From Oribacterium sp. WCC10 (lineage in GTDB: Bacteria; Bacillota; Clostridia; Lachnospirales; Lachnospiraceae), in NCBI RefSeq assembly GCF_900113415.1, contig NZ_FOPH01000019.1:1-59290 (forward strand): a DNA stretch of 59,290 nucleotides, written 5' to 3'. Both the position numbers and the translations under genes were made by a program. Positions 1-59,290 of this stretch are shown piece by piece. The first letter of the stretch is position 1. Each line of letters begins with the position of its first letter. The notes under the pieces were generated by a model that ran no database searches, was not told where the DNA came from, and saw only the letters and a list, made by a program, of their open reading frames with translations.

Positions 1-1529
1 GGAGCTTTATCTTTGTCATAATTTATGCCAACCAATAACAACTCACTACCATAGCCCTTAAGTGATTCAGGATAATGCTTCTGCTTTATCTGCTCTATGG
101 CTCCTTCGGCACTCTTATTCCATTTAAGTTCTATAACCAGTGCCGGCAGACCTGAATCATGTTTGGGAAGATAGACTACATCAGCATAACCATCTCCTGA
201 AGGAAGTTCTTCCCACTGAAGATAATTATCCTTATATGTATAATACGCAAGCTTGATCACACTTCGTAGACTGTCTTCCTTGTTGTAATGAAGCGGCGAT
301 GTTTCCTCTCTGTGAATCTTCTCTATCTGCGCGGCAACTGCTTCCTCGTTCATATTTATGGTATCTATAAACAGCTGATCACTTTCCCGAAGTCTTTTTG
401 AAGTCTCTTCATGCTCCACATTTCTGATGGCTCGCTGAAACTCGAGACGTATTTCTTCATTTGGAATATGCGCAGTTTTCTTTTCTGAATCGTATGCCAG
501 ATATCCCAAATGTATCATCAATGTCAGAACATCGTCCCTTCCTCTAAATGTCACAAGATCATTGGCAAATCCAACGGTATCAACATTGACATCCACACCA
601 CCTATGAGCTCCGCTATAGTCTTCGCCATTCCGTTATATGGCTTACTGATATAACTCATGAGCCCTTCTGCCGCAGAGGTTTCTGTCCAATAGGAATCGA
701 AATCGTCATTATATATAGCCTGCATAACTGAATTAGGATTATATATAGCGCCAACATCAGATGATTCATATCCATCATACCATTTTCTCATAAGGTCAAA
801 ATCCATACCATGCCTGTCACATAGACTCCTGACCTCACTTTCTGTAAATCCCACATACTCACCAAACCTGCGAGGTTTAACCATGGTATATTCTTTAAAA
901 TCCGAAATTGCAGACTGAGACCCGTCTTTTTTTATTGGTAAAATACCAGTTATATATGCCGCAGCAAAAATTTTCGATGTGGTTCCACTACTCTTAAACA
1001 GCATCCTTAAAAATCTCAGATACTCTTTTTCTATTTCCGGCACCTCTCTGATAGGAGCATCCCATTCGTCTATTATCATGACAATTTTGCATCCGGTATA
1101 TTCAACGCAATTTACAAGGGTTTCATCAAATGAAGCACCTGTTTTAATCTCCGGATAAGTACAGGTTATCTCTTCTGCGACATTCTTTTCTATAAAACCA
1201 ATTAATCCTTCAGCAGAAATTTTCCCAAGAATATTTGTCATGTCAAGATAGATGACATTGTAATTATTTAGAAATGACTCATAGCTTTTATCTTTACTGA
1301 TCTTATAACCGGAAAATAATCGATGCGAATCACATGATCTGTCATAATATGCACACAACATCTGTGCCGCATACGACTTCCCAAATCTACGAGGTCTGCT
1401 GACACATGTCAGTTTATTGTTTGTGTCTATCGTACTATTGATAATACTTATAAGCCCTGTCTTATCCACATAGTCAGTATTCAGTTTTTCCGAAAAACCA
1501 GCGTTACCGGGATTAAAATATATTCCCAT
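1..1529 (-). CDS. AAA-ATPase-like / PD-(D/E)XK nuclease-superfamily protein, 3' end cut by window edge
   Basis: The frame is open from an ATG at 1529 to the left edge (509 codons, no stop), so the C-terminus is missing. The start is preceded by an AGGAGG box. Near the N-terminus there is VDKTGLI followed by a P-loop-like RPRRFGKS and later a Walker-B-like IIDEWDAP, the layout of the AAA-ATPase_like family (PF09820). Near the visible end, GYADVVYLP and ALVIELKWNKS fit the D...ExK core of the PD-(D/E)XK domain usually fused to it (DUF1703). These proteins are abundant and paralogous in gut Firmicutes and Bacteroidetes. Their function is unproven and they are often suspected to be defence-related or mobile. 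The family call is firm; the biological role is unknown. Confidence 0.9.
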   Translation of the reverse strand, partial: MGIYFNPGNAGFSEKLNTDYVDKTGLISIINSTIDTNNKLTCVSRPRRFGKSYAAQMLCAYYDRSCDSHRLFSGYKISKDKSYESFLNNYNVIYLDMTNILGKISAEGLIGFIEKNVAEEITCTYPEIKTGASFDETLVNCVEYTGCKIVMIIDEWDAPIREVPEIEKEYLRFLRMLFKSSGTTSKIFAAAYITGILPIKKDGSQSAISDFKEYTMVKPRRFGEYVGFTESEVRSLCDRHGMDFDLMRKWYDGYESSDVGAIYNPNSVMQAIYNDDFDSYWTETSAAEGLMSYISKPYNGMAKTIAELIGGVDVNVDTVGFANDLVTFRGRDDVLTLMIHLGYLAYDSEKKTAHIPNEEIRLEFQRAIRNVEHEETSKRLRESDQLFIDTINMNEEAVAAQIEKIHREETSPLHYNKEDSLRSVIKLAYYTYKDNYLQWEELPSGDGYADVVYLPKHDSGLPALVIELKWNKSAEGAIEQIKQKHYPESLKGYGSELLLVGINYDKDKA

Positions 1530-1698
1530 ATGTACAAAGCTCCTCCTGTGATACACATGCAAAATGTCTCACATTTATTTTCATACAAACAAAAGCTACG
1601 ATACAGGCATATCGAGAATTCTGTAATCTGCCTATATCGTAGCATATTATAATCCTATTAAAAATGTTGTTTTTAAATCACCGAAACGAAAGGTCTCA

Positions 1699-2619
1699 TT
1701 ATCCTGCCACTTCAAGAAGTGTAATGTCGAAATTCAGCGCCTTACCGGCAAGTCTGTGGTTTCCGTCAAATGTAACTGACTCCTCAGTCTTTTCGATTAC
1801 AGTAACAGGGAAACGCATTCCCATGTCGTTCATGAGCATGACATTCTGACCGATTTCAAGATTCTCAGCACCCGGAATGTCCGAAATCTTGGAAACCAGA
1901 ACTTTCTTATCATTGTATTCACCATAAGCATCAGCCGGCTCGATATGGATACTCTTGCTCTCTCCGACTTCCATATCAACAACTGTCTGATCGAATCCGG
2001 GAATCATCATGCCGACACCTGCGATAAATGATAACGGCTCATTTCTGTCATATGATGAGTCAAACTTGCTTCCGTCATCGAGAGTTCCTGTATAATGAAC
2101 ACTTACAGACTTGCCTGCATTCTTACCCTCATAAATGATTCGCATCTCATGACTTCCACAGCCGCCGCAACCGCCTCCGCAGCCGCCACATCCTTCTTCA
2201 CAGTCATCTCCGCAACCACCACAGCTTTCTTCATCATCATGGTGTCCGCATCCACCACAGCCGCCTTCCTCATGATGATGTTCTTCGTGATGGTGATCAC
2301 AGTTAACGCCCTGAGAAATCAGCTCACCTGCAAGGAACTTTTCGACAACATCATCTGTATTTCCGGATGCTCCGGATATTACCTCAATGCCCATCTCAGC
2401 AAGTGCTGCCTGAGCGCCGCCGCCAAGTCCGCCGCATATCAATGTCTCAACCTCTGCATCCTTGAGAACACCTGCAAGTGCCTCATGTCCTGCTGTGCCT
2501 GATCCAAGGATCTCATTTGAAACAACCTTTCCATCCTCTACAGTATAAAGCTTAAACTCCTTAGTCTTTCCAAAATGCTGAAATACCTGACCATCCTCAT
2601 AAGTTACCGCTATCTTCAT
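1699..2619 (-). CDS. Fusion: NifX-type Fe-Mo cluster-binding domain + Cys/His/Gly metal linker + SlyD-like FKBP prolyl isomerase
   Basis: 306 aa with a strong GGAGG site. Residues 1-106 match the dinitrogenase iron-molybdenum cofactor family (NifX/NafY-like; starts MKIAVTYEDG, with HFGKT and the ICGGLGGGA loop). Residues 107-157 are a linker of His runs followed by repeated CGGCG units, clearly suited to bind metal. Residues 159-306 are an FKBP domain of SlyD type (VHYTGTLDDGSKFDSS, MIPGFD, PADAYGEY). Free-standing SlyD carries its Cys/His-rich tail at the C-terminus and works in folding and nickel delivery; here the same kind of tail sits between two domains. A role as a metallochaperone or cluster-handling folding factor is inference. 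M159, preceded by a weak GGA, could be an internal start releasing the FKBP part alone. Confidence 0.9.
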   Translation of the reverse strand: MKIAVTYEDGQVFQHFGKTKEFKLYTVEDGKVVSNEILGSGTAGHEALAGVLKDAEVETLICGGLGGGAQAALAEMGIEVISGASGNTDDVVEKFLAGELISQGVNCDHHHEEHHHEEGGCGGCGHHDDEESCGGCGDDCEEGCGGCGGGCGGCGSHEMRIIYEGKNAGKSVSVHYTGTLDDGSKFDSSYDRNEPLSFIAGVGMMIPGFDQTVVDMEVGESKSIHIEPADAYGEYNDKKVLVSKISDIPGAENLEIGQNVMLMNDMGMRFPVTVIEKTEESVTFDGNHRLAGKALNFDITLLEVAG

Positions 2620-3256
2620 TTCTTTCCTCCATAGACAAATGAATCAAAAAGCATCCATTTGATTCCTGCTTCATAATCCTGATTTTTCGACAAACGAGCC
2701 AATATAGATGAACGTTGTACTCTTCATCTTGAACATCTTACCCATTCACGAAAACCATCCATGAGATGACAGAGGACGCCTTTTCCCGGCTCATAAAACC
2801 ATTCAAAAACCGCATATATGAAGTCTTTCATCCATGTATGCAGCTTCTAAAGTATAAAGTATATGTCATTTTTTTAAAAGCAAAATCTTCTATATCTGAA
2901 TCGCCTCAGTTTTTTCATTCTGCCGCTATCCACTCACCCTTCTCCCTCGTTAAATGTGAACCCGGTTCATTTTTTTATTTTTTCACTTATAATCTCAACC
3001 CGAAAAACGCCGATAAGATAATTGATAAACCTTGATTGGCGAAATGAGCATACTGCCATCATTCTCGTCTGCCATCCGATGATATAAAAGTCTATGATTT
3101 CATATCACGCAGAATGATTTGAGTGCCGGCAGTATTTGTCCCTCTAAAGATATAGTGAACACGCATTTGTGTGCAATGTGCACTGCAAACAGCACATACC
3201 CCATTTGGAACTTTACCCTCAAGCTGTCTCCCCAATGACGGCGGAACGGAGTTTTT
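2620..3256. other. Intergenic region without a convincing gene
   Basis: 637 bases between two divergent genes. An 8-bp inverted repeat (GAATCAAA/TTTGATTC, 2641-2665) lies just upstream of the NifX-SlyD start and could be an operator or leader hairpin. A copy of the recurrent 15-bp palindrome lies at 2956-2970 (14 of 15 matched). Short open frames here show no family resemblance. Nothing else is recognisable. Confidence 0.5.
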
Positions 3257-5272
3257 ATGGTTTTTGCCGAGACAAGCCACGAAAAAAATCTTGATGCACT
3301 ATTATCAGAACATGGTACCGAAAACAGCGATATACAGCTGGTTCTTTTCATCACTTCCGATGTCATAGATGATGTTGCCGATAAAGTGCATGATGCATTT
3401 CCATACTCACATGTTATGGGCATACACTCATATATGTTCCGCCAGGGCGAATTCAGAAACAGCGGAACTATTATTATCATGCTCGAAAAAGAGCCGTCTG
3501 ATTTTCGATATAACTATGGAATTATAGAAAACGTCAGCACCGATCCTGCCAAGAATATCCTCAATATACAAAAGCAGGTAGCCGATATACATCCCGGAAT
3601 TGAAGATACTATCTGTCTTGAATTCTGTACCGGTGGTGAAGAACGCCTGATGACAACATTAAACTCAGTCATGATGGATTTCGGCATACGGATTTTCGGA
3701 GCGACTATTGAATCACTGGAAGATGTAAGCAATAGAACAGTTTATTATGACGGTCTATATTATGATGATGCAAGCATCTATATACTGATAAAGAACCTTT
3801 ATGGTAAGATAAAAACTTTTTCTCAAAACATATACAAGCATCATAAGAACGGTCAGATGTACATAGCAACAAAAGTTGATAAAGAAAGCCGTTCAATCAT
3901 CGAACTTGATGGTCGTCCAGCCGTTGAAGTTTATTGTGAAGAGCTTGGAATATCTCCTGATGACATTGAAAAGGCATATCCATACCACCCGCTAAGCAAG
4001 TGCATCGGTGAAGATAACTATCTCGTTTCCATAAGAGGCCACACCGATGGAGGTAGTTTACAGCTATGTAAACAGATAAATCAGAATGACCTTCTGTATA
4101 TTTCAGATCTTGATGATTACGAAAACATAATTAATGATCATTTCACTCGTCTGAAGGAACTTATACCACATGCCGCAAGCATACTTTCCATAGACTGCAT
4201 TTACAGATATTTGCTATTCAAGCAGGAAGGTACCCTTGACTGGTATGCAAAAATGCTGGACAACTCTGGACTTAACACACTTGGTATCATAGGCGCCGGA
4301 GAACAGTACGGCTTCCAGCACTCCAATCAGACCATGATCACTGCGATATTTGAGCATTATCCTCATAAAGTCGATGAGTCAAATGAAAGCGCCCTTATAT
4401 CAAACGATGCTGCCTGTGATCTCGGTACCGTCAATGCTCTTTCTTCGGAGATCAGACAGGAGGAGCGAAAGCAGTTAAAAGAAACACTGAATGCAAGAAT
4501 CTATCCTATTGACTTCATGCTTCATTATGTCATGAAGACTAAGGACAACATAGTTCAGAGAGAAACCTACGTACTTAAAGGGCTTTTGACTATTCAACGA
4601 AGGCTCAGTCAGATCCTTGAAAACAATGACCCGGAAGAGATCCATGCATACGCCGAAAGGATACTGGTCGGAAGTCATCTTATGGCAGATCGTCTCGCGG
4701 CCATTAACCTTCAGATTGAAGACATCGGCAACATGCTTGACCAGACGGAGTATCTTTTAAATGACGTGGTCTATATAGACGGTCTAACTGGTCTTCTCAA
4801 CCGTGCTTTTTTCAATATAGAAGGGAATGAATTATTTAATGATTCCCGGAAGAAGCAGGGAATGTCCATGGCCTTTTTTGATATTGATGATTTTAAACAC
4901 TTCAACACCGATTTCGGCCATGATTTCGGAGATGAAGTTCTGAAACAGCTTTCTCAGGAGCTTAAAGGCTCTTTCAGAGAGGACTCAGAGATACACCTTA
5001 TCCGCATGGGCGGTGACGAGTTCATGGTTCTGAACCCGTCGGTTATACCATACGATATCTTTGTAAAACGAATGAATCTGGTCAGGGAACGTGTTTCCAA
5101 CATGAATATCAGCTATAACGGTAATATTGCCGGTCTCACTATAAGCATCGGAATGGCAGATGCCGGAAGCGAAGATATAAATTCCATGTGGAATCTTTAC
5201 CGGAGTGCCGATTCACGTCTCTACGAGGCAAAAAATGCCGGAAAGAATCAGATCAAAGCTTATAGTATGTAA
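3257..5272 (+). CDS. FIST sensor-domain diguanylate cyclase (GGDEF)
   Basis: 671 aa. An in-frame TGA at 3236-3238 limits the start, and ATG 3257 has a GGAG box 6 nt upstream. The N-terminal half (about residues 15-360) matches FIST and FIST_C sensory domains, thought to bind small ligands such as amino acids. Residues 360-500 are a helical linker with coiled-coil character. The C-terminal GGDEF domain (about 505-671) has an intact GGDEF motif at 585-589, so it probably makes cyclic di-GMP. The RxxD inhibitory site expected just upstream of GGDEF is not seen, so product inhibition may be absent. No membrane segment is visible, implying a cytoplasmic sensor. The 3' end overlaps the convergent thioesterase gene by 20 bases. 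Confidence 0.92.
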   Translation: MVFAETSHEKNLDALLSEHGTENSDIQLVLFITSDVIDDVADKVHDAFPYSHVMGIHSYMFRQGEFRNSGTIIIMLEKEPSDFRYNYGIIENVSTDPAKNILNIQKQVADIHPGIEDTICLEFCTGGEERLMTTLNSVMMDFGIRIFGATIESLEDVSNRTVYYDGLYYDDASIYILIKNLYGKIKTFSQNIYKHHKNGQMYIATKVDKESRSIIELDGRPAVEVYCEELGISPDDIEKAYPYHPLSKCIGEDNYLVSIRGHTDGGSLQLCKQINQNDLLYISDLDDYENIINDHFTRLKELIPHAASILSIDCIYRYLLFKQEGTLDWYAKMLDNSGLNTLGIIGAGEQYGFQHSNQTMITAIFEHYPHKVDESNESALISNDAACDLGTVNALSSEIRQEERKQLKETLNARIYPIDFMLHYVMKTKDNIVQRETYVLKGLLTIQRRLSQILENNDPEEIHAYAERILVGSHLMADRLAAINLQIEDIGNMLDQTEYLLNDVVYIDGLTGLLNRAFFNIEGNELFNDSRKKQGMSMAFFDIDDFKHFNTDFGHDFGDEVLKQLSQELKGSFREDSEIHLIRMGGDEFMVLNPSVIPYDIFVKRMNLVRERVSNMNISYNGNIAGLTISIGMADAGSEDINSMWNLYRSADSRLYEAKNAGKNQIKAYSM

Positions 5273-5642
5273 ATGTTCCTTCCGCAAATGTCTCGCCATT
5301 GTCATCTGTTACTTTTACACGAAGTACTGTAACTGCGCCGCCGTTCCTTACAAGTTCGGCGGTGCCGTACAAATATCTCGTCGTCTTGCTTGTCAGAAAA
5401 TGAAAATCACTGTCAAGAGTGGTTACTTTGTCAGCATATCTTCTGGCATTGGCTCCTCCTGTGGAATCCGCTATGGTGAACAGCATTCCTCCGTGTATGT
5501 GCCCGCTTCCGTTCATATGCATCGGTAATACCTCAACCTTCGAACATATCGACCCATCTCTTGTATTTTCTTCAAACTCAATCCTGCAGGTCTCTACAAA
5601 ACGACTGCGGTTGTAATAATCAATTATCTCTTTTCCTGTCAT
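5253..5642 (-). CDS. Hotdog-fold thioesterase, PaaI/YbgC-like
   Basis: 129 aa from ATG 5642, preferred because a GAGG box lies just upstream; the open frame extends 26 codons further but that part is hydrophobic noise. The sequence has the PaaI-type hotdog hallmark GSGHIHGGMLFTIADS, where the HGG.....D motif forms the acyl-CoA thioesterase active region, followed by TLDSDFHFLTSK strands. Such enzymes hydrolyse acyl-CoA or aryl-CoA thioesters in the cytoplasm. The substrate cannot be read from sequence. The gene converges on and overlaps the FIST-GGDEF gene by 20 bases and diverges from the exonuclease operon. Confidence 0.85.
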   Translation of the reverse strand: MTGKEIIDYYNRSRFVETCRIEFEENTRDGSICSKVEVLPMHMNGSGHIHGGMLFTIADSTGGANARRYADKVTTLDSDFHFLTSKTTRYLYGTAELVRNGGAVTVLRVKVTDDNGETFAEGTFTYYKL

Positions 5643-5768
5643 ATCTATCCTCACTTTATGAAATATCTGTAACATAATGACATTCATCAGAAGCAGGATT
5701 TTTAAGACCCTCTGGCTCACTTAAATTGCTGCTCCATGATACTTATGTTGTATTTTTCAATTATACAC

Positions 5769-5798
5769 TTGTTCTTTTTAAAGTCTAAGTGTTATTAT
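5769..5798 (+). promoter_or_regulatory. Probable sigma-A promoter of the exonuclease/DUF1294/carbonic anhydrase operon
   Basis: TTGTTC at 5769-5774 and TATTAT at 5793-5798 are separated by 18 bases and lie about 40 bases upstream of the exonuclease start, in the divergent gap with the thioesterase. Inferred by eye only. Confidence 0.5.
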
Positions 5799-5836
5799 AA
5801 GGCGTTAAACTAAACTACTTTTTTCAGGAGCATTTA

Positions 5837-6574
5837 ATGATCGGTTTTTTTGACGCAGAATTCAATTCTCTGAAACAGGCAGACGGCAGTTTTGATTACA
5901 GCCTCATAGACATTGCTGTCATACCTTGCAAAAGTAAAAAATCCATACCTACAAAAAAACCTTTTCAGTCCTTTTCGCGACCGGAAAAGAACGGAGGAAA
6001 GGTCTACCGGCATATACAGCAGCTCACAAACATTCCCCAGTCGGTTATAGATAAGGCTGACAGCTTTCCTGTAGTGTACAGAGCATTCCGTGATTACATT
6101 ATACGAAACAATATCACCAGGATTTTCACCTGGGGCGGAAGCGACGTTCCCATGATGCGATGGAACTGTGAATTTTACAGGATTCCGATGGAGGAACGTG
6201 ACATTCTCAGCATGTTCGTTGACATAGCACCGGAGATATGTAGTAAACTAGGTACAAAGGCAGTAACATCTCTGGAGAACGCATCATACATTTGCTGCTG
6301 CCCGTCCCGTGACAGGCACAATGCTTTAGACGATGCAAGATCCCTCTATGAGATAGTGAACAAAACCGAGCTTAAGCAGTTCAGCTACAAGCGTTCAAGG
6401 GAATTTCATGAATTTGAAGGTCACCGCAATGACTTCATTACCGCAAAACAGCTCATGGAGAGTCTCAGAGTTCACGGAACAGACCTGAAAGATCTTTTGG
6501 ATCGGATAAACAAGGGAGAAAAGTTCCCTTCATTTTTCGAGTATATCGATCAAAAGGAGACTATAACATGTTAA
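5837..6574 (+). CDS. DEDD-family 3'-5' exonuclease domain protein
   Basis: 245 aa. It begins MIGFFDAEFNS, where D6 and E8 are the first DxE metal ligands of the DEDD exonuclease fold. FTWGGSDVPMM supplies the second Asp region and RHNALDDAR the His plus final Asp of the DEDDh type. This resembles the Firmicute KapD/inhibitor-of-sporulation exonuclease group acting on RNA or DNA ends. About 65 extra residues follow the domain. The stop overlaps the next gene (ATG at 6568 inside this frame), suggesting translational coupling. Confidence 0.85.
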   Translation: MIGFFDAEFNSLKQADGSFDYSLIDIAVIPCKSKKSIPTKKPFQSFSRPEKNGGKVYRHIQQLTNIPQSVIDKADSFPVVYRAFRDYIIRNNITRIFTWGGSDVPMMRWNCEFYRIPMEERDILSMFVDIAPEICSKLGTKAVTSLENASYICCCPSRDRHNALDDARSLYEIVNKTELKQFSYKRSREFHEFEGHRNDFITAKQLMESLRVHGTDLKDLLDRINKGEKFPSFFEYIDQKETITC

Positions 6575-6843
6575 AAGATGCTCTGTTTACTTATCTTATA
6601 GTGATAAATGTTCTTGCCTTTATCATGTATGGAATCGATAAAATAAAAGCAGTCAAAGGAGCATGGCGCATTTCCGAATCTTTTCTCATCACACTTGCCG
6701 CTCTTGGCGGAGGTGCCGGTGCACTGGCAGGCATGAGAGCCTGGCATCACAAAACCAGAAAGTGGAAATTCAAGATTCTGGTGCCATTGTTCCTTGTGAT
6801 ATGGACTGCGGGTTTATTGGTTGTAACAGGAAATTGGAGGTAA
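6568..6843 (+). CDS. DUF1294 small membrane protein
   Basis: 91 aa with three hydrophobic segments (about residues 5-20, 38-55 and 70-85) and the family signatures MYGIDKIKA, RISESFL and GGxGALAGM...HHKTRK. This is the DUF1294 family of small inner-membrane proteins, function unknown. It overlaps the exonuclease gene by 7 bases and is followed one base later by the carbonic anhydrase gene, so it is in the middle of a three-gene operon. Confidence 0.9.
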   Translation: MLKDALFTYLIVINVLAFIMYGIDKIKAVKGAWRISESFLITLAALGGGAGALAGMRAWHHKTRKWKFKILVPLFLVIWTAGLLVVTGNWR

Positions 6844-6844
6844 C

Positions 6845-7420
6845 ATGACAGATAAGATCACTATGTCAGCAGACAAAGCATTGAAACGCCTTAAGGAAGG
6901 CAATAAAAGATACATGGAGACAGGTCTCAGCAACGGAGATGTATCACCTGCCATAAGACTTAAGACTTCAGGTCACGGTCAGGAACCTTTTGCGGTAGTT
7001 GTCACCTGTTCTGATGCCAGAGTTCTGCCTGAGACCATCTTCTCTACAGGAATCGGTGAACTTTTCGTTATCAGAGTTGCCGGCAATGTCATCGATGATC
7101 ACCAGCTCGGCAGCATTGAGTATGCCGCAAGTCATCTTGGAGTAAAGCTCATTGTCATCATGGGACATACAAACTGCGGTGCCATCGGTGCAGCTTATCA
7201 TCCTGACGATGATAACAAATACATCAGATTTATCCTGCATGAGATCCGTTCAGCCATCGGGAATGAAACAGATCCCGAAAAGGCCTGTATCCTGAATGTA
7301 AAACACAGCATTGAAGCGGTTGAAGAAAGTCTCGAGATTCAAAAAGAAGAACATGAACACAGCCTCAAGGTAGTCGGTGCTGTCTATCACATCGATACCG
7401 GAGAAGTTGATTTTCTTTGA
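6845..7420 (+). CDS. Beta-class carbonic anhydrase
   Basis: 191 aa with a GGAGG site overlapping the previous gene's end. Zinc ligands of beta-carbonic anhydrase are visible: C55 with the D57/R59 dyad in CSDAR, then H108 and C111 in HTNCG. The enzyme interconverts CO2 and bicarbonate in the cytoplasm, supplying bicarbonate for carboxylations. It is the last gene of the operon and is followed by a family A element whose long hairpin (7517-7559) can terminate transcription from both sides. Confidence 0.95.
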   Translation: MTDKITMSADKALKRLKEGNKRYMETGLSNGDVSPAIRLKTSGHGQEPFAVVVTCSDARVLPETIFSTGIGELFVIRVAGNVIDDHQLGSIEYAASHLGVKLIVIMGHTNCGAIGAAYHPDDDNKYIRFILHEIRSAIGNETDPEKACILNVKHSIEAVEESLEIQKEEHEHSLKVVGAVYHIDTGEVDFL

Positions 7421-7447
7421 ATTTAACTGATTGGTTCCATGCAAAAT

Positions 7448-7574
7448 ATGACGCGAGTGTCAAAAGTATTGCACACGTATGATGCGCAGCACGCACACAT
7501 TCGTGTGCAGGCGGTTAAAAGTGCCAAATCAACGTGCAAGCACGTGATTTGGCACTTTTGACCCTTACATCATA
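7448..7574. repeat. Family A dispersed element, copy 1 (near complete)
   Basis: About 127 bases. The left end GAGTGTCAAAAGTATT and right end GGCACTTTTGACCC are imperfect inverted repeats. An inner palindrome GCACACATTCGTGTGC is followed by a long hairpin. The same sequence organisation recurs at 10025-10222 and 32021-32152. Non-coding and intergenic, MITE-like. Confidence 0.75.
7517..7559. terminator. Bidirectional terminator-like hairpin within family A copy 1
   Basis: A near-perfect stem, AAAAGTGCCAAATCA pairing with TGATTTGGCACTTTT, extended by GTGC/GCAC around a two-base loop, lies between the convergent carbonic anhydrase and asparaginase genes. A-rich left and T-rich right edges allow intrinsic termination on both strands. 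Confidence 0.65.
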
Positions 7575-7577
7575 TTT

Positions 7578-8594
7578 TCATACAGCCCTTTTCTTACCTG
7601 CAAAGAGCATATCTCTGTTTATCTCAGTATAGAAAAGGTCACGAAGCTGCTCATTACTGCACCCCATACCCTTCACCCACATGAGCTTTGTGATGGTTGC
7701 TTCCAGTGTCATATCGTAGGCTTCTATCATATGGAAGTCATGTTTCACCTTACGTCCCACTTCATACACTGTCATGTTGCTGCCTTCATTTGCAACCTGT
7801 GTTGTCATTACCACAAGCTTGTCGGTATCACGCCATCTGTCCATTTCCTTGTAAAATGTCTCCATGAGAGTTTCCGGAATACCACCTACTCCGAAGCTTT
7901 CCAGAACTATCACGTCGTAATTTGCAAATATATAGCTGAGCACATCGCTCTTCATTCCCGGAAAAAGTTTAAGCAGGCAGATTCTGTCAGACATATCATA
8001 ATAGAACCTGACCGTCTTACCTGTCTTCGTCTCTTTTATGTACCTTATCAGCATATTGTCCTGAATGACTGCAAGATAAGGGAAGTTAATGCTGGAGAAA
8101 GCATTGTAACTTTTGGCCCTGTCCTTCTTTGCTCTCGTTCCGCAGATAACCTTGCCATCAAACACGATGCATACGTTCTGAGATTCCTCGTCTGCCGCAT
8201 AAATGAATGAATCCAGAAGATTTGTTTTGGCATCCGTTATCTCTCTGTTGATCGGCTTTTGTGAACCCGTGATAACTATAGGCTTTTCGGAATCCTGAAT
8301 CATATAGCTCAGAGCCGCCGCTGTGTAGGCAAGAGTATCCGTTCCGTGACAAATGACAAACCCATCAAAATTGTCATAGTTATCCTCTATCGCCTTCACT
8401 ATCTTCTTCCAATACTCGGGGGTCATGTTTGTACTGTCAATATTCATTACCTGAGTGACTTCAACATCACAAACATTCTTAACCGCCGGAATGTAGGCAA
8501 GAACATCTTCTGCCGTAAGTCCCGGAGTGAGACCATCCTCAGTCTGCTTACATGCGATAGTTCCGCCGGTTCCAATCATCAGTATTTTTCGCAT
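7578..8594 (-). CDS. ansA: Type I L-asparaginase
   Basis: 338 aa, no signal peptide, so cytoplasmic. TGGTIAC near residue 9 holds the catalytic Thr, and HGTDTLAYTAAAL near residue 85 holds the second Thr-Asp pair. GSQKP follows, as in bacterial asparaginase/glutaminase. It converts asparagine to aspartate and ammonia. Length and all motifs fit type I (AnsA) enzymes. It is transcribed alone, with family A repeats on both sides. Confidence 0.93.
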   Translation of the reverse strand: MRKILMIGTGGTIACKQTEDGLTPGLTAEDVLAYIPAVKNVCDVEVTQVMNIDSTNMTPEYWKKIVKAIEDNYDNFDGFVICHGTDTLAYTAAALSYMIQDSEKPIVITGSQKPINREITDAKTNLLDSFIYAADEESQNVCIVFDGKVICGTRAKKDRAKSYNAFSSINFPYLAVIQDNMLIRYIKETKTGKTVRFYYDMSDRICLLKLFPGMKSDVLSYIFANYDVIVLESFGVGGIPETLMETFYKEMDRWRDTDKLVVMTTQVANEGSNMTVYEVGRKVKHDFHMIEAYDMTLEATITKLMWVKGMGCSNEQLRDLFYTEINRDMLFAGKKRAV

Positions 8595-8701
8595 TTGTTT
8601 TCTCCTTGTATATGGAAATAATTCTGCTCAACATTATACATAAGCAGTTTTACATAAACAACAAAGATGGTACATTATGACTCTTTTTATCAAATAACCA
8701 T

Positions 8702-8757
8702 AAGACGTGAGTGTCAAAAGTATTTGCCACTCACTAATGATGCGCAGCATGTGACTG
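8702..8757. repeat. Family A dispersed element, copy 2 (left-end fragment)
   Basis: Contains GACGTGAGTGTCAAAAGTAT and GCCACTCACTAATGATGCGC, almost identical to the complement of 10169-10222. Together the two form a large inverted repeat around the EamA transporter gene. The right half of the element is absent here. Confidence 0.7.
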
Positions 8758-8758
8758 T

Positions 8759-9664
8759 TTATTTTTGGGTTGCCGGTGCCGGCAGCTGTGCCAGCACAAC
8801 TGCCGTGAAAACTATGATGCACCCCAGCATCTCCTTCAATGTCATACTTTCATGCAATATGAGCCAGCCGAAGAAAACTGCAAAAACAGATTCCATACTC
8901 ATGATAAGCGGTGCGATGACAGGATCCGTGTTTCGCTGTGCCATTATCTGAAGAGTAAATGCAACACCGCTCGAAAGAACTCCGGCATAAAGAATTGTTA
9001 TTTTAGCCGCCCAAATGGATGAAATCGATGGTGTCTCGAACAAAAATGTGAGAACCAGTGATATAAGTCCTGCCACAAGAAACTGTACACATGAGATCAT
9101 TATTCCATCCGTATATCCCGTTGAAAAATGGTCTATAACCATGATATGTACCGAAAATGAAAAAGCACACAGGAGACACAGAAAGTCTCCTTTGCCTATG
9201 GAGAAGCCCTCTTTGATGCACAGAAGATAAAAACCGGCCATTGCTATAAATACATAAACCCAGATAATCTTTGCTACCTTTTTGCCGAGTAATATACCAA
9301 GAATCGGTACGATCACAATGTAAAGAGCGGTTATAAATCCGGCCTTTCCTGCAGTTGTGGTGCTTATACCCACCTGCTGAAAATTACTTGCCACTGACAG
9401 AACCATACCACAGAATATACCGCCGATAACTGAGTTTTTATTGAGAAGATCCCGCTCACCTGCAGTAAGAGGGTGATATCTGTTTCGTCTTTTTCTGAAG
9501 AAAAGTGTGACAGGAACCAGAACCAAAAATCCGATAAAGCTTCTCACCATGGTGTAGGTGAAGGGACCTACATAGTCCATTCCCGCACTTTGTGCCACGA
9601 AGGCCGATCCCCAGATAAGTGAGGCGATCAGAAGCATTAAATTTCCCTGAAAATGTTTACTCAT
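8759..9664 (-). CDS. EamA/DMT-superfamily transporter
   Basis: 301 aa with about ten hydrophobic segments in two EamA repeats. It begins MSKHFQGNLMLLIASLIWGSAFVAQ, typical of drug/metabolite exporters (RhaT/YdcZ-like group). GGAGA precedes the start. The substrate is unknown; relatives export amino acids or other metabolites. The C-terminus ends in the family A fragment region. It stands alone between inverted family A copies. Confidence 0.88.
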   Translation of the reverse strand: MSKHFQGNLMLLIASLIWGSAFVAQSAGMDYVGPFTYTMVRSFIGFLVLVPVTLFFRKRRNRYHPLTAGERDLLNKNSVIGGIFCGMVLSVASNFQQVGISTTTAGKAGFITALYIVIVPILGILLGKKVAKIIWVYVFIAMAGFYLLCIKEGFSIGKGDFLCLLCAFSFSVHIMVIDHFSTGYTDGIMISCVQFLVAGLISLVLTFLFETPSISSIWAAKITILYAGVLSSGVAFTLQIMAQRNTDPVIAPLIMSMESVFAVFFGWLILHESMTLKEMLGCIIVFTAVVLAQLPAPATQK

Positions 9665-9839
9665 AGATGTCTCCGATGTTATGTCAATCTTTCAAACGTT
9701 CAGTGTATCATAACATGAAGACGAAGATGAATTAAGTATATTTTTATTATTGGTGGTATTTACAATATACATACAAAAATGTACGATGAAATTCCTTAAT
9801 ATACTTATACTATATAAGTGTCATAAGGCTGTCTCACAT

Positions 9840-9985
9840 GGATCACGTAAGGACGCTTTTTGCAGCCTGGAAGTGCGGAATGTGGAAGGGCGCTGATGAT
9901 CCAGTGGATCATCGCTTAGCGCCGACCGAAGTGGAACGTAGACGCGAGAGCGTATGGCGCGAAGCGGTCCGATATCGGCTTTTAC
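9840..9985. repeat. GC-rich family C element, copy 1
   Basis: A locally GC-rich stretch in an AT-rich gap. It includes AGTGCGGAATGTGG and CGCGAGAGCGTATGGCGCGA, plus a small perfect hairpin (GATGATCC/GGATCATC near 9893-9912). The complement of 16940-17035 carries close versions of the same blocks (AGTGCGGAATGCGG; CGCGAGAGCGCAAGGCGCGA). Non-coding; a dispersed repeat of unknown nature. Confidence 0.55.
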
Positions 9986-10024
9986 CTCTCACTGATGACA
10001 TCGAGAACAATGTTTTAATATTTG

Positions 10025-10222
10025 ATGATGTAAGGGTCAAAAGTACCAAATCACGTGCTTGCACGTTGATTTGAGACTTTATGACCCGCCCGAACACGAA
10101 TAACGTAGTCGTTTTGCATAGCAAAAGGACGTGAGTTATGAGTGTTCAGCAGCACATTGCACACGAATGTGTGCATGCTGCGCATCATCAGTGAGTGGCA
10201 AATACTTTTGACACTCACGTCA
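10025..10222. repeat. Family A dispersed element, copy 3 (inverted, with insertion)
   Basis: Reads as the complement of copies 1 and 2: GTAAGGGTCAAAAGTACC at the left, hairpin, about 60 extra bases including GTCGTTTTGCATAGCAAAAG, the palindrome GCACACGAATGTGTGC, then GCGCATCATCAGTGAGTGGC and TACTTTTGACACTCACGTCA. It lies immediately upstream of aat, so the end of the element may carry or shape that gene's promoter. Confidence 0.75.
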
Positions 10223-10248
10223 TTTGATGATGTAAGGAAAATAAATAT

Positions 10249-10905
10249 ATGGCTATATATCAGCTTGATGAAAAGAAAATATGGTTTCCGATGCCATCGG
10301 AGGCAGAGGATGACGGATTACTCGCTGTAGGAGGAGATCTTTCATTAGACAGACTTATCCTTGCATATACTCATGGAATATTTCCGTGGTTCAACCCCGG
10401 TGAAGAGATACTCTGGTGGTGCCCGCATAAGCGATATATCATACGTCCAAGTGAGATACACATTTCCCATTCTATGAGGAAATTTATACGTCATCATGAT
10501 GTAAACATTAAACTGAACCGGGATTTCGGAGATACCATGCACAGATGCAGGCTTCAGCGCGAGTTCAAAGAAGGCACCTGGATATCCGATGAAATGGAGG
10601 AAGCCTACGGGCGATTATTCAAGGCCGGATATGCCATGAGCGTTGAATCCTTTATAGATGGTGAACTTGCCGGAGGACTGTACGGAGTCTCCATAGGAAA
10701 ATGTTTCTTTGGTGAAAGTATGTTCAGTGCGAAGGAAAACGGCTCCAAGCTTGCACTGATATTCCTTGCAATGTTGATGGAAGAAAATGGATTTAATATG
10801 ATTGACTGCCAGTTCCACACAGACCATCTTGAGAGCATGGGCGGCTGTTACATAAGCTATGAGGAGTATGACAGGCTCCTGGCTGAAGGAATAGACTGGA
10901 GATGA
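10249..10905 (+). CDS. aat: Leucyl/phenylalanyl-tRNA--protein transferase
   Basis: 218 aa, full family length. FPMPSEAEDDGLLAVGGDLS, GIFPWFNPGEEILWWCPHKR, GGLYGVSIGKCFFGESMFS and CQFHTDHLESMGG are the diagnostic Aat blocks. The enzyme adds Leu or Phe from aminoacyl-tRNA to N-terminal Arg or Lys, marking proteins for ClpS/ClpAP degradation (bacterial N-degron pathway). A weak TAAGGAAAA ribosome site precedes ATG 10249. ClpS is not in this window. The family is commoner in Proteobacteria than in Firmicutes, so acquisition by transfer is possible but not shown. Confidence 0.95.
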   Translation: MAIYQLDEKKIWFPMPSEAEDDGLLAVGGDLSLDRLILAYTHGIFPWFNPGEEILWWCPHKRYIIRPSEIHISHSMRKFIRHHDVNIKLNRDFGDTMHRCRLQREFKEGTWISDEMEEAYGRLFKAGYAMSVESFIDGELAGGLYGVSIGKCFFGESMFSAKENGSKLALIFLAMLMEENGFNMIDCQFHTDHLESMGGCYISYEEYDRLLAEGIDWR

Positions 10906-10945
10906 TGCGCGGCACACTCTTTCGTATGCTCTAAAGTGAGGTTTT

Positions 10946-11012
10946 CAGGGATTCCTTAGAGTCTCCGGCGTCGGGATCCGGATTTTCAAAGGAAGTTGAT
11001 GCTTTCCATGAC
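10946..11012 (+). repeat. Family B dispersed element, copy 1 (left part)
   Basis: Contains CCTTAGAGTCTCCGGCGTCG and GGATTTTCAAAGGAAGTTGA but stops in the core hairpin. It lies between the convergent aat and HAD genes. The complementary right part occurs on the other side of the HAD gene at 11913-11989. Confidence 0.7.
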
Positions 11013-11030
11013 TTTTTTACTTTTCCTTCA

Positions 11031-11864
11031 TCACTTCAGATTTTCCCGGAACTCTTCTATCATCTTTTTCTGATAGTTTCCTTCATAGGCATCTTCAAGG
11101 AACTTTTCCAAAGCTTCATCCTTAAGCCTTTTCCATGACTTATTTTCATGATTTACAAGAATCGGATAAAAGGAAACCTCATTCTCAGCCGCTGCGGCTT
11201 CATCTCCCGGTGCATCTCCGCACATAAGCACATCCTTTGTTTCAAAGCCTTTCTTCAGTATCTCACCGATACAAAATGCCTTACTTCCCATATCCTGGGT
11301 ACAAAGAATGTCTACATATGGAAGCAGTCCGAATCTTTCCCACTCAGCCACGACAGCCTCACGATTGGCACTGGAAACCACAGCTATATCGCATCTTTCA
11401 TGGATCTTCTCAAAAGCCTCCTTCACTCCTTCAAAGGGTTTTATCTCTTCCTTTGGAAGATTACCGATGGAAACATTGACAGCCTTGCTCCAGTTGAGGG
11501 CCTTTCTGAAAATGTCATCTTCTGTCATCATTTTCTGAACAGCAGAGTTTGACAACTCCGGAGCTTCTTCAGCCCAGGTCTTAAGCGCCTTGATTCCATC
11601 GATTGGACGATACTTTTCATTAATCTCACAAAGCATCATGGCAAGTCCCTTGAATCTGTTGATACCTCTGGTCATTGAATAAAGGTTTATCTCATTCCAA
11701 CGTTCCAGAATCTCAGATTCCCACTGACTAAGTTCCCATTCCTTAACCATACACGGACCGAAACATCTGATATGTTTGATGTTCATGGTATCCATGGCAC
11801 AGCCGTCAGAATCTATGCAAACAATTTTTTTATTCTTTTTGCTATATTCATCAAATTTTGACAT
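11031..11864 (-). CDS. HAD-superfamily phosphatase-like hydrolase
   Basis: 277 aa from ATG 11864. An in-frame ATG lies four codons upstream, but the GGAG box overlaps it and is correctly spaced for the second. HAD motif I is IDSDGCAMD with nucleophile D18 and D20. Motif II is VVSSANREA, a lysine precedes MCGDAPGDEAAA, and the latter is motif IV. The cap region (about 35-150) is helical, resembling phosphoglycolate-phosphatase-type C1 caps. Substrate unknown. The gene is flanked by parts of family B elements on both sides. Confidence 0.87.
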   Translation of the reverse strand: MSKFDEYSKKNKKIVCIDSDGCAMDTMNIKHIRCFGPCMVKEWELSQWESEILERWNEINLYSMTRGINRFKGLAMMLCEINEKYRPIDGIKALKTWAEEAPELSNSAVQKMMTEDDIFRKALNWSKAVNVSIGNLPKEEIKPFEGVKEAFEKIHERCDIAVVSSANREAVVAEWERFGLLPYVDILCTQDMGSKAFCIGEILKKGFETKDVLMCGDAPGDEAAAAENEVSFYPILVNHENKSWKRLKDEALEKFLEDAYEGNYQKKMIEEFRENLK

Positions 11865-11912
11865 TACAAGCTCCATCTATATCTATATTCACATTCCAAT
11901 ACTCTAATGATG

Positions 11913-11989
11913 GCCCGGATTTTCAAAGGAAATTGATGCTTCCCATCGAAAAACCGGCCGGGGAAACGCTTTGATCAGCGTTTCCCTGT
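11913..11989 (+). repeat. Family B dispersed element, copy 2 (right part)
   Basis: GGATTTTCAAAGGAAATTGA core arm, CCGGCCGGGGAAACGC and the terminal hairpin GGGAAACGCTTTGATCAGCGTTTCCC-type stem. The left terminal hairpin is missing. Confidence 0.75.
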
Positions 11990-12013
11990 ATATGACTGTA
12001 CGTCTCTGGCAGT

Positions 12014-13759
12014 TTACAGTCTGGTATCCCATCTTCCGCAGAATACACTATCGTCCGCTTTGCCCTTAAACTCACTCCTGCCTGTAATCTTCTCTATCGC
12101 TGCCTTTATATGCTCTCTCCTCGGCGCATAGGCATTGATGAATGTATGAAGCTGAGGCACATCGATGAGATGATTTGTATAGTTAAGGCTCATTCCGATG
12201 GTTGGGATTTCCTCGTTGTACCACGGAAGCTCGCAGCTGTGGTTTACACTCCAGCGTACACGCACATTATTCTCCTGTGCGTATCCCTTAACATTGATCA
12301 CAACCAGCGCAAGATCGTGATTCTTTATGAACTCCTCACGCTTCTGATGGTTGAGCATTTTTACGAAATTCATAGGAGAGATGCCATTATCAAGCTCCAG
12401 CTCAAAGTAGTTCGGACAGACATCCACTTCGAATCCGGCATCCGAAAGCTCATCAATCACCATCTGCTTCACAGGATCCTTCCTGTAACCGAGAGTTGTC
12501 GGCGTTGACCCTACATATACAAGGAAAACCCGCTTCTTCTCAGAAGGATTTACAGGCAGATATCCTCTCGTATCCTTTACAAGGGTAATGCAGCTGTCCG
12601 CAGCCTCTCTCGCAAACTTCTGATGTTCTTCACAACCGATGCAGGAAAGCGCTGACTTCTCCGGAAAGTTTCTGCCTGGAACTTCCATATTGAGATGAGC
12701 CTTCATTCCAAGAATTCTTGTAACAGCATCATTCAGTCTCTCATCGGTAAGCCTTTTCTCCTCATATGCTTTCTTTATGAAACCAATGTCTTCTTCCACA
12801 TCATTTGCAAAAAGGAACATATCACATCCGGCGATGATCGCTCCCGGAACTGCATCGCATCTCCTGCTTGTGGCACTCATTCCAACCATATGAGAAGCGT
12901 CGGTAATGATGACTCCGTTAAATCCCATGTCCTCTCTCAGAAGATCTGTGAGAAGTTCAGGTGAAAGAGTTGCCGGCTTTATGTCCTTATCCTCGATTCC
13001 CGGTCGAAGCTTTCTTGTCATCTCAGGAAGCGCGATATGTCCAACCATGATGGTTTCGAGCCCTTCATTAATGAGAGTTCTGTAAATATAGCCGAAGTTC
13101 TTTTCCCATTCCTCTACTGAAAGGTTGTTGACTCCAAGTGCCAGATGCTGGTCCAACTCCTCCACACCATCTCCCGGAAAATGCTTTGCAGTACAGGCCA
13201 TATCCGGATTTGCATCCTTCACTCCCTTTATGTAGGCTCTTGCATTGGCAAGAACCACCTCAGGATCGGATCCGAAGCTTCTTGTATTTACAATGGTATT
13301 TCTCCAGTTTTTATATACATCAACTACGGGATTAAACATCCAGTTACACCCCACAGCAGATGCTTCCTTTCCTGCCACATATCCCAGGTGGTAGGCATTA
13401 TCAGTGCCCTCACCTGCACCGCACTCGGCAGCTGTCGCTACGAATGTTCCTTCAGGCGCAGCACCGATTCCGCCGTCATCACAGTTTGCCGCGATGAAAA
13501 GAGGGAATTTACTGTTCATCTGAAAAACCCTGTTCTGCTCGAATGCCGCTTCAGCATTTCCGCCCTGCCAGCGATGACCACCCTGATTGTACTTCGAAAG
13601 GTCTCCCTTTATCTTCCCCTCATCCATGCCGGGAGTTGCCTTAAGAAGGACAAAAAGCTGTCCTATCTTTTCATCAAGAGTCATGCCCTTAAGGGTATCC
13701 ATAACCCACTTTATCTTTTCATCACTTAAGTAAAACGGCTTTGCCTTTAAATCTACCAT
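12014..13759 (-). CDS. Glycoside hydrolase family 3 (beta-N-acetylhexosaminidase/beta-glucosidase-like)
   Basis: 581 aa, no signal peptide. The GH3 N-terminal barrel spans about 15-365: TRSFGSDPE, KHFPGDG at 192-198 with D203 and H205 (the loop Asp-His dyad typical of NagZ-type enzymes), and IITDAS with nucleophile D287. The remaining about 210 residues form a smaller alpha/beta domain. The Asp-His dyad favours N-acetylglucosaminidase or phosphorylase activity over glucosidase, but the substrate is unproven. It sits 34 bases downstream of the GPH symporter gene on the same strand: import followed by intracellular hydrolysis. Confidence 0.9.
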   Translation of the reverse strand: MVDLKAKPFYLSDEKIKWVMDTLKGMTLDEKIGQLFVLLKATPGMDEGKIKGDLSKYNQGGHRWQGGNAEAAFEQNRVFQMNSKFPLFIAANCDDGGIGAAPEGTFVATAAECGAGEGTDNAYHLGYVAGKEASAVGCNWMFNPVVDVYKNWRNTIVNTRSFGSDPEVVLANARAYIKGVKDANPDMACTAKHFPGDGVEELDQHLALGVNNLSVEEWEKNFGYIYRTLINEGLETIMVGHIALPEMTRKLRPGIEDKDIKPATLSPELLTDLLREDMGFNGVIITDASHMVGMSATSRRCDAVPGAIIAGCDMFLFANDVEEDIGFIKKAYEEKRLTDERLNDAVTRILGMKAHLNMEVPGRNFPEKSALSCIGCEEHQKFAREAADSCITLVKDTRGYLPVNPSEKKRVFLVYVGSTPTTLGYRKDPVKQMVIDELSDAGFEVDVCPNYFELELDNGISPMNFVKMLNHQKREEFIKNHDLALVVINVKGYAQENNVRVRWSVNHSCELPWYNEEIPTIGMSLNYTNHLIDVPQLHTFINAYAPRREHIKAAIEKITGRSEFKGKADDSVFCGRWDTRL

Positions 13760-13793
13760 GTAAACTTCCTGCTTCCTTTCTATCTATATGCCT

Positions 13794-15266
13794 TCAGGCT
13801 ATCTGTCTGTTCTTTGCCTTGATGGCTGCGATCTCTTCCTGTATCTCCTGCATCTTCTCCTTGGTCAGAGGGTAATGCTTCATTGCGATGATATTACAGA
13901 TAAGTCCGATGAGAACCAAACCATACATTCCAACCATTCCCACGATGAAGATTCCTGTGCTGTACTCTGTATTTGCATCAGGCAGTGCCTGAGTGAATCC
14001 GATGGCTGCACACATAAGACCAACCACAGTTGCTGAAAGTGAGGAAACCAGCTTATCGATAAAACTGAAAAGTGTTCCGATCATTCCCGGTACATACTTT
14101 CCGCTTCTGTAAACCTCATAGTCCGCACAATCCGCTGTCATGGTAATGACTACATTGGTGTTAACATTATTGAAACTTCCATACAGGACAGTAAGTACCA
14201 TGAACACAACTGTAAAGAATGACCATCCTGTGAATACGCCGTCACCCGGAAGACTGAGAGTCTTTGGATCACCGAATATGAAGAGTAGTATCAAACCTGC
14301 ACAGCAAATGATTCCACCCCATGAAGATACTTCGATTGACTTTTTCTGTCCCATTTTTGCAGCTATGAAACCTGCTATAAAAATCATGAACACAATGTTG
14401 GGAACCAGCGTGTAAACATTTAACATACCTGAAACTGCCGCATTCCCGCAGACGATGGCATATACAATCATAGTCACCGTTGCATCACTCTTGGCCTGGG
14501 TTGCAAGCTTATCGGTTGAAGCCGCAATCACAAGCATCTGAATCGCACGGTTGTTTTTGAGAATTTCCCAATAGTCCTTAAAAGATGTCTTGAAACTTTC
14601 TCCTGTTCCATAGAATTCTGTTCTGTCTTTTTCGATGAGAGAAATGATGACCACAACAGAAAGGATGGCAGAAGCGATGCTGCATATCAGCCACTGCTCA
14701 CTGAAAAAACCTGTATCGAACTGGAAATTATGCTTTCTCAAAAGATAAGTGTAGGATAAATACGGTAAAACCGAAAATGTAACAACAGAACCTATTCCTG
14801 TGAAAACAGCAAGCATCGGACGTTGCTTCGGATCATTGGTAAGACAGGTCTGTGCTGACTTTGTAACAACACACTGAAGGGTGTATCCTACGATATAGAT
14901 AGCATAGATTACGATAAACCCGATAAATCTGAGGGACTCTGCTAGTGTAGGTGTAACAAAAAACATTACTGCACTTGTTATCGCCATGATGATCTGTCCT
15001 ATAACGATAAAAGGCCTGTTTTTTCCAAATCTGCCATTGGTTTTATCAACCACAAATCCGATAAACGGATCCGTTATGCCGTCCCATATTCTCATAGAAG
15101 TCACCAGAGAAGATGCCATAACAACTCCGACTCCCACAAAACCGGTCAGGAAATATGAGATAAATGTCATCTCCCAGAGATACAGGTTCGTGGCCACGTT
15201 ATTAAGCGAAAATCCAAACAATTGCCAAACTTTTGCTCGGTGAATAGCACCGGTCTGTTTTTCCAT
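13794..15266 (-). CDS. GPH-family glycoside:cation symporter (MFS)
   Basis: 490 aa with about twelve membrane segments. The N-terminal part WDGITDPFIGFVVDKTNGRFGKNRP contains the R-x-D-x-x-x-DP and GRxGKxRP loop signatures of glycoside-pentoside-hexuronide:cation symporters (MelB/UidB/XynB group). It imports oligosaccharides or glycosides with sodium or protons. First gene of an operon with GH3, divergent from an AraC regulator. The exact sugar is unknown. Confidence 0.9.
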   Translation of the reverse strand: MEKQTGAIHRAKVWQLFGFSLNNVATNLYLWEMTFISYFLTGFVGVGVVMASSLVTSMRIWDGITDPFIGFVVDKTNGRFGKNRPFIVIGQIIMAITSAVMFFVTPTLAESLRFIGFIVIYAIYIVGYTLQCVVTKSAQTCLTNDPKQRPMLAVFTGIGSVVTFSVLPYLSYTYLLRKHNFQFDTGFFSEQWLICSIASAILSVVVIISLIEKDRTEFYGTGESFKTSFKDYWEILKNNRAIQMLVIAASTDKLATQAKSDATVTMIVYAIVCGNAAVSGMLNVYTLVPNIVFMIFIAGFIAAKMGQKKSIEVSSWGGIICCAGLILLFIFGDPKTLSLPGDGVFTGWSFFTVVFMVLTVLYGSFNNVNTNVVITMTADCADYEVYRSGKYVPGMIGTLFSFIDKLVSSLSATVVGLMCAAIGFTQALPDANTEYSTGIFIVGMVGMYGLVLIGLICNIIAMKHYPLTKEKMQEIQEEIAAIKAKNRQIA

Positions 15267-15447
15267 TTCTTTTATTCCTCCAAGGGCGTTTACCCGATGA
15301 TTTTTTACCCGATCTGTTTCCTTCTCTTCATGATAACCTAGGGAATAACTGTTATATCAGTGTTTCCATACTCCATTTCCGCGGATTTAATGGACAACGC
15401 TATACCTGAAATCACAAATCTTATTTGGGTCTCTTGATTATGTTTCT

Positions 15448-15453
15448 ATTATA
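15448..15453 (-). promoter_or_regulatory. Probable -10 element of the symporter/GH3 operon
   Basis: TATAAT on the minus strand (ATTATA at 15448-15453) lies about 180 bases upstream of the symporter start. No good -35 is seen at the right distance, consistent with activator-dependent transcription by the divergent AraC protein. Confidence 0.4.
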
Positions 15454-15488
15454 GAAAAACCCGGGGTTATCTCTAGCATTTTATTTGG

Positions 15489-15516
15489 TTGTATAAGCAC
15501 GTTTTTATGCTATAAT
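15489..15516 (+). promoter_or_regulatory. Probable promoter of the AraC-family regulator gene
   Basis: TTGTAT (15489-15494) and TATAAT (15511-15516) with a 16-base spacer, about 55 bases before the AraC start. It lies some 40 bases from the opposing -10, so one bound regulator could affect both. Confidence 0.5.
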
Positions 15517-15570
15517 CCAATTTATAGTGTTTTTGTGCGCTTTTAGATTATTTTTGTGCTAGGTGTTTAT

Positions 15571-16803
15571 ATGACTGTAGATCTTATTACCATTTACAAA
15601 GAAATCCTCTCTGCCCAGGGCATACAATTCCGGTTATTGCAGAAAGATGGGAATGAATTGGAAAAAACTGATTATGGATTCAGACAACGACTGTTTAAAG
15701 ACTATGACTACGGTGATTACTTTCAGATGCTCCTGCGCAATTCTGCCGAAATAAAACTCTACTTTTACAGAGATGATTTTCTGCTTAATTACTGCTTTTT
15801 TGAGTTTCCGGAAGATCTTAAGGAACAGTATGATGCCGAGTATGCTTTGATCGGACCTGTTATATTCGGTTTTGTCCCTGATTCAGAGATTACGAAGATT
15901 ATGAAAGAACACAGATTACCGGTTGCTCTCACAAAGGACTTTTCCGAGTTTTATAACAGAGTTCCATCATTGCCTACGCACGACTTCTGGGTGTCTCTTG
16001 TCACTCCATTGATAAAAACTCTTTTCGGAAATTACAACGATTACAGATTCATAGATCTCTATGACAGTATGAACAACACTGAACAGGACATGACCATCGA
16101 TCTCAATGCCTTTGATAACAGCACCTCCTTTGAAGCCATCGCTGACAGATATGATGCAGAAGACAGGGTTCTTGATGCGGTTGCCATGGGCAATGTTAAC
16201 GATGCAATCTCCAGCTACAGACTTTTCAGACAGTTTAACATTGCTCCGAGAACTCCGAATGAAGTGCGGAATTACAAGAACTGGATGATCATTCTTAATA
16301 CGAAGCTTAGGGTAGCTGTGCGGCGGGCCAAAGTCCATCCTTACTACATTGATGAGCTGTCCAGAAGTTTTGCTATCAATATTGAAAACACCAACAACGT
16401 CATTCAGCTTCAAAACCTTGCTACCACAATGCTGAGAAAGTATTCCATGCTGGTAAACAACCACTCCACCAAAGATTATTCCGCCCTGATTGCCAAATGT
16501 ACCGATCGGATAAATCTTCTTTATCAGGAAAAGCTTTCTCTTGAGATTCTGGCCTCCTTTTGTAATGTCACTCCCGGATATCTATCGGCACAGTTTCACA
16601 AGGAAACCGGCATGACACTTACGGATTACATTCATTCTATCCGTATAAGAAGAGCCACCATGCTGCTGAATTCTACCGACAACACCATACAGGACATCGC
16701 CGAACAATGCGGATTTCCGGATTCCAATTATTTCACGAGAATATTTAAGAAGGTTAAAGGTATTTCTCCAAATGAATACAGAAAAAAAATCAGCAGAAAC
16801 TGA
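15571..16803 (+). CDS. AraC-family transcriptional regulator
   Basis: 410 aa from ATG 15571; a GTG five codons upstream is possible but TAGGTG serves the ATG better. The last about 100 residues are the double helix-turn-helix AraC domain (LSLEILASFCNVTPGYLSAQ, HSIRIRRATMLLN, DIAEQCGFPDSNYFTRIFKK, GISPNEYR). The first about 290 residues form a large sensing region without membrane segments and without an obvious cupin motif, as in many Firmicute sugar regulators. Divergent from the symporter/GH3 operon, which it probably activates. Confidence 0.92.
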   Translation: MTVDLITIYKEILSAQGIQFRLLQKDGNELEKTDYGFRQRLFKDYDYGDYFQMLLRNSAEIKLYFYRDDFLLNYCFFEFPEDLKEQYDAEYALIGPVIFGFVPDSEITKIMKEHRLPVALTKDFSEFYNRVPSLPTHDFWVSLVTPLIKTLFGNYNDYRFIDLYDSMNNTEQDMTIDLNAFDNSTSFEAIADRYDAEDRVLDAVAMGNVNDAISSYRLFRQFNIAPRTPNEVRNYKNWMIILNTKLRVAVRRAKVHPYYIDELSRSFAINIENTNNVIQLQNLATTMLRKYSMLVNNHSTKDYSALIAKCTDRINLLYQEKLSLEILASFCNVTPGYLSAQFHKETGMTLTDYIHSIRIRRATMLLNSTDNTIQDIAEQCGFPDSNYFTRIFKKVKGISPNEYRKKISRN

Positions 16804-16859
16804 AATCCAGTTTCTGTTGATTGAAATTTCATGAGCATTAAAATTATTTATATATAATG

Positions 16860-17040
16860 AGACAATACGGATTGCTTCGCACTTCGTGCTCTCGCAATCC
16901 TGCAAAACATTCGTAATCCATGGGACCCCTTCCTCAATGGTTTTCTTTTCGATAAAGAAACGCTTCGCGCCTTGCGCTCTCGCGTTTCCACCGCATTCCG
17001 CACTTTCAGTCCGCTGTTGCGTACTTTCGTGCTCCATTTG
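16860..17040. repeat. GC-rich family C element, copy 2 (reverse orientation)
   Basis: Carries TCGCGCCTTGCGCTCTCGCG and CCGCATTCCGCACTTTCAGT, the complements of blocks seen at 9870-9980. A related GCTTCGCACTTCGTGCTCTC segment is at 16874. Non-coding, between convergent genes. Confidence 0.55.
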
Positions 17041-17046
17041 GGGCAT

Positions 17047-17104
17047 ATCATGAAAAGCGACTTCTCCTTTTATGCAAGCATACGAAGAAGTCGCTTTTAT
17101 GATA
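17047..17104. terminator. Bidirectional terminator-like hairpin
   Basis: A long imperfect stem (ATCATGAAAAGCGACTTCT pairing with AGAAGTCGCTTTTATGAT) lies between the convergent AraC and deacetylase genes, with A and T tracts on its edges. Confidence 0.6.
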
Positions 17105-17107
17105 TTT

Positions 17108-18196
17108 TTATCTCATATGATAAACCTCATTTCCCGGTATCATCGGGTACTTCTTTGCCTGGGCCATCTCAGTGACCGTCACAAGCTGGAAGCCTTTTTC
17201 CTTAAGAGCCGGAATGAGTCGTTCGGCCGCCTCTGCAGTTTCCTCATAAGTATCATGCATCAGTACGATATCTCCGTCCTGAGCCTTCTCCATAACTACA
17301 TTAAAGGTATTGTCCGGATCTTTGGTTGAGTAATCTAACGGATCAATCGACCAGATAATCATAGGAAGACCAAGATTTCCTACAGCTGATGCTATATCTC
17401 CCGAACGGTTTCCACCTGGCGGTCTGAATACTGTTGGCGCCACCTTAACGGTTTCTTCAACCATGTAGTCGCACTTTCTTATAACAGAACGAATATCCTC
17501 AACAGGAATAGAATCAAGATAATCATGAGTGTAAGTATGATTGCCCAGCTCACATCCAAGCTCTACCATTCTCTTTACACAGTTATTATTATCGCCTACA
17601 ACACGGCTTCCCTGCATGAAAAATGTAGCATGTCCTCCGTTTGCTTCCAGTGAATCAAGTATCCTGTTTGTGACCTCAGCCTTAGGACCGTCATCAAAAG
17701 TCAATGCTATCATAGGCTTTGTCGGATCTATCCAACTGAGATCCACATCCGCTCCAAGGAACTGATTATTCATGGCGATGTAGTCATCCGGAATCAGATA
17801 TTTCTTAAGTACATATCCTGACTTACCATCCACACTGAACTGGTCCCATCCCTCGATGTTTCTCTCTACGGATACGGCTGCCCCTTCATCAAGGATTCCC
17901 AGAACATCAGAATCGCTTTCTGAATCAACATGTATGTTCACTGCCGTAAGCGCTCTTGCTGTATACGGATACGGAAAGCTGACTCTTTCAATCTTCTTTG
18001 AGTCAGATGCCAATGTCTCTGTACCGGCAGCATCTCCGCCGGCATTACCGGATTCATCGGATGTATCCGTCTCCAATGTACTCTCTACTACTGTTTCCTT
18101 TTTTCCTTCCGGAATCCCCATCACTCCGCAGGCTGCTACAGCCCATGCAACAGATCCTGCCAATGGTAACATAAAAAGTTTACTGATTTTTTTCAT
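17108..18196 (-). CDS. Lipoprotein polysaccharide deacetylase with SH3-like domain (NodB fold)
   Basis: 362 aa from ATG 18196 (MKKISKLF). A basic N-terminus and hydrophobic stretch end at C23 (AVAAC), a plausible lipobox or at least an export signal. Residues 30-65 are an acidic Ser/Thr linker. Residues 80-135 look like a bacterial SH3 domain (GYVLKKYL), expected to bind cell wall. The NodB domain shows TFDDGP (166-171), metal ligands H220 and H224 in HTYTH, RPPGG (258-262), WSIDPLDY and LMHD (312-315). Probable peptidoglycan GlcNAc/MurNAc or other glycan deacetylase at the cell surface. Downstream partner of the L,D-transpeptidase gene (44 bases apart). Confidence 0.9.
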   Translation of the reverse strand: MKKISKLFMLPLAGSVAWAVAACGVMGIPEGKKETVVESTLETDTSDESGNAGGDAAGTETLASDSKKIERVSFPYPYTARALTAVNIHVDSESDSDVLGILDEGAAVSVERNIEGWDQFSVDGKSGYVLKKYLIPDDYIAMNNQFLGADVDLSWIDPTKPMIALTFDDGPKAEVTNRILDSLEANGGHATFFMQGSRVVGDNNNCVKRMVELGCELGNHTYTHDYLDSIPVEDIRSVIRKCDYMVEETVKVAPTVFRPPGGNRSGDIASAVGNLGLPMIIWSIDPLDYSTKDPDNTFNVVMEKAQDGDIVLMHDTYEETAEAAERLIPALKEKGFQLVTVTEMAQAKKYPMIPGNEVYHMR

Positions 18197-18240
18197 ACTC
18201 TGCTGATATACATAATTTGAGTCACCCAACAACCGTATGA

Positions 18241-19143
18241 TCACTCAACTATATATACTCTGTCCCCCACTTCCATCACATCATATATTTCTTTGACCCA
18301 TTCATTATACACTCCGATGCAGCCTCTGGTAGCATCCATCAGCTCACCTTGCCCATGAACCTCTATAGCACCGCCAAGTGCAGTGTTCCATAACGGCTTC
18401 TGTAGATTCCTGCTTGCTGATATAAGCTGGTCTGCAATTGTACTGCTGATGAGTCCTGACTTAAGTCCCCTTCTCGCATCTTCTATATTCGGATAATTAA
18501 GTCCCATCTCCTCTTTCAAAGAGTCAGAAACCTTTTTTTCACAGATATAGAAATATCCCACCGGTGTTCGATAGTCTCCCTGTTTCTCTTTATCTCCCTC
18601 AGCAGCGCCGGAAGTGACCATGTAGGATTTTACCATATTCCCGTTGAACCACAACTCCATATAATGAGAGGACTTATCATACGCAAGTGCCCTTCGTCCG
18701 TGACTTGCGTACTTCATAAAAGTCCTGTTGATATTGTTGTCCTTTGGATCCAGCTTTATACCATCAATGTCTACGTAAGCACTTCTGTCAGGTATAAGCT
18801 GATCACGAAGCATTTCTCCGTTTTCATTGAAATACCTCAGAAATCCGTCTGGACATGTCATAAAACTGCTGAATACACCATTATTTCTTGCCGCCTCCTG
18901 TGCTTCAAGCATGCCCGCCGCATGTAACGGATTCGATATCGGGTGATATTTTGCCGCAGCTCTCTCTGCAGGATTGGTAATGTTTTGCAGATTTACAGAT
19001 ACATCAAGATATGGATCATCCAGATCTTCAGCTTTGACAACTAAAACATTTATGAAAATCAAAAATGCACAAAGCAGCATCTTCCGAAAGACATTGATAA
19101 AAATATTTATATTCTTTTCTCCGGTATTTAAAAACTCTGTCAT
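18241..19143 (-). CDS. L,D-transpeptidase (YkuD domain)
   Basis: 300 aa from ATG 19143 (AAGGA about 10 bases upstream); the longer open frame upstream lies in a family B repeat. A hydrophobic segment near residues 22-37 is a signal peptide or anchor. The C-terminal YkuD domain shows H263 in IEVHGQ and nucleophile C275 in ATRGCIGV, the canonical H...RGCI/V pattern. It makes 3-3 peptidoglycan crosslinks or attaches proteins to wall. Operon with the deacetylase points to wall remodelling. Confidence 0.9.
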   Translation of the reverse strand: MTEFLNTGEKNINIFINVFRKMLLCAFLIFINVLVVKAEDLDDPYLDVSVNLQNITNPAERAAAKYHPISNPLHAAGMLEAQEAARNNGVFSSFMTCPDGFLRYFNENGEMLRDQLIPDRSAYVDIDGIKLDPKDNNINRTFMKYASHGRRALAYDKSSHYMELWFNGNMVKSYMVTSGAAEGDKEKQGDYRTPVGYFYICEKKVSDSLKEEMGLNYPNIEDARRGLKSGLISSTIADQLISASRNLQKPLWNTALGGAIEVHGQGELMDATRGCIGVYNEWVKEIYDVMEVGDRVYIVE

Positions 19144-19187
19144 ATCTATGCTGTCCTTCTGAAATGTGATACTTATGCAAACTCCTA

Positions 19188-19284
19188 TTAAAGTGTTTCC
19201 CGAGCCGGATTTTCGATGTGAAGCATTGACTTCCTTTGAAAATCCGTGCCATAGGCCGGAGGCTCTAAAGAAACTACCTGAGCG
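19188..19284 (-). repeat. Family B dispersed element, copy 3 (reverse)
   Basis: Complement of the family: GCCGGATTTTCGATGTGAAG, CTTCCTTTGAAAATCCGTGC, then CCGGAGGCTCTAAAGAAA. It lies between the ADA-like gene and the L,D-transpeptidase gene, both on the minus strand, and so in their possible shared transcript. Confidence 0.7.
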
Positions 19285-19293
19285 TAAAATCAC

Positions 19294-21765
19294 TTACCGA
19301 TCATTACATATACCGTAATATTTCTCAACATATCTCAATATCTCATCCGTATCACCACTGTCATTTATGAAAGTTATGTAACCCTGCAGCGATTCAGCCT
19401 TTGATTTAAGAACATCAGATGCCTCGTCAACAAATATACGGCTCTCATACTTACTGTTTCTTGCATCCTGCATCAGATTACATGCCGCGCTGTTTCCGTC
19501 CAGTGCTATCATCACAGACTGGCGACGTTTGAACACTTCATAGGCAATGCTCTTATATGTACCTAACGGAGATGACTCAATTGAGACTCTTACATTTACA
19601 TCACTGTTTTTGAGAGTTTCCATCTCGCTTTCAGTGAGTGTTGCAGGTACAAAAGCAAATATGTCGAACTTATCCTTACCCTTATCAAGAACATGCTTTT
19701 CGTACCCAAGTAAGCCAGGTCCAATCACAAAAAACATCTTGTCCGGATCCCCCTTTTGAAGAAGGTCATCCAAAAGACTCAGCTCCTTTTCATTAACCTC
19801 GGTTACATGCTCCGAATTATTGAAGCTTCCACCGGCTACGACTATAGGTACCTTACCTTCAGGAAGTTCACGTATCTTATCATGAAGCTCTACGGAGCTG
19901 TCATACTGTCTTTCTCCTCCATCCATATCCATGAAGTCATCCGCTTCATCGCGTATTCGTTTGTTGAGATAATCCTCAACTGGCATACCGCCGCAGGCTG
20001 CATAGAAACTCTGAATCTTGTCATTGAACTCCTTCATGGATCTTTGTACGATCTCATCCTCGGAGGTTCTCATCTTAAACAGTTCATCATGACTGAGATC
20101 CAGCATACGCTCAAGCGATAACTGTTCATCTATGGAATCCGTTCCGTAAAGTGCACCTCCATCAGTACCCTGAACACATGAAATACCGGTTTTCAGATAC
20201 TGCTTTAACGGATGCGTGTCAAGTCTTGAAAGATTGTTAAGTCTTACATTGGATGTGATCTGGAACTCAAGTGTCACACCGTATTCACATATTTTCTTGA
20301 GAAGGGTTCTACCCTTTTCTGTACAAAGATCCGCTGTATAAAGACCATGACCTATTCTCATATGCGGGAATCTCTGTCCTTCATTGAGAGACTCCTCAAC
20401 GCAGGTTATACTGTTATAAACATTATCCGGAAGAGAATCATTTTCACCGGCATGTATTCTGATAACATATGAAGGAATATCTCTTGCGATATCCACAACA
20501 GCTCCTATAACCGGCTTAAGCTCAAGAATATCGTTTATCTCTTCTCCAACGAAATCACTACCCGCTACATATGGATCAACAGCTACAGCTTTCAAAACCT
20601 GCAGATTCTCGGTGAAATAATTACCATGTGCCACCTGATCCTTTAATATCGTGAGCGGTATACGCCTAAGGGCGGCAAGGAATCTGATAGTGACACCGGT
20701 TTCTCTTGTAATCCTGGGCATCACTTCATGTATTTCCCTAAGGGTTTGAGCTGCTTCGGATTTCTTAACCAGTGCCGTATCCGACATCTCTGCATAAGTG
20801 ATACCATTATTCTGATATGCTCTCGCTACCCAGAGAAGTCCATCCTGATAAAGTGTATTATCAGCGTAGTCAGGATTTCTTCTGTCGCGCTCCATCTGCT
20901 TCAGTGTTTCGACTATATCCCGATCCGGTATCGCTTCAAAGTTTTTAATCTCTATTCTCTCTCCGGCGGGAACACCCTTTGTAAATACATATCTGTAGAT
21001 ATAAACTTTCTCAAGATTAGTAAATACCGCCTGACCATCCTTCATAACCGCAAGGGATGCTCTGATTTTCGGAATGTTGTATCTGCTTCCGGAAATATTG
21101 TTCAGTATCAGATCAGCGAAATTGATCTCAGTATTGTCATCTATCTTTCTGTCCAGATATTTACCCTCGAGACCACAATCTTTAAATCTTATCGCAACCT
21201 CTGCCCTCTGTTTTTCCAGAGCCTCTCTCTGTTCCGGAGTTATCTTAAGCCCCAGTTTCTTAACATAATAGTATGGATATCTGATCTGATGATGAATACC
21301 CAGCGCAATGAGTACATCCGGGCTAAGATTTGCGCTTCTGTGCGTATGTAAGTCTGAACGGAACTTCACATCTTCAAATATATAAGTCTTCACCAGAGTT
21401 TTATTAATATCGAAGGTATAGTCCTTGGTCTGACTCATGAAGGTCTTTGAGATGGCAGGAATATATGCCTTTCTCTCGATTTGCCCGTCGGGATAGATAT
21501 TGGCAACCTTTGTATTTCCCATTCTCAGAATATAAACCTTACGGTTATCACCATTAATGTAGCATGGAACTTTGCCTTCTATGATCTTCAGTCCCTCAGC
21601 ATTGTAAGTGATTGGCAACTCGCAAACCTTTGCAAGGTTGGTGATAAGATTACCGGTTCCGTGATTTGGTGTTTCAAGGATATAAGACATCTTTTCATCA
21701 TCCAAAAAGAGTGAAACGATAATGTCTTTTTCCTTATCAAGATAGAATTTTCCAAAATAAGTCAT
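19294..21765 (-). CDS. Adenosine-deaminase-like amidohydrolase fused to a C-terminal Rossmann-like domain
   Basis: 823 aa, much longer than classical adenosine deaminase (about 340). Residues 1-130 are an uncharacterised beta-rich N-terminal domain. The deaminase barrel spans about 135-640, with all expected metal and catalytic residues: H140 and H142 (DLHTHRS), H438 and E441 (HAGE), H473 (GHG) and D535 (GTDGG). The barrel contains large helical insertions. Residues 645-823 have a nucleotide-binding-like pattern (VPIVVAGGSF, FFVIGPGLLGY, SSPLGTYKSIAYE), possibly of the SLOG/LOG type; that part is inference. Likely a purine or nucleotide deaminase. It follows an HD 5'-nucleotidase gene downstream of repB. 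Long RdrB proteins of RADAR defence are also ADA-related, but no RdrA-like ATPase is adjacent. Confidence 0.82.
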   Translation of the reverse strand: MTYFGKFYLDKEKDIIVSLFLDDEKMSYILETPNHGTGNLITNLAKVCELPITYNAEGLKIIEGKVPCYINGDNRKVYILRMGNTKVANIYPDGQIERKAYIPAISKTFMSQTKDYTFDINKTLVKTYIFEDVKFRSDLHTHRSANLSPDVLIALGIHHQIRYPYYYVKKLGLKITPEQREALEKQRAEVAIRFKDCGLEGKYLDRKIDDNTEINFADLILNNISGSRYNIPKIRASLAVMKDGQAVFTNLEKVYIYRYVFTKGVPAGERIEIKNFEAIPDRDIVETLKQMERDRRNPDYADNTLYQDGLLWVARAYQNNGITYAEMSDTALVKKSEAAQTLREIHEVMPRITRETGVTIRFLAALRRIPLTILKDQVAHGNYFTENLQVLKAVAVDPYVAGSDFVGEEINDILELKPVIGAVVDIARDIPSYVIRIHAGENDSLPDNVYNSITCVEESLNEGQRFPHMRIGHGLYTADLCTEKGRTLLKKICEYGVTLEFQITSNVRLNNLSRLDTHPLKQYLKTGISCVQGTDGGALYGTDSIDEQLSLERMLDLSHDELFKMRTSEDEIVQRSMKEFNDKIQSFYAACGGMPVEDYLNKRIRDEADDFMDMDGGERQYDSSVELHDKIRELPEGKVPIVVAGGSFNNSEHVTEVNEKELSLLDDLLQKGDPDKMFFVIGPGLLGYEKHVLDKGKDKFDIFAFVPATLTESEMETLKNSDVNVRVSIESSPLGTYKSIAYEVFKRRQSVMIALDGNSAACNLMQDARNSKYESRIFVDEASDVLKSKAESLQGYITFINDSGDTDEILRYVEKYYGICNDR

Positions 21766-21783
21766 AATCTTTACCTTTAAAAA

Positions 21784-21843
21784 ATGATGTGTGTCAAATC
21801 ATAGCATAGCTATATGATCCGATACCTTTGACCCTAACATCAT
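21784..21843. repeat. Family A dispersed element, copy 4 (degenerate short form)
   Basis: GATGTGTGTCAAATCATAGC ... GATACCTTTGACCCTAACAT keeps the paired ends of the family around a short palindrome ATAGCATAGCTAT. It lies between the HD nucleotidase and ADA-like genes. Confidence 0.5.
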
Positions 21844-21906
21844 AAAAATATGTTTATGGATAATGTCTCTGTCCTGTGAGCACTCTTACCCCGCAACTTT
21901 TTCTTC

Positions 21907-22509
21907 TTATATCGCCAATTCATCCAGAGTACTTCCGTATGGAGGAAGGAACTCTTCCATGAAATCCCTGACTTCCGGATAATTGTCCCTCATCTTCTCC
22001 AATGATTTTAATGTTGTTTCCTTAGCGGTAGTAAACTCACGATTTCCTGAGTTTTCCTCTTCTATACATTTTATCAATGCGGAAATCTTATCAGCAGCCT
22101 TAACAAGCTTACGCATATATGCGTCATTCTCATCAGAAACATCTGCTTCAAATATACTTCTGAATGAAGGTCTCAGATCTTCCGGTAATCTCTCCAGCAA
22201 ACTGTTTTCTGCTATATGTTCTACAGATTTGTATGCTTCGCGAATTTCCTTATTATAATATTTAACAGGTGTAGGCATATCACCTGTGATGATTTCAGCT
22301 GCATCATGATATACACCTATAAGTGCTGCTTTTTCTCCGTTCAGGTGCTTTCCGTATCTTATATTACCAATCGTACATAAAGCATGAGCGATCATGGATA
22401 CTTCTACCGCATGCTCGCTCAAATTTTCGGGCCTTGAATTTCTCATCAGGGCCCATCTCTCTATATACTTCATTCTAGAAATTGTGGCAAAAAATGTATG
22501 TCTTTCCAT
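21907..22509 (-). CDS. HD-domain 5'-deoxynucleotidase, YfbR-like
   Basis: 200 aa, the usual YfbR length. Ligands of the HD site: H33 (ENLSEHAVEVS), H68-D69 (GVYHDAAE) and D140 (KAADKISALIKC). The substrate-specificity segment TGDMPTPVKYYN matches YfbR. The enzyme removes phosphate from deoxyribonucleoside 5'-monophosphates. It lies 24 bases after a small unknown gene and upstream of the ADA-like gene, giving a nucleotide-degrading set downstream of repB. Confidence 0.92.
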   Translation of the reverse strand: MERHTFFATISRMKYIERWALMRNSRPENLSEHAVEVSMIAHALCTIGNIRYGKHLNGEKAALIGVYHDAAEIITGDMPTPVKYYNKEIREAYKSVEHIAENSLLERLPEDLRPSFRSIFEADVSDENDAYMRKLVKAADKISALIKCIEEENSGNREFTTAKETTLKSLEKMRDNYPEVRDFMEEFLPPYGSTLDELAI

Positions 22510-22533
22510 GATTCTCCAAATGCTTAATGTGAC

Positions 22534-22887
22534 TTATATCTCCTGCTTTTTGGCTTTTCTGTTTCTTATTGTCTCAACTATATCCAGTTTTTTCTTCTCA
22601 TCCTTAGGCATAACTTTTCCATCCCAGGCGTTAAATATCTCCATCATTTTTCCGGTAAGCTGTCCTATAGTCATCTGTGACGCTTCCTTAATATACTCTG
22701 AAAGCTCATCATCTGCGGAAATCTTATCGATTCTCCACTCTGCATCTCCTATAGTGCTGAATCCGTTTTCAATAATATTTCTTTCTTTATCTATAATATC
22801 AAATGTATCACCGGTACCTGCAACTACATAATAAGTTCCATGTTTTATTCCGACGATTCCATTCTTGTATTCTTTTAATTTTGCCAT
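22534..22887 (-). CDS. Uncharacterised 117-aa protein in the repB-HD operon
   Basis: 117 aa from ATG 22887 (MAKLKEYKNG); the frame opens further upstream, but GGAG and AAGGG boxes favour this start. No family recognised. The N-terminal half is beta-rich (GIVGIKHGTYYVVAGTGDTF, DIIDKERNIIENG); the C-terminal half is helical and charged, ending in a Lys-rich tail. No signal peptide. It lies between repB and the HD nucleotidase gene, same strand, 24 bases from the latter, so co-expression with nucleotide genes is likely. Confidence 0.7.
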   Translation of the reverse strand: MAKLKEYKNGIVGIKHGTYYVVAGTGDTFDIIDKERNIIENGFSTIGDAEWRIDKISADDELSEYIKEASQMTIGQLTGKMMEIFNAWDGKVMPKDEKKKLDIVETIRNRKAKKQEI

Positions 22888-23050
22888 TTTCTCCATCCCT
22901 TGTGCCCTGCACGACACAAATCGTTATCCAATGCCCACACTACAAAACCACCCCTGCTGGAACTTATTAATGCTGATTTATGACCATAACTTCCGACATA
23001 ATCGAGTCTTATCTCTTCATATAATAGTATCCTTCAGGGTTTATCAATAA

Positions 23051-24334
23051 TCAGTCTTTCCTGTCCCACATACTGGGTTCCTGTGCAATCTTATCGTAAT
23101 CATTAACAAGACTAGCCAAAAGACGCTTATAGGTTGTTGTCTTAGTATCTTCCGGAGTTGCCTGTATCCACTGATAATAATGAGACATATAATCTGTTGC
23201 CCATGCATCATAAGCGTCAATACGTATCTGTCTTGGTTCCAGATTTCTTATACATGCGTGATAAAGATTCTCAATCTCTCTCTCGGTAAAATCTTTATAT
23301 ATGGCCATGTAGAAAATAGGATATGGTGTTTCCTCAGCTCTCTTTTCAGCTAACTCGTCTGCATTCTCAGGCTCAACCACAACCTCAACAACTTCAGCTT
23401 CTTCCTTTTCTCTCTGCAATTTATCCTGCATAAAGAAAGACTCCTCTATAGTCATCTGATGAGGTTCCATATCATCTACAATATTGTCAAAGTTACCATT
23501 GTACTCTGAATCAAGTATACTCTGAGTTTCTTTAAGTTCTCCACTTGTCTTGGGGAGCATAATAAACTTGATGCGCACAGGTCTTCTGTACTTCTTTCCC
23601 ATCGCATCTGTTTTCAAAGCTTCATAAGCGATCTTTATATCTGTGTAATGATTTATCTCTTCCTTTGCAGGCGCAAGTACATCTCTTTCAAAAAATGAAA
23701 ACTTTGACCAGCTCTTTGGAATCTTGGCAACATTTTTTCCCTTCTTATTCGGATCCGGCTCCCAGTCAGCAATCTTTCTCATAAAGTCATTATCTGTTCC
23801 GGTTCCAAGTTCAAAGGTCCATGTCTTATTGTTAAACTGATATGATCTTAAAAGGTCAAATATTCTCGGAGAATACTTGTGAGTCATCAAAGATGTCTCC
23901 TCAAGACGTGGAGCTATGTAGTATTTTTCTTTATCCGTCATCAGATTATAGAGAAACGGAAACATATCTTCATGAAACTTTATCTCTACATCTCCGCTTC
24001 CCGGATCCATATGAACGACATTAAGCCAGTGAACCATCGCCTCTTTTCCGCTTTCAAGTGTGATCCACCATGTTTTCTGTCCTATATCATTCAATATAGC
24101 CTTTGTATTTGTATAGCTAAGCTTATTGGCCGAAGCACTTCTATGAATTATCTGTTGGAACTCGCTGCAGTTAAATGTATATACCGTATTGATATCATCT
24201 GTAGGCTTTATCTTTGAAATCAGATAGTTAACAGCCTTACTTTCAACCAGTGTAAGCGAGAACTTTCCTTCCTGCACCATCTTCGTGCTTTTTGCAACTT
24301 TTTGCTTACGAGCTTTTTCTATACCATGACTCAT
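23051..24334 (-). CDS. repB: Replication initiator protein, Rep_3 (RepB) superfamily
   Basis: 427 aa. The tandem winged-helix initiator fold of Rep_3 (PF01051) is visible: KFSLTLVESKAVNYLISKIK, SPRIFDLLRSYQF, FSFFERDVLAPAKEEIN and YTDIKIAYEALK are typical blocks. The C-terminal about 130 residues are acidic, then end in a domain of Trp/Tyr-rich helices. Such proteins bind iterons and open the origin. The iteron field lies directly upstream, and one perfect but inverted iteron (24368-24384) is only about 34 bases before the start codon, the expected place for autorepression. Downstream of parAB and the origin on the same strand. Confidence 0.93.
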   Translation of the reverse strand: MSHGIEKARKQKVAKSTKMVQEGKFSLTLVESKAVNYLISKIKPTDDINTVYTFNCSEFQQIIHRSASANKLSYTNTKAILNDIGQKTWWITLESGKEAMVHWLNVVHMDPGSGDVEIKFHEDMFPFLYNLMTDKEKYYIAPRLEETSLMTHKYSPRIFDLLRSYQFNNKTWTFELGTGTDNDFMRKIADWEPDPNKKGKNVAKIPKSWSKFSFFERDVLAPAKEEINHYTDIKIAYEALKTDAMGKKYRRPVRIKFIMLPKTSGELKETQSILDSEYNGNFDNIVDDMEPHQMTIEESFFMQDKLQREKEEAEVVEVVVEPENADELAEKRAEETPYPIFYMAIYKDFTEREIENLYHACIRNLEPRQIRIDAYDAWATDYMSHYYQWIQATPEDTKTTTYKRLLASLVNDYDKIAQEPSMWDRKD

Positions 24335-24367
24335 AAAATCATAAACTCCTGTAATTCATAAATAAAA

Positions 24368-24384
24368 GTTGAGTGATTGTACGG
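24368..24384 (-). promoter_or_regulatory. Inverted iteron at the repB promoter, probable autorepression site
   Basis: Perfect match to CCGTANNNNNACTCAAC on the minus strand, opposite to nearly all other copies, immediately upstream of repB. In Rep_3 plasmids, inverted iteron-like operators control rep expression. Here that role is inference from position. Confidence 0.6.
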
Positions 24385-25403
24385 ATAACTCTCTCTTTTT
24401 TCTTAATTTCCATTTTAATTTAATATTTTATCTATTTCAATAAAACAAGTACCGTAAGTTTACTCAACTCTGACGTATATTTTCTCAACTATACGTATAT
24501 ATACTCTCTTTTCGATATCTTTTGGGCCGGTGAACCGTAAATAATCTCAACTTTCACGTGATCTGGCAACAATAATATCCGTATATTCACTCAACTTTTA
24601 TACGAAAAAGCTATTTTCATGAGTCATTATACGCCAATTTATCTATAAATAAACCGTATGTTTACTCAACTTTCGCATTTTCACCTGATGAGTGAGCAGT
24701 AGACGTAATATAACTCAACTGTAATCAAATATCTACCGTTAATTCTCTCAAATTTTGCACTCAACTTCCGTATATTTCTACAATATACCGTATTTCCATT
24801 CAACTTACCGTACAAATGTTATAATTACCGTAACTTCCCTCAACTTTCATAATCAGAAATCGCTTATTTATCGATTTTCTGTCATTTGTAACCGTACATT
24901 TACTCAACTTTAAATACTTTTTGAGATCATTTTCTGAATAAAAAACTTTATTGATGTTATTCCACCGTAAATCAACTCAACCTTCGTCCGTATTTTCACT
25001 CTACTTTCACTCTTATTCCAGCTTTTCATACGCCCCGGAACTCAACCTGTAACCGTTTTTTTCTATTCTTTTCACCTAAAACCGTATAAAAACTCAACAG
25101 TTTCACATCAGTGATAGTATTTTTCCGTATATTTTCTCTAAATTTACATCTTACACGAATTATTAGTTACGTATAATCACTCAACCTTACCGTAATTTTG
25201 CTATAAGTTGGCGTAAAACAACTATATAATTCCGCATATCTTCTAAACTTTTATATGTTTTCTACGGAAGTTGAGTGATTTTACTTCCAAACATACGTAC
25301 CGTATAAGCACTCAACTCTCCCGTATTTTAACGCAAATCCTATCGTACATTCACTCAATTTATTCCGTAATTCCACTCTCTTTTCAACGTATGCTGACTC
25401 AAC
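24368..25403. repeat. oriV: Iteron field / replication origin, consensus CCGTANNNNNACTCAAC
   Basis: About 1 kb of AT-rich non-coding DNA between repB and parB, filled with a 17-bp repeat. Exact plus-strand copies begin at 24452, 24579, 24654, 24892, 24965, 25082 and 25300; an exact inverted copy is at 24368. Copies with one mismatch begin at 24535, 24703, 24788, 24828, 24988, 25169 and 25387. More diverged copies and isolated halves (CCGTA or ACTCAAC alone) lie between them, including a partial inverted copy at 25270-25286. Spacing is irregular, unlike the tight 20-22 bp arrays of classical iteron plasmids. This is the binding field for the RepB-like initiator. No clear DnaA box was found by eye. 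Confidence 0.88.
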
Positions 25404-25462
25404 TCTGACAGGATTTCTTCTATAAGATGATAAAATAAATAAAATAGATATATTAAGATTAT

Positions 25463-25537
25463 CTACTACTACAATAACGTCAGAATTACGCAATAATGAT
25501 TTCTGAATAAAATCCTTGGGATACAATGTAGTAGTAG
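25463..25537. other. Inverted repeat CTACTACTACA / TGTAGTAGTAG flanking a 53-bp spacer
   Basis: Perfect 11-bp arms at 25463-25473 and 25527-25537 lie between the origin and the parB terminator. The segment could be a structured RNA, a protein-binding site or part of the origin. No coding frame is credible. Confidence 0.45.
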
Positions 25538-25560
25538 TTTTTATTATTTGAACTTTTTAT

Positions 25561-25607
25561 ATAAAAAAACCGGAAGTAACATTATCGTGTAATGTTATAT
25601 CCGGTTT
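25561..25607 (-). terminator. Intrinsic terminator of the parAB operon
   Basis: On the minus strand, stem arms AAACCGGA/TCCGGTTT enclose a second stem TAACATTA/TAATGTTA, followed by a run of T. It lies about 80 bases after the parB stop and separates par transcription from the origin. Confidence 0.8.
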
Positions 25608-25684
25608 ATGATATTTCTTTATTAGTATGAAAATAAGTGTACTACTTTAGTATGATTTATCACTATCAGGTGTAAATGGTTTTA

Positions 25685-26905
25685 TCAGTTTTCCTCGATA
25701 AGCGCTTTTAGATCATCTATAATTGATCTGATCTTTTGTACATCATTCTTACTGAACTGGTAACCTCTTTTTTCTTTTCGTTTTCCAAGCTTAACTACAT
25801 TATCATTAATCTTTGAAAGCATTTCATTGACTGCGATAGGAGCGGATATACCTATAGTTTTATTAATCTGTTCTGCATCTGCTTCCTTGGCATCTTTCAA
25901 TATTTTCTGATATTTATCAGCTTTTTCTCTTGCACGTCTTAATTGTGCCTGAGTGTTAATAAGCTCCTGTGATGCCTTTTCATTTATATCTTGATCATCA
26001 TTAACCAAAGACTCCAGTTCAATAGTTTTATTTTTCAGGCGTTTGATTTCATCTTCCTGTTCTCTGAGTTTAAGTTCATTTTCTTTTAATCTTTCTTCAG
26101 CCTCTTTCTGAAGTCTGATATTTTCTTCATCCTGAGACTTTAGCTGCTGATATTCATCTTCAGTAAGAGCTTCACCCTTTTCATTAATGAAGTCCAGTAT
26201 ATAATTCTGTACAGAGATACTTCTTGAGGCATACTGATTTGCCTGATTTATTGATATTTTTTCTTCATCGAGGAGATTCTGTAAACCTACGATGAGATTT
26301 TTATTTATTGAATCATACTTACGTATCTGCCTGGATGATATAGAGAGCTTTTCTGCGATTCTATCATATAACTTCTTTTCAATGCCTCTTTTCTGAAGGA
26401 GTTCCATAAGTCTTGCAACTCTTTTTCGCATATCTCCCGGATGAGATGCTTCAGATACCGCATCATAGTTCATGAGAAGATTTAATTCTTCAAGTTCAGG
26501 CCATGGTATATCATCTCTTAGAATAAGTGCCGGAATCTTTCTATGCATGAAAGAAGGATTCTTCTCTAGTATCATACTGAAAGCAGCATACCTTCTGTGA
26601 CCTGATATTATGATATAGTTTCCTGTTGGCTTTCCTGTTCTTGATTCACCGCCATCAAATTCTCTGGCTACAACGATTGCCGACTGAAATCCGTTACGTT
26701 CGATGTTTTCTGCAAATACATCTATATCAGTATCATCTATATCACGGTTATCCGGGAAAGAAACCAGTTTCTCATACTGAAGCATTTCAATCTTGGATCC
26801 GTTACCGAGATCAAGACTCACTGTATCCAGTTTCTTTTGTGTATTTTGTAATAATATTTTTTGGTTACTGTAGCCTAATGGTGCAGGCTCTTTTTTGTAT
26901 GCCAT
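25685..26905 (-). CDS. parB: ParB-family partition protein
   Basis: 406 aa. The ParB/Srx N-terminal domain covers about 25-150 with GHRRYAAF at 102-109. A helix-turn-helix region follows (AEKLSISSRQIRKYDSINK), then a long charged coiled coil (about 245-345) and a C-terminal domain ending in LKALIEEN. It binds centromere-like sites and, with ParA, segregates the replicon. It starts 12 bases after the parA stop. The coiled coil is longer than in chromosomal Spo0J, fitting a plasmid or chromid version. Confidence 0.93.
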   Translation of the reverse strand: MAYKKEPAPLGYSNQKILLQNTQKKLDTVSLDLGNGSKIEMLQYEKLVSFPDNRDIDDTDIDVFAENIERNGFQSAIVVAREFDGGESRTGKPTGNYIIISGHRRYAAFSMILEKNPSFMHRKIPALILRDDIPWPELEELNLLMNYDAVSEASHPGDMRKRVARLMELLQKRGIEKKLYDRIAEKLSISSRQIRKYDSINKNLIVGLQNLLDEEKISINQANQYASRSISVQNYILDFINEKGEALTEDEYQQLKSQDEENIRLQKEAEERLKENELKLREQEDEIKRLKNKTIELESLVNDDQDINEKASQELINTQAQLRRAREKADKYQKILKDAKEADAEQINKTIGISAPIAVNEMLSKINDNVVKLGKRKEKRGYQFSKNDVQKIRSIIDDLKALIEEN

Positions 26906-26917
26906 ATGGTTACTTCC

Positions 26918-27748
26918 TTATCTTTGTTCCATGTCAAATCTTGTTTTGGCGTTTGAATATTCTTTTAAAAGCTTTTTGTAATCATCCAGGTTTATAAGGG
27001 ATAATTGTTGAGCTACATTTATGTAATCTGTGCCGGCATTAGTTTTTTTATCGTAGTAATAGATAGGCATATATCTCGATAGAGATTCTGCAATGTTGTT
27101 ATCATCTCTGATTACTGACTTAAGTGCTATGTTCTGGAACATTGAATCATATGCAGAATACTTTTGCTTTACCAGTGTTGTTCTTGCCTTAACATGTGCC
27201 AGAAGGACACCAAGTATTTGCAGATCACTGTTGTAGTCTGATTGAATTCTGTAATAGTCTTCAATTACATCGGAAATTCCATCATAGGAAAAGTTTGCAG
27301 AATCTACCGGTATAAGAACATAGTCAGAAGCAATAAGAGACATATCAGAAAAACTGTCTGCCGCAGGATTGTTATCGATGATTATCGTATCGTATTCAGG
27401 TTTAAGCTTATCAAGAATGTCTTTGAGTCTATAAAGATCCTTTTCCTGAAAACCGTTACTATAAAAGTATTGATCCGGTCTTTTGACATGCTTGTTGTTG
27501 GGTAATACATCAACTCCGAATTCTGAATGAACCAGTACTTCGTCTATTGTGGCATCACCGAAGAGGAGATCAGTAACATCAGGCTTTTCTTCATCAAAGG
27601 CGCGATATACCTGACTGGAATTTCCCTGACAGTCCATATCGACTATAAGGGATTTTTTACCGACTAATGTTGGAATACATGCAAGCTCTACACAGCTTGT
27701 TGTTTTGCCTACTCCACCTTTTTTATTGAAAGCACATAATATACTCAT
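26918..27748 (-). CDS. parA: ParA-family partition ATPase
   Basis: 276 aa from ATG 27748, chosen for its GGAGG site (an ATG five codons upstream lacks one). Deviant Walker A KKGGVGKTT (residues 9-17), SLIVDMDCQGNSS (Walker A') and DTIIIDNNPAADSFS (Walker B) define a ParA/Soj ATPase. No N-terminal HTH extension, so type Ib-like in length. First gene of the par operon, upstream of parB and the origin. Confidence 0.95.
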   Translation of the reverse strand: MSILCAFNKKGGVGKTTSCVELACIPTLVGKKSLIVDMDCQGNSSQVYRAFDEEKPDVTDLLFGDATIDEVLVHSEFGVDVLPNNKHVKRPDQYFYSNGFQEKDLYRLKDILDKLKPEYDTIIIDNNPAADSFSDMSLIASDYVLIPVDSANFSYDGISDVIEDYYRIQSDYNSDLQILGVLLAHVKARTTLVKQKYSAYDSMFQNIALKSVIRDDNNIAESLSRYMPIYYYDKKTNAGTDYINVAQQLSLINLDDYKKLLKEYSNAKTRFDMEQR

Positions 27749-27929
27749 GATTCCTCCATACAAATGTTTGGGAAAAAATTTTGATTCTATTTATTGTACT
27801 ATATTTTTTGCGTAAATGAAATATTTATGCTTTAAAAATTCGTTACATTTAGTTTTACTTTACTAATTTTAAATAGAGAATATTGGTATTGTTTTGGATT
27901 TGTTATGATATTTTTGCTGCTCGAAGGCT

Positions 27930-28012
27930 TTGAAGCACTGATTTTCAAAGTAGATTGATGTTTCACTTCAAAAATCCGACCAATGAAACGCTTTAATCAG
28001 AGTTTCATTAAT
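27930..28012 (+). repeat. Family B dispersed element, copy 4 (diverged)
   Basis: ATTTTCAAAGTAGATTGATG, AAAAATCCGACCAATGAAAC and a terminal hairpin GAAACGCTTTAATCAGAGTTTC. The left hairpin is lost. It lies between DUF1653 and parA. Confidence 0.65.
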
Positions 28013-28022
28013 TTATTTCTGA

Positions 28023-28301
28023 TTATTGTCTGTCAGGGTTATATTTTTCAAATCTATATGTCTGTTTTATTTCAGGATACTTAATATGATCTACTTCACC
28101 CATAAACATATCGTAGGGTCTTACAAATAATTTATAATCACCGTACAATGCCTGATAAACTATCATTTGTTCCCTTGTTTCAGAATGTATAGCTGTTCCG
28201 ATAATCTGGTATAGATATAAATGTGTACCCGGTTCACATTTTTCTCGTTTGAAATGCTTAACTATATCTCCGGGATTAAATCTTCTTTCAGTTGAGCTCA
28301 T
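28023..28301 (-). CDS. DUF1653 family protein
   Basis: 92 aa with an AAGGAG site. [43 protein letters not shown] and YRFEKY are the hallmark blocks of DUF1653, small cytoplasmic beta-rich proteins of unknown function, often near regulators or mobile regions. A near copy of the 15-bp palindrome (28223-28237) falls inside the frame and encodes part of CEPGTHLYL. Confidence 0.9.
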
Positions 28302-28677
28302 ATATAATTCTCCTTTTATTGTAGATATTGATTGATACTAAATATTTCAATCTTTTATTACATTATAAACCATGTCTTAACGATATTTTTAAAGTGATAA
28401 AGAACATTATAATTTATTAGTTTGTTTTACATATGATTTATGGTTTAAAAGTCGTTTTCGTACGGCTTTTCATTATACGTTGCATGAAATGTCAGACCAA
28501 TTTAATTCGTGTCGAGAGGTTGGAGATGTAGTGCATAATTTTAAAGGAATATTAAATAATTCATGTGGGGCGTATCATGTAGTTACATCCCACTTTTAGT
28601 AAGCGTACTAGTGAGTCTGTCTTCATGAAACTTATTAGCAATCAAAATAATGATATGAATGGAAGCATTCCCAAAAA

Positions 28678-28692
28678 GTGAACCCGGTTCAA
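28678..28692. repeat. 15-bp palindrome copy, GTGAACCCGGTTCA(A)
   Basis: Flanked by A5 on the left and T5 on the right, so it could also work as a small terminator. One of about six copies in the window. Confidence 0.6.
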
Positions 28693-28811
28693 TTTTTGAA
28701 TCTGTTTATATAGAAATCTTTAGATGATTAAATAATGTAAAAACAGTATTCGAATATGATTTTGATTGAATTTTAGTATAAAAAAATTTCGTAAAATAAC
28801 GCCATCTAATA

Positions 28812-28948
28812 GCGTGAAACATATATAAAGCAAATATAAAAAATATATAAAAAACACTATATATGGATAATGACGATGCCGTGATACATATATATAGTGC
28901 ATTGAAACTCTGTGAAACGTTTCTCCGGATTCCGTGAAACATATTAAG
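28812..28948 (+). repeat. Four short direct repeats, consensus CCGTGAAACATAT
   Basis: Copies at 28812 (GCGTGAAACATATATAA), 28879 (CCGTGATACATATATAT), 28909 (TCTGTGAAACGT, partial) and 28931 (TCCGTGAAACATATTAAG). Spacing is irregular. They could be a second set of protein-binding sites, for example a ParB centromere, but nothing proves this. Confidence 0.4.
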
Positions 28949-28999
28949 AAGGGAATCTTGATCTTCATTTATCAGCGCTTCAAACAGGATTATTTCCGG

Positions 29000-29116
29000 G
29001 GAACATTGATTAAATCAGTCTTCCCTAAAGTTTCCGGAGTCAAAACACGGATTTTTAAAAGAAATTGATGCTTAGAATCACAAATCCAGCCAGGGAGCAC
29101 TCTGATCAGTATTCTT
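29000..29116 (+). repeat. Family B dispersed element, copy 5 (full length, diverged)
   Basis: Keeps the left hairpin (ACATTGATTAAATCAGT), GTTTCCGGAGTC, ACGGATTTTTAAAAGAAATT, CCAGCCAGGGAGCACTCTGA and the right terminus. Confidence 0.65.
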
Positions 29117-29308
29117 ATGTTATGAATATTTTGAATTTTCCTAAGTACTTTATGGGCTTCTCTACATTGCAAGGAAGGTAAGCCGTTTACACTCATTTCA
29201 CGAGTATTGGTAATATGTGTCGGATTCCGAAGTAAATTACTACATGACACGTGTTGAGCGTTATGAAGAAAGTAAGAGAAAGTATCTTGATACACATTCA
29301 AGAAAAAA

Positions 29309-29323
29309 GTGAACCCGGTTCAC
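29309..29323. repeat. 15-bp palindrome copy, perfect GTGAACCCGGTTCAC
   Basis: Exact 7-1-7 palindrome preceded by A6. Intergenic. Confidence 0.65.
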
Positions 29324-29337
29324 AAAGTAACAGTACA

Positions 29338-29397
29338 GCCGGAGCATAAAGTCTCAAATCAATCTGCAATCACGGGATTTGGTACTTTTGACCTTAC
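29338..29397. repeat. Family A dispersed element, copy 5 (right end only)
   Basis: AAGTCTCAAATCAATCTGCA and GGATTTGGTACTTTTGACCT match the terminal hairpin and end of family A. Confidence 0.6.
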
Positions 29398-29490
29398 ATT
29401 ATATAAAGAGTAAAAATATGATAGAGTATATAGAAAAGTAACTAATAAGAAACAGAACCAATAATGATAAGATGATTAATGGGATAACTA

Positions 29491-29611
29491 AGGAAAAATT
29501 GATAATATCAGTGTTTCCTTAGAGCATCTGGTGGATGGTATGGATTTTCAAAGGAAGTTGATGCTTCGCATCTAAAACCCGGCCAGGGAAACGCTTTACT
29601 TAGCGTTTTTA
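29491..29611 (+). repeat. Family B dispersed element, copy 6 (full length)
   Basis: GGAAAAATTGATAATATCAG left hairpin, TTAGAGCATCTGG, GGATTTTCAAAGGAAGTTGA core with GATGCTTCGCATC, CCGGCCAGGGAAACGC and right hairpin. Located just upstream of the glutaredoxin-like gene. Confidence 0.75.
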
Positions 29612-29677
29612 ATAAAGTAGTAATTGAAATACGAATAATTCTCTTATTCATCTTAGTGTTTCAGCAAGGAGGAAAGT

Positions 29678-29986
29678 ATGATTAAGGTATATGGAAGAGA
29701 TGATTGCATTGATTGTATCAATTTCAAGAAAAGTCTGGATGCGACAGATATAGAGTATGACTTTAGAGATATAGGAAAATCCCTGCATGATATGGCAGTG
29801 TTCCTGAAGATTAGAGATACTAATGATGCTTTTACCGATATAAAAGGAACAGGTAAAATAGGTATTCCTGTCATAATCACCGAAAACAAAGAGGCGATAC
29901 TAGATTGGGAGAACTTTCTAATAAACGAAGGATACAATGTTATAAAAAACGGTCAGACATGTTCTATAGATGGAAAGGGCTGCTGA
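29678..29986 (+). CDS. Glutaredoxin-like protein
   Basis: 102 aa with an AAGGAGG site. A thioredoxin-fold start MIKVYGRDDCIDCINF puts a CxxC (C10, C13) at the redox site, and TGKIGIPVIITEN carries the cis-proline loop expected in glutaredoxins. An extra Cys pair near the C-terminus (QTCSIDGKGC) is unusual. Probably a cytoplasmic thiol-disulphide reductase. It sits 13 bases upstream of cobI/cbiL; co-transcription is likely. Confidence 0.85.
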   Translation: MIKVYGRDDCIDCINFKKSLDATDIEYDFRDIGKSLHDMAVFLKIRDTNDAFTDIKGTGKIGIPVIITENKEAILDWENFLINEGYNVIKNGQTCSIDGKGC

Positions 29987-29999
29987 TAATATATAAAGT

Positions 30000-30668
30000 A
30001 TGGCAGGAAAGTTTTATATAGTGGGTGTTGGTCCCGGAGACCCGGAACTGATGACGATAAAAGCATATAAAAATATAAAGAATGCAGATATCATTGCATA
30101 TCCCGGAGATGGGAGAAAAGAGGGTACGGCATATCAGATTGCATGTAAGGCAATTCCTGAGGTCAGGCAAAAGAAAACGATTTATCTGAAATTTCCAATG
30201 ACAAGAGATGAGAAACAGTTGGAAAAATCACATGATAATGCTGCAAATGATATTATCAATTTACTTAATACAGGAAAAGATGTATCTATGATTACCCTTG
30301 GAGATCCCTGTATTTATTCAACTGCATTTTATGTCTTTGAAAGAATAGAAAGTAAAGGTTATGAAACAGAAATCATAAACGGAATCAATTCATATTCTGC
30401 AGCTGCGGCAAAGTCAATGATCAGCCTTGCAATGAAGGATGAAAAACTGATAATTACAACACCGGAACAGATTGTTACATCATTTGATGGCACAATGGTT
30501 ATAATGAAGTCAGGATATCATCTGAAGGAATTGAAAAAGATGTTTCGGGATAGAAAGATGTATCTTATTGAAAACTGTGGAATGGAAAATGAGAACTTAT
30601 TTTCAGAAGAAATACCTGATAAAGCAGGTTATTTTTCTACACTGATTATAAAAAGTGAGAAGACGTGA
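30000..30668 (+). CDS. cobI/cbiL: Precorrin-2/cobalt-factor II C20-methyltransferase
   Basis: 222 aa. GVGPGDPELMTIKA near residue 9 is the tetrapyrrole methylase signature, ITLGDPCIYSTAFYV supports the C20 subgroup, and INGINSYSAAAA is the SAM-binding region. It transfers a methyl group from SAM to C20 of precorrin-2 or its cobalt form in vitamin B12 synthesis. No other cobalamin gene is in the window and no B12 riboswitch is visible upstream, so it is either isolated from its pathway or rescues a missing chromosomal gene. The ribosome site is weak. Confidence 0.88.
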   Translation: MAGKFYIVGVGPGDPELMTIKAYKNIKNADIIAYPGDGRKEGTAYQIACKAIPEVRQKKTIYLKFPMTRDEKQLEKSHDNAANDIINLLNTGKDVSMITLGDPCIYSTAFYVFERIESKGYETEIINGINSYSAAAAKSMISLAMKDEKLIITTPEQIVTSFDGTMVIMKSGYHLKELKKMFRDRKMYLIENCGMENENLFSEEIPDKAGYFSTLIIKSEKT

Positions 30669-30689
30669 AGGGCACAATTTCACGTCTTC
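30659..30689. terminator. Hairpin at the end of cobI/cbiL
   Basis: GAAGACGTGAA pairs with TTTCACGTCTTC across a short loop overlapping the stop codon. There is no clear T run, so termination is uncertain. Confidence 0.4.
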
Positions 30690-30789
30690 CCGGAGATAAA
30701 TATTATGGTTCGTCCGTAAATTGTACTAAGTTGTTATGAGGGGACACGTTTCCAAGTTAGAGGACGAGTTTATGATTTCATATTTAGTT

Positions 30790-30877
30790 GTGAAATACAA
30801 AAGTGTTTGTCACTCACAGATGTGTAGAGCACGTTCACTTTAGAGTGTAAAATGCTTACATCACAGTGACAAAACAG
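30790..30877. repeat. Family A-related sequence, copy 6 (degenerate)
   Basis: ACAAAAGTGTTTGTCACTCA, then TGTGTAGAGCACGTTCACTT and a distal CAGTGACAAAA resemble family A left-end blocks in the gap after cobI/cbiL. The rest of 30690-31019 holds nothing recognisable. Confidence 0.4.
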
Positions 30878-31019
30878 ATCTGTATGAGAGGAGTACTGTT
30901 AAAGTATTCCTTTTTTTTACCTTGAGATCAGTTGATAAATAATAACTGAAAAGTGTCATTGAAGCATTTTACTATATAAGGCTTAAAATCATATTTTAAT
31001 ATAGAAAAAATGCGTTATA

Positions 31020-31235
31020 TCATGAATTAACCACTCTTTTTAATTGATGACCACTCTTACGTTTTCTGGTCGTTCCGTTTATTACAGAAAATGCTTTTAA
31101 CATATTTCTTCTGCGTTTAGCCCTCTCCAAAGGGGTAGACTGATACATAAAGAGTGAAATGAATGCCTCAAGGATGTAGTAACCGATTGAAACAATGGCC
31201 AATGTGAGAATTCCGTTCATAATAATAATATCCAT
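31020..31235 (-). CDS. Small single-pass membrane protein, unknown
   Basis: 71 aa with a strong GGGGAGG site 6 bases before ATG. One hydrophobic helix (about 8-29: LTLAIVSIGYYILEAFISLF) is followed by a very basic tail (ERAKRRRN, TTRKRKSGHQLKR), predicting Nout-Cin insertion with a cytoplasmic cationic tail. No family recognised. Good ribosome site and sensible topology make it a likely real gene. Confidence 0.65.
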   Translation of the reverse strand: MDIIIMNGILTLAIVSIGYYILEAFISLFMYQSTPLERAKRRRNMLKAFSVINGTTRKRKSGHQLKRVVNS

Positions 31236-31604
31236 TTTTGCCTCCCCTTAAAAATAGATTCAATAAATAAATTATTGATAAAGAAATATTCGTCGCTAAT
31301 AAAATTATAATAAGTTATTTATGAAAAAAGTATAAAAAATGTATAAAAAACGAAAGAAATTTAGACATAAATATAATAATGACAATGTTCTAAGTAATAA
31401 TCGGATAATCAATATCTGCCAGTGATTATCGTCAATGTACACATTCGTGTACATTGAGCAGGAATCCTTATAGATTTAAAAATCGAAGGGGGATACATCA
31501 TATTTAAATCGTTATTTCACTATAGTTGAAAAATGAGAATAGACAATGAATTGTGCATGTTGCACATATTGTTAGCCCAAAATTGTACAAATTGAAATAC
31601 GTGA

Positions 31605-31633
31605 TTGACACGAGTGCTTCGTAGTGTTAGGAT
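31605..31633 (+). promoter_or_regulatory. Strong sigma-A promoter for a small transcript
   Basis: TTGACA (31605-31610), 17-base spacer, TAGGAT (31628-31633), about 100 bases before a 38-aa frame. A TGTGCATGTTGCACA inverted repeat at about 31552-31566 lies just upstream and could be an operator. Confidence 0.65.
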
Positions 31634-31736
31634 ACACCACCGTTACAGACGAACCGATTAGTTTGATTGCTTTAGAACACGCGAAAGAGATTAGACTTGA
31701 TATTTGGATTTCATCTAAAGCGGAAAGGATTACGAA

Positions 31737-31853
31737 ATGAGAGCATTGATCAAGTTTTTTAAAGATTTTTCTAAGTGCGTACGTCTTGCCAGCGAGTATG
31801 AGTGTAATTCAGAGTATTGTGAGTACGTATTTAATGAGATGATTCACGATTGA
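31737..31853 (+). CDS. 38-aa small protein (below usual ORF length cut-offs)
   Basis: ATG 31737 with AAAGGA 8 bases upstream and TGA at 31851-31853. Starts MRALIKFFKDFSKCVRLASE and ends in ECNSEYCEYVFNEMIHD. It has three Cys, an amphipathic N-terminal helix and an acidic C-terminus. A matched promoter (31605-31633) and a perfect terminator (31971-32005) frame it as a complete transcription unit of about 360 nt. Function unknown; the RNA itself may also act as a regulator. Confidence 0.55.
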   Translation: MRALIKFFKDFSKCVRLASEYECNSEYCEYVFNEMIHD

Positions 31854-31970
31854 ACTGTGATTAACGAATAACAGTGTATTCGATTTTCTATATTAATGGT
31901 ATCGATGCGTATTTAGATCAGGACGCCGATATCTTTACCTAACCTGATTTAACATAAAGTACCCTTCATA

Positions 31971-32005
31971 AAAAGAGGATGTGAACCCGGTTCACATCCT
32001 CTTTT
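31971..32005. terminator. 35-bp perfect palindrome terminator containing GTGAACCCGGTTCAC
   Basis: AAAAGAGGAT, the 15-bp palindrome, then ATCCTCTTTT form a 17-1-17 inverted repeat, an intrinsic terminator usable in both directions. It ends the small transcript starting near 31640. Confidence 0.8.
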
Positions 32006-32020
32006 GTTTGACTTTGAATC

Positions 32021-32152
32021 TACATCATCAGTGAGTGTCACAAGTATTTGTTACACACTGATTAGAGCTAATGTACACATTGGTGTTCAGGGAGGGTAAT
32101 ATAGTCTCGAATGAACAAGTACATGATTTGGTACTTTTGACCCAGGCATCAT
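32021..32152. repeat. Family A dispersed element, copy 7
   Basis: CATCATCAGTGAGTGTCACA, GTACACATTGGTGTTC centre and GATTTGGTACTTTTGACCCA end, same orientation as copy 1. It abuts the 3' end of the RpiR gene. Confidence 0.7.
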
Positions 32153-32895
32153 ATTTTTTGTCGTAATAGATAGGTAAGCATCTCTACAAACACCATCATA
32201 ACAGCCTGCTGATCTAAAGAACCGGTTCCTCCGGACGTTGAAGGAAGAACTGTAACATGCCTGAATCCCAGTTGATCTGCTTTTTTTTCGGTACTTGTGA
32301 CGAGCCAGAATTTATCAGTCAGCTGAGCGATTTCTTCTATAATATTTATATAGGATTTCATATCATGAAGTACGCTGAAAATAATAACAGTAGTATCTTT
32401 GGTAATAATCTTTTCAAAATGCTCATAAGTCAGAAGATCTGAAGCGGTTTGACATGATACTCCAAGATTCGTGAGGTTCATACACAGCTTATCGGATACG
32501 GATTTATTTCTATAGCGTCCAAGAGCGATGACTTTGTCTGAGTCTATAATGTCATTAGCCAGACATTGAAGATCCTTATTACAGTATTCCGGAATGGCAT
32601 GTATTGCCTCAGAAAAAGCGTTAGCAATTCTTTGTAAAGGTTCATCAGAAAATGCTTTAATGTTCTCGGAGTGAAGCCAGGATTCCATTTCATACTTAAA
32701 TTCCTTATAACCGTTAAAACCGAGGCGCTTGCAGAAACGAAGCATAGCTGAAGTCGATACTTCTGCATAGCCGGCCACCTGTGAGATGGTGTAGCTATGG
32801 ATGATATTGGGATTCCTGGAGATAACATTGTAGAGCTTTCTTTCATTAGAAGTATAAGCATCTTTAAATTGTTCCATCTTATCTATAATATTCAT
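32149..32895 (-). CDS. MurR/RpiR-family transcriptional regulator
   Basis: 248 aa with a GGAG site. N-terminal HTH_6 (KLYNVISRNPNIIHSYTISQ, AEVSTSAMLRFCKRLGFNGYKEFKYEM) and a C-terminal SIS sugar-phosphate-binding domain (about 105-240; VIALGRYRNKSVSDK). Such regulators sense phosphosugars or related metabolites. It is divergent from the flavoprotein lipoprotein gene 309 bases away, which is its most likely target. Confidence 0.92.
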   Translation of the reverse strand: MNIIDKMEQFKDAYTSNERKLYNVISRNPNIIHSYTISQVAGYAEVSTSAMLRFCKRLGFNGYKEFKYEMESWLHSENIKAFSDEPLQRIANAFSEAIHAIPEYCNKDLQCLANDIIDSDKVIALGRYRNKSVSDKLCMNLTNLGVSCQTASDLLTYEHFEKIITKDTTVIIFSVLHDMKSYINIIEEIAQLTDKFWLVTSTEKKADQLGFRHVTVLPSTSGGTGSLDQQAVMMVFVEMLTYLLRQKI

Positions 32896-33203
32896 AAAAA
32901 AATCTCCGATATAAATAATAAGTCAGCGTCAGGTGGATTTGAGTCCGCCAATTTTGGCTGTATAAATATGTTCCTATAGTGTGAGACTAGGAAAACTGTC
33001 TGTTAATAATGAATTTTCACTAAACTCGTGAATAATATAACAGATATGTATTGCATTATCTATAGGACTTTGATAATATTCCCACATAAACTTGTGTCCA
33101 TGTGACAAAATTATCTATGGGCTTAAGATTTTAGTAGTAAGAGAGACATTGTCTCTTTATAACTATGCATGCCACGTTGGATCAGTGGCGGAATGGAGAA
33201 AGT
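32896..33203. promoter_or_regulatory. Divergent regulatory gap between RpiR and flavoprotein genes
   Basis: 308 bases, AT-rich, non-coding, expected to hold both promoters. No -35/-10 pair is convincing enough to place, and no clear palindromic operator was picked out. Confidence 0.4.
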
Positions 33204-35201
33204 ATGAAAAATAGAAGCTTAGGGAGAAAAGTAGCCTCAGTTGTTGTGGCAGGTGCCATGACAGCTACTACACTTGCAGGATGTGGCGCCGGTAACACAA
33301 ATCAGACCACAGCTGCAGCAACAACAGCGGCAGCTGCAGAGGCTGATACAAAGGCAGCCGAAGGCGGAGTATCCGGAACTTTTGAGGGTACTGCAGTTGG
33401 TATGGGTGGTGAGAGCTCACCTGTAAAGGTAACACTTACCCTTGAAGACGGAAAGATCAAGGATGTTGCTATCGTTGGTGAGAAAGAGACACCTGGTATC
33501 GGAAGCAAAGCCATCGAAGATTTTCCTGCCAAGATGATTGAAGGCAATACAGTTACTGTTGATGCAATTTCCGGAGCTACCATTACTTCAAAGGCTATCG
33601 TTGAGGCTGCAACAGCTGCTCTTGCTGAGGCAGGACTTAAGCCGGAAGATCTTGAATCAGTTGAAGTTGAAGCTGCAGCTGCACAGGCTGAAGATATGTC
33701 AGTTGATGCTGACGTTGTAGTTGTTGGTATGGGCGGTGCCGGTATGACAGCAGCTATCACAGCAGCGGACGCAGGAAAGTCAGTTGTTATCCTTGAGTCT
33801 CAGGCCATGGGCGGCGGAAATACTGTTCGTTCAACAGGTGGACTTAATGCCGCAGGAACAGAAGAGCAGAAGTCTAATGAGTTCACAGAGGCTGACGGTG
33901 TTGAGAAGACACTTGCTACAGCTAAGGAGAAGTGGGCTGACAACGAGACAATTACAAAGCTTGCAGCTACTGTTCAGCAGCAGTGGGATGCTTACCAGGC
34001 TGCTCCTGAAGGATACTTCGATTCTGCAGAGCTTATGGCACTTGATACAATCATTGGCGGACATGGAATCAACGATCCTGAGCTTCTTATGACACTTACA
34101 GAGAACTCAGCAGGTGCGATCACATGGCTTAAGGAGCATGGCGCTGATCTTCCACAGGTTGGAGCAGCAGGCGGTGCTTCTGTAAAGCGTATCCATCGTC
34201 CGGTAGATGATAAGGGTAAGACAGCAGCAGTTGGTGCTTACATTGTTCCTATTCTTACAAAGAATGTTGAGGACAGAGGCATTGATGTTTATTACAACAC
34301 AACAGCTAATAAGATCCTCATGGAGGATGGTAAGGCTGTGGGTGTAGTTGCTGAAGGCGAGACAGGAAACACAGTTACTGTTAATGCCAAGGCAGTTATT
34401 CTTGCAACAGGCGGTTTCGGTGGAAATGCTGAGATGGTTGAGCAGTACAGACCTGACCTTAAGGGCTTCGTTTCAACAAATGCTGACGGTGCCAAGGGCC
34501 AGGGTATCACAATGGCAACTGCTGATGATGTAAAGGCTGATACAGTTGATCTTGATCAGATTCAGATTCATCCTACAGTTCATGTTGATCCGGATGGAAA
34601 TGCTCACCTTATTACAGAAGGTGTTCGTGGAGACGGTGCTATCCTTGTTAATATGGAAGGAAAGCGTTTCTACGATGAGGTTTCTACAAGAGATAAGGTT
34701 TCTGCAGCTGAGATCGAGCAGACAGATGGTTCTGCATGGCTCATTCTTGATCAGAAGATGATCGACAATTCTGCTGTATATAAGGGATACCTTGATGCAG
34801 GTTATGGCATAAAGGGTGAGACTTATGAAGAGCTCGCTGAGGCAATTGGTGTTCCTGCAGATGCATTTAAGGAGACTATGGAAGGCTGGGCTAAGATTTG
34901 GGCTGACAAGAAGGACGAAGAGTTCGGACGTACATCATTCTCTAATGACAATGACCTTGCAACAGCACCTTACTATGCAATTCTTGTTACACCTGGAATC
35001 CATCACACAATGGGTGGTCTTAAGATCGACACAGCTACAGAGGTTATCAATACTGACGGACAGGTTATCCCTGGACTTTTCGCAGCCGGTGAGGTTACCG
35101 GAGGCGTTCACGGCGGAAACCGTCTCGGCGGAACTGCTGTAACTGATATCATCGTATTTGGTGAGATCGCAGGAAACAGCGCTGTAGCATATATCGGATA
35201 A
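33204..35201 (+). CDS. Extracytosolic flavinylated lipoprotein reductase, fumarate-reductase-like
   Basis: 665 aa from ATG 33204 (GGAG 8 bases upstream). Lipoprotein signal with lipobox LAGC (C27), Ala/Thr linker, FMN-binding domain (about 57-145) with the covalent flavinylation motif DAISGATIT (T126 as FMN-bearing residue), then an FAD-binding flavocytochrome c/fumarate reductase domain (about 168-665) with the dinucleotide loop VVVGMGGAGM. Residues matching the fumarate reductase active site are visible: QIQIHPT, EGVRGDGAILVN...RFYDE, GIHHTMGGL and RLGGTA. It likely reduces fumarate or a related unsaturated acid outside the membrane, receiving electrons through FMN groups. Followed by a strong terminator; probably controlled by the divergent RpiR. 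Confidence 0.9.
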   Translation: MKNRSLGRKVASVVVAGAMTATTLAGCGAGNTNQTTAAATTAAAAEADTKAAEGGVSGTFEGTAVGMGGESSPVKVTLTLEDGKIKDVAIVGEKETPGIGSKAIEDFPAKMIEGNTVTVDAISGATITSKAIVEAATAALAEAGLKPEDLESVEVEAAAAQAEDMSVDADVVVVGMGGAGMTAAITAADAGKSVVILESQAMGGGNTVRSTGGLNAAGTEEQKSNEFTEADGVEKTLATAKEKWADNETITKLAATVQQQWDAYQAAPEGYFDSAELMALDTIIGGHGINDPELLMTLTENSAGAITWLKEHGADLPQVGAAGGASVKRIHRPVDDKGKTAAVGAYIVPILTKNVEDRGIDVYYNTTANKILMEDGKAVGVVAEGETGNTVTVNAKAVILATGGFGGNAEMVEQYRPDLKGFVSTNADGAKGQGITMATADDVKADTVDLDQIQIHPTVHVDPDGNAHLITEGVRGDGAILVNMEGKRFYDEVSTRDKVSAAEIEQTDGSAWLILDQKMIDNSAVYKGYLDAGYGIKGETYEELAEAIGVPADAFKETMEGWAKIWADKKDEEFGRTSFSNDNDLATAPYYAILVTPGIHHTMGGLKIDTATEVINTDGQVIPGLFAAGEVTGGVHGGNRLGGTAVTDIIVFGEIAGNSAVAYIG

Positions 35202-35236
35202 TCATTTGTAAAAGTGATGTTTTAAATTAAAATTAA

Positions 35237-35278
35237 GCATCGGATATGGAGTTTTAGCTCCGTATCCGATGCTTTTTT
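35237..35278 (+). terminator. Intrinsic terminator after the fumarate-reductase-like gene
   Basis: GCATCGGATAYGGAG-type stem closed by a TTTTA loop and followed by T6, 36 bases after the stop. Confidence 0.88.
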
Positions 35279-35347
35279 GCTATCCAAAATGTTATCAAAA
35301 GTGAGTATGATGTTAAAAGGTGAAAACCGGGGAAAAGTTGTTACAGT

Positions 35348-36262
35348 TTAAGCGTTAAGTCCCAACTGCCAGAAAATAACGGCACTGGCTGCGGCAACAT
35401 TAAGAGAATCAACACCATGGGACATTGGAATCTTTACCACGTAGTCGGAGGATTCAATAGTTTCATTCATAAGTCCCTCGCCCTCGGTTCCAAGTATGAT
35501 AGCGAGTTTCTCTTCATCAAGAAGCGGTTGATGGGTAATGTTTACGGATCTGTCACGGAGTGCCATGGCTGCAGTCTTGAATCCCATATCCTTAAGAAGA
35601 CTCATCCCTTCCGATGGCCATGAATCAACATATGTCCATGGAATCTGGAAAACTGTTCCCATACTTACTCTTGCAGACCTTCTGTAGAGTGGGTCGCTGC
35701 ATCCTCCGGTGAGCAGCACTGCGTCAATATTAAGGGCAGCAGCAGAACGGAATATCGCACCAACATTTGTCGGGTTTACAACATTTTCAAGAACCGCTAT
35801 ACGTCGACAGTTTTTGCAAAGCTCGTGCACGTCGGGAAGCTCCTTCCTTCTCATGGCACATAATACACCACGGGTAAGTTTAAAGCCTGTGATCTGAGAT
35901 AAAAGTTCAGAGCTTCCTACATATACAGGAAGGGGTTCCGGGTCTTGGGAATTATTTTTTTGATTTTTAGTTCCTGCAAATTCCATGTTGGATTCTTCGG
36001 CAGAAGATGGTCTTATCTCCAATGCTTTCAAACGTTCCCAAAGTTCTTTGGTCTCACGACCGGTTATGGTCTTGTCTTCCACTAAAAGTGAACCCGGTTC
36101 ATATCCTGCGTCGAGTGCGCGAAATATTACCTTTGGACTTTCTGCGATGAAAATGCCTGTATCCGGCTCGTTATAATGAAGAAGCTGACCTTCATTATAT
36201 TGAGAAAAAACTGCAACTTTGCTATCTTTTATATCTGAAATATTTATAAAATCAAGATTCAT
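35348..36262 (-). CDS. TrmH/SpoU-family RNA 2'-O-methyltransferase
   Basis: 304 aa. The C-terminal SPOUT domain shows motif 1 NVVNPTNVGAIFRSAAAL, motif 2 LAIILGTEGEGL and motif 3 VKIPMSHGVDSLNVAAASAV, with the trefoil-knot SAM site. The N-terminal about 120 residues are a substrate-binding domain. It methylates ribose in tRNA or rRNA. A palindrome copy (36088-36102) lies inside the frame, encoding EPGS. Alone, with GGAG before the start. Confidence 0.92.
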   Translation of the reverse strand: MNLDFINISDIKDSKVAVFSQYNEGQLLHYNEPDTGIFIAESPKVIFRALDAGYEPGSLLVEDKTITGRETKELWERLKALEIRPSSAEESNMEFAGTKNQKNNSQDPEPLPVYVGSSELLSQITGFKLTRGVLCAMRRKELPDVHELCKNCRRIAVLENVVNPTNVGAIFRSAAALNIDAVLLTGGCSDPLYRRSARVSMGTVFQIPWTYVDSWPSEGMSLLKDMGFKTAAMALRDRSVNITHQPLLDEEKLAIILGTEGEGLMNETIESSDYVVKIPMSHGVDSLNVAAASAVIFWQLGLNA

Positions 36263-36595
36263 AATGGTCTCCGTCGTTTTTCTAAACTATGTCTTGAAAA
36301 TGTCGACATAGGTATTATCAGGTTGAAAATTCCCGAGGAAATGCTGATGGTGTTTCTCAGGATAGATCTGTAAATTGATATAATCTAAACTATACAGGAA
36401 ATTCAGTATAACATACTACATCGGTTTGAAGGCTTGTATTGTATAATTATTGACAGAGATATGTATTCGTTACATTCCAGGTATCAGAATCCTGGGGATT
36501 CGTGAGATTATAAACGGTTCTGTGAGACTATAGATAAGCCATCATTAACCATAATATCAATTAACTGAAATTTTCAATAAGAAGGGAGATAAACT
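36263..36595. other. Divergent gap between TrmH and peroxiredoxin genes
   Basis: 333 bases. A TTGACA-like box at 36450-36455 with TACATT at 36471 has a short 15-base spacer, so it is only a weak promoter candidate for the peroxiredoxin. GAATCCTGGGGATTC (about 36487-36501) is a small inverted repeat. No gene. Confidence 0.4.
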
Positions 36596-37051
36596 ATGCT
36601 TGAAGTAGGAACAAAGGCACCGGAGTTTACATTACCGGATCAGAATGGAGAGATGCATTCATTGTCAGACTACAGGGGACAGAAAGTTATTCTGTATTTT
36701 TATCCAAAGGATATGACATCAGGATGTACAAAACAGGCCTGTGCCTTCGGAGAGTTATATCCGCAGTTCAGAGAGAAGGGAGCTGTTGTTCTTGGAGTAA
36801 GCAAGGATACAGTTGCTTCTCATAAGAAGTTTGAAGAGAAGTACGGACTGCCGTTTACACTTCTTTCGGATCCTGAGGTTAAGACTATTCAGGATTATGG
36901 TGTATGGCAGGAAAAGAAGAACTATGGAAAGACCTACATGGGTATAGTGCGTTCCACATATCTCATCGATGAAGAAGGCGTGATTATAAAGGCTTTTGGA
37001 AAAGTAAAGGCGGCAGACAATCCGGTTCAGATGCTGAAAGAGCTGGGGTGA
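36596..37051 (+). CDS. bcp: Thioredoxin-dependent peroxiredoxin, Bcp/PrxQ type
   Basis: 151 aa, GGGAG site. APEFTLPDQNGE, FYPKDMTSGCTKQACAF with peroxidatic C44 and resolving C49 five residues later, and YGVW define PrxQ/Bcp. It reduces hydrogen peroxide and organic hydroperoxides in the cytoplasm using thioredoxin, a useful oxygen defence in an anaerobe. Monocistronic by appearance, followed by a family B element. Confidence 0.95.
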   Translation: MLEVGTKAPEFTLPDQNGEMHSLSDYRGQKVILYFYPKDMTSGCTKQACAFGELYPQFREKGAVVLGVSKDTVASHKKFEEKYGLPFTLLSDPEVKTIQDYGVWQEKKNYGKTYMGIVRSTYLIDEEGVIIKAFGKVKAADNPVQMLKELG

Positions 37052-37097
37052 GTGTTTGGGTGTAAATGAATCTGTATCTGACAGTACACGAGATCTA

Positions 37098-37222
37098 AGA
37101 AAACACTGATTATATCAGTGTTTCCTCAGAGCCTCCGGCGTCGGGGCACGGATTTTCAAAGGAAATTGATGCTTTACATCGAAAATCCGGCCAGGGAAAC
37201 GCTTTAATCAGCGTTTCTCTAA
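37098..37222 (+). repeat. Family B dispersed element, copy 7 (reference, full length)
   Basis: Best-preserved copy. Left hairpin AACACTGATTATATCAGTGT, TCAGAGCCTCCGGCGTCGGG, core hairpin arms GGATTTTC/GAAAATCC with GATG...CATC inside, GGCCA, and right hairpin GGGAAACGCTTTAATCAGCG. The left and right hairpins are versions of each other (GGAAACRCT ... AGYGTTTCC), so the element has matching palindromic termini. Confidence 0.82.
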
Positions 37223-37339
37223 GGTTCTTTTAATTTTGAAAGCAAATGACGCATTAGTGTTTGGCCGTAGTATGAAAAGAAGTGAGTGCCGGAATTGTCT
37301 TCCGGCTGCTTACTATAAATAAAAAAGGGGAAAAGAATA

Positions 37340-38590
37340 TTGAATCAGGAAAAGAAAACATCAGACTTATGGAAGTATGTGGCGATAGTACTTATCGCAA
37401 TTGTTGTGGCTCTCGGGGCGGCAATGTTTACAATGGTGAACAGCAGACTGGAAGAAGCTGCGAACAAAGAATGTTCAGCAGAGACTGCGGTTATTGAAAC
37501 GGTTGCGGAAACGGAAGCTGAGATACCGGAGACTGAAGCTGCGACAGAGACATTATCATCAAGAGATAAAGCCCGTGCAGCAGGTGCAGAGATCCTCAGC
37601 TACTGGAAGGATGATTCAGAGACAAAGCAGAAACTCATCGCTTTTATGGAAGATATCACAGACGAGAGTGGTTCAAAATATATTCCGGTAGAGAAAAGAA
37701 TCGCTGTTTTTGATTTTGATGGAACATTGTTTTGCGAAACAGATCCCAATTATTTTGATTATATGCTACTTGTACACAGGGTACTTGAAGATGAAAACTA
37801 TAAGGACAAAGCCAGCAAGTTTGAAAAGCAGACTGCAGATAAGATCGTAAAGCAGAATGAAACAGGTGAGTCATTCAAAGGACTTGAAACCGACCATGGC
37901 AAGAGCATTGCATCTTCGTTTAAGGGTATGACGATAGATGAGTTTGAGACTTATGTTCATGACTTTATGAGAACACCAATGCTTAGCTACGATGGTATGA
38001 CAAGAGGTTTCGGATGGTATCTTCCTATGCTTCAGATCATAAACTATCTTGAGGTTAATGATTTCACAGTATACATCGTCAGCGGAACTGACAGATTTAT
38101 CGTAAGAAGTATTATTAATGATGAAAACTCGCCGCTTGCTCACATGCCTATGAGCCATGTTATCGGTTCAGATGAATCTCTTGTGGCTACGGGACAGGAT
38201 GATGAGGATGGTCTTAACTACAACTATAAAACAGATGATAAGGTGGTTACCGGCGGAGATTTTATCATAAAGAATCTCAAGATGAATAAGGTCACTGCAA
38301 TCGCAAAGGAAATAGGTGAACAGCCTGTTCTCTCATTTGGAAACAGTACAGGAGATTCCAGCATGGCAGAGTATGTCATCTCCGATAATCCTTATGAAAG
38401 TCTCGCATTTATGCTTTGCTGTGATGATCTTCAGCGTGAAAACGGCAATCTTGAAAAGGCTCAGAAGATGTATGATCTTTGTGCAGAGAATGGTTGGGTT
38501 CCGGTATCAATGAAAAATGATTGGACCACTATCTATGGTGACAGCGTGACAAAGAAAAATGCAGCAAATGAAGAGAAGACGGCAGCGTAA
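37340..38590 (+). CDS. Membrane-anchored HAD-family phosphatase (TTG start)
   Basis: 416 aa. TTG start at 37340 with AAGGGG nine bases upstream; no better start fits. One membrane helix (about 13-32) and an acidic Glu/Thr linker (45-75) put the catalytic domain outside the membrane. HAD motif I is VFDFDGTL (125-129 DFDGT), motif II IVSGTD and motif IV FGNSTGDSSM. This resembles phosphoserine-phosphatase-like exported acid phosphatases. Likely scavenges phosphate from organic phosphates; substrate unknown. Followed by a terminator. Confidence 0.85.
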   Translation: MNQEKKTSDLWKYVAIVLIAIVVALGAAMFTMVNSRLEEAANKECSAETAVIETVAETEAEIPETEAATETLSSRDKARAAGAEILSYWKDDSETKQKLIAFMEDITDESGSKYIPVEKRIAVFDFDGTLFCETDPNYFDYMLLVHRVLEDENYKDKASKFEKQTADKIVKQNETGESFKGLETDHGKSIASSFKGMTIDEFETYVHDFMRTPMLSYDGMTRGFGWYLPMLQIINYLEVNDFTVYIVSGTDRFIVRSIINDENSPLAHMPMSHVIGSDESLVATGQDDEDGLNYNYKTDDKVVTGGDFIIKNLKMNKVTAIAKEIGEQPVLSFGNSTGDSSMAEYVISDNPYESLAFMLCCDDLQRENGNLEKAQKMYDLCAENGWVPVSMKNDWTTIYGDSVTKKNAANEEKTAA

Positions 38591-38624
38591 AATATAATTT
38601 GAATAAATAATCAGCTTATTAACT

Positions 38625-38670
38625 AAAAGGTAACTACTCTCAGTTATGAACCGGAGTGGTTACCTTTTTT
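38625..38670 (+). terminator. Intrinsic terminator after the anchored phosphatase
   Basis: GGTAACTACTC pairs with GAGTGGTTACC, followed by T6. Confidence 0.85.
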
Positions 38671-38695
38671 AGTGTTTGGTTTATCGTTTACGGGT

Positions 38696-38766
38696 AGCAT
38701 TTCTTTGGAAAAAGCCGTGCCACAACATCGGAGGCTCTAAGGAAATACTGAGCTAATCAGTTCCCC
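38696..38766 (-). repeat. Family B dispersed element, copy 8 (reverse, left half)
   Basis: Complement shows CTGATTAGCTCAGTATTTCC, TTAGAGCCTCCGATG and GGCACGGCTTTTTCCAAAGA. The core is broken. Confidence 0.6.
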
Positions 38767-38820
38767 TTTGTTTTACTTTTTGATAAAAGGCATCTTAGCT
38801 TTACCAGTATTAAGTAACAT

Positions 38821-39723
38821 TTAACTATCAAAATTTGTTGAATCCAGTAACTCAAGAAATAGTGCCAGAGGTTTGTCCGGTGCAGAATGTTTTTTCCAGT
38901 ACACTCTTGCTTCCATTCCGGCAGACTGATTCAATTCGGGGCACTCCAAAGGAACCAGCTTTACATTTTCGCGACAGGCGGATGCAGGAAGAAAACCTCC
39001 TCCCAAACCTTCTTCTATAAAACGTGATACCATGAAAATCTGAGAACTTCTGAGAACTACGTCTAAGTTATATCCTCTGTCACTGAATATGTTTTCTATG
39101 GTACCGGAAAGAGGAAATACATGATCAAACAGAATCAGTGGATGCTTTGAAATCTCTTCAAGAGTGATAGTTTCCTTAGACGCAAGAGAACTCTTTTCGC
39201 TAACACAGTATTCAAGTATTGAAGGTTTGATCTGCTTGGTTTCAAAGCGCTTTTTCCATAGCTTTTCCTGAGAATAGTTTTCTACGGTAAGAACTGCATC
39301 CAGCTCATCTTCATCCAGTTTTTGCAGAAGATTCCATCCCGCTCCCTCGGAAATTTCAAGGTGAATGGATGGATATCTCTCTGTGAATTTTCTATATATG
39401 ATCGGAACAGATTCGCTTCCTATGATGGTTGAGTATCCAAGTCGCAGGTAGTCGGTGCTGAGTATTCCGGATTCAATCATGGAGTTCATCTTGTTGTATT
39501 GTTCCATGATTCTTTTTATTTCCTCCCGAAGTTTTCTCCCGGCTTCTGTTAATGTTATATGAGTTCCCTTTCTCATAAAGAGATGTGTTGATGTCTCCTG
39601 TTCCAGTTCCTTTATTGCAACGGAAAGTGTCGGTTGGGAAACAAACAGTTCCTTTGCGGATTTACTCAGGTTTTCTGTCCGACATACAGACAGGAAATAG
39701 GTCATTTGTTTTATTGTTATCAT
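38821..39723 (-). CDS. LysR-family transcriptional regulator
   Basis: 300 aa. N-terminal winged HTH (MITIKQMTYFLSVCRTENLS, SAKELFVSQPTLSVAIKELE) and a periplasmic-binding-protein-like effector domain (about 90-295). Divergent from the RraA gene (284 bases between the starts), its probable target. Ligand unknown; many such relatives sense organic acids. Confidence 0.93.
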   Translation of the reverse strand: MITIKQMTYFLSVCRTENLSKSAKELFVSQPTLSVAIKELEQETSTHLFMRKGTHITLTEAGRKLREEIKRIMEQYNKMNSMIESGILSTDYLRLGYSTIIGSESVPIIYRKFTERYPSIHLEISEGAGWNLLQKLDEDELDAVLTVENYSQEKLWKKRFETKQIKPSILEYCVSEKSSLASKETITLEEISKHPLILFDHVFPLSGTIENIFSDRGYNLDVVLRSSQIFMVSRFIEEGLGGGFLPASACRENVKLVPLECPELNQSAGMEARVYWKKHSAPDKPLALFLELLDSTNFDS

Positions 39724-40007
39724 ATTTTCTCTTTTCTTCAGCGTAATGTATGAAACTATAGATGAATACTATAATAAAAATGATAAAAAGGCATATATAT
39801 TAATAAAACTAATAATATATAAAAATCCTGTATTTTTCAAATGTATGGTTCGGATTTATAGTATGTCGCGACGAATATCAGGTCAGAGATATACAGAAGA
39901 TTTCGATATTCTGCATTTGAACAAAAAGTAAGTATTATTCCGTGGCGGCTTTGGGTCAGAAAGCTATAAGTTACAGAGTATATACTATAGGTAGTAAGGA
40001 GATATAT

Positions 40008-40682
40008 ATGTCAATTGGATGTCAGATAATAACGGATTTCGAGAGACCGGACAGAGAACTGGTAAATCTTTTTGAGGGACTGCAGGTTGCCGATCTTGAC
40101 GACAACATGTCAAGGACACAGGCTGTTTTCCATAAGATCTCATCATTTACAGGAAAGACTGTGGTAGGAACAGCATTTACCATCAAGCTTCCTCATGGTG
40201 ATAACCTTATGTTCAGAGCAGCACTTAAGTATGTAAAGCCGGGTGACGTTATCGTAATCGATGCCGGTGGATTTGAGGATCGTGCGGTTATCGGCGAAGT
40301 TACAACAAAGTATGCCATGAAGGCGGGAGCAGCAGGAATCATTTGTGACGGTGCACTTCGTGACAGTATGGTACTTTCAGAGCTTGATTTCCCTGTATTT
40401 GCTAAGGGAGTAAGTCCTAACGGACCTTTCTTTAACGGTCCGGGAGAGGTTAATGTTCCTATCGTTTGCGGTGGTCAGCTCGTGAATCCGGGAGACATCG
40501 TTGTAGGTGATCAGGATGGAATTGTTTTCATCAAGCCGGAGTATGCAAGAGAGGTTTATGAGAACACCATCAAGACAAAGCAGAAGGAAGAGAAGCTTCT
40601 TCAGGAGCTTGAAGAGACAGGCTCAATGACACAGACATTTGTATGGGAGAGACTTGAGCAGATCGGTTGTACGATTGTCTGA
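40008..40682 (+). CDS. RraA/HMG-aldolase-family protein
   Basis: 224 aa from ATG 40008, with AAGGAG 7 bases upstream; the frame is open 22 codons further but without a ribosome site. GDVIVIDAGGFEDRAVIGE, AGIICDGALRDS (the D-G-x-x-RD metal site) and PGDIVVGDQDGIVFI are typical of 4-hydroxy-4-methyl-2-oxoglutarate/4-carboxy-4-hydroxy-2-oxoadipate aldolases and of RraA. Aldolase or oxaloacetate decarboxylase activity is more likely than RNase E inhibition in this setting. Divergent from LysR. Confidence 0.88.
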   Translation: MSIGCQIITDFERPDRELVNLFEGLQVADLDDNMSRTQAVFHKISSFTGKTVVGTAFTIKLPHGDNLMFRAALKYVKPGDVIVIDAGGFEDRAVIGEVTTKYAMKAGAAGIICDGALRDSMVLSELDFPVFAKGVSPNGPFFNGPGEVNVPIVCGGQLVNPGDIVVGDQDGIVFIKPEYAREVYENTIKTKQKEEKLLQELEETGSMTQTFVWERLEQIGCTIV

Positions 40683-40819
40683 TGCCAGGTGCAGCAAGGA
40701 ACCCGTCGGCGCGGTTCTGTACTGTGTCTTTAAATTATGCTTTATCTTATTGATGATACTGTTAAGTATTAACAGACAAAACAAGAATAATTAAACAACA
40801 TATATAAAAGTTTAAATTT

Positions 40820-40851
40820 AAGAGGTTAGCAGTTGCTAACCTCTTTTTCTT
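40820..40851 (+). terminator. Intrinsic terminator after the RraA-family gene
   Basis: AAGAGGTTAGCA pairs with TGCTAACCTCTT, loop GT, then TTTCTTTT. Confidence 0.88.
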
Positions 40852-40867
40852 TTGATAAAATCCGAGT

Positions 40868-40883
40868 GTTAGTGCGCACTAAC
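40868..40883. promoter_or_regulatory. Perfect 16-bp palindrome, possible operator of the surface-protein genes
   Basis: GTTAGTGCGCACTAAC, 103 bases before the start of the large surface protein. The length and symmetry suit a TetR- or LacI-like dimer; the protein is unknown. It shares GTTAG with the preceding terminator stem but is distinct from it. Confidence 0.5.
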
Positions 40884-40985
40884 CATATAAACATTTATGT
40901 CAGTTATATTGCTGGCATGGATCATCAGCCTGTGCATATGGCAAATTCTAAAATGGTTGATGTCCGAAGGGGATAAGGAGTACAG

Positions 40986-43900
40986 ATGAAAAAGCAAATG
41001 TATAAGGTGATGGCAGCGGTGCTGACATTGTCTCTGGTTAGTGCACCCTTTTCATCAGTCACAAAGGCTTATGCAGCAGAGAATAATTCAATGGCGCTGC
41101 AGAAAGATATTGGTTTTCAGTTCGACGGAACGGACTGGTTCTATATGGATGCTTTTGGACAGAAGAAAACCGGATGGGTTACTGAAGTTGACGGAAACAG
41201 GTATTATCTTGACCCGGTTAACGGCAAGCTGCGTACAGGGTGGCTTAAATCAGACGGAAACTGGTATTTTCTCAACAACTTAAGTGACGGTACAAAGGGG
41301 AAAATGATTACAGGGTGGCAGTGGATCGATGGATACTGCTATTATTTCGATGCCGCAGGAAAAATGTTGTTCGGAACATATACTCCTGACGGATTCTATG
41401 TAAATGCAAACGGGCAGTGGTCAGAGAGTGACGGAACGGCACACTTCGTATCAGGTAAGGGATTAAGTACGGCTAATGTACTTGGTGAATCAAGAGTCAA
41501 TCTTGTGACTTCAAGGACATCCGGAGGTGGTTCCGGCGGATCAGGAAGCTCGGGAAGCAGAAGAAGACAGTCCTCGGATTCTTCGGTAAAAGATGAAGAT
41601 AAAAAGGATAATAAATCTTATTCCGATCAGGATACAAAACCCATTAAAGACAACGGTAATGCAGGCAATAACGCAGATGATGAAAATGCATCCAGGCCGG
41701 AGACAAAGACAGAACCAAAAGACAAACCAAATCAGAAATCCGATGAAAAAACAGAGTCGGATCCTAAAACACAACCTGAGACTATACCTTCAAAGGAAAC
41801 CGAAAAGGATTCTGATAAAAAAACTGCAAAAGATAGCGATGTGAAGGTGACAGGATTTAAGGCTATGAAGACCCTTAACATTCCATATCAGGGATCAGAG
41901 GACAGCACTTTAAACATTGTAGAGAATAAACTCAAAAACAGTGGTGTCACGGTTTATCTGTCAAACGGAAAAAGAACCACAGCGGTTGCAACAGGCTGGA
42001 AGATAGAAGGAACCGCAGAGATCGGGAAAACATTGGTTGCAAAACCTGAAACATTAAAAGTCGCAGACAGATATAAAAACATTCAGGAACAGTTTGAGAA
42101 GCTTGATATAGAAGAGAAGATAAATATCCTGAAAGGAAATGTTCAGGAAGAGATATCAGATCCTGTTGAAACTACGGAAGCTCCTAATGAAGATCCTACA
42201 CAGGAAGAATCAGGTACAGAAGAGTCGACAACTGCTTATGAAAACAAACATCCTGATGACTGGACCATCACAGGATATGTTCAGCCTGAAGTATTAGAAC
42301 TTGATTATATAGATTCTGATTTAGACAGCTACAAGCAGTATTTTCCAAAGACTGTAATCTATAAAACCAATGACGGTACAGATATAACAATTGATGCAAA
42401 GTGGTATGACGGTTTCACACGTATCAAGGAAGGACTGGTTGAGGGAGGAGAGATCACAGTACGCTGTGATAACAGTTTTAATGATTTCCCTTATGAAGTA
42501 AGAAGACAGATTTCTTTTGATTCTTTTGATAGTGTAGGAACACCGACACTTACCATTAGATTTAAGAAAAAAGATACTGTAGCTGATCAGAAAGAAATAA
42601 AGATAAGTCTTGACAGAGAGCCGGCTGTTACCGGTTCTTCATATGATCAATATCAATACGCTTACGGTGATGATCTCACCATTAATCTCGAGAATTATGA
42701 TGGTGACGGAAGTGATGTGGAGATCACAGGAGCAGTCGGTTTTTCTGAGAAACTAAATGCTCTTTCATATGATGAAACAAGTGGAGAGTTAACCTTGCCC
42801 GTTAAGGATTTCATGCCTAATGGTATGACAGAAAATTTCTGGCTTACGATAAAAGTCAGTGGTGTAAAGAAGTTCCAGGCAAGAATATATATATCCACAG
42901 ACAGAAACATTACTTTTAAGGATAAGAAGTCAGGCACGGTGATCTACAACGGAATATCTAAAAAGAAAGATTTTGTGACAACTGTGAGCTTCGTTAATGT
43001 GCCGGAGGAAGACATTAAGAATATATCCTTTAGAAGCGGTAATGAAGATCTTAAGGATAAATTCTCATTGACGAAGACCGACGAAGAAGGGGTATATGAG
43101 TTCAGAATTCCTAAGGACTATATAAAGTCTGTTTTGGGAAGCATAGGATTTACGATCTATTGTGAAGCAGTATTCCCTGTATCTGTCAGGATATATACCA
43201 TGCCGGATCCATCATTGTATGTAAACAGGTATGATGGATGCTATGCTGCGGAAGATCAAGAGTTAGGACTTAAAAATTTCTCCTTTGATAAAGCTTCAAT
43301 TGATGATTTATACGTAAAGCTTATAGATGGTGAAAACAATGAAAAGATTCTTGTTAAGGGAACGGACTATAAGATAGATGTTGCAGAAAAGAAGATTATT
43401 CTCATTTCTTCAAGCATCCTTGGAACAGATTCTCTTGATGAAGATATGACATTTACTGTACTTGTGGAAGCTAAAGAAGATGAAGAAAGCGCAAAAACTT
43501 CCATAAAGTACAAGAAGGATAGAATTGCAAAGGTAAAGATTGTTGAGACCATTATACCGAATACACCGGTTTATATTAAGATTGAAAACCTTGAGTACGG
43601 AGAGAGTCTGGATGATACAGAGATATATGCAGGTGAGGAAAAGATAAGTGGCTGGTCAGTGATATCCGGGTATTACAGTGAACAGATAGTTATTCCGTAT
43701 GAAATCATTGAAAAGTATCTGAAAGATGGCAAAGCTGACTTCACTATAAAAAAACCTAAGTTTAAGAACAGTGACTTTAGTATCGTGATACCGGATTATT
43801 CAGGTGAGGATGCTCCTGTTGAAACAGCGTATGTTAATGAATACGGCACAAAATATGAGCTTCAGGATGAAAAGTACCCTGTTTTCTCAGGTACAGGAAG

Positions 43901-44213
43901 TGTTTATATCAAAGTTAAGGATAAGAGTATTTCCAATGATGTATTAAAGCACGCAGTAGGTGTTTTCCATAAACAGGGAGAAGACATTAAGTCCGGAGTT
44001 CCGGTTTATCTCAGTGAATACTCCGGAGTGGTCGAAAGCTATTCTTCAAAGGAAAAGTGGTTAAACTTCAGTCTTTACTCATACAAGGAAAGACTTGGCA
44101 ACAAAATTGTAAAGGATGGAGATAAATATCCTGTATATACAGTGACAGTATATATTCCGGGATATAAGACCGTTGATATTGATATAGCATTGAAGCCGTC
44201 TCAATCATATTGA
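40986..44213 (+). CDS. Secreted cell-surface protein with cell-wall-binding repeats and Lys/Asp-rich linker
   Basis: 1075 aa, AAGGAG site. Signal peptide 1-31 (cleavage near AYAAEN). Residues about 45-145 hold choline-binding-type wall-binding repeats (GTDWFYMDAFGQKKTGWV, GNRYYLDPVNGKLRTGWL, WYFLNN, GYCYYFDAAGKM), attaching the protein non-covalently to the envelope. A Gly/Ser patch (about 178-192) and a long Lys/Asp/Glu/Pro low-complexity linker (195-290) follow. The remaining about 750 residues are beta-rich repeats without a recognised enzyme motif, including a hemoblobin-interacting (DUF1533)-like unit around VNRYDG...GTDYKI; this part is tentative. It lies 66 bases upstream of the giant subtilase, so the two may form a surface unit. 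Confidence 0.85.
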   Translation: MKKQMYKVMAAVLTLSLVSAPFSSVTKAYAAENNSMALQKDIGFQFDGTDWFYMDAFGQKKTGWVTEVDGNRYYLDPVNGKLRTGWLKSDGNWYFLNNLSDGTKGKMITGWQWIDGYCYYFDAAGKMLFGTYTPDGFYVNANGQWSESDGTAHFVSGKGLSTANVLGESRVNLVTSRTSGGGSGGSGSSGSRRRQSSDSSVKDEDKKDNKSYSDQDTKPIKDNGNAGNNADDENASRPETKTEPKDKPNQKSDEKTESDPKTQPETIPSKETEKDSDKKTAKDSDVKVTGFKAMKTLNIPYQGSEDSTLNIVENKLKNSGVTVYLSNGKRTTAVATGWKIEGTAEIGKTLVAKPETLKVADRYKNIQEQFEKLDIEEKINILKGNVQEEISDPVETTEAPNEDPTQEESGTEESTTAYENKHPDDWTITGYVQPEVLELDYIDSDLDSYKQYFPKTVIYKTNDGTDITIDAKWYDGFTRIKEGLVEGGEITVRCDNSFNDFPYEVRRQISFDSFDSVGTPTLTIRFKKKDTVADQKEIKISLDREPAVTGSSYDQYQYAYGDDLTINLENYDGDGSDVEITGAVGFSEKLNALSYDETSGELTLPVKDFMPNGMTENFWLTIKVSGVKKFQARIYISTDRNITFKDKKSGTVIYNGISKKKDFVTTVSFVNVPEEDIKNISFRSGNEDLKDKFSLTKTDEEGVYEFRIPKDYIKSVLGSIGFTIYCEAVFPVSVRIYTMPDPSLYVNRYDGCYAAEDQELGLKNFSFDKASIDDLYVKLIDGENNEKILVKGTDYKIDVAEKKIILISSSILGTDSLDEDMTFTVLVEAKEDEESAKTSIKYKKDRIAKVKIVETIIPNTPVYIKIENLEYGESLDDTEIYAGEEKISGWSVISGYYSEQIVIPYEIIEKYLKDGKADFTIKKPKFKNSDFSIVIPDYSGEDAPVETAYVNEYGTKYELQDEKYPVFSGTGSVYIKVKDKSISNDVLKHAVGVFHKQGEDIKSGVPVYLSEYSGVVESYSSKEKWLNFSLYSYKERLGNKIVKDGDKYPVYTVTVYIPGYKTVDIDIALKPSQSY

Positions 44214-44279
44214 AAGATATTCAGTGAATGTTAAGAATGCGTCAATATTATATAAAGGGTTAATGAAAAGCGGGTAGTT

Positions 44280-47200
44280 ATGAAACTAAATAGATTAAAC
44301 AGAACCGCAGCCAGGGGAACCGCCATTGTACTGGCAGCTGCGGAGATACTTTCTTGTGCATCACCTGTAACGGTGTATGCTGCAAAACATAAAGATATCC
44401 TCAACGAAACCTGGGAATCCGGTGAGGAAAATACAGAGATGATAGAGAAAGCCGAAGAGCTTCTCATGGACATGAAGAGTCCCTATGATGTGCTCATTAA
44501 GTTTGAGAATCCTTCAGATGATACAATATCGTTGGAAAAGTGTGCTGAGATATCACAGAAAAATGCAAAGAAGATCATCGAGAAAGCTGTCAGGGATGAC
44601 GATGGATCGGTGGTTGAGTGGGAGTCATTCTTTATTACCAATGCTATACATTTAAAAACCAAAGATAAAAGCCTCATTATGAAGGTGATGGCTCTTCCTG
44701 AGGTGTGCAGAATTACAGGTAACGGTCATGTTGATAATCTTGAACCTGTCGAAGATGACTCCAAAGACATGATGCTGAGAACCCAACAGACACATATTTT
44801 TGTTCCTGATGAAAGGGACATCGAATGGGGAGTAAGCATGATTCATGCCGATAAGGTATGGGAAGATTTTGGAATTAACGGTAAAGGTACGGTAGTAGGA
44901 ATCATCGATGGAGGCGCAAACTATGAACTACCGGCATTAAAGAAGAAGTTTTTGGATTATGATCCTGCGACAGGGAAAGCCAATACTGACAAGCAGGATG
45001 ATCCTGATACAAAAGATATCTGGGAGGGTTGTGCCTACAGAGATTTTGTAGACGGAACAGATACTCCTCAGAAAACATCCTCTGATGATCACGGGACTCA
45101 TGTTGCAGGAACCATAGTAGGTGAAGAAGGGGAGCATACAAACCGTATAGGTGTTGCTCCGGGAGCAAAGTTCATCACTGCTCGTGCCATGGGTGTTGAT
45201 GGAGGAGAAGTTTCAGACCTTATTGCAGCAGCTGAGTGGATGTATCAGATGAAACCTGATGTTGTAAACAACTCCTGGGGAGGATCTGCTGATACAGATG
45301 AATGGTTCAAGGAGATAACAAAAGCCTGGAAGTCACGGGGAATCATACCCGTATTTGCAGCAGGTAATACTTCCGGAGAAGTTCCGGGAGAAGGAACTAT
45401 TTCAAATCCGGCAAACTATTCCGATGTTATTGCTGTGGCTGCGGTGGACCAGAATAAAAAGATAGGAAACTTTTCAAACAAGGGTCCATCAGCTTTTAAC
45501 AGTTCCATGACTAAGCCTGAGATTTCCGCCCCGGGAGTTCAGGTTCGTTCTGTTAATTCAAAGGGCAGATATGTGTCATGGAACGGTACTTCCATGGCTG
45601 CACCCCACGTTACAGGTGCTGTGGCTCTTATACGTGCAGCAGCCAGGAAGTATGGAAAAGAAGAAGAGTATGACGAGCTTGACGAGATCCGTGACCTTCT
45701 TATGGAAACTGCGGAGCCTCTTACGGATGCCCAATATCCCGAGTCTCCAAACTATGCCTACGGTGCCGGTCTCATCAATGTTTACGACGCGGTGTCAAAG
45801 ATAGCCGGTGATGAACAGGCCAGAGTTCTAGGTACAGTGCTTCAGGTTGGAGATGATAAGGAAGAACCAAAACTAAAGCTTGATATCAGAGAGGAAGCCT
45901 ACATTGGACGAGATGTGCTTGTTAATGCAGAAATCTCCGACGATGTATCAATTCGTTCAGCGGAGCTTACCTACTGGTTTTCTGATGAGGCTGACGCAAA
46001 AACGGTTCTTATGTCTGTGAAGAAGGGAACACAGAAGGATGGTACATATTCATTTACGATTCCTTCGGAAGAATTAAATGTCGGAAAACTTCATATCAGA
46101 GTAGATGTAGTTGATTATGCAGAAAACAAGGTGTCGGCAGACGCGGACATAAATATCCAAAAGGGTGTCAGCTTTCCCTGGTCAGAGGATTTTGAAAAGG
46201 CAGACACAGGACTTAAAGGATTCATCATGGATGGATGCTGGGGCATTTCACACAGAGAATCTGCTTCTGAACCTGAGTTCCCGAAATCAAAGGATGATTC
46301 TGAAAATACTACCTATATAGGTATCGATGCAGGATATCCATATTTTGAGCGCCGCATAGACAGCAGTCTCTATCTTCCTCCTGTGGATCTTACAGCGGTG
46401 CAGATAGATAAGAATGATCCAAAGACCATACCTACGCTTTCTGTTGATATGTACAATGGTTTCACCGGAATATCCACCACAAAGGTTCAGGCTTCATTCA
46501 CCGGAAGAGAGGATGACTGGGAGGATATCTATGATGTTATCCTTAGACCTGATATCAAGGATCGTAAGTGGGAACATGTAACTATACCTCTCGATAAGTA
46601 TGTGGATGACAAGGATGCACCGGATGATGAGAAGATAAACAAGGATGGAAGACCTCTTCAGATCAGATTTTATTTCTTTGGACATGATTCTGATGATGGA
46701 GTGGGCTGGTATCTTGATAACCTTGAGATTACAAAGGGTGAAGATGTGGCTCCGGGACAGGTTCAGGATCTGAGAGGAACCATTGACAATACAGGACTTA
46801 AGATACATTTTGTTGCCAATGAAGAGTCCGACCTTGATCACTACGTAATCGAGAGAAAGACAGATGCGGAGGGCAGCAGCTTCAAGAAGATAAAAGAGAT
46901 TGAGCAGGACCTTGATTCCTTCCGGTTCATTAATAAGGGAGAGGACAAGAATCGACCCAATTCACACTATCGTGTCGAGTTCTACGATGATACTGCCGAG
47001 GATGGAAAGAATTATATTTATCGTGTCTTTGCCATAGACAAGAGCGGTAACAAGAGTGAATCTTCAAAGGAATTAACCATAGAGTTCAATACTTATGAAA
47101 ATTCCGTAAGCTATGACCTTGAAAAAGATGAGTCAGGCTTTACACATGGAGTTGTGACAGAAGATGCCGCTGATGACTGGGAGTGGGGAATACCTGAATT

Positions 47201-50200
47201 TCCGTCAGATGATGAAATCAATAAAATGACACTTCTCTACAGAAAAGCATGGCAGGGACTTGCGAAGAATAAGACTCATGTATTTGGTACAAACCTTTCT
47301 GGTAAAGCATCAAACGGACTTGACAGTTACCTTCTCATTCCTGAATTCACGGTAAAGAAGGGTGATTATCTTTATTTTGATTCTTACAGTGCCATGGGTA
47401 TGACCGGAGCAGGAACAGAGTTTTATGTAGAGATAAGACCTGATGGTGCAGAAGGCTGGACAGAACTTGTGTCATCGGAGAGAGTCATGGATAATGACCA
47501 TATCTTCACATGGCATCAGATAAAGAAATCTCTTGATGATTATGTTGGTAAGAAAGTGTCTGTAAGATTCCATGCGGAAACTTCAAAAACTGTATGGATA
47601 GACGGATACAATCTTGGATGGTATCTGGATAATGTATATGTCGGTAATCGAAATGTTGAGTTCGAAAAACTTGCTATCGAAAGATACGGAGACAAGAAGA
47701 AAGCAACAGCATCCGAGATTCCAAAGGATGATGAAGAAACAGTAAACAAAGATAAAGAAAAGAGTAATGACATTGCCTCTAAAGACGATGATTCAAATGA
47801 CTCACGTGAAAAAGAGAAGGTTGCCAGTGCTTCAACCATAACAGTTAAACTTTCAGATCTCATTTCTGACGATTCAGACGATGAAGCAGATGACGAGGAA
47901 ATATCTGATGAAACTGTAGAAGATGAAACATATGATGAGGATGAAGAGGAAAGAAAGACTAAAACCGTAAAAGGTTCCTTCGAAGATCTCTTCTACGAAC
48001 TAATCGACTCAGATCATGATGGTGTGCTTTCAAAGGAAGAGATCAGAGAAGCAAAGGAAACAACCAGGGACGATGATTCAACAGAAACCGGCAAAAAAAT
48101 AGATGGATTTGGTCGTAAGTATGATGAGGCTACAGAACTTCCCGATGAAGAAGACAGAACCATAGAGCAGTTCTCTACAAGAGAACTCAATGAACTTGGA
48201 GTCGGGCTTTACAGTGAGGGACATGTACCTCTTACCGCTACCATTACTGTTAAAGAAACCGGAGCATATACCAAGGCATCAGAGATAGACGGCTCCTTTG
48301 CACTGAGTTTAACATCCGGTAAGGGCGGAGAGTCCAAAGAATATACATTGGTTATTTCCTGCTATGGATTTGAAACTATTGAGAAGAAGGTAACCGTAAA
48401 TGCAGGTGACAATGTAGTTAAGGATCAGCTTGTTCTTTCTGAAGCAAAGAAAGCATCCATTAAGGGAACAGTAACTGACAGCGAAGGTGAAGTGCTTCAA
48501 GGCGTAAGCATTCGTATGGATGACGATGACAGATACGAGCTTATGACTTCAGCGGAGGATGGTACATACGAGATGCCGGAAGCATTTGCCGGAAAGCATA
48601 TACTCAGATTCTTTAAGGATGGTTACATTTCTCTGCAGAAAGAGGTGGTACTGAAGGAAGGCGAGAATACACTTGATACGGTTAAACTTAGTCCTCTTGG
48701 GGCAATGCTTTCTGCTACAGCTGATTATGGCATAAAGCCGGAAAAGGATTCAGAGGGATATTACAAAACCATTTTCTTTACCAGTGGTGTGAGGGGCGCA
48801 GCTGTGAAGTTTCAGACTCCTTTTAAGGGAGGAATGCTTAAGAGCGCAGATATATTCGCAGTACATAATCAGTACTTCAATGGAAATCATATTGAAATCG
48901 GTGTTCTCTCTTATAACAACACAGGACGTCTTGTGGAACTTGTTCCATTCAGAGAGTACAGGAATCTTACACCGAATGAATGGAATACCATAGATTTCAG
49001 TGAGTATAATCTGAGAACAGACAAGCCGGTCTATATCGTTGCAACCTATGAGGATGATATTTCAATTGCTGATAGTATGGGTGTCCTTTACGATGAAAAA
49101 GCTTCGGAAAAGGCTATTAAGCACAGTTTTGTATATGATGGTGACTTTACGGAAACATCAACACTTTCGACTCCCGGAGCATATGGCATAAAGGCTTCAT
49201 GGCTCTATGAGGAAGGCTCTGAAAAGAATCCTGAAGCAGAAGGCTTTATGGAAGATGAGGTTAATGTTAAACCATCAGAAGAAGAGTATGAATTTGATGA
49301 GGAGACACAAACCATCATAAGGTATAACGGTAATGATCAGAAGGTTAATGTTCCATCAAAGATAAATGGTGTAACTGTTCTTAAGATTGGTGACGATGCC
49401 TTTAACGGAACCGGAAAGGAGGATGAGGAAAAGATAAGAACTCTCATACTTCCGGACACACTTACAGAAATCGGAAAAGATTCATTCAAGAACAATATGC
49501 TTACGAAGGTAGAAGTTCCTGAAAAGGTTACAAAGATTGGAAGCGGAGCTTTTTCGCAGCAGTGGAAGATCAATCTCAAGGATCAGTCCTTTACGGTTAT
49601 ATATCCTGAAGGAATCGAGGAGATAGAGGCTGATACATTTGCAGCGGCAGCAACAGGTAAAGACGGTAAGTTTATCGGAAAATTCCCGGGTGTGAAAACT
49701 ATAGCAGCAGGAGCCTTCACATCAATGTATGATGTTGAGATCGAAGCCCCTGAGCTTACGGAAATAGCCGATGGTGCTTTTGGCGAGATGAACAACAGAG
49801 ATTTCACTTATCCAAGAGTTTATACAGATGAAAACACAGAGCTTCAGAATAAGGATCATCAGTATTTGATTAATCCTACGGTTGTAACTGTAAAAGCACT
49901 AAATGCAAGAGATCACGAAGAGGTTCTTAAAGAAGTTCACTATTATGGTGAGGGCAACACTGAAATCAACCGGACAGTATCTGCTGATAAGTTCTACAGA
50001 ATGGGTGAAACCATCAAGGTGAAGGCTCCGGATGTTTTATCTTCCGGAAAGTCCTATACAAGTGAAGATGCTGATAAGGAAATAAAGCTTAAGAAGGTTA
50101 ATGTAGTTGAGTTTTACTATCATGCTTATGAATCCAGACTACGTACACCTGTACTCGAGTCTGATGAATTCATGGTTGGTTTTGCGGTTCCAAACAGTAA

Positions 50201-51095
50201 GATTGAGATCAGGGTTGGTGAAAACGGGTACAAAGGAACTGCCAATGCTGACGGATTCTTTGAAATAGCTGTAGATCCGGGTAAAGCGGGTACGGAGATT
50301 TCCGTAAAGGTTAACGGTGAAAACAGCTATAGTGCAACGGTTTACGAGGATCCGGAGGGGGATTATTGCGCAGAGGATGGAATCATTAAGAGATATACAG
50401 GTCTTTCAAGTATTGTAACCATTCCAAACTCCATTGACGGCGCAGGAAAAATCACTGAGATAGGTGACTTTGCATTCTATGATATTCCGGTTTACTCTGT
50501 GGAACTTACACCATCCATAGAGTCCATAGGAACCGGAGCATTTATGAACTGCGGTCTCACTGAATTCGGATGGAATCTTGAAGATATAAATAAAGCTAAG
50601 CTTGTTTATATAAATGAGTATGCGTTCAAGAATAATGACCTTTCAAGAGTAGAACTTCCGGAGCTTACACATCAGATAAGAACCGGAGCGTTTGAAAATA
50701 ATTCAATAAATGAACTAATACTTGGAACCTATACTTCCCATATTGGAGACAAGGCCTTCAAGGATAACTTCATTGAGAAGCTTACAACCTCACCGCGTCA
50801 GGAAGAAATCGGAGTTTCAGCATTTGAGAATAACATGATCTCGGAACTAAATGTACTTGGATGGATGGAAGGTTATGAAGACGGACTCACTGAAATACCT
50901 GCAGATGCATTTAGAGGTAATCGTTTGAATGAAGTCATATTACCTCATGAGATTACTGATGTTTCGGCAAATGCTTTCAGGGATAACGTTTCCTCCGGAC
51001 GTTTCGTCATTGAATCTGATAATGAAAATATTATACCAACAGAGGGCTACGATGTAAGAAGATCTGACGGAACTGTACTACGATATCAGAAGTGA
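44280..51095 (+). CDS. Giant multidomain S8 subtilisin-like protease with BspA leucine-rich repeats
   Basis: 2271 aa. Signal-like N-terminus (1-35). The S8 domain carries the full triad: D210 (VVGIIDGG), H271 (DDHGTHVAGT), oxyanion N363 (AAGN) and S438 (NGTSMAAPHV). Two choice-of-anchor-J/MAM-like modules begin near 630 (FPWSEDFEKADTG) and 945 (YDLEKDESG), with a fibronectin-like stretch between them. Then an acidic Asp/Glu linker (1140-1240), an EF-hand-like loop (LIDSDHDGVLSKEEI), two carboxypeptidase-regulatory-like domains (near 1310 and 1400), and BspA-type LRR_5 blocks (about 1660-1830 and 2040-2260; IGDDAFNGT, IGTGAFMNC). Predicted surface protease and adhesin for host, plant or rumen proteins. 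No LPXTG is seen at the C-terminus. The ribosome site is weak. Confidence 0.92.
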   Translation: MKLNRLNRTAARGTAIVLAAAEILSCASPVTVYAAKHKDILNETWESGEENTEMIEKAEELLMDMKSPYDVLIKFENPSDDTISLEKCAEISQKNAKKIIEKAVRDDDGSVVEWESFFITNAIHLKTKDKSLIMKVMALPEVCRITGNGHVDNLEPVEDDSKDMMLRTQQTHIFVPDERDIEWGVSMIHADKVWEDFGINGKGTVVGIIDGGANYELPALKKKFLDYDPATGKANTDKQDDPDTKDIWEGCAYRDFVDGTDTPQKTSSDDHGTHVAGTIVGEEGEHTNRIGVAPGAKFITARAMGVDGGEVSDLIAAAEWMYQMKPDVVNNSWGGSADTDEWFKEITKAWKSRGIIPVFAAGNTSGEVPGEGTISNPANYSDVIAVAAVDQNKKIGNFSNKGPSAFNSSMTKPEISAPGVQVRSVNSKGRYVSWNGTSMAAPHVTGAVALIRAAARKYGKEEEYDELDEIRDLLMETAEPLTDAQYPESPNYAYGAGLINVYDAVSKIAGDEQARVLGTVLQVGDDKEEPKLKLDIREEAYIGRDVLVNAEISDDVSIRSAELTYWFSDEADAKTVLMSVKKGTQKDGTYSFTIPSEELNVGKLHIRVDVVDYAENKVSADADINIQKGVSFPWSEDFEKADTGLKGFIMDGCWGISHRESASEPEFPKSKDDSENTTYIGIDAGYPYFERRIDSSLYLPPVDLTAVQIDKNDPKTIPTLSVDMYNGFTGISTTKVQASFTGREDDWEDIYDVILRPDIKDRKWEHVTIPLDKYVDDKDAPDDEKINKDGRPLQIRFYFFGHDSDDGVGWYLDNLEITKGEDVAPGQVQDLRGTIDNTGLKIHFVANEESDLDHYVIERKTDAEGSSFKKIKEIEQDLDSFRFINKGEDKNRPNSHYRVEFYDDTAEDGKNYIYRVFAIDKSGNKSESSKELTIEFNTYENSVSYDLEKDESGFTHGVVTEDAADDWEWGIPEFPSDDEINKMTLLYRKAWQGLAKNKTHVFGTNLSGKASNGLDSYLLIPEFTVKKGDYLYFDSYSAMGMTGAGTEFYVEIRPDGAEGWTELVSSERVMDNDHIFTWHQIKKSLDDYVGKKVSVRFHAETSKTVWIDGYNLGWYLDNVYVGNRNVEFEKLAIERYGDKKKATASEIPKDDEETVNKDKEKSNDIASKDDDSNDSREKEKVASASTITVKLSDLISDDSDDEADDEEISDETVEDETYDEDEEERKTKTVKGSFEDLFYELIDSDHDGVLSKEEIREAKETTRDDDSTETGKKIDGFGRKYDEATELPDEEDRTIEQFSTRELNELGVGLYSEGHVPLTATITVKETGAYTKASEIDGSFALSLTSGKGGESKEYTLVISCYGFETIEKKVTVNAGDNVVKDQLVLSEAKKASIKGTVTDSEGEVLQGVSIRMDDDDRYELMTSAEDGTYEMPEAFAGKHILRFFKDGYISLQKEVVLKEGENTLDTVKLSPLGAMLSATADYGIKPEKDSEGYYKTIFFTSGVRGAAVKFQTPFKGGMLKSADIFAVHNQYFNGNHIEIGVLSYNNTGRLVELVPFREYRNLTPNEWNTIDFSEYNLRTDKPVYIVATYEDDISIADSMGVLYDEKASEKAIKHSFVYDGDFTETSTLSTPGAYGIKASWLYEEGSEKNPEAEGFMEDEVNVKPSEEEYEFDEETQTIIRYNGNDQKVNVPSKINGVTVLKIGDDAFNGTGKEDEEKIRTLILPDTLTEIGKDSFKNNMLTKVEVPEKVTKIGSGAFSQQWKINLKDQSFTVIYPEGIEEIEADTFAAAATGKDGKFIGKFPGVKTIAAGAFTSMYDVEIEAPELTEIADGAFGEMNNRDFTYPRVYTDENTELQNKDHQYLINPTVVTVKALNARDHEEVLKEVHYYGEGNTEINRTVSADKFYRMGETIKVKAPDVLSSGKSYTSEDADKEIKLKKVNVVEFYYHAYESRLRTPVLESDEFMVGFAVPNSKIEIRVGENGYKGTANADGFFEIAVDPGKAGTEISVKVNGENSYSATVYEDPEGDYCAEDGIIKRYTGLSSIVTIPNSIDGAGKITEIGDFAFYDIPVYSVELTPSIESIGTGAFMNCGLTEFGWNLEDINKAKLVYINEYAFKNNDLSRVELPELTHQIRTGAFENNSINELILGTYTSHIGDKAFKDNFIEKLTTSPRQEEIGVSAFENNMISELNVLGWMEGYEDGLTEIPADAFRGNRLNEVILPHEITDVSANAFRDNVSSGRFVIESDNENIIPTEGYDVRRSDGTVLRYQK

Positions 51096-51132
51096 TAAAC
51101 GGATTAAGTAAACACAAGATTTAAATAATAAA

Positions 51133-51168
51133 AGGCAGGATCATGCTAAAGCATGGTTCTGTTTTTTT
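51133..51168 (+). terminator. Intrinsic terminator after the giant subtilase
   Basis: CAGGATCATGC pairs with GCATGGTTCTG (with G-T pairs), followed by T7. Confidence 0.8.
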
Positions 51169-51508
51169 GTATGGCATTCACACGGCAATGGATAAGGGTT
51201 TGAGAATAATTGTATGAGGAAACAGTGTATATTAAAAAATAGTCAACAATTGCTGAAAATATATACAATCAAATCAGCATGAAAGCATCTTACAATCAAC
51301 ATATTGACCAAACGATTTTCGGGCGGTATCATTTTATATAGTTATTTCTCTAACGAGCGAAATGGAGAAAAAAATTTCAAAGCTGCATTGGATGAATATC
51401 GGGATGGAATGTAATTCCAATAAGGCTTTGAACATAAGGTTAGCCCATAGAGTTTAGAATAAAAAGGGCTTAAATTTATTCCGGAACCAATTAGGAGGGG
51501 TGTGGAAA
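51169..51508. other. Intergenic region before the second flavoprotein
   Basis: 340 AT-rich bases with no gene; it should contain the promoter for the downstream reductase but no -35/-10 pair stands out. Confidence 0.4.
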
Positions 51509-53536
51509 ATGCAAAAGATTACGCGTCGTGAATTCCTGAAAGGCAGTGCTGCACTTGCAGCAACAGGATTGTTAGGAGCATGTACTTCACAGAGTGTTCC
51601 TTCAACAACAACAGAAGCAGCTACAGAAGCAGCGACTACGGCAGCTGCGACCGAGGCTGCAACGACTGCCGCTGCCACAGAAGCAGCAACAAAAGCTGCA
51701 TCAGAAACTGTTAAGGGGATTTACAAGGCAGGCACCTATGAGGCAAGTGCCTATGGAAACATCAGCAATGTAAAAGTACAGTGTACATTTAGTGATAGTG
51801 CTCTTACAGAAGTTAAGGTATTGGAGCAGGGAGAGACACCGGTTCTCTTCAAGCAGGTTGAGGATACTCTTATTCCTGCCATTATTGAGAATCAGGCAGG
51901 CGGAGTTGATGCTGTTACAGGTGCAACCAACTCATCCCGCGCTGTAAAAGAAGCTATTGCAGATTGCGTAGCTCAGGCTGGTGGAGACAAGTCCGAGTGG
52001 CTTTCAAAGACACTTTCAGTAACTCCTGGTGCAGATGAGACCTATGATGTGGACCTTGCGGTTATAGGTTGTGGTGCGGCAGGTTTTATGGCATCAATTA
52101 CAGCCGGTAAGGCAGGGCTTAAGGTTCTGACTACAGAAAAGGCAGGCTCTGTTGCAGGCGTAAACGGAATCAAGGTTTCCGGACCTTTCGCTGTAGATAC
52201 TTCAGTTCTTCATGCCAAGGAAGGCGGAACCACACTTACAGTAGATGAAGTATTCCAGCATGTCATGGAGTATTCACACTGGACACCTAATCCGGCTCTT
52301 ATGAGAAGATGTCTCGAAGAGTCAAAGAATGCTGTAGAGAATCTTGTGGAGATCGGATACGAGATGAAGGAGGCCAACTTCCGTTTTGAGACACCTTTCA
52401 TTGGTGAGAAGGGAGGATTCCATCTTATAACCAATCCTCTTGACGAGAGAGTTGAACTGTGGGAGAAGGCATTGAAGGATGCGGGAGTTGAAGTTCTTTA
52501 CAATACACAGGCAACAGACCTTATCATGGAGGGCAGAGCTGCCAGGGGCTTCCATGCAGTGAAGGCTGACGGTACCAGGGTTACGGTCAATGCCAAGGCT
52601 GTTATAGTTGCAGCAGGCGGATACCTTGGAAACAGAGATCTTCAGGAGAAGTTCCTTAAGACGAGAAAGCTCAATGCCGCAGCAGGCGGAAACAGCTTAT
52701 GTACAGGAGACGGTATCCTTATGACCTCCGATGCAGGTGCTGTTCTCAGCAAGACATTCGGATATTGCCCATGTGAATACGGCGGAACAAACAGTAAGGC
52801 AACCAGACCGGCAAAACAGGACAAGTATGATCAGAATCTTTGCTTCAAGTTTGGTCTTTACGGAAATCTTCTTGTTGATGGAGAGGGTAAGCGTTTCATC
52901 AATGAAGGACTTCTCTGCGACTATCCTATGAGCTATGGTTCGGAACAGATCATTCTTAATGCGCCATGGTACGGAATAGTTGATCAGGCCTATGTTGATG
53001 CGATGCAGACAGAGGGTCTCTATGAGTACACCACAAAGAAGGGGGCAAACGAAAAGAACTGGTTTATCGGAAACTACTTCAAGGAGAGAATCCTCGACAA
53101 GCTTCCTGAAGACATCGAAGAAGGTCTTGAGGAAGGCTGGCTTGCCAAGGCAGATACTATCGATGAACTCGGCGAAAAGTTCGGACTTACAAATCTGAAG
53201 GAAACAGTTGAGAAATACAATGAGTTCTGTGATAAGGGAGTTGATGAGCAGTTCGGCACATCACCATGGTATCTCTCAAAGATAGAGAAGGGACCTTTCT
53301 ATGCTGTTCAGTGTGAGCCTTCAGCATGGTCAACATTTGGTGGTGTAAGAACCGATGACTGTCTCCGTGCACTCGATCCGGAAAATCAGCCTATGGAAGG
53401 ACTTTATGTTGTCGGAACTGATAACGGAAGCCTCTACTACAGCCCGTATTATGATGTTCCGGGCTACTGCTACGGACTCTGCATTGATTCCGGCTATATT
53501 GCAGCTACTGAAGCCGCAGCATATATCAAGGGATAA
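51509..53536 (+). CDS. Extracytosolic flavinylated reductase with Tat-like lipoprotein signal, substrate unknown
   Basis: 675 aa from ATG 51509; AGGAGG lies 10 bases upstream, whereas the GTG three codons earlier is too close to it. ITRREFLKG is a twin-arginine motif, followed by a lipobox LLGAC (C25) and a repetitive Ala/Thr/Glu linker (30-66). FMN-binding domain about 68-160 with flavinylation motif DAVTGAT (T140). FAD domain about 178-675 (DLAVIGCGAAGFMA). The fumarate reductase signatures seen in the other flavoprotein are absent: no HTMGG and no R-L-G-G arginine; instead YSPYYDVPGYCYG and FGGVRTDD. It should reduce a different organic acceptor. Followed by a terminator. Confidence 0.88.
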   Translation: MQKITRREFLKGSAALAATGLLGACTSQSVPSTTTEAATEAATTAAATEAATTAAATEAATKAASETVKGIYKAGTYEASAYGNISNVKVQCTFSDSALTEVKVLEQGETPVLFKQVEDTLIPAIIENQAGGVDAVTGATNSSRAVKEAIADCVAQAGGDKSEWLSKTLSVTPGADETYDVDLAVIGCGAAGFMASITAGKAGLKVLTTEKAGSVAGVNGIKVSGPFAVDTSVLHAKEGGTTLTVDEVFQHVMEYSHWTPNPALMRRCLEESKNAVENLVEIGYEMKEANFRFETPFIGEKGGFHLITNPLDERVELWEKALKDAGVEVLYNTQATDLIMEGRAARGFHAVKADGTRVTVNAKAVIVAAGGYLGNRDLQEKFLKTRKLNAAAGGNSLCTGDGILMTSDAGAVLSKTFGYCPCEYGGTNSKATRPAKQDKYDQNLCFKFGLYGNLLVDGEGKRFINEGLLCDYPMSYGSEQIILNAPWYGIVDQAYVDAMQTEGLYEYTTKKGANEKNWFIGNYFKERILDKLPEDIEEGLEEGWLAKADTIDELGEKFGLTNLKETVEKYNEFCDKGVDEQFGTSPWYLSKIEKGPFYAVQCEPSAWSTFGGVRTDDCLRALDPENQPMEGLYVVGTDNGSLYYSPYYDVPGYCYGLCIDSGYIAATEAAAYIKG

Positions 53537-53629
53537 TGTTTTCGAAGTAAGTCACTCATATTCTTATAGTCAGTGATCGAAGGAAACCGTTTGAACAAAA
53601 TGCGATATACCAGATAACTCTAAAAAGTA

Positions 53630-53680
53630 ATGAGCGTGTATACATCAGGATAAAATGATGTATACACGCTCATCTTTTCT
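53630..53680 (+). terminator. Intrinsic terminator after the second flavoprotein
   Basis: ATGAGCGTGTATACATCA pairs perfectly with TGATGTATACACGCTCAT, followed by CTTTTCT. It may serve both strands. Confidence 0.82.
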
Positions 53681-53837
53681 ACAAAGTATTTTTTACGTCC
53701 ATCTCAAATTGAAACATATTTGACTTACATCTGTAACAGCATATATTAAGTATCTTATACATCTGTGTTGCCATGAATACAAGATAGGCTTACTATTGAA
53801 CAACTCTTTACATGTCAGATACTTATTATTCAGTATA

Positions 53838-54116
53838 TCAGTAACAGCCTCTATATGATCTTCCGGATTGAGAGCCTGAGTAGAAAGAATTATGGCAAGG
53901 TGTATCATGATATCTTCCGTTATTTCTGTAACTGTATTCCGGATGACTGTAGTAACCGTTGCAATCATACTGCTGGTAACAGTTCGTATATCTGTTGTGA
54001 TGATTCCGGTAGTTACTGTTATATGAGTCAAAATGTCTTACTCCGGCAAATGAAGTAACAGTCATCGTTCCGACAATGGCTGCTGTAGCCAATAATGTTT
54101 TTGCGTAGTTCTTCAT
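53838..54116 (-). CDS. Small secreted Tyr/Asn/His-rich protein
   Basis: 92 aa. A clear signal peptide (MKNYAKTLLATAAIVGTMTV, cleavage near SFAGV), then a mature part rich in Tyr, Asn, His and Ser with four Cys (NCYQQYDCNG, TPCHNSF, RGCY). GGAG-like site present. No family recognised; the composition suggests an extracellular structural or metal-binding peptide. Monocistronic. Confidence 0.7.
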   Translation of the reverse strand: MKNYAKTLLATAAIVGTMTVTSFAGVRHFDSYNSNYRNHHNRYTNCYQQYDCNGYYSHPEYSYRNNGRYHDTPCHNSFYSGSQSGRSYRGCY

Positions 54117-54259
54117 ATTATTCTCCTTTGTACTATGTTAAAAAATCTTATTATCTCTGTCAGGCCTTACCTATTATATAATGAATATTGCAAACAATAC
54201 AATGGCAAACAATATATTTATTGAAATTTTATATTTTCATACAGAATCACACAGAAAGA

Positions 54260-55165
54260 CTATCGGCGCACACTTTCATCGGTATAACTGTCATATGTTT
54301 TCATCAGTATCATGAGAAGATCCTTCAACGCAGGACTAAAGATTTTACTCTTCATATATGCAATTACTATATGATAATTCGCGCCGGGTACCAGTGAAAA
54401 GGCAATATAGCGATCGCGTGCTTCATGGAATTTTGGCACAAAACATATACCGTTTCCGCTTATCATCAGTTCGATGGCGGATTCAATCTCACTGACTTCG
54501 CGAATAGATCGAGGGATAAATCTGTTCTGCTGAAAGATTCTTGAACTGAGTTGTCGAGACAATGTCTCATTTGGAGGCAGTATGAAAATGTCTTCGGCAA
54601 GACATTCAAAACATACCCCTTCTTTTCGAAAACGATTGATCATCGGGTGCCCGTATGGCAATGCAAGCTGAAGTTCAGTGGTTCTTAGAGGAATATATCC
54701 CAGTAAAGTATTGGAAAGATCGCTTGTGGCGGTTATTGCAAAGTCTGCAATTCCGTTCGACAGGTAATCCTTCGCGGATGCAGCTGTTCCATAAAGCGTG
54801 TTTATGTATATGTCAGGATGCATCTTTCTGAATTCGGTCAGAACTCCCGCAAGATCCTTGAGTAATCCCTTTGTGTAGACAAAGGTAATCTCTTTATTTT
54901 TTCTGGTTCTGACCTTTTGAATATCTCTAAGCGCGTTTTTGTAAATATTAAGTGCGCCCTGAGCACCGTTAATATAGATCTTTCCGGCGTCGGTGAGAAA
55001 CAGTTCATTTTTTTCCTTATAGAAGAGAGCTGTTCCTATATCACTTTCTACTTTCTTTATCTGTTGTGAAAGGGCTGACTGAGATATATTAAGCTTCGCA
55101 GCAGCTCTTGACTGAGATCGCTCCTGAGATACGGTTATGATACATTCAAGCAGTTTGGTATTCAT
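54260..55165 (-). CDS. LysR-family transcriptional regulator
   Basis: 301 aa with a typical N-terminal HTH (SRAAAKLNISQSALSQQIKK VESD region) and LysR substrate domain. Target unknown. It is in the same orientation as the next LysR gene, and both lie between the second flavoprotein and an anion transporter, suggesting organic-acid control. Confidence 0.93.
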   Translation of the reverse strand: MNTKLLECIITVSQERSQSRAAAKLNISQSALSQQIKKVESDIGTALFYKEKNELFLTDAGKIYINGAQGALNIYKNALRDIQKVRTRKNKEITFVYTKGLLKDLAGVLTEFRKMHPDIYINTLYGTAASAKDYLSNGIADFAITATSDLSNTLLGYIPLRTTELQLALPYGHPMINRFRKEGVCFECLAEDIFILPPNETLSRQLSSRIFQQNRFIPRSIREVSEIESAIELMISGNGICFVPKFHEARDRYIAFSLVPGANYHIVIAYMKSKIFSPALKDLLMILMKTYDSYTDESVRR

Positions 55166-55233
55166 ACTGGAACAGGCTCCTGTGGGTATAGTGAAAAATG
55201 GTATACATTATCATGATGATTCGACTGGTGATA

Positions 55234-55268
55234 TGGATTTCCAAATGAAATCGATGCTTCGAATCCAA
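55234..55268 (+). repeat. Family B dispersed element, copy 9 (core hairpin remnant)
   Basis: GGATTTCCAAATGAAATCGA and GCTTCGAATCC keep only the core hairpin, between two LysR genes. Confidence 0.45.
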
Positions 55269-55273
55269 AAGTA

Positions 55274-56278
55274 TTATTCAGCAAATTCCTTTATTATGGA
55301 AGATATAGGTTCGCTTCCTGTCGGAGTATGATAAGTTCTTGTTTTTCTGTCGGCCTGATATGCAAGAAATGCAAAGTAACGGATCGCTTCTGACATCTCG
55401 GCGCCTTTTTTCATAATGATTCCCAGATTCACATAGTATCGGGTGTCTGTACGAAAAAATGCTATATCCTTTTGGGGTACGCTGACTCTGGTGGCCGGAA
55501 GAAATCCTACGCCAACTCCCTGTTTCACCATATTTTCGATGATGAGGTTATTGCCGGTTTCGTAGGCATTAAGCGGATTGATGCCGGCAGATGCAAGGAT
55601 GCTGTCTGAGACAATGCGTATGGCATTACCTTTACTGAGTCTGACAAATGCTGAATCTTTGAAGCTTGATATGGGCACAGTTGGAATGGAATTTATCATG
55701 GAGCGGGAATCAGGATTATTTAGCGGAAGCTCTTCAGGAACATTCAGAAGTTCACGATAGTAAGCCGGAGCTGCGATCACAACTTCTTCGAGAGAGGTTG
55801 TGATATAGTCAAAACGGTCACTTTCTGAGTCTGCAAAGGCTCCCAGACCGAAGTCAACACTGCCATCAGCAACGAGATTCAGGATAGAACTCATATAAGC
55901 TTCCTTAAGTTCCAAACGAATATCAGGAAAACGTTTGGAAAAGGCAGTGTAAACTGTTCCAAACATGGAGGAACCTCTATGAGGTGAAGCTGCAATACGA
56001 AGTACCTTTGATTCTGTGGTATTGAGACGATGTATAGAAAGATATGTATGCTCTTTAAGTGCAATGATCTTTTCGGCAGCTTCAAGATAGATTTTTCCGG
56101 CAGGGCTTGGGATAAGCTCCTTCTTTTCTCTATAGAAAAGATCGGTTTCCAGACGATCCTCCAAACCGGAAAGAAATGCGCTTAAAGTAGGCTGAGAAAC
56201 ACCCAAAGCTTTTCCGGCTTTAGACAGATTCTTTTCTTTTGCTATGGTGGTGATATATATAAGTTCTTTGATATCCAT
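55274..56278 (-). CDS. LysR-family transcriptional regulator
   Basis: 334 aa. HTH with NLSKAGKALGVSQPTLSAFL and an effector domain with GVGVGFLPATRV near the end. Divergent from the SLC13-type transporter gene (156 bases between starts), the standard arrangement for a LysR activator and its target. Confidence 0.93.
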   Translation of the reverse strand: MDIKELIYITTIAKEKNLSKAGKALGVSQPTLSAFLSGLEDRLETDLFYREKKELIPSPAGKIYLEAAEKIIALKEHTYLSIHRLNTTESKVLRIAASPHRGSSMFGTVYTAFSKRFPDIRLELKEAYMSSILNLVADGSVDFGLGAFADSESDRFDYITTSLEEVVIAAPAYYRELLNVPEELPLNNPDSRSMINSIPTVPISSFKDSAFVRLSKGNAIRIVSDSILASAGINPLNAYETGNNLIIENMVKQGVGVGFLPATRVSVPQKDIAFFRTDTRYYVNLGIIMKKGAEMSEAIRYFAFLAYQADRKTRTYHTPTGSEPISSIIKEFAE

Positions 56279-56434
56279 TGTTCTGTAATAGTGAAAGATG
56301 TATAGTTTTTGCTTATAGATTATATAGGCTCAGGCTACTGTTTTCAAGAAAGTACATAAAGTAGAATACTAATATCAAAAGTTCGGAACTTTAAGTGATG
56401 CATTAAAAAACTAAACGTCTATCTGGAGGAGATA

Positions 56435-57712
56435 ATGAACACGCAAATAGTTATTACTTTATGCATACTTGCCTTTATGGTGGTAATGCTTCTGACACAT
56501 AAACTGCCATATGGTCTTACAGCGATGATTTGTTGTACGGCATTTGTTCTTACAGGAGTTTCGGATATCAAAACAGCATTTTCGGGTTTTTCCAGTTCTA
56601 CAGCAATCATGGTTGCGGCAATGATAGTTGTTGCCACACAGCTATCAAAGACATCGGTTGTTCAACGGCTTAAGAACGTTATGTACAGGATGCAGGGTAA
56701 AGGCGAAATGCTGGTACTCCTGACATTGGCACTTGTAACTTTGGGGCTTTCACAGTTCATGGGGCAGGTAGCATGCATATCCATCATGCTTCTTTTCGTT
56801 CAGACTTTACAGGATGATGCCAAGGTGACTCCGGCAAAGGCTTTGATGGCAGTTTGTACTATCAACACACTGTGGACTTCAAAGATTCCTGTAGCTATGG
56901 GTGCAACCATGCCGGGTACCATTAATGCCTTTTTCGAGGGTGTTGCGCCTGAATATGCCATTGGAATAGCTGATTATTTTAAAGTGGCACTTATTCCCGG
57001 AATACTCGGACTTATATACTGCGTTGCATGTGTCAAACTTATACCTGACTCGGACATAAAAAGGGAAGAAGTTAGTATTAAGGAAGTAAAGGTTCTTTCA
57101 AAAAAGCATGAAACGGTTGTATTTGTAGTATTTGCAGTTATCATGGGAGCATTCTTCCTGTCCAATGTGATATCAAAAGAGGTTCAGAATGTGATACCTG
57201 TAGCAGGTGTGCTTGCTCTTATGTTGACAGGAGTTATTAGCCTTGAAGATGTTCAGAAAACAATCTGCAGCGATATGATATTCCTCATCGCCGGAATGTC
57301 AGCGGTATCAACCATCCTTGGAAATACAGGAGTGGGTGAGCTTATTGGACAGACAGTTCTCAAGATTCTCGGCGGACATCCTGCACCAATGTTTGTAATC
57401 GCGGTATTCTGCATAGTTACTTCGGTAATGACAAACTTCCTTTCAAACATGGGCACCATGGCACTCATGATTCCTATAGCAGCCTCAACAGCACTTGCCG
57501 GAGGTTTCAATGTTCAGACCGTTGTTCTTGTGACAGCAGCCTCATCATGGATGGCATTTGTGCTTCCTACAGGCTGCGCCGGAAGTATGATAGCTTTTGG
57601 TACAGGCAATTTTAATGTTGGTCAGACACTGAAGTTCACGCTACCGTTATTTATCATTGAAGTGGTATCACTTATAGTCAGCGCCACCATGTTCTTCCCT
57701 ATATATTCCTGA
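56435..57712 (+). CDS. SLC13/DASS-type anion permease
   Basis: 425 aa, GGAGGAG site. About ten to twelve membrane segments. SQFMGQVACISIMLLFVQTL and the later TNFLSNMGTMALMIPIA are the two pseudo-symmetric ion-transporter segments with Ser-Asn-type ligand loops, as in dicarboxylate/citrate permeases (DASS/CitM group). Likely imports or exchanges di- or tricarboxylates, matching the reductases that act on unsaturated acids. Divergent LysR is the likely regulator. Confidence 0.85.
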   Translation: MNTQIVITLCILAFMVVMLLTHKLPYGLTAMICCTAFVLTGVSDIKTAFSGFSSSTAIMVAAMIVVATQLSKTSVVQRLKNVMYRMQGKGEMLVLLTLALVTLGLSQFMGQVACISIMLLFVQTLQDDAKVTPAKALMAVCTINTLWTSKIPVAMGATMPGTINAFFEGVAPEYAIGIADYFKVALIPGILGLIYCVACVKLIPDSDIKREEVSIKEVKVLSKKHETVVFVVFAVIMGAFFLSNVISKEVQNVIPVAGVLALMLTGVISLEDVQKTICSDMIFLIAGMSAVSTILGNTGVGELIGQTVLKILGGHPAPMFVIAVFCIVTSVMTNFLSNMGTMALMIPIAASTALAGGFNVQTVVLVTAASSWMAFVLPTGCAGSMIAFGTGNFNVGQTLKFTLPLFIIEVVSLIVSATMFFPIYS

Positions 57713-57819
57713 CCTTAAGAAGATTATATGGATGCTTACAGCATAGAAGTAAAAAGTAAGAGATGATATGGTGATATCCGACATGGAGTTTTGCAGATTA
57801 TAGATCTGGCATAGAACTA

Positions 57820-57943
57820 TGAAAACACTGATTATATCCGTGTTTCCATAGAGCCTCCGGCATCGGAGGCATGGATTTTCAATGGAAGTAGATGTTTCGC
57901 ATAGAAAATCCGGCCAGGGAAACGCTGATTAAAGCGTTTCCCT
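57820..57943 (+). repeat. Family B dispersed element, copy 10 (full length)
   Basis: AACACTGATTATATCCGTGT left hairpin, AGAGCCTCCGGCATCGG, GGATTTTCAATGGAAGTAGA core, CCGGCCAGGGAAACGC and right hairpin GGGAAACGCTGATTAAAGCG. Between the permease and esterase genes. Confidence 0.8.
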
Positions 57944-58093
57944 ATATATCATTTATCGTATATGGTCAGCCCTGACAATCAGGGAAAGTTTTTCCCAATG
58001 TATTAAGGGCTGGCATTCCCCCTAAAATATGTGTCCGCTTTTCAATGAAGACCAGGCACTTTTACAGATATTTATAAGAGAGTAGAAGAAAAA

Positions 58094-59032
58094 ATGAAGA
58101 GTTATTTTTATCCCGGAGTTAAAAAAAAGACCATAAACCTATTTGATAATATAGTATATTCCCATGTCAGTGATCTGGAGGGTAATGCTTTAGATCTTAA
58201 ACTGTCTGTTATGGTGCAGAATGGTAATGCCGAAATGCGTCTTGCAGCAGGAGCAGATGACCCGAAGGCTGACCATACACCAAAGCCGGCACTGTTCTTT
58301 ATTCCAGGTGGCGGATGGCGTGGCGCCGACAAGAATCTCATGCTTGGAGAGATGAGCGAGTTTGTCAATGCAGGGTATGCGGTTGTAAGTGTAGACTACA
58401 GAAATTCTTCACTTGGGAAGTGGCCATGCCAGATTCAGGATGTGAAGACTGCAATTCGGTTTATACGTGCCAATGCTGAGAAATATGATATTGATCCGGA
58501 CAATATAGGTATATTCGGACGATCTGCCGGAGGACATCTTGCAGCATTTGCCGCCATGAATCTTCCGGGATATGATACAGAAGAATACAGTGAATATTCA
58601 TCCGATGTACAGGTTGCCATCGATATGTTCGGACCTGTAGATATCGGCGCCAATATGGATATGGAAATGAAAAAGTTTTCTGACCCGAATTTCAGATGGC
58701 ACAGATTAGAGGAAACTCATGGAGGAGCACTTATAGGTGGTGATCCCGAAACGATTCGAGCACGCGCAGAGAAGGCATCGGTTACTAATTATGTAAATGA
58801 AAAGATGGTACCTATGATGATACTTCATGGAGATAATGATCCTATTGTGCCTGCAGAGGTTTCAAGTGAGATACTTTACAAAAAGATAGTAGAGGCAGGA
58901 ATGGAAGACAGGGTAAGCTATTATCTGATTCCGCATGCGGGACATGGCACACGTGAATTCTTTCAGGACAGTACAAAGGCACTGATGATTCAGTTCTTTG
59001 ACGGACATTTAAAGAAAAGTTACAGTATCTGA
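58094..59032 (+). CDS. Alpha/beta hydrolase, esterase/lipase (HSL/BD-FAE-like)
   Basis: 312 aa, no signal peptide. The oxyanion loop IPGGGWRG (HGGG-like), nucleophile elbow GRSAGGH, ILHGDNDPIVP supplying Asp and HAGHGT supplying His complete the Ser-Asp-His triad. This matches the esterase group that removes acyl groups from sugars (feruloyl/acetyl-xylan relatives) or small esters. Intracellular. The ribosome site is weak (GAGAG). Confidence 0.9.
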   Translation: MKSYFYPGVKKKTINLFDNIVYSHVSDLEGNALDLKLSVMVQNGNAEMRLAAGADDPKADHTPKPALFFIPGGGWRGADKNLMLGEMSEFVNAGYAVVSVDYRNSSLGKWPCQIQDVKTAIRFIRANAEKYDIDPDNIGIFGRSAGGHLAAFAAMNLPGYDTEEYSEYSSDVQVAIDMFGPVDIGANMDMEMKKFSDPNFRWHRLEETHGGALIGGDPETIRARAEKASVTNYVNEKMVPMMILHGDNDPIVPAEVSSEILYKKIVEAGMEDRVSYYLIPHAGHGTREFFQDSTKALMIQFFDGHLKKSYSI

Positions 59033-59130
59033 TGATGTGTATAAACGGTATAAAATAAGTATTTGTACATCTTGAAATTATACTGAAATTGTACGTGCAC
59101 GGAAACATTCAAAAAAATCTGAAAAAGTGT

Positions 59131-59290
59131 TTGACATCTTTGCCGTGAATTGTTATTATAACTGAGCGCTCGAGAGAATCGGAACATCAGTTCTTGAAAA
59201 TGAGCACATTAGAACCTTGAAAATCAAAGATCGATTAATACACAGACCCTGAAGATTCTTTGAAAAAGAAAATTCAGAGCGGAAGAGTTC
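59131..59290 (+). promoter_or_regulatory. Probable rRNA operon promoter and leader, 16S gene starting at the window edge
   Basis: A-rich UP-like tract, TTGACA (59131-59136), 17-base spacer, TATTAT (59154-59159). Downstream come three boxA-like antitermination sequences: GTTCTTGAAAA (near 59190), GAACCTTGAAAA (near 59212) and GATTCTTTGAAAA (59254-59266). The last bases, AGAGTTC, equal the start of the conserved 16S 5' end (AGAGTTYGATCCTGGCTCAG), but the window stops there. The promoter is clear; the rRNA identity is inference. Confidence 0.6.

Follow-up and report, generated by a model that had tools for sequence, protein, structure and literature searches.

A probable Rep_3 replication origin in rumen Oribacterium with a compact iteron core, a long phased tail and distal inverted clusters

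Background

The replication origins of plasmids F, P1, R6K and RK2 share a two-winged-helix initiator and phased direct repeats (iterons) that adjoin an AT-rich region. A DnaA box near a Rep_3 origin is usual, though not universal. Plasmid iterons are generally found in helical phase, according to passages of PMC5043065. On chromosome II of Vibrio cholerae, homologues of the origin iterons lie about 40 kb away on the same replicon, and extra copies of them inhibit replication (PMC3937223, from the portion of that paper available). In the cisII and cisMP regions of Deinococcus radiodurans secondary replicons, 8-11 iterons, each 18 bp long, adjoin parAB; the available sections of PMC7671480 report binding by DnaA and ParB and suggest that no RepC homologue was found. 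In Butyrivibrio proteoclasticus, pCY186 and pCY360 have a ParA gene, one or two further genes, an iteron array (12 sites in 0.7 kb and 14 sites in 0.6 kb, respectively) and then a Rep gene; a ParB is annotated on pCY186 only. A review of chromid replication places iteron chromids in the beta- and gammaproteobacteria, and neither 'Firmicutes' nor 'Butyrivibrio' occurs in the available text of that review (PMC6090056).

Here we describe an array in Oribacterium sp. WCC10, on a contig of 59,290 nucleotides that was analysed at full length and is called the window (contig C29 of this assembly). Its probable origin is of the Rep_3 iteron kind in a variant layout, with a hidden tight core, a long phased tail and distal inverted clusters. 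Unlike the origins of F, P1, R6K and RK2, the array extends about 0.9 kb further beyond a five-iteron core, has no DnaA box within one mismatch and is accompanied by distal clusters on other contigs. It resembles pCY186 and pCY360 in gene order, but their Rep proteins are only 17-18% identical to that of WCC10 and their iteron words differ; cisII and cisMP contain fewer repeats than the WCC10 array (PMC7671480, same sections). The RctB sites outside the V. cholerae chromosome II origin may be an analogue of the distal clusters, although Oribacterium belongs to another phylum and its distal sites form inverted clusters. Among the literature matches listed, in which subscription journals are thinly covered, this origin is not described in titles or the opening lines of abstracts.

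We consider it likely that the whole is the origin of a secondary replicon (a megaplasmid or chromid), consisting of a core, a control tail and distal clusters that would bind RepB. What emerges is a Firmicutes genus with several species that use one initiator; their origins can be compared, evolution has marked out a minimal core in them, and distal sites are present. Two questions can be put to the test there: what makes some Rep_3 replicons retain long arrays when their small relatives have 3-8 copies, and whether iteron replicons of some size generally rely on distant sinks for their initiator.

The initiator gene and the skew switch

The array adjoins repB (23051..24334, minus strand), which encodes a Rep_3 initiator of 427 aa with WH1, WH2 and a C-terminal extension. 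Both winged-helix domains score above the Pfam cut-off (PF01051, WH1, 73.2 bits, E = 3.6e-20; PF21205, WH2, 38.7 bits, E = 1.2e-9). This supports the first-pass annotation, which had read the repeats as iterons of a Rep_3-type initiator with two winged helices, and the array also lies at a switch in GC skew. Orthologs of repB at 90-92% identity were found in six of 17 genomes of the genus, WCC10 included, one per species; repB is thus a plasmid-type replication gene conserved across related species, one of the features by which chromids are recognized. Among 250 genomes sampled from the family, RepB was found at E ≤ 1e-25 in one, WCC10 itself. Public plasmids gave 171 records matching RepB at 1e-5, none of them at 60% identity or 80% coverage. 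A phmmer search of the PDB (E ≤ 0.01) returned nothing, and the predicted RepB structure has a mean pLDDT of 38.

Three Oribacterium replicons with long arrays have initiators that share a C-terminal RepB domain. The domain fails as a rule for recognizing long arrays, however, because the initiator of another WCC10 replicon, on contig C23 (a 327-aa ORF), accompanies a long array and has no Pfam domain beyond residue 282.

GC skew in the window is negative to the left of the array and positive to the right, and it is opposite-signed across the array in all six repB contigs. The cumulative minimum falls at 26800, within a ParB-like gene and 1.3 kb from the AT-rich block described below, so the switch marks the region rather than the exact start. 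Taken with the adjoining initiator gene, it suggests that the array is probably the origin of a Rep_3 replicon common to rumen Oribacterium. The GC content of the window is 40.4%, and that of three WCC10 control loci 33-41%. No tRNA was found in any of the 20 loci scanned, one of which is from C23, and 20 proteins run through Pfam included no clear core gene and one SpoU-type methylase. A promoter scan of the array region gave nine hits where 8.0 were expected, which is chance level. Further along the window (40986-51095) lie two very long adjacent ORFs, of 1075 and 2271 aa; the latter is 70% identical to an ORF on contig C13 of strain JC7.

The iteron and its helical spacing

We scanned for the 17-mer CCGTANNNNNACTCAAC. 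The window contains 27 matches at up to two mismatches, compared with 2.29 ± 1.44 in shuffled sequence (none of 100 shuffles reached 27), and 19 of these lie in 24368-25403. That segment holds eight exact copies (24368 on the minus strand, 24452, 24579, 24654, 24892, 24965, 25082 and 25300) and seven with one mismatch (24535, 24703, 24788, 24828, 24988, 25169 and 25387), the same numbers that had been counted before. Three satellites lie further left: 17325..17341 (minus, one mismatch), 18233..18249 (plus, exact, 6 kb from the array) and 19313..19329 (plus, one mismatch). Strains NK2B42 and KHPX15 have exact sites at a distance similar to that of the satellite at 18233, and strains JC7, C9 and P6A1 have sites similar to the one at 19313. 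Across the WCC10 genome (3.64 Mb, 53 contigs) the word matches 45 times at up to one mismatch, and a reversed control pattern seven times.

Pooling 103 sites (up to one mismatch) from seven arrays, we found the conserved unit to be CCGTA, five A/T-rich bases, ACTCAAC and TTT, about 20 bp in all. The central five bases had been described as free; they are instead A/T-biased, with T at the fourth base in 80 of the 103 sites, and conservation extends past ACTCAAC into the TTT. We propose that RepB would bind this iteron of about 20 bp, CCGTA-N5-ACTCAAC-TTT.

The first-pass annotation had also noted halves occurring alone, and had read them as separable half-sites. Lone CCGTA is indeed in excess in the WCC10 array (six, against 1.4 expected), with one to seven copies in each of the seven arrays. 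The second part of that claim fares less well: the partner half beside lone CCGTA matches ACTCAAC at 3.0 of seven positions, compared with 1.9 in shuffled sequence, and the direction is the same in 7/7 arrays. Lone CTCAAC occurs twice in WCC10, against 0.5 expected, and not at all or once in the six other arrays. Because the partner half still resembles ACTCAAC, the lone halves look like decayed full iterons for the most part. True half-sites were rejected as the main reading.

Distances between copies had been called uneven, but most gaps are multiples of one helical turn, about 10.6 bp. Same-strand neighbour gaps (108 gaps in seven arrays) peak near 21, 32, 42, 53, 65, 75 and 86 bp, with a best period of 10.7. 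Taken by itself, the WCC10 array has a phase score of 0.61 for a period of 10.6 bp (P = 0.0026, the null being gaps jittered by at most 5 bp) and in a second run a score of 0.54 (P = 0.005); the seven pooled arrays are from related species, and phasing P-values are to be read as not independent. Among other Rep_3 sets, phasing as strong was reached in 0/3000 null runs for both KHPX15 contig C34 and strain C9 contig C7, and P-values were 0.0033 for pCY186, 0.033 for the minus strand of C23 and 0.050 for pCY360. The plus strand of C23, one of seven sets and with only three short gaps, is not phased (P = 0.97). Neighbouring iterons thus tend to be separated by complete turns of the helix.

The outer array of helically spaced iterons (24452..25185, plus strand) is a candidate control region. 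Between the core described below and repB there are 15 other sites at up to two mismatches, the majority of which face the same side of the helix; we propose that this region would hold RepB, pairing or titrating it. An exact reverse iteron (24368..24384, minus) lies between repB and the rest of the array, and a site in this orientation is found upstream of repB in all seven arrays. It is a possible RepB operator, at which RepB would repress its own gene. A second reverse site, with two mismatches, lies to the left of the core (25270..25286, minus).

A compact core beside an AT-rich block

The first-pass annotation contrasted the array with classical origins and overlooked a tight core at its right end, where five plus-strand iterons (25300..25403; starts at 25300, 25321, 25343, 25365 and 25387 with 0, 2, 2, 3 and 1 mismatches) follow each other at steps of 21, 22, 22 and 22 bp. 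Immediately beyond them lies an AT-rich block (25410..25478, 19% GC), so that the right end is laid out like a small classical origin, core iterons and then AT block. Identity of WCC10 to five relatives is 88-91% in the AT block and 68-70% in the core iterons, compared with 36-46% in 24450-25290 and 38-46% in 25479-25550. Within 25404-25478, 61 of 75 positions are invariant across species. This conservation and composition make the block a probable DNA unwinding element. The same register (five repeats, TTTCTTC, an AT-rich stretch and a CTACTAC-like end) recurs in two more Oribacterium replicons with different iteron words; their initiators are 32-37% identical.

The right end of the block contains an invariant CTACTACTACAATA (25463..25476, minus), which reads (TAG)3 on the opposite strand. 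The opposite arm of an inverted repeat, TGTAGTAGTAG, lies at 25527..25537 (plus) and was not seen in three of the five other species. The DnaA-trio is given as 3'-G/AAT-5' in the part of PMC10797057 available; the trinucleotide arm at 25463..25476 recalls it and may, by analogy, serve in a similar way. No DnaA box within one mismatch of the consensus turned up in any of the six species, whether in the array or in the flanking sequence. Elsewhere in WCC10, three DnaA-family matches occur, on contigs C19, C13 and C21 (243, 174 and 51 bits).

We propose that the working origin would be these five iterons of 21-22 bp with the adjoining AT block. RepB on the core would open the block and load the helicase, and forks would depart bidirectionally.

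Partition-type genes beside the array

To the right of the AT block lies a ParB-like gene (25685..26905, minus; a GHRR-type motif by eye), 85-88% identical in five species, for which neither Pfam nor NCBIfam gave a match; the gene in its place on pCY186 is annotated as ParB. It is followed by a ParA-type ATPase gene (26918..27763, minus; PF13614, E = 3.4e-36). With such genes adjoining the array, the repeats could be mainly a centromere, bound by the ParB-like protein and moved by ParA, with the distal clusters as further parS sites. It is common for parS sites to be scattered around origins, which counts for this reading. So do the Deinococcus repeats upstream of parAB, with both origin and parS-like functions in the sections of PMC7671480 available. 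We nevertheless consider a mainly centromeric array improbable. The word is not a palindrome and is phased as iterons are, and the right end of the array is a Rep-type core with its AT block. On plasmid pRJF2 the repeats precede rep and no par gene is annotated. Likewise the C23 replicon of WCC10 has a long array beside rep, and no parA was seen among the three neighbours tested beyond it (one sigma factor and two without a Pfam match). A ParB silent to Pfam may still be among those neighbours, as the ParB-like gene of the window itself has no Pfam match.

Array length among Rep_3 replicons

How unusual the array is depends on what it is compared with. Five small rumen plasmids have 3-8 copies near rep (pRJF2 four, pRGF00006 eight, pRGI00071 four, pRGI00069 five and pRGI00522 three), mostly 22 bp apart; a listed copy may span more than one iteron, so true counts may be slightly higher. 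Against these the array is long, as had been claimed. It is not long beside the other Rep_3 loci of Oribacterium or pCY186 and pCY360, whose arrays measure 0.6-1.8 kb: KHPX15 contig C34 (28 kb) has 27 sites in 1.8 kb, strain C9 contig C7 has 20 in 0.9 kb, and an rpoA-linked Rep_3 locus has 15-20 sites (up to two mismatches) in the 1.7 kb upstream of rep in 10/10 genomes. Array length is therefore not special to the repB replicon. The comparison of pCY186 and pCY360 with the small plasmids suggests that it may be linked to replicon size.

Distal clusters of iterons

Outside the window, WCC10 has two clusters of five copies each at up to one mismatch, at C5 50860-51057 and C25 1800-2068. The first-pass annotation held that equal density of the repeat elsewhere on the genome would speak against an iteron array, and in a formal sense such density exists here (five copies within 200 and 270 bp); these clusters, though, appear to belong to the same system as the array. 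In all six genomes with an orthologous repB, the array is accompanied by at least one further cluster on another contig (WCC10 C5 and C25, NK2B42 C21, JC7 C13, P6A1 C18 with two, KHPX15 C37, and strain C9 C15 with two). A seventh array, from UBA3643, is on a 3.3-kb contig and falls outside this count. The incomplete genome G012 has one cluster, and no repB was found in it. Among the other ten genomes of the genus, which do not have this repB, the exact word is absent from nine and occurs once in G010.

The clusters are inverted, with minus sites first and then plus sites. The two groups are 81-120 bp apart in most clusters and 14 bp apart in one cluster of strain C9. Many of the steps between sites measure 20-21 or 40-41 bp, and the rest 27-37 or 85 bp. 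A gene for CstA or for a 177-aa protein is found no further than about 5 kb from the clusters.

The 177-aa protein begins MAINPIGA (locus L030, 2322-2855), and has no Pfam match; in seven genomes its gene is no more than about 5 kb away from a distal cluster, and more distant relatives are present in G006 and G001, which do not have this repB. Five CstA or 177-aa loci from genomes without repB (L071-L075, 4-19 kb each) contain two lone two-mismatch matches and no cluster. Lone exact matches on WCC10 C44 and NK2B42 C29, which overlap ORFs, were set aside.

According to our proposal, the inverted clusters lie tens of kb from the origin, would be copied soon after initiation and would then bind more RepB, acting as a brake that helps to prevent early re-initiation. 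If this is true, the fork itself creates new initiator sinks shortly after firing. The recurrence of clusters near CstA or the 177-aa gene could instead mean that they are relics of former origins, or RepB operators of nearby genes, and that replication control does not involve them. We regard this as unlikely, though it deserves to be weighed. No origin-like AT block was noticed by eye in eight cluster sequences, which also fits it. Against it, the inverted geometry and near-consensus sites are kept while the flanks diverge, and the immediate neighbours of the clusters partly differ among species.

The replicon carrying the clusters

The distal clusters could also be chromosomal and act like the Vibrio crtS site, passage of the chromosomal fork timing the secondary replicon. 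They are off the repB contig in 6/6 assemblies, at related loci, and C5 and C25 have a GC content of 42%, where the window has 40%. We compared ORFs between species (at least 55% identity and at least 70% coverage), and several cluster contigs have next to no genes in common with repB contigs (one ORF each: C5 1/68, JC7 C13 1/69 and NK2B42 C21 1/42). The short C25 shares 1/6, and other cluster contigs share more (P6A1 C18 7/54, strain C9 C15 4/52, KHPX15 C37 4/49 and G012 C302 3/21). In the opposite direction, relatives on the cluster contigs of other species were found for 7/40 ORFs of the window and 8/75 of C8 in strain C9, and for one ORF each on the remaining repB contigs (JC7 C10 1/89, NK2B42 C11 1/64, KHPX15 C84 1/43 and P6A1 C20 1/39). 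Control loci gave none (six other loci, 0/97 ORFs; WCC10 C23 and C44, 0/65). Among other Rep_3 contigs, KHPX15 C34 shares 0/10, and C7 of strain C9 shares 1/17 with each class.

Two observations link some of the clusters to repB contigs. P6A1 C18 combines clusters with relatives of genes from both the cluster contig (C15) and the repB contig (C8) of strain C9; one such family is that of WCC10 8759-9664, which is found on the repB contig of strain C9. In WCC10, one end of the window (1..709) is identical to an end of C25, which carries a distal cluster (709 bp, 100%), and the two contigs dovetail; the overlap could be a mere repeat. The lone exact matches on P6A1 C1 and JC7 C24 sit inside one conserved coding gene, which also counts against chromosomal sites. 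The chromosomal reading of the C5 and C25 clusters is set back by the gene sharing and the dovetail, and we consider it very improbable that the clusters are crtS-like sites, although that of C5 may yet be one.

From the gene sharing we infer instead that the clusters are on the repB replicon, and in three species the distance between origin and cluster would be about 25-70 kb. If the contigs abut, the distance from cluster to array is about 25.5 kb in WCC10, 39 kb in P6A1 and 70 kb in strain C9, and the signs of the skew fit these three assumed layouts.

A second Rep_3 replicon

The second Rep_3 initiator and array of WCC10, on C23, are flanked by a second rpoA and a primary-type sigma-70 factor (locus L032, C23 24000-38000: rpoA 5954-6904, rep 7159-8142, sigma factor 11492-12634). 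This sigma factor has regions 1.2, 2, 3 and 4 and is one of three in WCC10 that have region 1.2; contig C21 carries the standard rpoA, next to rpsD- and rplQ-like genes (by eye). The C23 rep and array were found in nine other genomes of the genus.

The half-site CCGTA is part of the words of both WCC10 Rep_3 replicons. The word of the second replicon, CCGTANNNNNGTTATA, also occurs in the window array, exactly at 24808..24823 (plus) and with one mismatch at 25190..25205 (plus). At up to one mismatch it is absent from the repB arrays of the five other species; the idea of a conserved cross-talk between the replicons was rejected, since the foreign word is in the WCC10 array only, of six species compared. 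We suggest, tentatively and with some doubt, that a distal brake of inverted initiator-site clusters evolved here independently of Vibrio, and that the two Rep_3 replicons may read each other.

An exact copy of CCGTANNNNNGTTATA lies at 50811 on C5, beside the cluster there. The C23 array (L032 8501-8624) contains three ACTCAAC; of its counterparts in the nine other genomes, four contain one each and five contain none. Many exact copies of CCGTANNNNNGTTATA lie far from its own array (C23, C41, C42, C15 and other genomes), some of them as an identical 16-mer in several species, and JC7 (C9:33471/33508) and strain C9 (C6:27350/27387) each have two inverted copies at a distance of 37 bp.
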